A DNA stretch of 43,868 nucleotides, from NCBI GenBank assembly GCA_028718185.1, contig JAQUMH010000015.1, positions 1 to 43,868 of the forward strand, in the 5' to 3' direction. The DNA is from Elusimicrobiota bacterium (GTDB taxonomy: Bacteria > Elusimicrobiota > UBA8919). Below are positions 1-43,868 of the stretch, piece by piece. The notes beneath the pieces are model-generated. The model saw nothing but the letters and a program-made list of their open reading frames with translations, was not told where the DNA came from and made no database searches. How positions within the stretch are numbered: position 1 is the first letter of the stretch; every line of letters starts with the position of its first letter. Position numbers and translations under genes: made by a program.

Positions 1-1516
1 GTTCTACTACTATGCTTATGTAATTGAAATTACCGCAATCAGCGGCACTGCCGGACTCCATTACTAACTTCATTACCTGAGTGCCGGCTGTTAAAGGGAT
101 TGATTGGGCTAATAATACATCGCTCCAACTGGTCCAACTGACAGTAGGAATTCGGACGGATTCTGTTTTACAGTATGCCGCTTCATTATGTTTCCCGAAT
201 TCAAGATGTAAAAGTCCGCCTAGTCCGCTGCCGCCACGCGCGCCTCGCAAGATTATCCTGTATTCGTTATTCTTTGGCACGTTTATTGTATATTCCAGCC
301 ACTCACCGGGTTTTGTCCAGCCTACATAATACCCGCCACCGGTATCTGTGCAATTACCCATATCTACATATTCTGTTGTCCTGTATGAACCACCTTGATT
401 ATCCCAGGTAGTATCATAATATGCTTCATTCTGGCCTGAACCGGCGGACATCATATCAAAATTCTCTGCCTCTATTTTTGTAGGTGTACTCGTACTGGAA
501 GTTATCGACCATGGAACACCTGCAGGGTATGCCTGCTGGGTGCCGCCCCAGATATATCTTATTTTATCACCTGCTGTTGCGCCCGGTGTGGTGTCGTTCG
601 GCCACATTGAGGCGAGCTGACCGAATCTGCCAAATGTGAATACACGGACAGAATGACCAACAGACTTTGCCCATTTAAGCTGGTCAAAAATTGCCTGGTT
701 CCAACAGGTAGGACTGTTCCAATTTGGATACTGGACCTCACAAGCACTCAATAGAGTCGTCCATGTCAAAAATACGCTTGAAAAAACTTCAAGATTTGGA
801 AGCCTTGACTGCCATACTGAAAAATTATTCTGAAAGTCCGAGAGAGTTTGATTGTTGTTTTGAATTTCATATGCATTGAATAATTTGTTCGCGTTTATGT
901 AGGCAGTATCAATTCCGACTCCCCAAACCCCGGATTCAGAATTACTAGCGCAATTAAATGACCACACGAAGGTATTGGGCTGGTCAGTGGGTTTATATTG
1001 GGAAATTACATTTTTACACTTCGTGAAAAAACTATTAGTGAACGCTCGCCATGCGGCACCACCATCAGGTGGTATGCCGCCTGCGTGCGGCTCTTCCATT
1101 TCTATACCATCAAGAGTTGGATACCTTTGTAATAACCAAGCCAGGTCTGAAAGAAACAGGTTTTGTGCAGAAACACTGTTTTTAAAGGCATCACGATCGC
1201 CACCGGTATATTTATTCATGTTCATAAATAGATATGTTTTTATACCTTTTGAGTGAGCATAAACTATTCCGTCACCAATATAATCCGGCTCACCATTTTT
1301 TACACCAGCTATATAGGATGGAATTAAACCGGGTGAAATTGAATCTACGCCACAGTATGCTGCATAATCAATGTCGGAGTTTAATAGAGATAAATCACTC
1401 CAGTTATGTATTGCTCCTCTATTGAAACTTAGTGTTGCTGATAATGTTTTCGCTGTAATAATGCTTATTAATATCAGACCTGTAAATAATAAAAATAATT
1501 TAATGGGTTTAGTCAT
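1..1516 (-). CDS. Secreted TIM-barrel-like glycosidase with CBM6 (3' end outside window)
   Basis: An uninterrupted frame of 505 codons runs from an ATG at 1516 off the left edge, so the C-terminus is missing. Residues 1-27 form a signal peptide (short basic start, then hydrophobic LLFTGLILISIIT, ending near LSA). Residues about 28-320 look like an alpha/beta barrel glycoside hydrolase. A strand-end motif DGIEMEEPH near residue 137 supplies candidate catalytic acids, and YAHSKGIKTYLFMN precedes it. I cannot name the GH family. From about residue 323 a CBM6 begins (TQQAYPAGVPW, IEAENFD, KPGEWLEYTINV, CGNFNYI), closely like the CBM6 modules of the giant exoproteins. It lies 113 nt downstream of exoprotein A on the same strand, with only a palindromic repeat between, so it may be the third gene of that transcript. 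No strong Shine-Dalgarno is visible. Barrel identity is moderately sure, CBM6 is sure. Confidence 0.85.
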   Translation of the reverse strand, partial: MTKPIKLFLLFTGLILISIITAKTLSATLSFNRGAIHNWSDLSLLNSDIDYAAYCGVDSISPGLIPSYIAGVKNGEPDYIGDGIVYAHSKGIKTYLFMNMNKYTGGDRDAFKNSVSAQNLFLSDLAWLLQRYPTLDGIEMEEPHAGGIPPDGGAAWRAFTNSFFTKCKNVISQYKPTDQPNTFVWSFNCASNSESGVWGVGIDTAYINANKLFNAYEIQNNNQTLSDFQNNFSVWQSRLPNLEVFSSVFLTWTTLLSACEVQYPNWNSPTCWNQAIFDQLKWAKSVGHSVRVFTFGRFGQLASMWPNDTTPGATAGDKIRYIWGGTQQAYPAGVPWSITSSTSTPTKIEAENFDMMSAGSGQNEAYYDTTWDNQGGSYRTTEYVDMGNCTDTGGGYYVGWTKPGEWLEYTINVPKNNEYRIILRGARGGSGLGGLLHLEFGKHNEAAYCKTESVRIPTVSWTSWSDVLLAQSIPLTAGTQVMKLVMESGSAADCGNFNYISIVVE

Positions 1517-1534
1517 AAATTTATATCAATGTTT

Positions 1535-1607
1535 TAGGGTTATAGAGTTTGTAGAGTTCTAGAGTCGTAGACCCTAAAACACCATAACCCAATAGCTCTA
1601 TAACTCT
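1535..1607. repeat. Palindromic TAGAGTT-unit repeat, copy 1
   Basis: The left half is built of imperfect 7-8 nt units of the type TAGAGTTN. The right half carries the complements (CCATAACCC, CTCTATAACTC), so the whole can fold as a hairpin. It lies just after the stop of exoprotein A. Related copies occur at 13011, 25590, 27201 and 29080, mostly at the 3' ends of exoprotein genes. It could act as a terminator or RNA-stabilising element, or be a small non-autonomous mobile repeat. Confidence 0.7.
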
Positions 1608-1629
1608 TCTCTTATTTTATTAATCATAC

Positions 1630-4600
1630 TTATTTAATTAATCCTATCTTACCTGTCTTCTTGTTACCGGCAGCGTCTTCTACCTGATAAATATATATTC
1701 CTCTGCCTACTTTATCACCATCGTCATTTTTACCATCCCACTCGAGCCAGCCAAGATTACCAAAATCTATCTCTTTAAGTTCCCGGGCTAATCTTCCAGC
1801 TACACTATACAATCTCATGATGCTATTCATTGGTAAATTAATTATCTTTAGCTTACCTTGGATAGCTGTATCTGGATTATACGGGTTAGGATAGATTTTA
1901 ATATTACTTAAATCCGCAGATACATAACTACCTAATATACGATATGTTGAAAAATGTTTCACCGTTGCAGTTACTGTCCTGTTTGTTTTATCTACTGTCT
2001 GAACGCCCGATGCTAAATCCCAATCTGTCCCGGTCCAGTAGTAGATTCTAAGTCCATCTTCGTTTAAAGTCCCTATATCCGATGCTGTATATGGTATAGT
2101 TATGTTAACTGCACGTGTAAATGTCTGGTTTTGAAGTATTGGCGCATTTTCAGCACCATATGTCAACTCACCAAAATCATAACATATCGGATTAACTGTG
2201 TTAACATATTTCATTGTGTTCTTTACTACTGGTGCTGCACTCGTCTTTATTGACGCAAGATACTTATTTGCGGACAGGACCCCTGTAGGTATTAGTATCT
2301 TTAGTCCATTAGTACCTCGTATTAAACCACCCTGGTAACCTACTAACTTTGATATATACATATCATTGAAATTTACCACTATCGGTGCTGTTACATCACC
2401 GGTTAGTTCTACAGTATTTATATCACTACGGAACGGGATTGAAACCTCTTTCTCACCTGCATCTGCCCCAATTAACGTTGAATCTGTTGTATCCAGGACA
2501 CTACTCTTGTTGTTTTTTGTTGTAAGTGTTACTGTCCCTGTGTAATCGGTTGCTAAACTATTCTCATCTACATTGTAAACCTGCAACTTAAACTTCAAAC
2601 TCGAAGATGCCGATGCGCCTACCTTGGTCGTGGTTGTCCCATCATCATAGTAATAAGTATATATTCTGTGTTTTATGTTATATGTCTTAAAACTATATTG
2701 TGCTGATTCTGCAAGGTTACTAGATGTATCCCGGCTGTAGACCTTGTAATAATAGGTTTTGTTTTTCAGTAATCCATTAATGGGGACACTGTGTAGTCTA
2801 TTCATGTTGGTATCTAATGTCGTTAGAGTGCCTAATGCAGTTGTAGTTCCATATGCTACCTGCGAATCTGAGTTCTCATCGGTTGTCCATGTTAGGACTG
2901 CATTGTTTAGTTTTACTCCGGCACGGACATCGCTTATTACCGGTGGATTAGGATCATTAGATATTGTTGTAAAACTGTAATCTCCGGTTGTTGTTGTGTT
3001 GCCATTCATATCAACTGACACCATTCTGTAGTGATAGACTGTGTTCTCAGTAAGACCGCTTAGCGTAACACTGTGGGTGTATACACCACTGGTATCTGAT
3101 AATGTTGTTGTGTTACTATACGGTAGTATTGTTCCATATTGTACCTGACTGTTCGCAGGTTCATTTGTTGTCCATGTTATCACTGTTCCACTGCCGGTTA
3201 TGTTAGTTGGTATTACTGCACTTACTACCGGTGGTGTCGTATCGGGAGTTAGTCTTATTAATTTAACATAATTTAAATTACCATTACCAGCTGCACTGCC
3301 AGTTTCCATGACTAACTTCATTATCTGATTGCCTTGAGTAAGCGTTACTGAATCTGCAACTGTTACATCTGTCCATGTCTGCCATCCCCCTGTCGCCGGT
3401 ACACTTACTGATGGTGTTGTTCTATATGGTACTGTGTTATGATCTCCGAATTCAAGATGTATGGGGTTTGCGCTTGATGTTCCATTTGCTCCTCTTAGTA
3501 TTATTTTGTAATCAGCACTCTCATTAACATTTACACTGTATTCTAACCATTCGGTGGGTGCTGTATATTCCACATCGTATCCACTACCTGCATCGGTGCA
3601 ATTCGCTATATCTACTGCTTCGGTTGTCCTGTATTTGTTGGGAGTGTTGCCAGGTGTTGTATCATTATATGTCTCACCAGACGCAGAACCAGTTGTTACC
3701 ATATCGTAATTTTCTAATTCTATAGTTGTTATTCCTGTTATTATCTGCCACGGGTTCCCGTTGTTTCCATATGACTGTTGCGTTGAAATGTTTGTTATCA
3801 CATATGCCACGCTATTTACAGAACTGTCTGTCATAGTATCTTTGAACGCACGTGCTCGGACTGTTGCACTTGCAGTTAATGTAAATGGTGCAGAATATAG
3901 CGTTGACGATAACGTCGGGTCTGTTCCATCTGTTGTATATCTTATTGGCGCTCCACTGGTTGCACAATCAAGAGTTACTATAACAGAGCCTGCGTAAGTT
4001 CCTGCACTCGGGCTGATTGTTGGTGTTGCTACGGTATTAGGTGTTTCAGCACTTATTCTTATTAATTTTATGTAATTAAAATTACCACAGCCAGTTGCTG
4101 CACTGGTCTCAAGAACTAACTTCATTATCTGGTTGCCTGCGGTAAGCGTTACGCTAGGTGAAAGTGTTACATCAGTCCATGTCCCCCATCCACCTGTTGG
4201 TGGTACGCTTACTGATGTTGTTTTAATATACGGTGCTACATTATGCTGACCAAATTCAAGGTGTACGGGACCTCCGTTACTTGTCAGACCACTGGCTCCC
4301 CTAAGTATTATTTTATAGTCGCCACCTTGATTAACATTTATACTGTATTCCAGCCACTCGCCAGGTTTTGTATATCCTATAAGATATCCACCATCAGTGT
4401 CAGTGCATGTCTGCAAATCTACATCTTCTGTTGTTCTAAGTGTATTTTTAGTGTCTGCTTGGCCATGTGTTGTATCATGATATGCTTCTCCTTCACCAAT
4501 GCCGGTTGTTAGCATATCGTAATTTTCTGACTGTATTATTGTTTCACTTAACAAAGTACTTGATATCAACCACGGAGTACCTGCTGGAGTGTTTCCATAT

Positions 4601-7600
4601 GACTGCTGGGGTGAAACAGAAGCGTCGGTTATTGTTACCATTTTTGGTGCTGACATCGCCGTAGTATTATTATTATCGGTTGCTTTCGCTGTTATACTAT
4701 AACTCCCTGCAGCAACATTATTCCATGCAAACTCATAAGGCGAACTGGTATCTGTTCCAAGCCATGAAGCACCATTGTAAAAATCTACTTGTTTAATACC
4801 GTTACTGCTGGATGCGTCTACTTTTATTGTTAAAGCAGCAGGCGGATTACTGCCATTTATAACATCTATTGTATTTATGTTTACAGTCGGTGGTTGTGAA
4901 ATGGCTGTATTAAGAATCCTCAATGCTATATCTTCACACGCAACCGGGGGAGTAGTCATTAACTTGTTACCTCCAGGGTGTGTAAATGTTTCGTCTGTAT
5001 TAGATGGATTTCCTGTCAAAGTATCGACCCACTCAGCTTTATAACTACCTGCCGGTAGATTAACATTAAAGGTACTAGATGCAGAAATTTTTTGATTTGC
5101 AGGTAGAGTATATCCAACAGGTGCTGGTAGCGGTATTGAAAGAGTTTTTGATAAATAAATAGCATATTGCTGGCCAGTCTGAACCAATGCCCGCACACCT
5201 ACTCCAGATGGGAGTGATGTTACAACTGAATTATTAGGCTCCATATTTACAAAACCGAATTTATTCATAAAGTCATTCAAAACTTTCATTTGAGTACGGA
5301 AGGCTGGACCTCCTCCTCCGATGGTGAATGAGTCGTTCGGTTTAGTGAAGAACGCCGAACGGGATGTAAGCGGAGGTAGAGGAGGAACATTTGTCCCACT
5401 TTCATCATTAGGGGTGAATGTTATGTCAAGCATGTTAAATACTGCACCACCAGCCAACATCCATCTCCATGCTCCAGGGCGATATGCGGCATCAGGCCAG
5501 CCTTTATATGTACCTTCATCCATTATCATGGGTTTATTTTGATCGGAGTATGTTCCCGGTATATTTGGATCATCACTATCCCATGTAAGAACAGTCACAT
5601 TCGAAAGGATAGTAGATTTATCTAAAGTATGATTTTGAGAAATAAGGTGTTTTTTAGGAAGGGCTGCTTCTGTCACGGTAATTGTAGAAATAATGTAAGA
5701 ATCAAATATAGTTGACATAGTACCTTTGTTAGTTAAACTATAATTGATAGTAGGCTCAATACTCGGCTGATAAATGACATTGTTATATTCATTCAGTCGC
5801 CTAACTACTTCAGCTACCATTTTACCCATATAGGGCGTTAAACCGCCATTGCGCAAACCGTCACCGCTAATATCATCATGCGCAGCGTTACTGCTAACAT
5901 CCCAAACGCTATTCTGACCATCAGAAGTGTAAGATGCAATATTTCCCACACCGTTGATATTATTATTTACATTCATTGGAGAGCGGAACCACATAATATT
6001 AGGTGGAACGCTTTTTACGTTGCTAGTCATCCAAAAAGGACAGAAAAAGGTAATTTCTACTATTATATTCCGATCACTGGCCCCTTTAACAAAATCCTTG
6101 AGACGGCTAAAATAGTTTTCATCCCACTTGGATAGGTCAAACTTGCGACTGTTTGAATCATTCGCAAATCCAGTATCAGCAGGATTAGTACTTCTTGCCC
6201 AAGGACAGATAAAGCCATTGTTAGTTGGACCAAGGGTATTATTATCGATATTCCAGTAATGAAAATTATCTGTAGCTATATTCTGTGCCGGCTCAATATA
6301 TGGTCCGGAAAATATGCGGACATAATTAAGTCCGTCAGCCTGGAGTGTATTCAAATATGTTGCAGTGGAAAAATCAAGATTAAGGACTGCACCGTAATGT
6401 TCGTTAGAACCAATTAATATTGTTGGTTTATCTTTATATAAAAAGTAATGTGGATTGGTAGTATGAACTGTTATCGGTTCTGATAATGATGCAGGTTTTT
6501 TCTCTGCATCTCTCGGTATCACATTCAAATCTCTCCATGATGATTCTATTGTCTTTGATGTTGTTGTTAAATCTTTGCTTTCTGCAAACCCTATTGTATA
6601 GTATGCAGGGAGAGCTGGATTCAAATATCCTGTTACCGGACTATTTGTTCTGCCAAAACCAAATACTGTCAAATTACCATATGAAAGAGCAGGATTAGAC
6701 TTATAATATATATCTTTATTAGTATCATCCTGATGATTTACTAAAAATAAACTGCGGTTTAAAGTACCATCCGCAAAATATATCCACTCCGGATTTGGTA
6801 TATCAGAGTTAAAAAGACTTTTACTTTCATAATCTTCATATTCTCCGGAAAAATGTTTGATGCCATCTGACATATATAAATAATCCGCTGTGCCGGCAGT
6901 ATCAAATGTTCCACCTATGTTTCCTTCATATAAGAACGAGTATGCATTGGGATATTTTGTCATTGTCATCTTTGCATACTCAGGATATATATCCCACGTG
7001 CATCCCCATAAACCATCATTGCTATCGGATTTAATTTTCACTTTCAATGGTCCCTGACTCACTATGGAACTTGCGCTAATTGTCTCGTCCGGATGGAAAG
7101 GTCTAATATTAGGTATACCTCGGAATTTTTGTGGCTGAGTGGTTTGATAATCTATCCAGTCATTACCAGCAATATCATTCATGCTTGAAAAAGCAGCTCC
7201 TTTTTTTGAATAATAATATGTTCCCCGACCTGTTACTATTTTAAAACAGTCCTTTCCCTCATCTTGGACATTATCTGTTAGTGTTATTTGCGGTGTTACT
7301 GTATAAACAGTTTCTGGACCTGTGTTAAAATATATATGATAATATCTTGTTGCATTTGCTGTTGTCATATTATCCATAATAAAAACAAGTGTACCAGCCG
7401 CATTAGTAGTTGCATTATATGTGCTTGATTGGTCAAACTGGAACGGAACTGTATTCTTTGCTGTTCCATCTCCAAGCACTTCTACCACCCGGATAGAACC
7501 GGGATCAAATGTTCCACTTGCACTAAGTCCAGTTAGTAATTCTGTAAAATTGATAGCTATCTCAACAGGCTTGTTGGTCCTTTCATATGCTCCTGCCTGG

Positions 7601-9318
7601 ACATCTACACCAAACCGATAATTAAAATCTTCACTCCACCAACCACCAACCGGTTTACCTCCTCCAACGGTTATACTAATAGGATTTGATGTCGTTACGT
7701 TTCCACTATTATCTGTCGCTTTTACTGTAAGCACATAACTACCTGCTTGTACATTTAACCATGTATAAGTATATGGGAATACAGTATCTTCTCCGATTTT
7801 ATAAGTACCATTGTAAAAAAATTCTACCTTGCTTATAGTACCATCAGAATCAGTTGCTGTTGCATTTATAGTTATAGTTGCTGGTGCTGAATATGTTGCA
7901 TTATTAGTCGGACTTGTTATACTCGCGGTAGGTATACCTTGAGTATTATATTTCACTAATATCACCGGTCCTGGCCAGTTTACTTCAGCAGCATGATGCT
8001 GTGTGGGAGTATCAGTATAAAGGGATTTAATGTAAAATGTGTTTTTACCAGTGTCACCTATACCTCCTTTTAAGACACTAAGAGGTGTAATATCCATAGT
8101 ATCAAAAGTGTAATCTGGAGCAGGAGATGTGTTGTAATTTACCTGATTACCAAACGTATTTGATAACATTGTATTATTAATTCCCACTTCACGACTCGTA
8201 GTATGACCTGACTCTCCTGCACCACCCCATGTAGGAACAATAAGTTTTGCTTCTTTTATATTAGTCATTGAATCGCTAATATTAATATCACATGTCTTTA
8301 TAACATTCCCACTGGAACTAAAACTTTCCGGAACGTTCTTTGCAGAATATAGTTTTACGGAGTAATTTCTGCTGGAAAATGTAGGATTAACTGTATTTGT
8401 GATAAAGCACATACCATCTTTACCAACTATACGAGCTACTACCTTAATTGGCTCATCCTGGTCCGGTATCCAAGCAGTATTCCATGGTACTGAATAAGAA
8501 GGACCAGTAATAGATGTGCCTATATGTTTATCAAGTATACCGTTTCTACATATATAATGCCAGTTTTGAAAACGACCATCGCCTTCCCAATTAAAATCTT
8601 TATACCATCCTATATAGTTTACTGAGCTTATTCCAGCTGAATATGTGTCTACATTGGCAGTGAAAGTTTGAGTATCACCGTTTTGAACCACTGATATAGT
8701 TCCTGTAGGATGAAGTTTTTTTGAACCATCATAATAGACACGCACTGTAAATGAATATACCCAGTAGTGTGGATAGCCCCACGCCGGCTGTTGTGTGGCC
8801 CAAAATTGAATTTTATTATCAGTCCCTACGTGTAACGAGGATGGTGAAATTTCTATCGGTACTGTAGAATATAATGTTCTAAGATAATAAATAGACCTAG
8901 CGGCTGATATAGTCTGAGTGGGTGTACTAACAGGTAGTGGTAAAGGTTTCCAGTCGAGATCACTTGCGCTATTTACACGTATCCTTTCCTCTGTAGTACC
9001 ATAATGTCCCCCCCACATAGTTACATATACTTCTGCTTTTATTGCATCTTGAAGGTCACCTGTACCTATAGTTACATACAAATCAGTTGGTGGCTTATTA
9101 TTATTACATAAATTTGCTTGTACTGGATTTGTATCACAACCATAAGTTAAAATTTGCCCTAGAATACCTAATTTACCATAGGTATTTGGTTTTGCCGTAA
9201 AATCTTTGTAAATATCACCAGGAGTAAAATCCGCATAACCCGTTGCTGCTTGTGATACTGTACTTAAACCTAACATCACTACTGCAAACATCATACACCA
9301 TCTGATAATCTTACCCAT
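1630..9318 (-). CDS. Giant exoprotein A: apiosidase/DUF4038-like glycoside hydrolase with CBM6 modules and FlgD-like tail
   Basis: The start is the ATG at 9318, after GGGAGG. It begins MGKIIRWCMMF, as in the paralogues; the longer frame to 9387 adds 23 residues before the signal peptide. Length is 2562 aa. Order: signal peptide (to about 24); N-terminal beta-rich region shared with B and D (25-455); bacterial Ig-like domain (460-552); unrecognised domain shared with B and D (556-931); (beta/alpha)8 hydrolase (948-1471) starting TNPHYFLYKDKPTILIG; second Ig (1475-1562); CBM6 (1570-1757); chitobiase C-terminal-like repeat (1758-1842); CBM6 (1846-2024); two FN3-like domains (2026-2210); unrecognised beta domain (2211-2468); FlgD-like tail (2469-2562) with YPNPYNP and WDGKND. 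Candidate catalytic glutamates lie in SIEP (about 1187) and MDEGTY (about 1267). It follows PorV1. It probably cleaves plant or algal polysaccharide at the surface; the substrate is unknown. Confidence 0.9.
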   Translation of the reverse strand: MGKIIRWCMMFAVVMLGLSTVSQAATGYADFTPGDIYKDFTAKPNTYGKLGILGQILTYGCDTNPVQANLCNNNKPPTDLYVTIGTGDLQDAIKAEVYVTMWGGHYGTTEERIRVNSASDLDWKPLPLPVSTPTQTISAARSIYYLRTLYSTVPIEISPSSLHVGTDNKIQFWATQQPAWGYPHYWVYSFTVRVYYDGSKKLHPTGTISVVQNGDTQTFTANVDTYSAGISSVNYIGWYKDFNWEGDGRFQNWHYICRNGILDKHIGTSITGPSYSVPWNTAWIPDQDEPIKVVARIVGKDGMCFITNTVNPTFSSRNYSVKLYSAKNVPESFSSSGNVIKTCDINISDSMTNIKEAKLIVPTWGGAGESGHTTSREVGINNTMLSNTFGNQVNYNTSPAPDYTFDTMDITPLSVLKGGIGDTGKNTFYIKSLYTDTPTQHHAAEVNWPGPVILVKYNTQGIPTASITSPTNNATYSAPATITINATATDSDGTISKVEFFYNGTYKIGEDTVFPYTYTWLNVQAGSYVLTVKATDNSGNVTTSNPISITVGGGKPVGGWWSEDFNYRFGVDVQAGAYERTNKPVEIAINFTELLTGLSASGTFDPGSIRVVEVLGDGTAKNTVPFQFDQSSTYNATTNAAGTLVFIMDNMTTANATRYYHIYFNTGPETVYTVTPQITLTDNVQDEGKDCFKIVTGRGTYYYSKKGAAFSSMNDIAGNDWIDYQTTQPQKFRGIPNIRPFHPDETISASSIVSQGPLKVKIKSDSNDGLWGCTWDIYPEYAKMTMTKYPNAYSFLYEGNIGGTFDTAGTADYLYMSDGIKHFSGEYEDYESKSLFNSDIPNPEWIYFADGTLNRSLFLVNHQDDTNKDIYYKSNPALSYGNLTVFGFGRTNSPVTGYLNPALPAYYTIGFAESKDLTTTSKTIESSWRDLNVIPRDAEKKPASLSEPITVHTTNPHYFLYKDKPTILIGSNEHYGAVLNLDFSTATYLNTLQADGLNYVRIFSGPYIEPAQNIATDNFHYWNIDNNTLGPTNNGFICPWARSTNPADTGFANDSNSRKFDLSKWDENYFSRLKDFVKGASDRNIIVEITFFCPFWMTSNVKSVPPNIMWFRSPMNVNNNINGVGNIASYTSDGQNSVWDVSSNAAHDDISGDGLRNGGLTPYMGKMVAEVVRRLNEYNNVIYQPSIEPTINYSLTNKGTMSTIFDSYIISTITVTEAALPKKHLISQNHTLDKSTILSNVTVLTWDSDDPNIPGTYSDQNKPMIMDEGTYKGWPDAAYRPGAWRWMLAGGAVFNMLDITFTPNDESGTNVPPLPPLTSRSAFFTKPNDSFTIGGGGPAFRTQMKVLNDFMNKFGFVNMEPNNSVVTSLPSGVGVRALVQTGQQYAIYLSKTLSIPLPAPVGYTLPANQKISASSTFNVNLPAGSYKAEWVDTLTGNPSNTDETFTHPGGNKLMTTPPVACEDIALRILNTAISQPPTVNINTIDVINGSNPPAALTIKVDASSSNGIKQVDFYNGASWLGTDTSSPYEFAWNNVAAGSYSITAKATDNNNTTAMSAPKMVTITDASVSPQQSYGNTPAGTPWLISSTLLSETIIQSENYDMLTTGIGEGEAYHDTTHGQADTKNTLRTTEDVDLQTCTDTDGGYLIGYTKPGEWLEYSINVNQGGDYKIILRGASGLTSNGGPVHLEFGQHNVAPYIKTTSVSVPPTGGWGTWTDVTLSPSVTLTAGNQIMKLVLETSAATGCGNFNYIKLIRISAETPNTVATPTISPSAGTYAGSVIVTLDCATSGAPIRYTTDGTDPTLSSTLYSAPFTLTASATVRARAFKDTMTDSSVNSVAYVITNISTQQSYGNNGNPWQIITGITTIELENYDMVTTGSASGETYNDTTPGNTPNKYRTTEAVDIANCTDAGSGYDVEYTAPTEWLEYSVNVNESADYKIILRGANGTSSANPIHLEFGDHNTVPYRTTPSVSVPATGGWQTWTDVTVADSVTLTQGNQIMKLVMETGSAAGNGNLNYVKLIRLTPDTTPPVVSAVIPTNITGSGTVITWTTNEPANSQVQYGTILPYSNTTTLSDTSGVYTHSVTLSGLTENTVYHYRMVSVDMNGNTTTTGDYSFTTISNDPNPPVISDVRAGVKLNNAVLTWTTDENSDSQVAYGTTTALGTLTTLDTNMNRLHSVPINGLLKNKTYYYKVYSRDTSSNLAESAQYSFKTYNIKHRIYTYYYDDGTTTTKVGASASSSLKFKLQVYNVDENSLATDYTGTVTLTTKNNKSSVLDTTDSTLIGADAGEKEVSIPFRSDINTVELTGDVTAPIVVNFNDMYISKLVGYQGGLIRGTNGLKILIPTGVLSANKYLASIKTSAAPVVKNTMKYVNTVNPICYDFGELTYGAENAPILQNQTFTRAVNITIPYTASDIGTLNEDGLRIYYWTGTDWDLASGVQTVDKTNRTVTATVKHFSTYRILGSYVSADLSNIKIYPNPYNPDTAIQGKLKIINLPMNSIMRLYSVAGRLARELKEIDFGNLGWLEWDGKNDDGDKVGRGIYIYQVEDAAGNKKTGKIGLIK

Positions 9319-9380
9319 AATTTGTCCTCCCATCCTTCTATATATTTTATTCCTAATTTGGTTTGTTTTCATATTTATTG

Positions 9381-9397
9381 GCACCATAAGATGGTGC
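9381..9397. repeat. Short hairpin GCACCAT/ATGGTGC between PorV1 and exoprotein A
   Basis: A perfect 7-bp inverted repeat with loop AAG sits in the 163-nt spacer between PorV1 and the chosen start of exoprotein A. Almost the same hairpin recurs at 43720-43738. It has no T run, so a simple terminator is unlikely. A role in setting the ratio of PorV to exoprotein is possible but is inference. Confidence 0.5.
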
Positions 9398-9481
9398 AGC
9401 TACATCGGACATTGAACTTCTTTTTTAATCTTCTAATTAACTAATTCACTAATCCGCTTACCTGCTTACCCGCTCTGTCTC

Positions 9482-10432
9482 TTACTCTTTCCCTCCAAAC
9501 TTTATCCCTAGCGATACTCTGTGTGTATCGCCTAAATCTTTTGTAGGTATAAACGCATAATCTATATTGAATGTAGAACTTTCACCACTCATCTTAAATC
9601 CGCCGCCTAATGTGTATGTCTCTTCATCATATCCGAGCTTATAACCAGCACGAATTGCTACCATCTCGGCAACCACTAACTCTAAACCTATATTCTCTTT
9701 TGTGGTCGCACTGTCTAATTCATAATTAGCATCAGCTGCTACTGTAAGGTTGTTCTCTCCTTCAAATGCTGAGAACTTCTTGCCTAATCCTGCTTTTATA
9801 TTACCGGGTAAATTATCGCTGCCTACTTTACCGCCTATGTTCTGGACCGCTAACCCTAATTGTAATCCGCCTTTTACAGGCATATACTCTATTCCTAAAT
9901 CTAAGCCAAACCCCGATGCAGTGTCATTATCTATCTTCTGGCTTACCATTTTTAAACTACCACCTATGTTTATTGTCTCATCTACCTGTTTGCCGTAACT
10001 TATTGCGCCACCCATATCCTTCGCACTATAACTGCCTACACTGCCTACGGTATCATATGCGCCATTGACATCTTCTAATGTCTTGTCTATATTGCCATAA
10101 TTAAGGTACATTATCTGTAACCCTATTGTGGAGTCTTCACTAACAGGATGTCCGAGCGCTAAATATTCGTAATTTATTCCTTCAAAAAGCGATAAATGCA
10201 TAAATGAGAGTTCAGTTGAACTTACTGACCCTAACCCTGCCGGGTTCCAATATACGCTATTGACATCTTCAGCTACTGCTACTTGTGCGCCACCCATAGC
10301 TTCCTGTTTTGCACCTATACCTACTTTCAAAAACTCCATAGCTGAACTGCATACACCGGCTTGTAAATTACCTGTACATATAGTACCTACTACCATAATT
10401 GCCAACATTACTGAACTTAACATCTTACGCAT
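9482..10432 (-). CDS. PorV/PorQ-like outer-membrane beta-barrel protein 1 (UPF0164 family)
   Basis: A 316-aa protein with a signal peptide (MRKMLSSVMLAIMVVG, ending near LQAG) and the family signature: SSAMEFLKVGIGAKQEAMGG, then AEDVNSVYWNPAGLG. The rest is alternating beta-strand sequence ending in a short strand (VSLGIKFGG) typical of outer-membrane barrels. Family knowledge: PorV of type IX secretion is a barrel that carries cargo proteins with C-terminal sorting domains. AAAGGAGG lies 5 nt before the ATG. It is the first gene of a pair with exoprotein A, which ends in a FlgD-like tail. The region 9792-10353 is base-for-base identical to PorV2, a sign of recent duplication or gene conversion. 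A Cys replaces the Gly of PorV3-5 in GVCSSAM; it is not a proper lipobox. Confidence 0.88.
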   Translation of the reverse strand: MRKMLSSVMLAIMVVGTICTGNLQAGVCSSAMEFLKVGIGAKQEAMGGAQVAVAEDVNSVYWNPAGLGSVSSTELSFMHLSLFEGINYEYLALGHPVSEDSTIGLQIMYLNYGNIDKTLEDVNGAYDTVGSVGSYSAKDMGGAISYGKQVDETINIGGSLKMVSQKIDNDTASGFGLDLGIEYMPVKGGLQLGLAVQNIGGKVGSDNLPGNIKAGLGKKFSAFEGENNLTVAADANYELDSATTKENIGLELVVAEMVAIRAGYKLGYDEETYTLGGGFKMSGESSTFNIDYAFIPTKDLGDTHRVSLGIKFGGKE

Positions 10433-10492
10433 ATTGACCTCCTTTACTGCTGTTCTTATGTTCTTAAGTTCTTGAGTTCTTGAGTTGATGAT

Positions 10493-10641
10493 CCCAATTT
10501 TTATTTATAACTGAATATGTGATTGGGATTGTTTTATTGGTCTCCGGTAGGGGACTCAATATTGATTACCCCGATTTTTATTCATAACTAAATATGTTAT
10601 CGGGATTGTTTTATTGGTCTCCAGTAGGGGACTCAATAAAA
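10493..10641 (-). repeat. Tandemly duplicated hairpin pair in the 5' untranslated region of PorV1
   Basis: Two units (10493-10560 and 10570-10641) lie side by side. Each has a hairpin closed by CCCAAT/ATTGGG (unit 1) or CCCGAT/ATCGGG (unit 2), a compensated base-pair change. Each then has a second hairpin around GTCTCCNGTAGGGGAC, in unit 2 extended by TTTTATTG/CAATAAAA. The leader of PorV5 has a single unit (40797-40868). The paired change argues that the RNA structure matters. Confidence 0.6.
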
Positions 10642-10740
10642 CAAAAAAGAAGCATATTAGAAAACTAGCTAATCAGTTAATTAAGTTTTTTCAACCTAAT
10701 TCGCTAATTCACTAATTTACTAATCCACTTCTTCTGTTTT
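10639..10740 (-). terminator. Terminator-like hairpin in PorV1 leader
   Basis: Read on the minus strand, AAAACAGAAG is followed by ATTAG-type units, a loop near TTGAAAAAAC, then the complement ending CTTCTTTTTTGTTTT. The T-rich end fits an intrinsic terminator placed between the structured RNA and the gene. Its 5' arm directly abuts the last conserved bases of the leader RNA (CGAAAACA), as expected for an attenuator. The stem is long and imperfect. Confidence 0.55.
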
Positions 10741-10925
10741 CGATAACCTTGCTAGCTTGATAGTTGCTCTTCGTAGCTGCCTTATCTCTTTACCTTTACC
10801 TCTACCTGCTTCTACGAAGAACCTGGTTTTCTTATTTTGTCGTTTATCGGCAACCTGTTGGCTTCACTATCTTAGCCCTTGGTTTTGCGAACTCATCCCA
10901 ATTTCTCGGGAGCAGCCTTTTCGGG
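10737..10925 (-). promoter_or_regulatory. Structured leader RNA 1, GEMM/c-di-GMP-I-like riboswitch candidate
   Basis: On the minus strand the order is CCGAAAAGGC, hairpin CTCCCGAGAAATTGGGATGAG, TTCGCAAAACC, AAGGGCTAAGATAGT, GCCAACAGG, GGTTGCCGATAAAC. Then come a variable hairpin (CTTCGTAG paired with CTACGAAG), ACTATC (complement of the GATAGT above) and a second 3' strand AGGTTATCGAAAACA. The c-di-GMP-I class has the same landmarks: AGGC, GNRA-capped P2, CGCAAAGCC, GGG-CTAAG and GGTTGCCGA. The bases next to AGGC differ (TGCTC rather than AAACC), so ligand and exact class are open. Confidence 0.55.
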
Positions 10926-11009
10926 ATACTACTTCAATATTTTCTTTTCCTCCTTATTTAACTGTGTAATGTGTGTTAGTGTTGTAGTGTTTTGTTGTCT
11001 GTTACTATA

Positions 11010-11038
11010 TATATAACACAAAGCACGAATTCTGTCTA
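11010..11038 (-). promoter_or_regulatory. Promoter of PorV1 leader
   Basis: The -35 TAGACA (11033-11038) and -10 TATATA (11010-11015) are 17 bp apart, with TGTGT directly before the -10. The same layout, spacing and TGTGT (or TATGT) occur before all five leaders, which strengthens the call well beyond a single AT-rich match. Confidence 0.65.
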
Positions 11039-11108
11039 TCGGTTGCTTGCGAATTAGTAACGGGTACTTGCTGTTAATGTGCAGGAATTGATATGTTTTT
11101 TCTTTGGT

Positions 11109-11978
11109 TTACTTTTGAACAGACATATATAACTTGCGGTATAGTGAAGGAGTTATATCGGTAAGACGTTTGAAATTCCAATTAAAAGCACCGAGATTTT
11201 TAAAACCAACTTCGTATGCAATAGCAATTATTTTTTTATTGTTATCCAGCTCCAAAATACGTTTTGCTTCAAGGACTCTTCTGTTGGCTATGGACGCCTT
11301 AAAACTTAATCCGCTAAATTTCTTAAACAAATGACTTATATGATAAGGAGAATATCCCACATGCTTTGATAAATTTGAAAGAGTTATATGTTCTTTAAAG
11401 TGTTTATCAATATATTCCAAAACCACATCAATTATATGATTGTGCTCTTCGGTGGAAATGATATTTTTTTTTGTATTAGAAATATTTCTCTTTATTAACA
11501 TTAAAAATGTTATAAGCAAAGTTGTCATAATTTCATGATAATTTTCTCCTTTCTTTTTTCTTTCCTGCTCAAGCATATATAAAATTAATTCTATATCATT
11601 TGCTTCCTTTTCATTAAAACATATTTGATGCGGAAAGTTTTTATGGCAATTAATAATACTTTTTAATAAAGGTTGAATAGCAGGATAATCTTCAAATAAA
11701 TATTTAGAAAAAACCATAAGAGTTATATTGACATCCGGTGCTTTTTTCCCCTCGTTAATATAAGTATGAATGTCGTGTTCGTGAATAATGAATAATGATT
11801 TATCTTTAGTCGCATATCGCTTGTCTTTAATATAAAAAAAGCCATTTCCGGAACGGATATATTGGAACTCAATAATAAAAGGATGGACATGATAAGTTCT
11901 GTGAACAATATTTTGTGTGGTTATCTGAAAAGGATAATCTTTTTCCGGGAAAGGAAAAGTATACTTAAGAAATTTCAT
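11109..11978 (-). CDS. AraC-family transcriptional regulator 1
   Basis: A 289-aa protein. Residues about 1-160 form a cupin-like sensor domain (TYHVHPFIIEFQYIRSG, then HEHDIHTYI). Residues about 185-285 carry two helix-turn-helix units of the AraC type: LSNLSKHVGYSPYHISHLFK, then IAIAYEVGFKNLGAFNWNFK and SLYRKLY. AraC proteins with a cupin half usually bind a sugar or related small molecule and switch transport or degradation genes. It is transcribed away from AraC regulator 2 from a shared 200-nt region. GAGG lies 7 nt before the ATG. Its position between loci 1 and 2 suggests control of the neighbouring glycosidase genes. It is only distantly related to the other two AraC proteins here. Confidence 0.9.
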   Translation of the reverse strand: MKFLKYTFPFPEKDYPFQITTQNIVHRTYHVHPFIIEFQYIRSGNGFFYIKDKRYATKDKSLFIIHEHDIHTYINEGKKAPDVNITLMVFSKYLFEDYPAIQPLLKSIINCHKNFPHQICFNEKEANDIELILYMLEQERKKKGENYHEIMTTLLITFLMLIKRNISNTKKNIISTEEHNHIIDVVLEYIDKHFKEHITLSNLSKHVGYSPYHISHLFKKFSGLSFKASIANRRVLEAKRILELDNNKKIIAIAYEVGFKNLGAFNWNFKRLTDITPSLYRKLYMSVQK

Positions 11979-12037
11979 TTATTTACCTCAGCAAAATTGT
12001 GAATTATATAATAATGGTTAGATTTTCTTAAAAATTT

Positions 12038-12065
12038 ATTATACAAAATAGCAAAAAAAAAGCAA
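12038..12065 (-). promoter_or_regulatory. Candidate promoter of AraC regulator 1
   Basis: TTGCTT (12060-12065) and TATAAT (12038-12043) are 16 bp apart on the minus strand, about 60 nt before the start codon. The region is very AT-rich, so chance matches are likely. Confidence 0.4.
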
Positions 12066-12090
12066 TGAAAATAATATGCAGGAATCAAAA

Positions 12091-12118
12091 TTGACTTTTT
12101 TTAATTATTTTATATAAT
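12091..12118 (+). promoter_or_regulatory. Promoter of AraC regulator 2
   Basis: TTGACT (12091-12096) and TATAAT (12113-12118) are 16 bp apart. Transcription would start near 12125. That makes the TTG codon at 12127 an unlikely start and favours the ATG at 12181. Confidence 0.6.
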
Positions 12119-12180
12119 TAATTTCATTGCTCTTGAAAAACAAAAAAGCTATCCTGACTTTATGTCCGGTGTCATTTAAA

Positions 12181-12996
12181 ATGAATAAACCAAATTTAAT
12201 TCCGTATAATGTGCTGAATTTCAAGGGAGCTAAATTAATCGATGTGTCGCATCATGTGTCACATCAGGGTCCATATCCTACCGGGAAGATGAAAAAACAC
12301 TATCATTCTTTTCATGAACTTGTAATTATTCTTAAAGGTTCAGTTTGTGTCGAAATATCAGGAAAAGAAGTTCGTGCAAAAACCGGTGATATTCTGTTTT
12401 ATCATGCAGGGGCAGCCCATAAAGAGCAATCCACCCGCGGAACAGAAGTTATCTGTATTGAATGGGAAGAAAAAAGGAAAATAGAATTTCCTGTTTTAAT
12501 ACATAACACAAGCAGAAAAATATGTTTTTTGGCTAAATGGCTAAATGAACAAGACCAATCAAACTATCCGTATAGACGATTACTACAAGATAAAATATTT
12601 GAAGTTATAAGAATTGAATTAACAAAAGATTTTGAATCTGAAGAAAATCATCCGTTTATAGCTAAGTTAAAAAGTTTTATGATAGATAACTTAAATAAAC
12701 CTTTAGCTTTGAAAAATCTTGCAAATTACGCACATACAAGTAAATATCATTTCTTAAAAAAATATAAAAAAATAACAGGACGAACACCTATGGAGGACTT
12801 AAGAAATATCCGTCTTGAAACTGCTAAAGATATGATAGTAACTACTTGTATGCCATTAAAAGCTATTGCTTCAAAAGTAGGGTTCAGTAACGTATACCTT
12901 TTTACAAAGCTGTTTCGGAAATATTACAACACACCGCCGGGCAACTTCCGTAAAAACACAGATTGGGTTAAACAAACAGTTTTTTCTAAATTGTAG
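12181..12996 (+). CDS. AraC-family transcriptional regulator 2
   Basis: A 271-aa protein from ATG 12181. The frame is open up to a TTG at 12127, but the promoter lies just before that, and alignment with AraC regulator 3 starts after the ATG. The N-terminal cupin has a histidine-rich metal- or sugar-binding pattern (KKHYHSFHELVIILKGS, then GDILFYHAGAAHKEQ). The C-terminal 100 residues hold two helix-turn-helix units (LANYAHTSKYHFLKKYKK, GRTPMEDLRNIRL, AIASKVGFSNVYLFTKLFRK) and the PPGNFRKN end. It is clearly paralogous to regulator 3 at 41694, sharing SKYHFL, TGRTPM, ETAKDM and PPG-FR. No strong Shine-Dalgarno is visible. It probably senses a sugar released by the hydrolases; this is inferred from context only. 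Confidence 0.88.
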   Translation: MNKPNLIPYNVLNFKGAKLIDVSHHVSHQGPYPTGKMKKHYHSFHELVIILKGSVCVEISGKEVRAKTGDILFYHAGAAHKEQSTRGTEVICIEWEEKRKIEFPVLIHNTSRKICFLAKWLNEQDQSNYPYRRLLQDKIFEVIRIELTKDFESEENHPFIAKLKSFMIDNLNKPLALKNLANYAHTSKYHFLKKYKKITGRTPMEDLRNIRLETAKDMIVTTCMPLKAIASKVGFSNVYLFTKLFRKYYNTPPGNFRKNTDWVKQTVFSKL

Positions 12997-13010
12997 GCAA
13001 CTTAGCGTCT

Positions 13011-13072
13011 TAGGGTTATAGAGTTTTAGAGTTCGTAGAGTTAAAACCCTATAACCCAATAACTCTATAACG
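13011..13072. repeat. Palindromic TAGAGTT-unit repeat, copy 2
   Basis: Left half TAGGGTTATAGAG followed by TAGAGTTN units; right half CCCTATAACCC and AACTCTATAACG. It folds into a hairpin between the converging 3' ends of AraC regulator 2 (+) and exoprotein B (-), where a bidirectional terminator would be expected. Confidence 0.7.
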
Positions 13073-13078
13073 CGTCTT

Positions 13079-16000
13079 TTATTTTACTAATCCTATTTTC
13101 CCGGTTTTCTTGCTACCCGCAGCGTCTTCTAACTGATAAATATATACTCCCCTACCTACCTTGTCACCATCGTCATTCTTGCCATCCCACTCGAGCCAAC
13201 CCAAATTACCAAAATCTACTTCTTTGAGTTCACGAACGATTCTTCCGGCTACACTATACAACTTCATAGTACTGTTCATTGGAAGATTTATTACTTTTAA
13301 TTTACCACTTACTGCTGTTTCAGGATTATACGGGTTAGGATAAACTTTCACATTACTCATATCAACAGATACATAACTTCCCAATATACGATATGTTGAG
13401 AAATGTTTCACTGTCGCAGTTACCGTATTGTTTACTTTGTCTACTGTCTGGACTCCTGATACCAAATCCCAATCTGTCCCGGTCCAGTAGTAAATCCTAA
13501 GCCCATCTTTGTTTAATGTTCCTATATCCGCTGCTGTGTATGGTATTGTTATGTTTACTGCTCTTGTGAATACCTGGTTTTCTAATACTGGCGCATTTCC
13601 GGTTCCAAATGATAACTCGCCAAAATCATAACATATCGGATTAACAGTGTTAACATATTTCATATTATTTTTTACTGCCGGAGCTGCACTTGTCTTTATT
13701 GAAGCAAGATACTTGTTTGCAGATAAGACTCCTGTAGGTATCAGTATCTTTAGACCGTTAGCACCCCGTATTGAACCACCCTGGTAGCCTACTAACTTTG
13801 CGATATACATTTCATTGAAACTTATTACTACAGGCGCTGTTACATCACCGGTTAGTTCTACAGTATTTATATCACTACGGAACGGTATTGAAACTTCCTT
13901 CTCGCCGGAATCTGACTCGGTTAATGTTAAATTAGTTGTATCAAGGACACTACTCTTGCTGTTCTTGGTTGTAAGTGTTACTGTACCTGTGTAATCGGTC
14001 GCAATATTGTTCTCATCTATATTATATACCTGAACTTTGAACTTCAAACTCGCAGCTGCAGATGCTCCTGTCTTGGTTGCAGTTGTCCCGTCATCGTAGT
14101 AATAGGTATATATTCTGTGCTTTAAGTTATACGTTTTGAAACTGTATTGTGACGATATTGCAAGATTATTAGATGCATCCCGACTATAGACCTTGTAATA
14201 ATATGTCTTACCTTTATCTAATCCGTTAAGTGGAACACTATGCAATCTTGTTGCTATTGAATCTAATGTAGTTATAGTACCGAGTGCAGTTGAAGTTCCG
14301 TATGCAACCTGTGAATCTGAGTCTTCATCGGTTGTCCATGTTATTACTGCACTGTTTAGTGTTACACCGGCTGTTACATTGCTTATTACCGGCGGGTTAG
14401 GATCATTAGATATTGTTGTAAAATTATAATCCCCGGTAGTTGTTGGGTTACCATTCATATCTACGGATACCATACGGTAATGATATACTGTATTCTCAGT
14501 AAGACCACTTAGTGTAACGTTGTGGTTGTATACACCATCGGTATCTGTTACGGGAGTTACGCTGCCATAACTTGTTGTTAATCCATACTCGACCATACTG
14601 GTTGCAGGTTCATTTGTCGTCCATGTTATCACTATTCCACTGCCAGATACATTAGTTGGTATTACCACACTTACCACCGGCGGTGTTGTGTCGGCAGTTA
14701 GTCTTATTAAACGAACATAATTAAAATTACCATTACCGGCTGAGCTACCGGTTTCCATGACTAACTTCATTATCTGGTTGCCTACTGTAAGTGACACATT
14801 GGATGAAACTATTACATCTGCCCATGTAGCCCATCCACCTGTCGCCGGTACACTTACTGATGGTGTTGTCCTGTATGGTGCTAAATTGTGATCTCCAAAC
14901 TCAATGTGTATAGGACTTGCAGTTGAACCTCCATTGGCTGCTCTTATTATTATTTTATATTCGCCAGTTTCATTTACGTTTACACTATATTCCAACCACT
15001 CAGTTGGTGCTGTCCAACCTACATAATATCCACCGTCTATATCGGTGCATACTCCTACATCTACACCTTCGGTTGTCCTGAATACTCCACCACCTTTATT
15101 ATCGGATGTTGTATCAAAATAAGTCTCACCGGACGCAGAACCGGTTGTTACTGTATCATAATTCTCAACTTGTATAGTTGTTGTTCCTGCTATTATTTGC
15201 CATGGATTACCGCTGTTACCATATGACTGTTGAGTAGATACGCTTGTTATAACATATGCCACACTATTTATGGAACTGTCGGTCATAGTAGTTTTGAATG
15301 CACGTGCCCGGACGGTTGCGCTAGCAGATAGTGTAAATGGTGCGGAATATTGGGTTGATGTTGATGTCGGGTCTGTTCCGTCTGTTGTATATCTTATTGT
15401 CGCTCCGCTGGTTAAACAACCAAGGGTTACTGTAACAGAATCCGGATATGTTCCTGCACCGGGGCCAATTGTAGGTGTTTCTACTGTATTTGGTGTGTCC
15501 GCAGTCACTTTTATTAATTTAATGTAGTTAAAATTACCACAGCCGGTTGCTGCACTAGTTTCCATAACTAACTTCATTATCTGGTTGCCTGCGGTAAGCG
15601 TTACTCCTGTTGATAGTGTTAAATCTGTCCATGTTCCCCACCCGCCTGTCGGTGGTACGCTTACAGATGCTGTTTTAACGTATGCTGATTCCTTGTGAGT
15701 GCCAAATTCAAGATGTATGGGTCCTCCGTTGCTTGTCATACCGCTGGCACACCTAAGTATTATTTTGTATTCGCCGCCCTGATTCACATTTATGCTGTAT
15801 TCCAGCCATTCACCGGGCATTGTCCAGCCTATATTGTACCCGGCATCTGTGTCACCACATACCTGCACATCTACATACTCGCTTGTCCTGTATACTCCGC
15901 CACCTTTATTGTCTGCTGTTGTATCATGATATGCCTCGCCTTCACCTATACCACTTGTTACCATATCGTAATTTTCCGCTTGTATTGTTGTTGTCCCTGC

Positions 16001-19000
16001 ACCTATCAACCACGCTACTCCTGCAGGATACGCCTGCTGAGGCGAAACAGAATTGTCAACTATTGTTACTATTTTTGCTGTCGATATGGCTGTGTTATTA
16101 TTGTTGTCTGTAGCTTTGGTAGTTATACTGTAAGTTCCTGCAGCAACATTATTCCATGCAAACTCATAAGGCGAACTGGTATCTGTTCCAAGCCATGAAG
16201 CACCATTGTAAAAATCTACTTGTTTTATACCATTACTGCTGGATGCGTCTACTTTTATTGTTAAAGCAGCAGGAGGAGTACTACCATTTATAACGCCTAT
16301 TGTACTTATAGTCACAACAGGTGGCTGCGAAATGGAAGTATCCATTATTCGCAGCGCTATATCATCAAGAAAATCCGGAGAAATAAGTGCCTTGTTGCCT
16401 CCGGTATGTGCGAATGTTTCTGTTTTATCTATAACACCTGTCAAAGTGTTAATCCAATCTGCTTTATAACTAACTGCGACTGATTGTAAATTAAGTGTAA
16501 GTGTGGTTGTCCGTGTAGTCGTTCGTGGTGAAATCGGACTATCATGGTTTCCTAAATTTGTTGGTCCAATATAAACAGCATACTGTTTACCGGGTTCAAC
16601 CAATGCATATGCTGTTGAACCGGATGGAATTCCTCCGGTTACAATTGAACTGTTAGGTACCATTTTTACAAAATCAAGACTACCCATAAAATTCTTTAAA
16701 ATTACTAATTGAGTGCGTAATGTCTGACCTCCTCCTCCAATGGTGTTTCCAGGCGGATTTGCTCCTGTTGTTGCAGGTAAAACTTTTGTACCATTTTCAA
16801 GTGTTGTTGTGAATGTTAAGTCGAGCATATTAAATCCTGCAGCACCGGCGAGGATATTTTTCCATCCCCATGTTCGATATGAAACATCAGGTCTGCCTAA
16901 ATATGTTATTTCGTCACATGTTAAGGGTACATCTTTGTTGTAACTTGTTCCTATATTTTGAGCACTAAGACCATCGCGGCTGATATAAGACGCATTTGGA
17001 CGAAGTATTTCAGGTGGTCCATTTTGAGATATAAGATGTTTTTTCGGGAGTGATACCTCTGCCGCAGCTATTTTAGATATCATATAAGGGTCAAATGTAG
17101 CTGCCATAGCATGAGAATCTGAATAATAGTCAGGCTCAATACATGCCTGAAAAATAACATTATCATAGTCATTCAATTCCTGAACTGTCTTTGCTACCAT
17201 ACTACTCATATAAATTGTTAAACCATTATTATTATTAATATCCCAGACACTATTTGTGCCACTGTTAGTGTGAGATGCAATATTTCCAACACCGTTGATA
17301 TTGTTAGTTGAATTAAAAGGACTGCGTGCCCACATCGGGTTTCCATATGAATCAACATTAGTGCTTGCCCAATAAGGACAGAAAAAGGTAATTTCTATTA
17401 CTATTCCTCTATCACTTGCCTTTGAAACAAAATCTTTAAGGCGGGTGAAATACGCGGTATCCCATTTATTTAAGTCAAATTTAAAAGTGTTTAAATCTAC
17501 ACTTCTTGCAAAAGGACAGATAAGTTTATTGTTAGCCGGACCAAGAGTATTATCATCTATATCCCAATAGCTGAACGGATTATTATAAGGTTCAACATAG
17601 ACACCGGAAAATATACGTGCATAATTAAGTCCTTTAGACTGCAATTCATTTAAATATGTGACATAATCAAAATCAAGATTCAGGACTGCGCCATAATGTT
17701 CGTTAGAGCCAATCAATATTGTCGGCTGACCTTTGTATACGAAGTAATGTGGATTAGTAGGATGAATTTTTATTGGTTCGGCAGATACTGTTTTTTGTTC
17801 AGCTTCTCTCTGGATTACCCCTAAATCACGGTATGCAGATTCTACCACTTTAGTCATATCTGCATACGTTTTGCTATCCCAAAGTCCCATTGTGAAATGT
17901 GCCGGAACTGCAGATGCATTCATATAAGGAACTGCTTCATTGGATTTTCTACCAAACCCGAATACTGTTAAATACGATGACGCTATATTGATTGGCCAAT
18001 AAGAGTCCGGTTGAGTATCATCTTCGTGATGTGCAAAGAAAAGTGAACGCGTAATCGCATTATCTTCAAAATATGCCCACTCGTTAGTCAGGTCGCCTGA
18101 CCATGTGCCTGCAGCTGAAAGTGGTGTTTGTGTTCCGTTAGACCGGACGCATTGGTCAGTATCATCCAATACACCACCGGGTGTACCTTCATATAAAAAC
18201 CAATAATCATGACCGGCTGTTACAAGCGTCATTTTTGCATACTCAGGATATATTTCCCAATTGCATTCCCACCCGCCGGTTACCTTTGAATTAATAGTTG
18301 TTTTAAGTGGACCTGAATTAACAAGAACACTTGTTCCTGTAGTAGCACCCGGATGGAAACTACCTTCAGGGTAAATCATGTTTGGTATTCCGCGGTATAC
18401 ATCGCCAGATGTAGTAGGAATATTATGGTAATTTATCCAGTCGTTACCATTTTTGTCAACAAGACTTGAAAATGAAGCACCTTGTTTTTGATAATAATAT
18501 GTACCCTGTTGAGTTTCTATTTTAAAACTGCTCTGACCCTCATCTGTTACATTGTCTGTTAGTGTTACTTGCGGTGTTATTGAAGGAGCGATTAAATTGG
18601 TTCCTGTATTAAAATATATATGATAATATCTTGTGGCATTTGCTATCGTCGTATTATCCATTATAAAAGTAATTGTTCCGGACGCATTATTGCTTGCATT
18701 ATATGTGCTTGATTGGTCAAACTGGAACGGAACTGATGCATTGACTACCGTACCATCTCCAAGGACTTCTATCACACGAATAGAACCGGGATCAAATGTT
18801 CCGCTTGTACTAAGTCCGGTTAATAATGTAGTAAAATTAACATTTACATCAACCGGTTTATTTTTTCTTTCATATGCTCCTGCCTGAACATCCACACCAA
18901 ACCGGTAAGTCCAGCCGTCATTCCACCAACCCCCAACCGGTTTACCCCCGCCTACAGAAATACTAACAGGATTTGATGTCGTTATATTTCCACTATTATC

Positions 19001-20512
19001 TGTTGCTTTAACTGTTAAAACATAACTACCTGCCTGAACATTCGACCATGAATAACTATACGGGCTTACTGTGTCTTCTCCTAATTTAGTAGTGCCTTGG
19101 AAAAATTCTACTTTGGTTATAGTACCATCACTATCAGTTGCTGTCGCACCTATAGTTATATTTGCCGGTGCTGAAAATGTCGAGTCGGTAGTTGGACTTG
19201 TTATACTCGCTGTAGGCATACCAACAGTGTTATATTTAACTAATATTACAGGTCCCGGCCAGTTTACTTCAGCTGCATGTCCTGCTGTATCTGACTTAAT
19301 GTGAAATGTATTTGTACCAGCTTGTAGAAAGCTAAGATTTGTAATATCAATAGTATCAAAAGCGGGAGCTGTTCTTGTACCAAATGTAGTTGATACTACA
19401 TTACCATTAATTCCTACTTCGCGTACTGCAGGAATAGCATCCTGTCCTGCACCGCACCAAGTATGTAAAATAAGTCTTGCGGCTATTGCCTTATCCATTG
19501 TCCCAATGGTGTAAGAACATGTCATTACTTTATTATTACTTGAACTAAACCTTTGTGGAATATTAGATGAAGAAAATAATTTTACAGAGTAGTTTCTGGT
19601 ATTAGAATTAAGGGGAAGAGTAACTGCCGGTGTAATATAGCACATACCATCGTTACCAACTATACGGGCTATTACTTGTACTGGCAGGTCCTGGTCAGGT
19701 ATCCATCTGGTATCCCATGTTACTGAATAAGTACCGGAAGTAGCAGTACCTATATGTTTCAGAAGTGTACCGCCCTTGTATGTATAATGCCAATTTAGAA
19801 ACTTACCATCACCTTCCCAGTTAAAATCTTTATAATATCCAATATAGTCTACTTGTCTTATTCCACCCGTGTATGCAGGAACACTCGCAGTGAAAACCTG
19901 ACTATCAGCTCCCGGTGTCACTGATATTGTGCCTGTAGGATGAGTTTTTGAATTATAATAGACACGTATTGTATTTGAATATACATACATAAACGGAAAA
20001 ACAAAAGAAGTAATACTTCTATGACACCAGGCTTCTATTAAGTTATTACCTACATGCAACGAGGTCGCTGGATTTGGAATATCTAACGGTTGAGTAGCAT
20101 ATTCCGTAAAGTAGTACATATAGTCACTAGGCACATTAGGGATTGGTAAAAGTTGAAATGCTCCACCATTTATACGGGTCTCCCGTTGGGTTGTTCCTCC
20201 GGTACCCCATGAATGTCCACCCCAAATAGATGAATACAATTCCGCTTTTTTTAAATCGGTAAGGTCGCTTGCTAGAGGAATGCTTACATTGTTAGAGGTT
20301 GGCGGATTTTGATTCGCCAGTGTAGGATATGGACAATAAGTTGCAGCAGCAAAATTTATCCAGTCTCCACAAACAGGATAATAAGAGTTGGTGGGATAAG
20401 TAAATTCTTTATAAATATCCCCGGAAGTAAAATCAGCCCACCCTTTTGTGACAAAACATACCACAAACATTACAGCAACTAAAATCAGATATCGTCTTAT
20501 TATCTTACCCAT
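13079..20512 (-). CDS. Giant exoprotein B: apiosidase/DUF4038-like glycoside hydrolase with CBM6 modules and FlgD-like tail
   Basis: A 2477-aa paralogue of exoprotein A with the same architecture. GGAGG precedes the ATG by 7 nt and a signal peptide ends near KGWA (27). Then: N-terminal beta region (to 430); Ig (432-522); unrecognised domain (527-899); hydrolase barrel (912-1397) starting TNPHYFVYKGQPTILIG; Ig (1398-1487); CBM6 (1489-1669); chitobiase-type repeat (1670-1755); CBM6 (1760-1937); two FN3-like domains (1940-2124); unrecognised beta domain (2125-2382); FlgD-like tail (2384-2476). Candidate catalytic glutamates are in CIEP (about 1125) and CDEITY (about 1200). In this barrel family the first is usually NEP, so the Asn before Glu is replaced by Ile, as in A. 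It lies downstream of PorV2. Expected at the cell surface or secreted, acting on an unknown polysaccharide. Confidence 0.9.
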   Translation of the reverse strand: MGKIIRRYLILVAVMFVVCFVTKGWADFTSGDIYKEFTYPTNSYYPVCGDWINFAAATYCPYPTLANQNPPTSNNVSIPLASDLTDLKKAELYSSIWGGHSWGTGGTTQRETRINGGAFQLLPIPNVPSDYMYYFTEYATQPLDIPNPATSLHVGNNLIEAWCHRSITSFVFPFMYVYSNTIRVYYNSKTHPTGTISVTPGADSQVFTASVPAYTGGIRQVDYIGYYKDFNWEGDGKFLNWHYTYKGGTLLKHIGTATSGTYSVTWDTRWIPDQDLPVQVIARIVGNDGMCYITPAVTLPLNSNTRNYSVKLFSSSNIPQRFSSSNNKVMTCSYTIGTMDKAIAARLILHTWCGAGQDAIPAVREVGINGNVVSTTFGTRTAPAFDTIDITNLSFLQAGTNTFHIKSDTAGHAAEVNWPGPVILVKYNTVGMPTASITSPTTDSTFSAPANITIGATATDSDGTITKVEFFQGTTKLGEDTVSPYSYSWSNVQAGSYVLTVKATDNSGNITTSNPVSISVGGGKPVGGWWNDGWTYRFGVDVQAGAYERKNKPVDVNVNFTTLLTGLSTSGTFDPGSIRVIEVLGDGTVVNASVPFQFDQSSTYNASNNASGTITFIMDNTTIANATRYYHIYFNTGTNLIAPSITPQVTLTDNVTDEGQSSFKIETQQGTYYYQKQGASFSSLVDKNGNDWINYHNIPTTSGDVYRGIPNMIYPEGSFHPGATTGTSVLVNSGPLKTTINSKVTGGWECNWEIYPEYAKMTLVTAGHDYWFLYEGTPGGVLDDTDQCVRSNGTQTPLSAAGTWSGDLTNEWAYFEDNAITRSLFFAHHEDDTQPDSYWPINIASSYLTVFGFGRKSNEAVPYMNASAVPAHFTMGLWDSKTYADMTKVVESAYRDLGVIQREAEQKTVSAEPIKIHPTNPHYFVYKGQPTILIGSNEHYGAVLNLDFDYVTYLNELQSKGLNYARIFSGVYVEPYNNPFSYWDIDDNTLGPANNKLICPFARSVDLNTFKFDLNKWDTAYFTRLKDFVSKASDRGIVIEITFFCPYWASTNVDSYGNPMWARSPFNSTNNINGVGNIASHTNSGTNSVWDINNNNGLTIYMSSMVAKTVQELNDYDNVIFQACIEPDYYSDSHAMAATFDPYMISKIAAAEVSLPKKHLISQNGPPEILRPNASYISRDGLSAQNIGTSYNKDVPLTCDEITYLGRPDVSYRTWGWKNILAGAAGFNMLDLTFTTTLENGTKVLPATTGANPPGNTIGGGGQTLRTQLVILKNFMGSLDFVKMVPNSSIVTGGIPSGSTAYALVEPGKQYAVYIGPTNLGNHDSPISPRTTTRTTTLTLNLQSVAVSYKADWINTLTGVIDKTETFAHTGGNKALISPDFLDDIALRIMDTSISQPPVVTISTIGVINGSTPPAALTIKVDASSSNGIKQVDFYNGASWLGTDTSSPYEFAWNNVAAGTYSITTKATDNNNNTAISTAKIVTIVDNSVSPQQAYPAGVAWLIGAGTTTIQAENYDMVTSGIGEGEAYHDTTADNKGGGVYRTSEYVDVQVCGDTDAGYNIGWTMPGEWLEYSINVNQGGEYKIILRCASGMTSNGGPIHLEFGTHKESAYVKTASVSVPPTGGWGTWTDLTLSTGVTLTAGNQIMKLVMETSAATGCGNFNYIKLIKVTADTPNTVETPTIGPGAGTYPDSVTVTLGCLTSGATIRYTTDGTDPTSTSTQYSAPFTLSASATVRARAFKTTMTDSSINSVAYVITSVSTQQSYGNSGNPWQIIAGTTTIQVENYDTVTTGSASGETYFDTTSDNKGGGVFRTTEGVDVGVCTDIDGGYYVGWTAPTEWLEYSVNVNETGEYKIIIRAANGGSTASPIHIEFGDHNLAPYRTTPSVSVPATGGWATWADVIVSSNVSLTVGNQIMKLVMETGSSAGNGNFNYVRLIRLTADTTPPVVSVVIPTNVSGSGIVITWTTNEPATSMVEYGLTTSYGSVTPVTDTDGVYNHNVTLSGLTENTVYHYRMVSVDMNGNPTTTGDYNFTTISNDPNPPVISNVTAGVTLNSAVITWTTDEDSDSQVAYGTSTALGTITTLDSIATRLHSVPLNGLDKGKTYYYKVYSRDASNNLAISSQYSFKTYNLKHRIYTYYYDDGTTATKTGASAAASLKFKVQVYNIDENNIATDYTGTVTLTTKNSKSSVLDTTNLTLTESDSGEKEVSIPFRSDINTVELTGDVTAPVVISFNEMYIAKLVGYQGGSIRGANGLKILIPTGVLSANKYLASIKTSAAPAVKNNMKYVNTVNPICYDFGELSFGTGNAPVLENQVFTRAVNITIPYTAADIGTLNKDGLRIYYWTGTDWDLVSGVQTVDKVNNTVTATVKHFSTYRILGSYVSVDMSNVKVYPNPYNPETAVSGKLKVINLPMNSTMKLYSVAGRIVRELKEVDFGNLGWLEWDGKNDDGDKVGRGVYIYQLEDAAGSKKTGKIGLVK

Positions 20513-20665
20513 AATTTTACCTCCAATTTTTAATGTCGTTCTTATGCTCTTGTGTTCTTAAGCTCTCATGTTTTTTAATTTTCTAAATATTTAAATCTTT
20601 TAATCTTTCAATTTACTTTCATATTTTATCATTTATTCTTTAATTTTTCAATCTTTAAAACTTCA

Positions 20666-20681
20666 GCAGAGCAAGCTCTGC
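20666..20681. repeat. Short hairpin GCAGAGC/GCTCTGC between PorV2 and exoprotein B
   Basis: A perfect 7-bp inverted repeat lies in the 216-nt spacer between PorV2 and exoprotein B. Related GCAGAG hairpins lie after PorV4 (about 27345-27395) and PorV5 (39688). The rest of the spacer is AT-rich with GGACTAAGGACC-like short direct repeats and no other recognisable signal. Confidence 0.5.
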
Positions 20682-20728
20682 AACTACATTTTGACTACGG
20701 ACTAAGGACCAAGAACATCGGACTGTCT

Positions 20729-21679
20729 TTACTCTTTCCCACCAAACCTTATACCTAGCGATACTCTGTGTGTATCGCCTAAATCTTTTGTAGGTATAAA
20801 CGCATAATCTATATTAAATGTAGAACTTTCACCGCTCATCTTAAACCCGCCGCCTAATGTGTATGTCTCTTCATCATATCCTATCTTGTATCCAGCACGA
20901 ATTGCTACCATCTCGGCTACCATTAATTCTAACCCTATATTCTCTTTTGTTGTAGCACTGTCTAATTCATAATTAGCATCAGCTGCTACTGTTAAATTGT
21001 TCTCACCTTCAAATGTCGAGAGCTTCTTGCCTAATCCCGCTTTTATATTACCGGGTAAATTATCGCTGCCTACTTTACCGCCTATGTTCTGGACCGCTAA
21101 CCCTAATTGTAATCCGCCTTTTACAGGCATATACTCTATTCCTAAATCTAAGCCAAACCCCGATGCAGTGTCATTATCTATCTTCTGGCTTACCATTTTT
21201 AAACTACCACCTATGTTTATTGTCTCATCTACCTGTTTGCCGTAACTTATTGCGCCACCCATATCCTTCGCACTATAACTGCCTACACTGCCTACGGTAT
21301 CATATGCGCCATTGACATCTTCTAATGTCTTGTCTATATTGCCATAATTAAGGTACATTATCTGTAACCCTATTGTGGAGTCTTCACTAACAGGATGTCC
21401 GAGCGCTAAATATTCGTAATTTATTCCTTCAAAAAGCGATAAATGCATAAATGAGAGTTCAGTTGAACTTACTGACCCTAACCCTGCCGGGTTCCAATAT
21501 ACGCTATTGACATCTTCAGCTACTGCTACTTGTGCGCCACCCATAGCTTCCTGTTTTGCACCTATACCTACTTTCAAAAACTCCATAGCTGAACTGCATA
21601 CGCCAGCTTCTAATTTGCTGATACATGTAATACTTACGACCATTACTGCTAACGCAAATAAACTTAACATCTTGTGCAT
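20729..21679 (-). CDS. PorV/PorQ-like outer-membrane beta-barrel protein 2 (UPF0164 family)
   Basis: A 316-aa protein with the family core GIGAKQEAMGGAQVAVAEDV and VYWNPAGLGSV. The chosen ATG at 21679 follows AAAGGAGG and starts a signal peptide, MHKMLSLFALAVMVVS. An in-frame ATG at 21727 also follows a good site (AAAGGAG) and would add 16 charged residues (MKITNKETKNEIKGGK), of which KGGK is simply the translated Shine-Dalgarno of the inner start. Lengths of PorV1, 3, 4 and 5 favour the inner start. The central 562 bp are identical to PorV1, while both ends differ. It is paired with exoprotein B downstream. Probable role: export or surface partner of B. Confidence 0.87.
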   Translation of the reverse strand: MHKMLSLFALAVMVVSITCISKLEAGVCSSAMEFLKVGIGAKQEAMGGAQVAVAEDVNSVYWNPAGLGSVSSTELSFMHLSLFEGINYEYLALGHPVSEDSTIGLQIMYLNYGNIDKTLEDVNGAYDTVGSVGSYSAKDMGGAISYGKQVDETINIGGSLKMVSQKIDNDTASGFGLDLGIEYMPVKGGLQLGLAVQNIGGKVGSDNLPGNIKAGLGKKLSTFEGENNLTVAADANYELDSATTKENIGLELMVAEMVAIRAGYKIGYDEETYTLGGGFKMSGESSTFNIDYAFIPTKDLGDTHRVSLGIRFGGKE

Positions 21680-21764
21680 TTTTCCTCCTTTAATTTCATT
21701 TTTTGTTTCCTTATTTGTGATTTTCATAACTACTCCTTTAAAAACAGTAATTGGTAATTTGGTA

Positions 21765-21860
21765 AATAAAAAAAAGCTTATCAGAAAACCAAATAATCAA
21801 TTAATTAGGTTTTTATACTAATTAACTAATCTCTAATTTACTAATAAACTCTTTTGTTTT
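21765..21860 (-). terminator. Terminator-like hairpin in PorV2 leader
   Basis: On the minus strand AAAAGAGTTTATTAG and ATTAG units pair with CTAATTAATTGATTA and CTGATAAGC, followed by TTTTTTTTA. It is the positional equivalent of the terminators in the other leaders, but the sequence has drifted. Confidence 0.55.
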
Positions 21861-22053
21861 CGGTAACCTAGTTGGCTTGATAGTATCCTTTGTATATTAT
21901 TAGATTGCTTCGCTTACGCTCGCAATGACAACTTAAAATACACAAAGAATCTTTTATTGTCTCATTTGTCGTTTATCGGCAACCTGTTGGCGTTACTATC
22001 TTAGCCCTTGGTTTTGCGAACTCATCCCGCTTTCGCAGGAGCAGCCTTTTCGG
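21856..22053 (-). promoter_or_regulatory. Structured leader RNA 2, GEMM/c-di-GMP-I-like riboswitch candidate
   Basis: The core is CCGAAAAGGC, P2 hairpin CTCCTGC-GAAA-GCGGGATGAG (a true GAAA tetraloop), TTCGCAAAACC, GGGCTAAGATAGT, GCCAACAGGTTGCCGAT. A variable hairpin follows (ATTCTTTGTGTAT paired with ATACAAAGGAT), then ACTATC and a second 3' strand AGGTTACCGAAAACA. The variable hairpin has been enlarged by an inserted dispersed repeat (21902-21932). Ligand not known; cyclic dinucleotide is the best guess. Confidence 0.55.
21902..21932. repeat. Dispersed palindromic repeat ATTGC...GCAAT inside leader 2
   Basis: AGATTGCTTCGCTTACGCTC followed by GCAATGACA. Inverted repeats of this type (GTCATTGCGAGC...GAAGCAATCT) are scattered through many bacterial genomes. 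Here one copy sits in the loop of the variable hairpin of leader 2; the other four leaders lack it. This marks that loop as tolerant of insertion. Confidence 0.6.
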
Positions 22054-22060
22054 ATTAGCA

Positions 22061-22117
22061 CTCGCAGGTCGGAGCTACTGCACCGACCGAGAATGCAACC
22101 CCGCTTTTTGCGGGGTA
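22061..22117 (-). repeat. Two hairpins upstream of leader RNA 2
   Basis: On the minus strand ACCCCGCAAAAAGCGGGGT forms a hairpin, followed by GGTCGGTGCAGTAGCTCCGACC, whose loop GCAGTAGC is flanked by complementary GGTCGG/CCGACC. The same pair stands before leader 3, and with changed stem bases before leader 5. It lies between promoter and aptamer. Confidence 0.6.
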
Positions 22118-22238
22118 AAACAACTTGTAATTCTTTTTCCTACTTCGTTTAACTGTGTAATGTGTTTTGGAGTCATTGTGTCTTAGTGTTACATCTTCTG
22201 ACATTGGACTTCGGACATCGGACTGTTTCTCTACCATA

Positions 22239-22267
22239 TTTATAACACAAAACATGAATTTTGTCTA
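22239..22267 (-). promoter_or_regulatory. Promoter of PorV2 leader
   Basis: The -35 TAGACA (22262-22267), 17 bp, and -10 TATAAA (22239-22244) with TGTGT before it. The block ATAGACA-AATTC-TG-TTTGTGTTATA is nearly the same as at the PorV1 promoter. Confidence 0.65.
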
Positions 22268-22354
22268 TCGGCTAATTGTGAATAGCTAACGGTTACTTGC
22301 GAATTGATTTAGATATAACTTAAGGTATACTGCGGAAATGTAATGTAAAATCCA

Positions 22355-22396
22355 ATAAAAAAAGAACATTTAAAAAATAAATGTTCTTTTTTTTAT
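22355..22396. terminator. Bidirectional terminator after exoprotein C
   Basis: A near-perfect palindrome, AAAAAAAGAACATTTA paired with TAAATGTTCTTTTTTTT, with A and T runs on both sides. It lies 117 nt after the stop of exoprotein C and before the PorV2 promoter, so it separates loci 3 and 2. The rest of 22268-22512 holds short hairpins (CTTGCCGAGGGCAAG at 22421) and no gene. Confidence 0.8.
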
Positions 22397-22512
22397 TAAC
22401 TTTTCTATGATTTGTTTAAGCTTGCCGAGGGCAAGCAACTACTACATACTTCACGGCAGCAAAACAAGCTTTGCAACTACGACTTTTAACTTTGGACATC
22501 GGACTGTTGTTA

Positions 22513-25500
22513 CTATTTAACTAACCCTACTTTACCTGTTTTCTTTTTACCGTTAGCATCTTCTAACTGGTAAACATATACTCCCCTTCCTACTTTGTCA
22601 CCATCATCATTTTTACCGTCCCAAACTATCCATCCAAGATTACCATAATCTATTTCTTTCAACTCGCGGATTAATTCACCATTTACACTGTAAAATTTCA
22701 TTTTGACATTTAACGGCAGGTTTATAACCTTTAACATGCCGTTTATAGCTGTCGTAGGATTATACGGGTTTGGATAAACTTTTACGGTGTTTAAGTCTGT
22801 AGAAACATAACTTCCTAATATACGGTAAGTTGAAAAATGTTTGACGGTTGCAGTTACTGTTTTATTTGTTTTATCTACTGTCTGGACTCCTGATACCAAA
22901 TCCCAATCTGTACCATTCCAGAAGTAAATTCTAAGTCCGTCTTCATCTAACGTTCCTATATCCTCCGCTGTATAAGGTATTTTTATACTTACCGTCCTTG
23001 TAAATATTTGGTTTTGCAGGACAGGTACGGTATTTGTAAAAATTAACTCGCCAAAATCATAACAGATAGGATTCACTGTATTAGCGTATTCCATTGTATT
23101 ACCAACTGCCGGCGGGACACTTGTCGGTATTGCTGCAAGATTCTCGTCACTGGATAGTACTCCGGCCGGTACTACTATCTCTATTCCATTTGTTCCTTTT
23201 ATTGTCCCACCCTTATTGCCGACTAAATTTGCTGCATACATGTCAGTAAACTTTGTTACTATTGTAGCGGTTGTGTCACCGCTTAACTCTATTGTATTTA
23301 TGTTGCTATGGTATGCGATTGAAACATTTTTCTCACCTAAATCCGCTTCTGTTAATGTCGAACTTACAGCATCTAATACTGTACCATTTGAATCTTTTGT
23401 TGTTAGGGTTAGTGTTCCTGCATAATCGGTTGCTATACTGTTTTCATCTATGTTAAATACCTGCAATTTGAACTTCAAACTTGCAGGTGTTGTTATCTCA
23501 TCATAGTAATAAGTATATATTCTGTGTTTTAAATTATATGTCGTAAAACTGTATTGTGCTGATATTGCAAGATTATTAGCAGGATCCCTGCTATAGACTC
23601 TGTAATAATATGTCTTTCCTTTATCTAAATTACTAAGTTCCACACTATGACTGGTTACCGGTGTTGCACTTAATGTAGTTGTACTGCCTAGTGCTGTTGT
23701 AAGTCCATATACTACCTGTGAGTCGGATACCTCATTGGTTGTCCATATTATTACAGCACTAGTTACTGTTACGCCTGCACTCACATTGCTTATTATAGGT
23801 GCATCCGGGTCATTTGCAATTGTTGTAAAAGTAAAATCACCAGTTGTTGTTGGGTTATTACTCATATCCGTTGTCACTACCCTGCAATGATATGTTGTTT
23901 TTTCAGTAAGACCTGTTATTGGTACACTATGGCTGGTTACTCCACCGCTATCTGTTACCGGTGATGCACTGCCATAACCTGTTGTTAAGCCATACTCTAC
24001 TTTACTGGTTGCTGGTTCATTAGTTGTCCATGTCACCACTGCTGAAGTTCCTGTTATACTTATTGTTGCAGTACTACTAACTACCGGAGGAGTTGTATCA
24101 GGGGTTATACTTATTATTTTAAGGCAATCAAGATTACCACAACCGGCTGCTGTGTTTGTTTCCATCACGAATTTCATTATCTGGGGACCTGAAGTAAGTA
24201 CAACATCGGATGAGACTAACAGGTCAACATAAGTTTGATAATCACCCGTTGGTGGTACTCTTGTTGATGCTGTTACAAGATACGGTGTTTCATTATGATT
24301 TCCAAATTCAAAATGTACGGGACCACCATCGACTAACAGCCCACTACCTACTCTTATTAATATTTTATAATCACCAGTATTATTTACATTTACACTGTAT
24401 TCTAACCACTCGCCGGGTTTTGTCCATCCCACATCAAAACCACCACTGGCATTCACTGATGTCTCTATATCTACACTTTCAGTTGTCCTGTATGCATTAC
24501 CGCTATTACCGGGTGATGTATCATTGTATCCTTTTCCTGATGCTGAACCAGAAGCTACTGTATCATAATTTTCAAACTCTATTGTTGTAGAACCTGTTCC
24601 TATTGACCACGGAGTACCTACGGGAACGTTTCCATATGACAGTTGTACTATGGCGGCTGTTATTGTATATAGGACGCTATTTACTGAACTGTCTGTCATT
24701 CCAGCTTTGAATGCCCTGGCTTTTACCGTTGTATTACTGGTCAATGTAAATGGTGCAGAATACTGAGTCGATGTTAATGTCGGGTTATTTCCATCTAATG
24801 TATAATATGTTGTCGCTCCATCGGTTGTACAGCCGAGCGTTACACTATTAACAGATACTTCATAAGTGTCTGCTCCAGGACTAATTGTAGGTATATTAAC
24901 TATATTAGATGTATCTCCACTTATTCTTATTAATTGGATGTAATTAAAATCACCGCCGCCTGTTGTTGCACTGTCATCGAGAACTAGCTTCATTATCTGG
25001 CTTCCCGCTGTCAGTGTAACTGAATTTGCAAGTACTACATCAGTAAAGGTATCATAACTACCTGTTGGTGGTACGCCTGTAGGTGTTGTTAGAAGATATG
25101 GTGTTTGTTTATGTGTTCCAAATTCTATGTGTATAGGACAACCTGTGACTGTCAATCCGCTGCCTGCTCTCAATACTATTTTGTATTGTCCTCCCTCATT
25201 TACATTTATACTATATTCCATCCATTCACCAGTTACTGTCCAACCTACTTTGTATCCGCCACCTATATCGGTTGTTGCAGTAACATCTACATTCTCGCTT
25301 GCTCTGTATGTGTTACCACTATTACCAGATGTTGTATCACTATATGCTTCACCGGAACCACTACCATCTACTACCATATCATAATCTTCTGCCTGTATTG
25401 TTATTGTCCCTGTTCCTATTACCCAGGCTACACCAGCTGGATATGCCTGTTGTATTGCCTGCGTTATTGCTGTTAAACCAACCAAGAGTACGATTGACAT

Positions 25501-25527
25501 CATACAACATCTGGTAATCTTACCCAT
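22513..25527 (-). CDS. Exoprotein C: CBM6-rich secreted protein with FlgD-like tail, no catalytic domain
   Basis: The ATG at 25527 follows GGAGG and begins the signal peptide MGKITRCCMMSIVLLVGLTA; the frame up to 25581 only adds 18 residues. Length is 1004 aa. Order: CBM6 (29-202, IQAEDYD, VTGEWMEYSINV); chitobiase C-terminal-like repeat (208-290); CBM6 (292-470, KPGEWLEYSVNV); two FN3-like domains (472-657); unrecognised beta domain also in A, B and D (658-910); FlgD-like tail (912-1003; YPNPYNP, VWDGKNDDG, GVYVYQLED). It equals the C-terminal third of the other exoproteins fused to a signal peptide, so it may act as a polysaccharide-binding surface protein rather than an enzyme. PorV3 lies 149 nt upstream; a palindromic repeat sits in the gap. 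Confidence 0.9.
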   Translation of the reverse strand: MGKITRCCMMSIVLLVGLTAITQAIQQAYPAGVAWVIGTGTITIQAEDYDMVVDGSGSGEAYSDTTSGNSGNTYRASENVDVTATTDIGGGYKVGWTVTGEWMEYSINVNEGGQYKIVLRAGSGLTVTGCPIHIEFGTHKQTPYLLTTPTGVPPTGSYDTFTDVVLANSVTLTAGSQIMKLVLDDSATTGGGDFNYIQLIRISGDTSNIVNIPTISPGADTYEVSVNSVTLGCTTDGATTYYTLDGNNPTLTSTQYSAPFTLTSNTTVKARAFKAGMTDSSVNSVLYTITAAIVQLSYGNVPVGTPWSIGTGSTTIEFENYDTVASGSASGKGYNDTSPGNSGNAYRTTESVDIETSVNASGGFDVGWTKPGEWLEYSVNVNNTGDYKILIRVGSGLLVDGGPVHFEFGNHNETPYLVTASTRVPPTGDYQTYVDLLVSSDVVLTSGPQIMKFVMETNTAAGCGNLDCLKIISITPDTTPPVVSSTATISITGTSAVVTWTTNEPATSKVEYGLTTGYGSASPVTDSGGVTSHSVPITGLTEKTTYHCRVVTTDMSNNPTTTGDFTFTTIANDPDAPIISNVSAGVTVTSAVIIWTTNEVSDSQVVYGLTTALGSTTTLSATPVTSHSVELSNLDKGKTYYYRVYSRDPANNLAISAQYSFTTYNLKHRIYTYYYDEITTPASLKFKLQVFNIDENSIATDYAGTLTLTTKDSNGTVLDAVSSTLTEADLGEKNVSIAYHSNINTIELSGDTTATIVTKFTDMYAANLVGNKGGTIKGTNGIEIVVPAGVLSSDENLAAIPTSVPPAVGNTMEYANTVNPICYDFGELIFTNTVPVLQNQIFTRTVSIKIPYTAEDIGTLDEDGLRIYFWNGTDWDLVSGVQTVDKTNKTVTATVKHFSTYRILGSYVSTDLNTVKVYPNPYNPTTAINGMLKVINLPLNVKMKFYSVNGELIRELKEIDYGNLGWIVWDGKNDDGDKVGRGVYVYQLEDANGKKKTGKVGLVK

Positions 25528-25589
25528 ACTTTTCCCTCCGGTTCTTCTATATGCTTTATTCCAATTTTGATTTGTTTTCATATCGAAAA

Positions 25590-25663
25590 GTTATAGAGTT
25601 ATAGAGTTTTAGAGTTTGTAGAGTTAAAACCTTATAACCCTACAACCCTATAACTCTATAACG
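25590..25663. repeat. Palindromic TAGAGTT-unit repeat, copy 3
   Basis: GTTATAGAGTTATAGAGTTT plus further TAGAGTT units, then TTATAACCC, CCCTATAAC and CTCTATAACG. Unlike the other copies it lies between a porV gene and its exoprotein rather than after the exoprotein, so a simple terminator role would uncouple PorV3 from exoprotein C. Confidence 0.7.
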
Positions 25664-25676
25664 CTTTTTTCCTTTA

Positions 25677-26624
25677 TCATTTCCCGCCAAACCTTATTCC
25701 AAGCGATATCCTGTGCGTGTCGCCTAAATCTTTTGTCGGAACAAACGCATAATCTATATTAAATGTAGAACTTTCACTATTCATCTTAAAACCACCGCCT
25801 AATGTGTATGTCTCTTCATCATAGCCTATCTTGTATCCTGCTCTTATTCCTACCATCTCGGCTATCATTAACTCCATTCCTATATTCTCTTTTATACTTG
25901 CACTGTCTAATCCATAATTGACATCTGCTGCTACTGTAAGGTTGTTCTCACCTTCAAACGCTGACAGCTTCTTGCCTAATCCCGCTTTTATATTCCCGGG
26001 CATATTGTCACTGCCCACTTTACCGCCTATGTTCTGAACCGCTAATCCTAATTGTAATCCGCCTTTAACAGGAATATACTCTACTCCTAAATCTATTCCA
26101 AAGCCGGATGCACTGTTTGTATCTATCTTCTGGCTTACCATCTTTAAACTACCACCTATATTAATTGTTTCATCTACCTGTCTGCCATAACTTATTGCTC
26201 CGCCCATATCTTTTGCACTATAACTGCCTACACTGCCTATTGTATCATATGCGCCTGTTGCATCTTCTAACGTTTTGTCTATATTTCCATAATTCAAATA
26301 CATTATCTGTAACCCTATTGTTGCACTTTCATTTATCGGGTGCCCGATTGCTAAATACTCGTAGTTTATTCCTTCAAATTGTGATAAATGCATAAATGAT
26401 AGTTCGTTAGCACTGACTGAACCCAATCCTGCCGGGTTCCAATATACGCTATTAATATCTTCTGCTACTGCTACCTGTGCGCCACCCATACCTTCCTGTT
26501 TAGCACCTACACCTACTTTCAAAAATTGCATAGCTGAACTACCTACTCCGGCTTCTACATTGTTTGTACATGTAATACCTACTACCATTACTGCTAACAG
26601 AACTGCATTTAACAGTTTTGACAT
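25677..26624 (-). CDS. PorV/PorQ-like outer-membrane beta-barrel protein 3 (UPF0164 family)
   Basis: A 315-aa protein with a signal peptide (MSKLLNAVLLAVMVVGITC) and the family core SSAMQFLKVGVGAKQEGMGG and VYWNPAGLGSVSANELSFMH. The C-terminal beta strand is ISLGIRFGG. AAAGGAGGG lies 5 nt before the ATG. It is the first gene of locus 3 and precedes exoprotein C. It is clearly homologous to PorV1, 2, 4 and 5 but has its own substitutions (MPGNIKAG, IKENIGMELMIAEMVGIR), so it is not part of the recent PorV1/PorV2 exchange. Expected in the outer membrane as partner of a protein with a C-terminal sorting tail; this follows from the PorV family, not from direct evidence. Confidence 0.88.
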   Translation of the reverse strand: MSKLLNAVLLAVMVVGITCTNNVEAGVGSSAMQFLKVGVGAKQEGMGGAQVAVAEDINSVYWNPAGLGSVSANELSFMHLSQFEGINYEYLAIGHPINESATIGLQIMYLNYGNIDKTLEDATGAYDTIGSVGSYSAKDMGGAISYGRQVDETINIGGSLKMVSQKIDTNSASGFGIDLGVEYIPVKGGLQLGLAVQNIGGKVGSDNMPGNIKAGLGKKLSAFEGENNLTVAADVNYGLDSASIKENIGMELMIAEMVGIRAGYKIGYDEETYTLGGGFKMNSESSTFNIDYAFVPTKDLGDTHRISLGIRFGGK

Positions 26625-26683
26625 GATTACCCTCCTTTTACTACTGTTCTTATGGTCTTTTGGTCTTGAGTTGATGATCCCGA

Positions 26684-26703
26684 TTCGGTGCGGTAGCTCC
26701 GAA
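26684..26703 (-). repeat. CTACYG-loop hairpin in PorV3 leader
   Basis: TTCGGTGCGGTAGCTCCGAA on the plus strand: stem TTCGG/CCGAA around GGTAGC. It belongs to a family of small hairpins with the same loop core and changing stems found in all leaders. Here it lies between terminator and gene. Confidence 0.5.
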
Positions 26704-26712
26704 CTCCGAGCA

Positions 26713-26812
26713 CAAAAAAAAGAAGTATATTAGAAAAATAGTTAATCAGTTAATTAAGTTTTTAACCTAATTCGCTAATCTACTAATTTACTAATCCACT
26801 TCTTTTGTTTTC
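26713..26812 (-). terminator. Terminator-like hairpin in PorV3 leader
   Basis: Minus strand: AAAACAAAAGAAGTGGATTAG, loop near GGTTAAAAACTT, then CTAATATACTTC and TTTTTTTTGTG. Stem ends AAAAGAAG/CTTCTTTT; a T run of eight follows. Confidence 0.6.
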
Positions 26813-26950
26813 GGTAACCTTGCTAGCTTGATAGCCACAAGCGTATAAACCGCTTGTGGTTTGTTGTTTTTCGGTAACCTACTCGGCTTTGACTATCTTA
26901 GCCCTTGGTTTTGCGAACGCATCTCAATTTCATGAGAGTAGCCTTTTCGG
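26808..26950 (-). promoter_or_regulatory. Structured leader RNA 3, GEMM/c-di-GMP-I-like riboswitch candidate
   Basis: The shortest copy. CCGAAAAGGC, P2 CTCTCATGAAATTGAGATGCG, TTCGCAAAACC, GGGCTAAGATAGT, then AAAGCCGAGTAGGTTACCGAA. A compact perfect hairpin follows (CCACAAGCG/CGCTTGTGG), then CTATC (pairing with GATAG) and the second 3' strand AGGTTACCGAAAAC. In this copy the two 3' strands are nearly the same, which makes the internal duplication plain. Confidence 0.55.
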
Positions 26951-26957
26951 AATTCGC

Positions 26958-27014
26958 ACTCGCAGGTCGGAGCTACTGCACCGACCGAGAATGCAACCCC
27001 GCAATAAGCGGGGT
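26958..27014 (-). repeat. Two hairpins upstream of leader RNA 3
   Basis: CCCCGCAATAAGCGGGG and GGTCGGAGCTACTGCACCGACC, the same pair and order as before leader 2. They sit between the promoter and the aptamer-like core. Confidence 0.6.
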
Positions 27015-27097
27015 AAATATTTTTGTTTCCCTCCATAGTTTGTCAAATTCTGAAGATAGTATTTAATGGATATATAAAATTACCAAATTTCCAGCAT

Positions 27098-27126
27098 AAT
27101 ATAACACATTTCTTTTATTTTGTCAA
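27098..27126 (-). promoter_or_regulatory. Promoter of PorV3 leader
   Basis: A perfect -35 TTGACA (27121-27126), 17 bp, TGTGT, and -10 TATATT (27098-27103). One of the two leaders in the window with a consensus -35. Confidence 0.7.
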
Positions 27127-27200
27127 TTATTATTTTGTTTTTTTATATTTTTATTTTTTAAGGTATAAAAAAATAAATAAAAGCCATAGAGTTATTAATT

Positions 27201-27252
27201 TAGGGTTATAGAGGTTAACTATACAAACTCTATAACGTTATTAACTCTATAA
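27201..27252. repeat. Palindromic TAGAGTT-unit repeat, copy 4 (short)
   Basis: TAGGGTTATAGAG on the left, CTCTATAACG and AACTCTATAAC on the right. It is shorter than the other copies. It follows the orphan PorV4, at the place where an exoprotein would have ended if one had been present. Confidence 0.6.
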
Positions 27253-27425
27253 CAATTATTTTTAATTTCTAAATTTTTAAATCTTTTCAATATTTTAATT
27301 TTAATCTCTAATTCACTAATCTACTAATTCTTCTCTTTACAGAAGCAGAGCGGAGTTTATCCCGCATATTTGTTGTGCGGGACTCTGCCGCTACTTTTGA
27401 CTAAGGATTAAGTACGCCTCTGTTT

Positions 27426-28376
27426 CTATTCCTTTGCCCCAAACCTTATACCAAGAGATACTCTGTGTGTGTCACCTAAATCTTTTGTGGGTATGAATGC
27501 ATAATCTATATTGAATGTTGAACTTTCACCGGCTATTTTAAATCCACCTCCTAATGTGTAGCTCTCTTCATCGTAACCTATCTTATAACCTGCCCTTAAA
27601 TATAATAATTCTGCTAACAATAACTCCATTCCGATGTTCTCTTTTATATTTGTACTGTCTAATTCATAAGTAACATCAGTTGCTACTGTTAAATTGTTCT
27701 CACCGTCAAAGACTGATAGCTTCTTTCCTAATCCTGCTTTTATATTACCGGGTAAATTATCACTGCCTACTTTTCCACCTATGTTTTGAACCGCTAACCC
27801 TAATTGTAACCCGCCTTTAGCCGGAATATACTCTACTCCTAAGTCTAAACCAAACCCTGATGCTGTATCGCTGTCTATCTTCTCACTAACCATCTTTAAA
27901 CTGCCACCTATATTTATTGTTTCATCTACCTGTTTGCCGTAGCTTATCGCACCACCCATGTCTTTCGCGCTATAACTGCCTACACTGCCTGCTGTATCAT
28001 AGTTACCATTGGCATCTTCTAATGTCTTGTCTATATTGCCATAATTAAGATACATTATCTGTAATCCTATTGTGGAACTCTCATTTACAGGATGTCCTAT
28101 TGCTAAATATTCGTAATTTATTCCCTCAAAATATGATAAATGCATAAATGAGAGTTCAGTAGCAGTGACTGAACCTAATCCTGCAGGATTCCAATATACG
28201 CTATTGACATCTTCGGCTACTGCTACCTGTGCGCCACCCATACCTTCCTGCTTTGCACCTACGCCCACTCTCAAAAATTGCATAGCTGAACTGCCTACAC
28301 CGGCTTCTACATCAACTACACTTATAAAACCTGTTATCATTACTGCCAATATCACAGAACTTATTAGTTTTTTCAT
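27426..28376 (-). CDS. PorV/PorQ-like outer-membrane beta-barrel protein 4 (UPF0164 family), orphan
   Basis: A 316-aa protein with a signal peptide (MKKLISSVILAVMITGFIS), core SSAMQFLRVGVGAKQEGMGG and VYWNPAGLGSVTATELSFMH, and final strand VSLGIRFGAKE. CAGGGAGG precedes the ATG by 5 nt. It has the same leader and promoter as the other porV genes but no exoprotein behind it: the next minus-strand gene is PorV3 with its own promoter. The spacer after its stop (GCTACTTTTGACTAAGGA, GCCTCTGTTTCTAT) matches the spacer between PorV5 and exoprotein D, so a partner was probably deleted. The reading frame is intact, so it may still serve other cargo. Confidence 0.88.
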   Translation of the reverse strand: MKKLISSVILAVMITGFISVVDVEAGVGSSAMQFLRVGVGAKQEGMGGAQVAVAEDVNSVYWNPAGLGSVTATELSFMHLSYFEGINYEYLAIGHPVNESSTIGLQIMYLNYGNIDKTLEDANGNYDTAGSVGSYSAKDMGGAISYGKQVDETINIGGSLKMVSEKIDSDTASGFGLDLGVEYIPAKGGLQLGLAVQNIGGKVGSDNLPGNIKAGLGKKLSVFDGENNLTVATDVTYELDSTNIKENIGMELLLAELLYLRAGYKIGYDEESYTLGGGFKIAGESSTFNIDYAFIPTKDLGDTHRVSLGIRFGAKE

Positions 28377-28503
28377 ATTATCCTCCCTGATACTGTTCTT
28401 AAGTTCTTGTGTTCTCAGTTGATTATCCCGATTCTTATTTATAAGAGAATTTGTAATTGGGATTATGTGCTCAGTCGGTCCAGTAGGTCCGACTTCCGCG
28501 CAT

Positions 28504-28614
28504 TAAAAAAAGAAGCACAACAGAAAATCAGTTAACTAGTTATTAGGTATTTTGTTATTATTAATTACCTAATAAACCAAGTCTCTAATTTTCTAATTAA
28601 CTTCTTTTGTTTTC
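28504..28614 (-). terminator. Terminator-like hairpin in PorV4 leader
   Basis: Minus strand: AAAACAAAAGAAGTTAATTAG, inner hairpin TTATTAGGTAATTAA with TACCTAATAA, then GCTTCTTTTTTTAAT. Stem ends AAAAGAAG/CTTCTTTT and a T run of seven. Confidence 0.6.
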
Positions 28615-28770
28615 GGTAACCTTGCTAGCTTGATAGTAATCCTTTGTATAAATATACAAAGAATATCTTTATTGTCTCACCTTTTGTTTATCGGCAACCT
28701 GTTGGCATTAACTATCTTAGCCCTCGGCTTTGCGAACTCATCAAGGTTTCCCTTGAGCAGCCTTTTCGGA
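28610..28770 (-). promoter_or_regulatory. Structured leader RNA 4, GEMM/c-di-GMP-I-like riboswitch candidate
   Basis: TCCGAAAAGGC, P2 CTCAAGG-GAAA-CCTTGATGAG with a GAAA tetraloop, TTCGCAAAGCC, GAGGGCTAAGATAGT, GCCAACAGGTTGCCGAT. The variable hairpin is TCTTTGTATA/ATACAAAGGA, followed by ACTATC and AGGTTACCGAAAAC. CGCAAAGCC here is the exact c-di-GMP-I consensus; other copies have CGCAAAACC, and both can pair with GGTT. Confidence 0.58.
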
Positions 28771-28810
28771 ATTTTTGCACTCTTAATAATCAATATCTGC
28801 TTCTACTATC

Positions 28811-28839
28811 TATATAACACAATACTGATTTTTTGTCAA
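28811..28839 (-). promoter_or_regulatory. Promoter of PorV4 leader
   Basis: -35 TTGACA (28834-28839), 17 bp, TTGTGT, -10 TATATA (28811-28816). Good match to the shared promoter. Positions 28840-29011 hold AT-rich sequence in which I see no gene. Confidence 0.7.
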
Positions 28840-29011
28840 GGTCTTTTTGTTGTAAAAAATTGTCATTTGTAATAACTAAATTATTTGTGCCATAATTTTA
28901 CTTATAGTCGTAGAACTAAATTTAATTTTATCGGTAATTTCTGTTATGTTGTCCAATATTGCACTTAGATATGAAGAAAGAAATAAGAAGTAAGATGTAA
29001 GATTTAAAAAT

Positions 29012-29060
29012 AATATAAAAAAGAACATCCATATTCATTAAAGATGTTCTTTTTTATATT
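29012..29060. terminator. Bidirectional terminator after exoprotein D
   Basis: AATATAAAAAAGAACATC pairs with GATGTTCTTTTTTATATT across a 13-nt loop. It lies about 90 nt after the stop of exoprotein D, beyond the palindromic repeat, and separates locus 5 from the PorV4 promoter. Its GAACAT core is shared with the terminator at 22355. Confidence 0.8.
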
Positions 29061-29079
29061 AAATAATCGTAGTAGAATC

Positions 29080-29143
29080 GCAGAGTTCGTAGAGTTTGTA
29101 GAGTTATAGAGTTTTAACCCTATAACCCTAAAACTCTATAACG
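29080..29143. repeat. Palindromic TAGAGTT-unit repeat, copy 5
   Basis: CAGAGTTCGTAGAGTTTGTA and TAGAGTTATAGAGTTTT, then CCCTATAACCC and AACTCTATAACG. It ends 4 nt after the stop of exoprotein D. The neighbouring dedicated terminator at 29012 suggests that this repeat is not itself the terminator here. Confidence 0.7.
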
Positions 29144-29146
29144 TTT

Positions 29147-32100
29147 TTATTTAATCAGTCCTATTTTCCCTGTCTTTTTGCTACCGGTAGCGTCTTCTAA
29201 CTGATAAATGTATACTCCTTTACCTACTTTGTCTCCATTATCATTCTTGCCATCCCACTCGAGCCAGCCAAGGTTACCAAAATCTGTCTCTTTGAGTTCA
29301 CGAACTATTTCGCCTGTTACACTAAACAACTTCATAGTACTATTCATTGGTAAATTGATTATCTTCAATTTACCCAGTACCGCTGTCGCCGGATTATACG
29401 GGTTAGGATAGACTTTCACATTACTCATATCAGCAGATACATAACTACCTAATATCCGGTATGTTGAGAAATGTTTGACGGTTGCGGTTATTGTGTTGTT
29501 TGACTTGTCTACTGTCTGGATTCCTGTTGCTAATTCCCAATCTGTTCCGGTCCAGTAGTAGATTCTAAGTCCATCTTCGTTTAATGTTCCTATATCCGCT
29601 GCTGTGTATGGTATTGTTATGTTTACTGCTCTTGTGAATACCTGGTTTTCTAATACAGGCGCATTATTGTTAAATGTTAACTCGCCAAAGTCGTAACATA
29701 TCGGATTCACCGTGTCAACATATTTCATGTTGTTTTTTACTTCCGGTGATGAACTTGTCTTTATAGAAGCAAGATATTTGTTAGCAGACAAGACTCCTGT
29801 AGGGATGAGTATCTTCAGTCCGTTAGCACCCCGTATTGTTCCACCCTGGTAACCTACTAACTTTGCGATATACATATCACTGAAACTTATCACGACCGGC
29901 GCTGTCGTGTCGCCTGTTAGTTCTATCGTATTTATATCACTACGGAACGGTATTGAAACTTCCTTCTCGCCGGAATCTGCCCCAGTCAATGTTGAATCTG
30001 TTGTATCCAGGACACTACTCTTGCTGTTCTTGGTTGTAAGTGTTACTGTACCTGTGTAATCGGTCGCAATACTGTTCTCATCTACATTATATACCTGAAC
30101 CTTGAACTTCAAACTCGCAGCTGCGGATGCTCCTGTCTTGGTTGCAGTTGTTCCGTCATCATAGTAATAGGTATATATTCTGTGCTTTAAGTTATATGTT
30201 TTGAAAATGTATTGTGACGATATCGCAAGATTATTAGATGAGTCACGGCTGTAGACCTTGTAATAATAGGTCTTACCTTTATCTAATGCGCTAATGGAAA
30301 CACTGTGTAACCTTGTTGCTGTCGGATCTAATGTGGTTGTAGTTCCCATCGCAGTTGAAGTTCCGTATGCTACCCGAGAATCTGAATTTTCATCAGTTGT
30401 CCATGTTATTACGGCGCTGTTTTGTGTTACACCGGCTACCACGTTGCTAATCACAGGTGGATAAGGATCATTAGATATCGTTGTAAAACTGTAATCTCCG
30501 GTTGTTATTGTATTACCGTTCATATCAACGGATACCATCCTGTAATGATAGGCTGTGTTTTCAGTAAGGCCACTTAATGTAACACTGTGATTGATCACAC
30601 CAACGGTATCTGTTACCGGTGTTGCACTGCCGTAACTTGTTGTTAATCCATATTCTACTTTACTGGTAGCGAGCTCATTAGTTGTCCATTTTATTACTGC
30701 TGCACTACCGGTTACGTTAGATGGTGTTACCGCACTTACTACCGGAGGTGTTGTGTCTGCACTTAATCTTATTAACTTGATGTAATCAAAATTACCGCAA
30801 TTTGCTGCAGAACCGGATTCCATTACCATCTTTATTATCTGGTTACCCGCTGTAAGCGTCACATTAGAAGAAACCTCTAAATCTGTCCATGTATTCCACC
30901 CGCCCGTATTAGGTACGCTTACTGATGCTGTTACACGATATGGAGTTAAGTTGTGTGGACCAAATTCAATGTGCATAGGACCGGCACCGATAGAACCGGC
31001 GGCTACACTTAGTATTATTTTGTAATCAGCAGTCTCACTCACATTTACACTGTATTCTAACCATTCGCCAGGCATTACAAATCCGATATCATATCCGTTA
31101 CTGGCATTAGTGACTGCCTCTACATCTACTCCTTCAGTTGTCCTGTACGCTCCTCCTTGATTACCTGGAGTTGTATCATAATATGATTCACCATCAGCTA
31201 AACCGGAAGTTACTGTATCGTAATTCTCTACCTCTATCGTTGTTGTTCCTACGCTTAACTGCCATGGATTTCCATTGTTTCCAAATGATGTTTGTGGTGA
31301 AATATTTGTTACTGTATATGCAGCACTATTTACTGAACTGTCAGTCATTGTAGCTTTGAACGCACGAGCCCGGACTGTTGCACTCGCAGTTAATGTAAAT
31401 GGTGCAGAATATAATGTTGACGATGATGTCGGGTCTGCTCCATTTGTCGTGTATCTTATTTCTGCCCCGCTGGTTGCACAGCCTAATGTTACTGTAACAT
31501 AACTTGCATACGACCCTGCACTTGGACTAATTGTCGGTGTCGCTACTGCATTAGGTATATCTGCATTAACTTTTATTAAATTAATGTAGTTAAAATTACC
31601 GTTATTATTGCCTGTTCCTGTATCCATTACTAACTTCATTATCTGGTTACCTGAGTTTAGCGCTATTCCTGTTGAAAGTGTTAAATCTGTCCATGTCTGC
31701 CATCCACCTGTTGCAGGCACGCTTGCTGATGGTGTTATAAGATACGGGACTACATTGTGAGGACCGAATTCAAGGTGTACCGGACTTGCACTCGTGTCTC
31801 CATTTGCTGCTCTTAGTACTATCTTGTATATACCACTTTGATTCACATTTACACTGTATTCTAACCACTCGCCAGGATATATATATCCTATATCATATCC
31901 GCCGCCTATATCAGTGCAATTCTCTGTATCTACTCCTTCAGTTGTCCTGAATGATGCATCACCAGTGTTGGCAACAGTTGTATCATGGTATGCAACACCT
32001 TCACCGGAACCGCTTGTTACTGTGTCGTAATTTTCTGCCTGTATCGTTGTCGTTCCAGTATCTATCAACCACGCTACTCCGCTCGGATATGCCTGTTGGT

Positions 32101-35100
32101 TTGGTGTCGTGCCCGTTACTATATATGCTACGTTATTTACTGAACTGTCGGTCATAGCAGCTTTGAACGCACGCGCTTTTACTGTCGCACTCTGGTTCAA
32201 AGCAAACGGTGCGGAATATAGTGTTGACGATGATGTCGGGTCATTTCCATTTGTTGTATATCTTATTTCCGCCCCGTTGGTTGCACAGCCTAATGTTACT
32301 GTAACAGAATCTGAATATGTTCCTGCTCCGGGGTTAATTGTAGGTGTTGCTACTGCATTAGGTGTCTCAGCACTAACCCTTGTTAACTGGATATAATTAA
32401 AATTACCGCAATGAGGTGCTAAGCCAGCTTCCATTACTATTTTCATTATCTGGTTGCCGGCAGTTAAGGTCACACTGGATGAAACTTCTATATCTGCATA
32501 TGTCTGCCATCCACCTGTTAATGGTACGCTTGTTGAAGGGGTTACACGATATGGTGTTGAATTGTGCTGACCGAATTCAAGATGTATAGGACCGGCAGAA
32601 GTATCGCCAGAGGCTACTCTTAAAACTATTTTATAGTCGCCGCCTTGATTAACATTTACACTATATTCCAACCACTCACCGGGCATTGCATAACCTATAT
32701 CGTACCCATTACCCGTATCAGTGCAATTCTCTACATCTACACCGTCACCTGTTCTGTAAGTTGCTCCACCCTTATTAGCTATTTCTGTATCATGATATGC
32801 CTCGCCCTCAGCAGAACCGCTTGTTACCATATCATAATCTTCTGCCTGTATAGTTGTAGTTCCTGTATCTATTGACCACGATACTCCGCCCGGATATGCC
32901 TGCTGGGGCATAGCAGGACCATTAGTTATTGTTACTACCTGTGCTGTTGTTGTCGTTGTTGCTGCGCTATTATCAGTCGCTGTCGCGGTTATGCTATAAG
33001 TCCCTGTCGGCACAGTATTCCATGTATAACTATACGGCGAACTGGTGTCTTCACCAAGTTTTGTAGTTCCATTGAAAAATTCTACTTTGCTTACTGTTCC
33101 GTCACTGTCGGATGCAGTCGCGTCTATCCGGACTGTCGCAGGCGGATTACTACCATTCGTTATCGCTATTGTGCTTATGCTTACTGTCGGCGGTTGTGAT
33201 GTCAAATTCTTATCTGCTAATATCTCACTGCCGGTTAGCGCTATATTATATATCTTAACTCCATCCATTGCACCGTTGAAAGGTTCTGTTCCTCCACCGT
33301 TAGCACCTAACCTTAACGCAGTGCCAAGTGCTGCGATGTTACCGGTCTGTGCAGAACTGTTACTTTCTACGCCATCTACATATATCTTCATTGTAGCGCC
33401 ATTATATACTCCGGCTATGTGATGCCAGGTAGCATCAACACCTATGTTCTGGGTGGCTGCTACGCTTACTCCACTACCACCTATATCTAACCAGAAACGC
33501 GGAGTTAGCTGTGTTGCACTATTCCAAACTCCATGCAAGGAATATGCAAACCACGGCGAACTATGACTACCATCTACTGCCGGTTTGCCTATAAATATCT
33601 GATTGTCAGTACTAGCGGAACCGATGGCGTCTATTCTAACCCACGCTATCAATGTCATCTGACTGCCATTTATATCTAACGATGTGGAATTAGGGACACT
33701 GACATAATCGTTTGTGCCGTCAAATTTTAATCCGGTACCTACCTTGCCGGCAACCCAGCAAGTGGCAGTATCCATATTGGTTAATGTTCCATTGTTATTA
33801 TAACCCGATGTATCACTCGCTGTTGAACTGCCTGATGTGCCTTCCATATCCCATTTCCCTACAGGAAGAGTAGGCTGGCCTGTGTTTTTGACACTTATAG
33901 TAACTTGGGCACTGCCTGTTAATCCAATATTGTCTGTTACTACCGCTCTTATATTAAAATCGCCTGATGGAACACTATTCCATGTGTAGCTATACGGCGA
34001 ACTGGTGTCTTCGCCAAGTTTTGTTGTGCCATTGTAAAATTCTACTTTTGCAACAGAAACATCATCAACTGCCGTTGCTTCTATCAATATATTAGAACCT
34101 TGGTCAAACTGCTGACCATTTGTTGGTTTAGTAATTACTACTACAGGATTGCCACCACCACCGCCAAAGGTATTATTATTACGCAATATGTACATCAAAC
34201 CGCCGGTTGTAGAAAAGAAATCATCCCATGTAATGCTTACTATGTCTAAATCGCCATCGCCGTCTAAATCAGACAGGTATGCTGAATTATGACTTTCTTT
34301 CCCTGCTGATATTATATGTTGTGTAAAACTTGGTGTAGCACTCCCGTCGTTTTCCCATATTGCTGTCTCCTTGGCACCTTTATGCTCACCGGTTACTACA
34401 TCTTTGTCGCCATCAAAATCCATATCGGCTACATCCAGCGAATTAGTTGACTGCTGTTTTACTATCTGTGTTGAAGCTCCCCATAATGTCTTGGGATCTG
34501 CAGGGCACTTAAACCAATAAGTCCGGCTTTCCGCACGAAGTGGATTTGCACCATCCCATATTTCATCTGTCAGTATCATGTCAAGCCGGCCGTCACCATT
34601 CAAATCTGCCAATTGGACCCGGTCAGGTCCATCAGCGCTTGTTACGTTATTAATCGGGGTTGCGTCACCTATCTTGTGGACTGCCCAGTTACCTTGTCCG
34701 GCAACACCGGGATTTTCATACCATACTACTGTTTTGTTATCACCCAACACTCCTACTATATCTAAATCGCCATCTTTGTCTATATCGCCTACTGCTATTC
34801 CTTGATTGTTACTACTATTGCTTACACTATTGCTTATCTGCGTAACAGGCCAATTGCCGTTTTGAGGACTTACTAACGGTATCTGGATGTAATACAATTT
34901 TCCGCTACTGGCACCATCGCCGGGATAAGGTAAATCACCAGTACACACTATCTCTTCCCTGCCACCGGGAACTATTTGTGCCATTCTCATTCCCTGTGAT
35001 TGCGAATGTAGAGTCGGAGGTATAACTGCAACTTTTGTAGCTGTCCAATCTGCTGTTGTATCTCCTGAACCGGTTTTCTCTAACCAATACACACCGGGAT

Positions 35101-38100
35101 TAGGAGTATATGCTGCTGTAAGTCCAAAACCTATTACATCAGGATATGCATCGCCATCTACATCGGTTACCAAACTGGCATCTACATTTACAGGGAATGT
35201 TGTTCTTGTCCATGTCCCGGTCATATCACCGCCAGGGTTTTTGTAGCTATATTTTCCTGATACTAAATCTTTATAGCCGTCATTATTCAAATCCACAGCT
35301 GCTAATCCAAACCATTCATACCAACTACCATATACTGCACGAGTTGTGTCTAACTCTTTATATGTCCAATCCGTTAATCCTCTTTTTCCACCACCGGTTT
35401 GTATCCATACTGCTACTTCGTTGTCAACATTACCAGGGTCGGAATAACTCTTCTGTAATATGTCAAGACGGCCATCTCCATTAAAATCGCCCAATGCATC
35501 TTCGTGGTTGTTTAGTCCTGTTGCTAGTATGGTTGGTGTAAATGCAGGACTTGCTGCACCGTCATTCTTGTATATCGTCATTCTTGCAGCAGGGTAGCTA
35601 TTAGCACCAACACGGCTCATCTCTGCTATAAATATATCATTATCGCCATCTGTATCTAAATCACCTATTTTTAAACTATGTGCCTGGATTACATTACTAT
35701 CTATTATATGTTTTGTCCATGTAGTTGCTGCAGCATTTGTAGATTCATACCATGCAGCAAAACCGGTGAAATCGCCCGCTGAAAAAGCCACTTCAGGTCT
35801 GCCGCCTTTTATTATCTGTCCTACAGCGCATTTGCCTCTTACTGCACTTTCGGCTGGCTCTATTGAATTAAATGTATATGTCGTTCCGCTTACATGCTTG
35901 AACCATCCGCCACCGCCGACTATATCTACTTTGCCGTCTAAATCTATATCGGCAACTGCCATTCCTTCAGCTTCAGGCGCACTTGTTTTTGTATATATTG
36001 TAGCAGGAGCCGGCCATACTGTAGTACGAGTTTTTACGTCTGCGGGTACTTTCCATAAATATAATGTTGTTACTCCAGTCCCATATTGACGTCCCCACGC
36101 TGCCAGTTCTGCAACACCATCGTTGTCAAAATCGCCAAAACATGCATCATGCCAGGTTACTGTTCCTGTGTTCTTTATTAAATGTTTTGTCCATCTGGTT
36201 GCTGTTCCAACTGCTTGGGGACCCGGGTTCTCCCACCAAAAACCCTGAACCTCGTTCCAATCACCCATATTCACTATGTCCAAATCTCCATCATTGTCTA
36301 TATCATAAGGTTGACTAAAACAACCTAGTTTTAATACGTCAGGGTCTATACTTTTTTGGTCCCAGTTATTTCCATTTTTCTTGTACCATACTAATGCGGG
36401 CGCTTCCCCTCTTTTCATAATAACAAAATCGCTCAAACCATCATTATCTACATCTAATACTACACTATCTACATATTCAGAACCTGTCGTGCCTGGTAAA
36501 GATAAATATCCATCTTTACTTGAATATTTCGTAAAGCCAACAGGTGAAGCTGAAGGTGTTATTGTATATGCTGCTGTATTTTCATAACTGTCGTCACTGC
36601 CTGATATTACTGCTGCTGCTCTTAACGTTCCTGATGTTGTTATTGCTGCTACAAGAGGCGAACTGCCGGAAGTAGCTGTTCCACTGGTCAATGGAGGGGT
36701 GTTATCTTTCGTATATTTTATAGTTGCTCCACTTGTCCCACAAGTTATTATTACTAATTGTGTGCCTGAATAAGTGCCTGCCGGTAAATTAAACTGTGGT
36801 GTCGCCACTTTGATTGGTCCTGAAGAACTACCGGGTGTTCCTATAGTTTCTGTCAGATCCCGCCATGCTGATTCTATTGTGTTTTTTGTTGTTGTCAAAT
36901 CACGGCTGTCTGCAAATCCTATTGTATAGTATGCAGGAACAACAGGATTTAAAGATGAAGTTGTACCAGTTCTGCCAAATCCGAATACTGTCATGTTATT
37001 TTCCATCTGATAATATGAATCATTTGCTGTATCATCCTGATGGTTAATCAAATATATACTCCTGTTTATTGTACCATCTGCAAAATATACCCACTCCGGT
37101 GCCGGGATATCGCCGTTTAATATATTAGTTGAAGGATATGACCCGCAAAGTTGCGGGCTTGTATCGTTTGACCTGTAGAAATAATCTTGTGTGCCGGTTA
37201 CATCTAAATTTCCGCCAGGGGTGCCTTCATATAAGAACCAGTATGCACTGTTCTTTTTTGTTACTGTCATCCTTGCATATTTAGGGAATATTTCCCAGGT
37301 ACATGACCATAAACCATCAAGACTATCTGTCTTATATTTAATCTTTATTGGACCCTGATTTAATATACTGCTGCTACTATTTACAAATCCAGGGTGAAAA
37401 TAAGAAGCGGGATATACCATGTTAGGTATTCCGCGATAATTACCCGCTGAACCGCCCGTAGCATGATAACCTAACCAGTCGTTGTTTTGAGTGTCGACCA
37501 TACTGGAAAAACCACCGCCTTGCTTGTGATAATAATAGGTCGCATTAACTGTCTCTATTTTGTAACTTGACTGTCCCTCGTCATCTACATTATCTGTTAA
37601 TGTTACCTGCTTTGTAAAATTAACTTTTGTTATTGTTGGATCTACATCAAAAAATATCCTGAAATATCTTGTTGCACTGGCATTTGTTGTCCCACTCATC
37701 ATAAGTGTTACTGTGCCTATTGCATTGTTTGAAGCATTATATGTAGAATCTTCGTCAAACTGAAATACTACACTGTCATTTATTACTGTTGTACCTGTGC
37801 TGTCTGTCTCTCTCACTCTTAAAGATTGGTCATTCAAACTGCCGCCAACGCCAAGAGTTGTAAGATACTGTGTAAAATTAACTGCTACTTCTACCGGTTT
37901 ATCATATCTTGCATAACTACCAACTGCAACTGTTACCGGCACAAAATAAATAGGGTCACCAGTAGTAGGAGCTGTTATTGTAAAGTTTGCTGTTACCACA
38001 TTACTATCCAAATTTCCCGATTTAGTTGCTATTGCTTTTAAAGTAGTGTCGCTAGATAATGTTAGTGGACCGGAATATACAGTGCCGTTTGTGGATGATG

Positions 38101-39547
38101 GGTCACTGCCATTGGTTGTATACTTTATTATTGCTCCACCGGTTGCACAAGTAATACTTACTGTCTGGGCACTGCTATATGTTCCCCCATTTGGATTTAT
38201 TGCCGGATCTGCCACCGGTAACATTCCACCGGTATTATATTGTACAAATAAAACAGGTCCCGGCCAAATTATCTCCGGTCCGTGAGTCCATGCAGTATTA
38301 CTTGGATGATAAGCAGTTACTTTAAATTCTTTTGTTCCACTTGTTATAAGACTTGTTGGAACTGTTATATTACTATAACCATAATCGTGATCTGTTGAAG
38401 TTGGAAATGAAGTCGCTATTTCAGTTCCTGCTAATGTTACTGACTGAGTTAAACCACCTTCTGCACCATTCCATGTAACAACTGACATTCTTGCACCGGT
38501 GATTGTTAATGCGTTTGATGGGATTACAATACTGCAAGATTTTGAACTAGGACTAGCACTAGCTGTTACTGAAAAACCTTGTGGTACATTGGTCGGTTTA
38601 TACATCTTAACTGAAGTGGTAGTGCGTGCAAGGGTTATACCTGCTACTTCAGGTGTTGCATAACACATCCCGTCATTGCCTGCTATCACTGCCATAAACT
38701 TAATTGATGATGCTGCCTGGTCAGGTACCCAAGTTGTATCCCATGTCTTAGTATATGGTGATGATGTAACTGTTCCTATGTGTCCTACCAAAGCTCCATT
38801 ACGCACCACATACCTGTAATGCCATTGTGAATAAATGCCATTACCATCCTCGTCAAAATCATCATAATATCCTATAAAATCTACCCGGTTTATTCCACCG
38901 GTATATGTATTTACTGCGGCAGTTATTGCAGGATTATCATTTATTGTTGAACTGGCGGTTGGTGAGGTTATACTTCCTGTCGGGTGGGTCTTAGTTGCAT
39001 CATAATATATTCTTAATTTTAATCCGTAGTATGCCCATTGTCCCCAATTAAAACTACCGCAGGATTGGGGTCCAGCGGTAAATTCTATCGTGTTAGTTCC
39101 ACTTGTTAACTGACCAATCGGTATAGTAACTACAGGATATCTAAAACTAAGATAACATTCAGGACTTGATATGTCTGTATTTTCCGGTACCGGTATCCAT
39201 GAATTGTTATTTACTTTGAATTGTTTGCCGGTAGTACCTATGTGACCACCCCACATCTCTACTACTATTTCTGCTCTCGTTGCTCCTGCTAAATCAAGTC
39301 CGCTAAAAGTTTGGACGTAATTTGGGAGAAAATCCTGGGGTGCATCATAGGGTAATGGACCATCCGTATAACTGGGATTAGGATCTGTTACTCTCCACCA
39401 CGCATTACTATAATTTTTTGCCGGTGGTGTACTCCAAATATATTTTTCCTTGAATATGTCGCCTGGTCCAATTGCCGATTGCGATATTGCACTTAACCCT
39501 ATAATTACGACTGCAAATAGCATACACCATCTGATAATTTTACCCAT
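29147..39547 (-). CDS. Giant exoprotein D: FG-GAP/LamG/CBM6 secreted protein with FlgD-like tail
   Basis: Start ATG 39547 after GGAGG, beginning MGKIIRWCMLF; the frame to 39646 adds 33 residues ahead of the signal peptide. Length is 3466 aa. Order: signal peptide; N-terminal beta region as in A and B (25-440); chitobiase-type repeat (444-527); unrecognised domain as in A and B (532-900); chitobiase-type repeat (909-997); FG-GAP/VCBS beta-propeller (1005-1802) with about ten calcium-type motifs such as DLDTDGDND and DLNGDGRLD; Ig (1800-1886); LamG-like lectin domain (1893-2114); Ig (2116-2209); CBM6, chitobiase repeat, CBM6, chitobiase repeat, CBM6 (2214-2927); two FN3-like domains (2929-3114); unrecognised beta domain (3114-3370); FlgD-like tail (3372-3465). 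No hydrolase barrel is seen: the propeller takes its place. Likely a surface polysaccharide-binding protein, perhaps a lyase if the shared unknown domain is catalytic. Confidence 0.9.
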   Translation of the reverse strand: MGKIIRWCMLFAVVIIGLSAISQSAIGPGDIFKEKYIWSTPPAKNYSNAWWRVTDPNPSYTDGPLPYDAPQDFLPNYVQTFSGLDLAGATRAEIVVEMWGGHIGTTGKQFKVNNNSWIPVPENTDISSPECYLSFRYPVVTIPIGQLTSGTNTIEFTAGPQSCGSFNWGQWAYYGLKLRIYYDATKTHPTGSITSPTASSTINDNPAITAAVNTYTGGINRVDFIGYYDDFDEDGNGIYSQWHYRYVVRNGALVGHIGTVTSSPYTKTWDTTWVPDQAASSIKFMAVIAGNDGMCYATPEVAGITLARTTTSVKMYKPTNVPQGFSVTASASPSSKSCSIVIPSNALTITGARMSVVTWNGAEGGLTQSVTLAGTEIATSFPTSTDHDYGYSNITVPTSLITSGTKEFKVTAYHPSNTAWTHGPEIIWPGPVLFVQYNTGGMLPVADPAINPNGGTYSSAQTVSITCATGGAIIKYTTNGSDPSSTNGTVYSGPLTLSSDTTLKAIATKSGNLDSNVVTANFTITAPTTGDPIYFVPVTVAVGSYARYDKPVEVAVNFTQYLTTLGVGGSLNDQSLRVRETDSTGTTVINDSVVFQFDEDSTYNASNNAIGTVTLMMSGTTNASATRYFRIFFDVDPTITKVNFTKQVTLTDNVDDEGQSSYKIETVNATYYYHKQGGGFSSMVDTQNNDWLGYHATGGSAGNYRGIPNMVYPASYFHPGFVNSSSSILNQGPIKIKYKTDSLDGLWSCTWEIFPKYARMTVTKKNSAYWFLYEGTPGGNLDVTGTQDYFYRSNDTSPQLCGSYPSTNILNGDIPAPEWVYFADGTINRSIYLINHQDDTANDSYYQMENNMTVFGFGRTGTTSSLNPVVPAYYTIGFADSRDLTTTKNTIESAWRDLTETIGTPGSSSGPIKVATPQFNLPAGTYSGTQLVIITCGTSGATIKYTKDNTPPLTSGTATSGSSPLVAAITTSGTLRAAAVISGSDDSYENTAAYTITPSASPVGFTKYSSKDGYLSLPGTTGSEYVDSVVLDVDNDGLSDFVIMKRGEAPALVWYKKNGNNWDQKSIDPDVLKLGCFSQPYDIDNDGDLDIVNMGDWNEVQGFWWENPGPQAVGTATRWTKHLIKNTGTVTWHDACFGDFDNDGVAELAAWGRQYGTGVTTLYLWKVPADVKTRTTVWPAPATIYTKTSAPEAEGMAVADIDLDGKVDIVGGGGWFKHVSGTTYTFNSIEPAESAVRGKCAVGQIIKGGRPEVAFSAGDFTGFAAWYESTNAAATTWTKHIIDSNVIQAHSLKIGDLDTDGDNDIFIAEMSRVGANSYPAARMTIYKNDGAASPAFTPTILATGLNNHEDALGDFNGDGRLDILQKSYSDPGNVDNEVAVWIQTGGGKRGLTDWTYKELDTTRAVYGSWYEWFGLAAVDLNNDGYKDLVSGKYSYKNPGGDMTGTWTRTTFPVNVDASLVTDVDGDAYPDVIGFGLTAAYTPNPGVYWLEKTGSGDTTADWTATKVAVIPPTLHSQSQGMRMAQIVPGGREEIVCTGDLPYPGDGASSGKLYYIQIPLVSPQNGNWPVTQISNSVSNSSNNQGIAVGDIDKDGDLDIVGVLGDNKTVVWYENPGVAGQGNWAVHKIGDATPINNVTSADGPDRVQLADLNGDGRLDMILTDEIWDGANPLRAESRTYWFKCPADPKTLWGASTQIVKQQSTNSLDVADMDFDGDKDVVTGEHKGAKETAIWENDGSATPSFTQHIISAGKESHNSAYLSDLDGDGDLDIVSITWDDFFSTTGGLMYILRNNNTFGGGGGNPVVVITKPTNGQQFDQGSNILIEATAVDDVSVAKVEFYNGTTKLGEDTSSPYSYTWNSVPSGDFNIRAVVTDNIGLTGSAQVTISVKNTGQPTLPVGKWDMEGTSGSSTASDTSGYNNNGTLTNMDTATCWVAGKVGTGLKFDGTNDYVSVPNSTSLDINGSQMTLIAWVRIDAIGSASTDNQIFIGKPAVDGSHSSPWFAYSLHGVWNSATQLTPRFWLDIGGSGVSVAATQNIGVDATWHHIAGVYNGATMKIYVDGVESNSSAQTGNIAALGTALRLGANGGGTEPFNGAMDGVKIYNIALTGSEILADKNLTSQPPTVSISTIAITNGSNPPATVRIDATASDSDGTVSKVEFFNGTTKLGEDTSSPYSYTWNTVPTGTYSITATATDNSAATTTTTAQVVTITNGPAMPQQAYPGGVSWSIDTGTTTIQAEDYDMVTSGSAEGEAYHDTEIANKGGATYRTGDGVDVENCTDTGNGYDIGYAMPGEWLEYSVNVNQGGDYKIVLRVASGDTSAGPIHLEFGQHNSTPYRVTPSTSVPLTGGWQTYADIEVSSSVTLTAGNQIMKIVMEAGLAPHCGNFNYIQLTRVSAETPNAVATPTINPGAGTYSDSVTVTLGCATNGAEIRYTTNGNDPTSSSTLYSAPFALNQSATVKARAFKAAMTDSSVNNVAYIVTGTTPNQQAYPSGVAWLIDTGTTTIQAENYDTVTSGSGEGVAYHDTTVANTGDASFRTTEGVDTENCTDIGGGYDIGYIYPGEWLEYSVNVNQSGIYKIVLRAANGDTSASPVHLEFGPHNVVPYLITPSASVPATGGWQTWTDLTLSTGIALNSGNQIMKLVMDTGTGNNNGNFNYINLIKVNADIPNAVATPTISPSAGSYASYVTVTLGCATSGAEIRYTTNGADPTSSSTLYSAPFTLTASATVRARAFKATMTDSSVNSAAYTVTNISPQTSFGNNGNPWQLSVGTTTIEVENYDTVTSGLADGESYYDTTPGNQGGAYRTTEGVDVEAVTNASNGYDIGFVMPGEWLEYSVNVSETADYKIILSVAAGSIGAGPMHIEFGPHNLTPYRVTASVSVPNTGGWNTWTDLEVSSNVTLTAGNQIIKMVMESGSAANCGNFDYIKLIRLSADTTPPVVSAVTPSNVTGSAAVIKWTTNELATSKVEYGLTTSYGSATPVTDTVGVINHSVTLSGLTENTAYHYRMVSVDMNGNTITTGDYSFTTISNDPYPPVISNVVAGVTQNSAVITWTTDENSDSRVAYGTSTAMGTTTTLDPTATRLHSVSISALDKGKTYYYKVYSRDSSNNLAISSQYIFKTYNLKHRIYTYYYDDGTTATKTGASAAASLKFKVQVYNVDENSIATDYTGTVTLTTKNSKSSVLDTTDSTLTGADSGEKEVSIPFRSDINTIELTGDTTAPVVISFSDMYIAKLVGYQGGTIRGANGLKILIPTGVLSANKYLASIKTSSSPEVKNNMKYVDTVNPICYDFGELTFNNNAPVLENQVFTRAVNITIPYTAADIGTLNEDGLRIYYWTGTDWELATGIQTVDKSNNTITATVKHFSTYRILGSYVSADMSNVKVYPNPYNPATAVLGKLKIINLPMNSTMKLFSVTGEIVRELKETDFGNLGWLEWDGKNDNGDKVGKGVYIYQLEDATGSKKTGKIGLIK

Positions 39548-39687
39548 ACTTTTACCTCCAGTTTCCTTTAAATTCGTTCTTGCGTTCTTAAGTTCTAATG
39601 TTCTCATATTATTTACTTTTTTAATTGTGTTAATTTTATTTAACATCTTATCATTTATTGTTTAATTTTTCAATTTTTTTTACGGAA

Positions 39688-39767
39688 GCAGAGCTTTGCT
39701 CTGCTGCTACTTTTGACTAAGGACTAAAGACCAAGGACTACGCCCGCCACTAAACCATCGGGCGGGC
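39688..39767. repeat. Two hairpins between PorV5 and exoprotein D
   Basis: GCAGAGC/GCTCTGC (39688-39704) and GCCCGCC/GGCGGGC (39742-39767) lie in the 243-nt spacer between PorV5 and exoprotein D, with AGGACTAAAGACCAAGGACT between them. The equivalent spacers of loci 2 and 4 have comparable hairpins, so hairpins between partner genes are the rule here. No promoter is evident. Confidence 0.5.
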
Positions 39768-39790
39768 AGGAACTTCGGACGCCTCTGTTT

Positions 39791-40744
39791 CTATTCTTTA
39801 CCGCCCCCAAACCTTATACCTAACGATATCCTGTGCGTATCGCCTAAATCTTTTGTAGGAACAAATGCGTAATCTATATTGAATGTTGAACTTTCACCAT
39901 TTATCTTAAACCCGCCGCCTAATGTGTATGTCTCTTCATCATAGCCGAGCTTGTAGCCTGCACGGATTCCTATCATCTCGGCTATTACTAACTCCATACC
40001 AATATTCTCTTTTGTTGTTGCACTGTCTAATCCATAATTGACATCAGCTGCTATTGTTAGATTGTTCTCACCTTCAAATGCTGATAGCTTCTTACCTAAT
40101 CCAGCTTTTATATTGCCGGGTAAGCTGTCACTACCTACTTTACTGCCTATGTTCTGGACTGCTAACCCTAATTGTATTCCGCCTTTTACTGGAACATACT
40201 CTACTCCTAAATCTATTCCAAATCCTGTTGTGTTGTCACTATCTATCTTCTGGCTCGCCATCTTCAAACTGCCACCTACATTTATTGTCTCATCTACCTG
40301 CTTACCGTAACTTATTGCGCCACCTATGTCTTTGGCACCGAAAGTGCCTACACTGCCTACTGTATCATATGCTCCAGCTGCATCTTCTAATGTTTTGTCT
40401 ATATTGCCATAATTAAGGTACATTATCTGTAAGCCTATTGTGGAACTCTCATTTATTGGATGCCCGATTGCTAAATACTCGTAACTTATTCCTTCAAAAT
40501 ATGATAAATGCATAAAGGAGAATTCGGTTGCACTTACTGAACCTAACCCTGCGGGATTCCAATATACGCTATTGACGTCTTCAGCTACTGCTACCTGTGC
40601 GCCGCCCATTCCTTCCTGCTTGGCACCTACTCCCACTTTCAAAAACTGCATAGCTGAACTGCCAACGCCGGCTTGTACATTGCTTGTACATATAATAGGT
40701 ACAACCAGGACTGCCAACATTACTGCACTTAACATCTTGCGCAT
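39791..40744 (-). CDS. PorV/PorQ-like outer-membrane beta-barrel protein 5 (UPF0164 family)
   Basis: A 317-aa protein from ATG 40744, which follows AAAGGGGG. The frame is open to 40801, but those 19 codons are the translated 5' leader: the same DNA is non-coding before PorV1. Signal peptide MRKMLSAVMLAVLVVPIIC; core SSAMQFLKVGVGAKQEGMGG and VYWNPAGLGSVSATEFSFMH; last strand ISLGIRFGGGKE. Family role as for the other PorV copies. It heads locus 5 with exoprotein D. The leader is nearly the same as that of PorV1, while the protein is closer to PorV3 in several places, so leaders and genes have partly separate histories. Confidence 0.88.
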   Translation of the reverse strand: MRKMLSAVMLAVLVVPIICTSNVQAGVGSSAMQFLKVGVGAKQEGMGGAQVAVAEDVNSVYWNPAGLGSVSATEFSFMHLSYFEGISYEYLAIGHPINESSTIGLQIMYLNYGNIDKTLEDAAGAYDTVGSVGTFGAKDIGGAISYGKQVDETINVGGSLKMASQKIDSDNTTGFGIDLGVEYVPVKGGIQLGLAVQNIGSKVGSDSLPGNIKAGLGKKLSAFEGENNLTIAADVNYGLDSATTKENIGMELVIAEMIGIRAGYKLGYDEETYTLGGGFKINGESSTFNIDYAFVPTKDLGDTHRISLGIRFGGGKE

Positions 40745-40796
40745 ATTAACCCCCTTTACTGCTGTTCTTATGTTCTTGAGTTCTTGAGTTGATGAT

Positions 40797-40868
40797 CCCA
40801 ATTTTTATTTATAACTGAATATGTGATTGAGATTGTTTTATTGGTCTCCGGTAGGGGACTCAATAAAA
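40797..40868 (-). repeat. Hairpin pair in the 5' untranslated region of PorV5
   Basis: Single unit of the element duplicated before PorV1: a hairpin near CCCAATTTTTATTTATAACT, then TTTTATTG/CAATAAAA around GTCTCCGGTAGGGGAC. It lies between terminator and start codon. Confidence 0.6.
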
Positions 40869-40968
40869 CAAAAAAGAAGCATATTAGAAAACTAGCTAAT
40901 CAGTCAATTAAGTTTTTTCAACCTAATTCACTAATTTACTAATTTACTAATTTACTTCTTTTGTTTTC
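40864..40968 (-). terminator. Terminator-like hairpin in PorV5 leader
   Basis: Minus strand AAAACAAAAGAAGTAAATTAG, loop near GGTTGAAAAAACTT, then CTAATATGCTTC and TTTTTTGTTTT. Nearly the same sequence as in the PorV1 leader. Confidence 0.6.
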
Positions 40969-41123
40969 GATAACCTAGCTGGCTTGATAGTTTTTAGTCT
41001 TGATAATAGCTATTAACAACACGATTATCAAGACTTTTTGTTTATCGGCAACCTGTTGGCTTTCACTATCTTAGCCCTTGGTTTTGCGAACTCATCAAGG
41101 TTTCCCTTGAGCAGCCTTTTCGG
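40963..41123 (-). promoter_or_regulatory. Structured leader RNA 5, GEMM/c-di-GMP-I-like riboswitch candidate
   Basis: ATCCGAAAAGGC, P2 CTCAAGG-GAAA-CCTTGATGAG, TTCGCAAAACC, AAGGGCTAAGATAGT, GCCAACAGGTTGCCGAT. The variable hairpin is AGTCTTGATAAT/ATTATCAAGACT, then ACTATC and AGGTTATCGAAAAC. The hairpin sequence is unrelated to that in the other copies though it occupies the same place. Confidence 0.57.
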
Positions 41124-41128
41124 ATTAG

Positions 41129-41185
41129 TGCTCGGAGCTCGGACCTACTGGACCGAGCGAGAACACAACCCCGCAATATGCGAGG
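41129..41185 (-). repeat. Two hairpins upstream of leader RNA 5
   Basis: GCTCGGACCTACTGGACCGAGC and CCCCGCAATATGCGAGG. Compared with leaders 2 and 3 the stem bases of the first have changed on both sides (GGTCGG/CCGACC to GCTCGG/CCGAGC) while the CTACTG loop core is kept. Confidence 0.6.
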
Positions 41186-41350
41186 TAAAACAATATGTAT
41201 TTCTTTTATCTCCTCTCACTAAAGTTCAGTCACCATATTTCGACGCATTTTGACGGATGAATCCTGATGACCTTTGTTCAACTGTATAATGTTTTCTTAT
41301 TGAATACTCGTAACTTGCTAACGATTAGTCATTACTTGCTCTTCAGTATA

Positions 41351-41379
41351 TATATAACATACAATTGGTCTTTTGTCTT
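41351..41379 (-). promoter_or_regulatory. Promoter of PorV5 leader
   Basis: -35 AAGACA (41374-41379), 17 bp, TATGT, -10 TATATA (41351-41356). The weakest -35 of the five, but spacing and the sequence before the -10 agree with the others. Confidence 0.55.
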
Positions 41380-41447
41380 GGACTTAATTGTTAATGAGTT
41401 TGCAAATATTGCTGTTTGTTTAATCCCTCTTTAGTTAAATATTGCTA

Positions 41448-41475
41448 TTGACAAATTCAAATATTTTCATATAAT
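41448..41475 (+). promoter_or_regulatory. Candidate promoter of AraC regulator 3
   Basis: Perfect TTGACA (41448-41453) and TATAAT (41470-41475) with 16 bp between. The gene starts about 210 nt further on, so the transcript would have a long leader in which I see no clear structure. Nothing else on the plus strand needs this promoter. Confidence 0.6.
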
Positions 41476-41693
41476 TGTTTGTGTTTCTTTTTAGACTCTC
41501 TAAGCGAAGTATAACGTACAATGTGAAAAATGTCAATGGTTATGGTTGCTATTCTTTTGTTAAAAGTTGCTATCGTTATTTGAACCCATATATTACCCTA
41601 AATAAAACTGATAAAACGTGTCAATAGATAATTTGGAAAATTGTTAATCTATCAAATATCTCAAACAATCTTTACAAAGGATAAATTTAAATT

Positions 41694-42476
41694 ATGAAAC
41701 TAGGTTATAATTGGAACTTAAAAAATCCTAATAAATTAATTTACGTAGGGCATGCTGATCCTTACCCTGAAGCGGAAATAAAGAGACATCACCATCCATG
41801 TAATGAAATGGTGATTCTTATTAAGGGCTCCATAAGTGTTGAAGTATTAAAAAAAAATATTTTTGCGAATCCAGGTGACATATTGAATTATCCTGCAGGA
41901 ATATCTCATAAAGAACATCTTACTAGTACTACCCCTGCTGAAATATTTTACTTTGCCTGGAAAGAAAAGAAAGAAAAAGGAAAAACAGAAATCCCCATTT
42001 TAACCCATGACACAAATAAAAAAATCCGGTTTTTGGCACAATGGTTATATGAAGAGAAAGAATTGGTTTCTCCTTACAGGAGTTTACTGCAAGAAAAAAT
42101 ATTTGAAGTGATATTAATTGAATTAAAAAAAATTTCTAAATCTAAAGAATCTCATCCTATGATTAGTAGTTTAAGAAGTTTTATGAAAGAGCATTTAAAA
42201 GAACGTTTGAATTTGGAAAAATTAGCAGAGTATATCGGTGTGAGTAAATACCATTTTTTAAGAACATACAAGAAACTTACGGGACGAACACCAATGGATG
42301 ATTTAAGAATTATCCGTGCTGAAACTGCTAAGGATATGCTTTTTACAACTGATTCTCCATTAAAAGCTATTTCCAAAGAAGTTGGATTTGCTGATGAATA
42401 TCAGCTTTCAAAAGTATTCAGAAAACAATTTGGAACACCACCCGGTCAATTCCGAAGAAACAAATCTTTTCTATAA
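41694..42476 (+). CDS. AraC-family transcriptional regulator 3
   Basis: A 260-aa protein. N-terminal cupin with KRHHHPCNEMVILIKGS and GDILNYPAGISHKEH, an arrangement of histidines seen in sugar-sensing AraC proteins. C-terminal double helix-turn-helix: LAEYIGVSKYHFLRTYKK, GRTPMDDLRIIRAETAKDM, AISKEVGFADEYQLSKVFRK, then TPPGQFRRN. It is a paralogue of AraC regulator 2. AAAGGAT lies 11 nt before the ATG, a wide spacing. It lies beside the start of locus 5 on the opposite strand, as regulators 1 and 2 lie beside locus 1, which hints that each locus keeps its own activator. Target genes are inferred, not shown. Confidence 0.9.
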   Translation: MKLGYNWNLKNPNKLIYVGHADPYPEAEIKRHHHPCNEMVILIKGSISVEVLKKNIFANPGDILNYPAGISHKEHLTSTTPAEIFYFAWKEKKEKGKTEIPILTHDTNKKIRFLAQWLYEEKELVSPYRSLLQEKIFEVILIELKKISKSKESHPMISSLRSFMKEHLKERLNLEKLAEYIGVSKYHFLRTYKKLTGRTPMDDLRIIRAETAKDMLFTTDSPLKAISKEVGFADEYQLSKVFRKQFGTPPGQFRRNKSFL

Positions 42477-42556
42477 AGTAGTGCTGGGGTGGTATAGGGT
42501 CTTAGTGTCATAGCGTCATAGGGTCGCAACATTACAATAAGTCATTTTAATTTCTA

Positions 42557-43147
42557 TTATTTTGCAATTTTTATAACAATATAATCTAAATTCAGCCCGG
42601 GAGAATATACTTGCTGCAGTTTGAGAATGTGTTCTCCCGCTTTAATGTTAAATTTTAAGGGAGTTTGTCCATCTGGATTCAGGATAATCCATGGTTGCCA
42701 TTCAGTTTCTTTACCACCCCAACCGCCGGTAGGTTTAAAGAATATTCTTTTCAAATCTTCTGTTGGGTATACTCCATCTATCATTAGTGAGCGAACAGGT
42801 TCTTCCGGTGTTGCATATTTTAATGTAATAGTAAATAAACCATCTTTTGCAACAGAAAATTTCCATTCAACCCATTGCCCAGGAGTATTCCAATTCCCAA
42901 TTGATTTTTTACTTACACCTACCTTATTTTCTTCTATTTTTATTTCTCCGCCGCCTTGGGCGCTAAAATCTTCTGCCTCAATCATTATTTCTGTTTTATT
43001 TGATTTACTGTCACTTTTACTTGCTTTACTATTGTTTTTCTTTGTAGTAGCAGTTTTTTTACTTATAGATTTCTTCACTGCCTCAACTTGTCCCACACAA
43101 GTTAAACACATACCAAATACTAATCCTACAACTAACCAGTTTTTCAT
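42557..43147 (-). CDS. Small secreted CBM6/35-like carbohydrate-binding protein
   Basis: A 196-aa protein. Signal peptide MKNWLVVGLVFGMCLTCVG; then a Lys/Ser/Thr-rich linker (about 25-52, KKSISKKTATTKKNNSKASK); then one beta-sandwich domain (53-196) with IEAEDFSAQGGGE, TPGQWVEWKFSV, KPTGGWGG and LNLDYIVIKIAK. The pattern is that of CBM6/CBM35-type modules: EAE start, Trp in the ligand face, closing LDYI strand. GGGAGG lies upstream of the ATG. There is no FlgD-like tail, so it should not depend on the PorV route. The basic linker may bind acidic polysaccharide or the cell wall; that is a guess. It has no partner enzyme nearby. Confidence 0.8.
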   Translation of the reverse strand: MKNWLVVGLVFGMCLTCVGQVEAVKKSISKKTATTKKNNSKASKSDSKSNKTEIMIEAEDFSAQGGGEIKIEENKVGVSKKSIGNWNTPGQWVEWKFSVAKDGLFTITLKYATPEEPVRSLMIDGVYPTEDLKRIFFKPTGGWGGKETEWQPWIILNPDGQTPLKFNIKAGEHILKLQQVYSPGLNLDYIVIKIAK

Positions 43148-43505
43148 CTTTACCTACCTCCCTTTTTATAATCAAGAAGCAAAAAATCGGAAATCAGAAA
43201 CAAGCAGTCCAAATCTTACTTCTTGCATCTTGTTTCTTTCTTCTGTTGCCAATCATGACATCGGTTATTGGATTTAGAAATTATAACTCACTACGCACAC
43301 AACATATTAACAACCTTTTGCTTACTTGTCAACTAATAATTATTGTGAAATATTGCCATTTATTTACATGAGATTGCTCGTAAAATATTTTTATCTAAAA
43401 TTATTCAATAAAATACATATTATCTAATTATTACTAAGAAACAAAAAGAAAGATGCATAAACAATATTAAATTCCAAATAAAGTATCGTTCAGTATATAC
43501 ATAAA

Positions 43506-43543
43506 AAACAAAGCAATCTCAATAAATCAAGATTGCTTTGTTT
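43506..43543 (-). terminator. Intrinsic terminator after relic tail
   Basis: AAACAAAGCAATCT pairs with AGATTGCTTTGTTT, and TTTTTTAT follows on the minus strand. It lies downstream of the relic sorting tail and of the exoprotein that enters from the right, and would end their transcript before the small CBM gene. Positions 43148-43505 hold no gene I can support. Confidence 0.75.
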
Positions 43544-43631
43544 AAATTTCGACATTGGATTTCGGACTAACATACGGGTTAGGATAGATTTTTATATTGT
43601 CATTGTCTCCTGAGCTCTTAAGTTTAAACAT
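43542..43631 (-). pseudogene. Relic of a FlgD-like sorting tail
   Basis: A 29-codon frame reads MFKLKSSGDNDNIKIYPNPY and then VSPKSNVEI and a stop. NIKIYPNPY is the exact opening of the FlgD-like tail found in the exoproteins (compare SNIKIYPNPYNP in exoprotein A). After PNPY the homology stops abruptly and the bases become a GGACTTCGGACAT-type short repeat found elsewhere between genes. The upstream part of the gene is gone. It is best read as the junction left by a deletion of an exoprotein gene. Confidence 0.6.
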
Positions 43632-43719
43632 TGTCGGTGTCTTTGACTGACACTAAACATTGGTTAGGCAGGGATTTTGGACTTCCTAATCTCTAATTCT
43701 CTAATCCACTAATTAACCG

Positions 43720-43738
43720 GCGCCATAAGATGGTGCGC
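43720..43738. repeat. Short hairpin GCGCCAT/ATGGTGC at the stop of the right-edge gene
   Basis: Nearly the same hairpin as at 9381. Here it directly follows the stop codon of the truncated exoprotein at the right edge. Confidence 0.5.
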
Positions 43739-43868
43739 TACTTTTCCACACCAATCTTTATTTTCTTTACTCCTGTGCTGTTTTCTATAAATATAATATA
43801 TACTCCACTCGCTACTCCCTTACCACCATCATTCTTACCATCCCATACTACCTTACCGCTATTACCTA
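43738..43868 (-). CDS. C-terminus of a further exoprotein with FlgD-like tail (5' end outside window)
   Basis: The last 42 codons before a TAG at 43738-43740 read GNSGKVVWDGKNDGGKGVAS, then GVYIIFIENSTGVKK and KIKIGVEK. WDGKND-GG-G-A-GVY is the signature of the FlgD-like / T9SS-type sorting tail at the end of exoproteins A to D. The rest lies to the right of the window. It differs clearly from the tails of A to D (EK end, VVWDGKNDGG), so it belongs to another subfamily. Confidence 0.8.
   Translation of the reverse strand, partial: GNSGKVVWDGKNDGGKGVASGVYIIFIENSTGVKKIKIGVEK

Follow-up and report, generated by a model that had tools for sequence, protein, structure and literature searches.

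The porV4 gene of this Elusimicrobiota draft genome is an intact PorV/PorQ-family gene without an exoprotein gene downstream, and we consider it reasonably probable that it is the remnant of a leader-porV-exoprotein cassette from which the exoprotein was deleted as a unit, leaving a functional shuttle that serves exoproteins encoded elsewhere. The window, which is the whole stretch of DNA analysed, comprises 43,868 nucleotides and is one contig (C15) taken in full from a draft of 3.03 Mb in 27 contigs. Its minus strand carries five porV genes, all belonging to one clade, together with four exoprotein genes that are complete. PorVs were numbered from left to right in a sequence-only reading of the same DNA, in which "PorV5/exoprotein D" refers to 39791-40801 and 29147-39646. 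Positions elsewhere in the genome are given as contig:position. The features of the locus are as follows:

27426-28376, minus strand: porV4, an intact PorV/PorQ-family gene of 316 aa with a signal-peptide-like N-terminus (ORF list, NCBIfam, PDB profile match)
28688-28774, minus strand: leader RNA of porV4, similar to a c-di-GMP-I riboswitch in diverged form (Rfam score 27.2 bits; 109.8 bits with R1, a model built from the 15 leaders of the clade)
28811-28839, minus strand: putative sigma-70 promoter of porV4, TTGACA, 17 nt, TATATA, read by hand
27257-27425, minus strand: spacer of the PorV-to-exoprotein type, with a GCAGAG hairpin and an A+T-rich tail
27187-27249, no strand assigned: TAGAGTT palindrome, the proposed far edge of a lost gene
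27098-27126, minus strand: promoter-like site upstream of the next porV, TTGACA, 17 nt, TATATT, 11/12 in the pattern scan
26868-26955, minus strand: leader RNA belonging to the next porV, with an R1 score of 93.9 bits, overlapping an Rfam c-di-GMP-I match at 26810-26953 (31.2 bits)
25677-26624, minus strand: next porV, which has its own exoprotein
22513-25581, minus strand: exoprotein of the next porV, 1022 aa, with a CBM6 domain and a CTD of the same class as those of the other clade partners
29147-39646, minus strand: exoprotein D, 3499 aa, partner of the porV at 39791-40801 and upstream neighbour of porV4
39791-40801, minus strand: porV of exoprotein D, followed by a spacer (39647-39790)

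PorV4 is a member of the PorV/PorQ family NF033709 of NCBIfam (180.7 bits, cut-off 90) and falls below the cut-off of the T9SS PorV equivalog NF033710 (69 bits, cut-off 250). A profile of the 15 paralogues in its clade matched PorV in the PDB (6h3i chain F) with an E-value of 2.1e-9 over profile positions 3-234, while AlphaFold models of the five PorVs in the window were too poor for use (mean pLDDT 26.7). The sequence-only reading had described PorV4 as having an intact frame, leader and promoter. The first two descriptions were borne out, the leader being present at all 15 PorVs of the clade. The promoter can be read by hand (28839-28811) but was not listed by the pattern scan, which returned 13 promoter-like sites against 9.5 expected.

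A protein search of the genome gave 50 PorV-like matches, 15 of which form one clade with 79-95% DNA identity. In 40 relatives, none of them of the same genus, PorVs were at most 40% identical at the amino acid level among the matches listed, so that the expansion of the clade appears, as far as the genomes compared show, to be private to this lineage. Immediately downstream of twelve of the 15 lies an ORF of 1022-3499 aa, and the CTDs of these ORFs all belong to a single class. Two more have their exoprotein in altered form or position: porV C4:20535 is followed by a broken exoprotein and porV C9:100312 by a 203-aa ORF and then the exoprotein. The broken exoprotein (C4:11321-20451, minus strand) consists of two ORFs, of 1913 aa and 1106 aa, the second of which carries the CTD. 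The spacers from these 14 PorVs to the start of the first ORF measure 67-436 bp. PorV4 is the sole member of the clade without a downstream exoprotein and thus lies outside the definition of the porV-exoprotein cassette in this genome. Nor does it resemble the other common arrangement: among the 35 PorV-like matches outside the clade, 16 have a CTD-bearing ORF upstream on the same strand at 62-396 bp (7 others are PorV-first, like the clade), whereas exoprotein D lies 770 bp upstream of PorV4, beyond the leader of PorV4 itself. An AraC-type regulator with a cupin domain is encoded at 41694-42476 on the plus strand of the window, divergent from the porV at 39791, and ORFs of 257-263 aa are likewise placed at 5 other PorVs of the clade.

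The absence of the exoprotein, noted in the sequence-only reading, was confirmed. No ORF of at least 100 aa lies between PorV4 and the next porV. When this gap was searched by tblastn with 15 proteins, namely the products of the 14 ORFs downstream of the other PorVs in the clade and of the second ORF at C9:91919, chance matches alone were obtained (best E-value 0.12).

The segment directly downstream of PorV4 is of the kind that separates a porV from its exoprotein. Its best match in the genome, at 84% identity over the 169 bp of 27257-27425 (E = 3.4e-44), is C9:79227-79389, the complete spacer between porV C9:79390 and its exoprotein, and the alignment reaches the first ATG of the exoprotein ORF. 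When the query was widened by 75 bp of PorV coding sequence, the identity was 88% over 170 bp. The spacer of PorV4 had previously been matched to that of exoprotein D. The two do share the GCAGAG hairpin, TTTTGACTAAGGA and GCCTCTGTTT in the same order, but the aligned match is 29 bp long (93%, E = 3.0e-5), the C9 spacer is the better counterpart, and an 80% match at 39779-39868 consists for the most part of PorV coding sequence. Full-length similarity is limited to one of the 14 other spacers, the rest sharing pieces with that of PorV4, which speaks against the deletion reading discussed below. The PorV4 spacer ends in an A+T-rich tail, as found before exoproteins, without the ribosome-binding site and the MGK start. 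The GCAGAG hairpin is a dispersed element that is present also between genes other than PorV-exoprotein pairs.

Beyond the spacer follows the TAGAGTT palindrome, which has a predicted folding energy of -27.1 kcal/mol (z = -6.96) and a T-rich stretch next to it on the minus strand. We found 30 two-armed palindromes of this type in 833 kb of the genome and scored 27, leaving out two at a region edge and one inside an ORF. Twenty-two of these are located at most 30 bp past the stop codon of an ORF that is 120 aa or longer, while the others are 82, 158, 159, 176 (PorV4) and 333 bp from a stop; a 67-aa ORF carrying an exoprotein CTD, too short for the 120-aa limit, ends 12 bp before the one at 333 bp. 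The palindrome had been taken to end the exoprotein, which holds after exoproteins B and D (11 and 8 bp past their stops), but it also occurs after other genes and inside a spacer at 25594-25658. It is a marker of gene ends, not of exoproteins as such. The palindrome that best matches the one at PorV4, among 40 of 211 candidates, is located 11 bp after the exoprotein stop at C11:33173. Rfam matches to let-7 and mir-196 on TAGAGTT palindromes were below the cut-offs and were taken as chance.

A palindrome with no gene end next to it is the main support for a lost gene at this locus, and it is probable that a gene, most likely the exoprotein, was removed between spacer and palindrome. The clean deletion proposed in the sequence-only reading is thus the best-supported reading, if an unproven one: PorV4 is the lone member of 15 without an exoprotein, its spacer is homologous to a complete porV-exoprotein spacer, and its palindrome is displaced from any stop codon. 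The deleted segment would have spanned the interval between the A+T-rich end of the spacer and, approximately, the stop codon preceding the palindrome. Counting against it, both markers are dispersed repeats, for 4 of the 26 other scorable palindromes, too, the distance to the stop of an ORF of this size (120 aa or longer) exceeds 30 bp, and the lost gene is itself unseen, no coding remnant having been found in the gap by tblastn. The comparison loci from contigs of relatives are two distant ones with 29-32% identity.

In a rival history, PorV4 was never paired here, and porV, leader and 3' spacer were copied alone between exoprotein D and the next cassette, with the palindrome as an independent insertion. 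Such copying would fit a genome in which porVs multiply, with 15 in one clade, as well as the dispersed repeats and the lack of an exoprotein remnant. We nevertheless regard it as unlikely, as the copied piece must stop just before the start of the exoprotein, the post-stop palindrome must arrive without its gene, and PorV4 is no recent copy, being at most 83% identical in DNA to the closest of the 14 other PorVs of the clade.

If an exoprotein was lost recently, PorV4 could also be a dying and functionless relic. With its partner absent, PorV4 has a long terminal branch (0.138 in a FastTree tree) and, with 5, more private silent changes than any other of the 15. However, the PorVs of two paired cassettes, C9_66 and C9_100, have longer branches (0.147 and 0.160), the frame and leader of PorV4 are intact, and its amino acid changes are within the range of paired PorVs: the 6 private changes at otherwise invariant sites are the joint highest number with paired C9_66, and the mean pairwise dN/dS value is 0.101 as compared to 0.075-0.107 for the other 14, although these are pairwise averages at high dS (about 0.8) that mostly cover the time before any loss. 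There is no sign of excess decay in PorV4, the date of a loss not being given by dN/dS, and we find the relic explanation distinctly improbable.

An assembly error that skipped the exoprotein and mis-joined the ends, conceivable in a draft with many repeated cassettes, is very improbable since the longest exact repeat of 26601-28400 is 50 bases (833 kb of the 3.03 Mb compared), shorter than the 127-base overlap of contig ends, and the window contains no N. That overlap is the last 127 bases of the window (43742-43868), which are identical to the end of contig C9 and probably reflect a k=127 graph break in a repeat.

If PorV4 is what a deletion left behind, it would, like its paralogues, be expressed under this type of leader and would act as an outer-membrane carrier, docking on an SprA-like translocon, binding the CTDs of its cargo and now carrying exoproteins encoded elsewhere. 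An SprA-like protein is encoded in the genome by a 1726-aa ORF on C12, with 34 bits against PF14349 (cut-off 27) and 119.8 bits against TIGR04189 (E = 6.3e-35, cut-off 200). A phmmer search of this protein against PDB sequences gave no match at E 0.01. No match to the sortase PorU exceeded the cut-off among the 51 of 83 candidates scored, and 50 matches covered the C-terminal part alone. The profile match to 6h3i and the SprA-like protein liken the system to the T9SS of Flavobacterium johnsoniae, from which it differs in that the scores with NF033710 and TIGR04189 are below the cut-offs and no PorU candidate among those scored is above. In that species, PorV docks at the lateral opening of SprA and its loops bind the cargo CTD (PMC10994853), and all type A CTDs are recognised by one PorV (PMC12618676), as compared to the 50 PorV-like matches found here, many of them beside a CTD-bearing gene.

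Potential cargo for a free shuttle is present. The sequence-only reading had advised looking for exoprotein genes that lack a porV, and exoproteins of the same CTD class stand without one at several places in the genome, four of them, at C3:29313, C4:22968, C4:5253 and C9:44491, headed by the same leader; the strict picture of porV-exoprotein pairs in that reading is too narrow. A search with the N-terminus of exoprotein D revealed no PorV-less exoprotein with this N-terminus in the genome; the hits were 10 exoproteins led by a PorV, exoprotein D among them, plus a single chance match (E = 0.88), and the search was not exhaustive in that it recovered 10 of the 14 partners. Full-length CTD matches numbered 36, with 74-100% identity, and the one partner tested against NCBIfam, the exoprotein at 22513-25581, scored 19 bits with TIGR04183 (cut-off 23). 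A CTD-like match with 36% identity (E = 1.5e-5) is also located at C3:141251-141520 on the plus strand, inside an open frame of 18,319 aa that would be a giant gene, if real.

Among the 14 paired exoproteins, CTD similarity averages 80%, with a minimum of 70%. In F. johnsoniae, in experiments on type B cargo with SprF-like shuttles, an exchange of shuttles succeeded for a non-cognate CTD of 68% identity and failed for a pair at 43%; in the same study, an orphan SprF-like shuttle was the most enriched partner of three orphan cargoes (PMC12618676). Since the paired CTDs exceed the similarity at which this exchange worked, PorV4 probably works as a shuttle in trans, by analogy with F. johnsoniae, and we infer service to distant exoproteins because of the close similarity among CTDs of this class and the presence of several exoproteins that are not accompanied by a PorV. 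The distances between PorVs and those between their partner CTDs were weakly correlated (Mantel r = 0.30, 300 of 5000 permutations as high, 14 pairs), from which neither pairing specificity nor its absence follows. PorV4 resembles the F. johnsoniae orphan Fjoh_1677 (PMC12618676) in being a shuttle that is not beside a cargo gene in a genome with shuttle-less cargo. The two differ in that Fjoh_1677 belongs to the PorP/SprF family and was tested by pull-down, while PorV4 is of the PorV/PorQ family and its role is deduced from sequence.

The leader may connect these scattered genes. R1 matched 34 sites in the genome: 15 upstream of the PorVs of the clade, 7 upstream of other PorVs, 4 upstream of PorV-less CTD exoproteins and 8 upstream of other or broken genes or at contig edges. 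A diverged leader at C2:96422-96512 on the minus strand (69.3 bits with R1) precedes a 430-aa ORF outside the PorV matches. In the variable stem, 98.9% of the cells were paired and 19 cells had changed on both sides, as compared to 5.0 in shuffles of these related sequences, a comparison that does not represent a probability. The PorV4 leader aligned over the whole c-di-GMP-I riboswitch model RF01051, with a score under the Rfam gathering cut-off of 35 bits; 10 of the 15 clade loci matched the model at E-values of at most 0.5, all below the cut-off (26.3-31.2 bits), and the leaders here differ from it by an insertion before GCAAA. R1 leaders were present in 3 of 21 genomes, this one included. 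In the other two, which are from the same family (G002 and G005), R1 gave 15 matches, and all 4 of the leaders submitted to Rfam passed the cut-off with 41.6-52.4 bits. The leaders in G005 precede several long ORFs, some with CTD-like ends as judged by eye, and one precedes a PorV-like ORF that runs off its contig. This resemblance suggests c-di-GMP as a candidate ligand. In the portion of the literature covered by our search, no link was found between a c-di-GMP riboswitch and PorV-type display; the one paper with both "PorV" and "riboswitch", once each in the text available, concerns translation in F. johnsoniae (PMC6847099).

We tentatively propose, as a possibility for which we hold less confidence than for the deletion, that a regulon of the c-di-GMP-I riboswitch type operates a type IX-like surface display system with many shuttles, in part unlinked from their cargo, with PorV4 as a free shuttle for the leader-headed exoproteins that lack a PorV. 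The shared leader would then suggest a role for c-di-GMP in tuning how large carbohydrate-binding proteins are displayed. If this is true, a single genome would hold paired cassettes, shuttle-less cargo and a cargo-less shuttle, and would be a natural setting in which to ask whether T9SS-like shuttles serve their neighbours exclusively or are shared.
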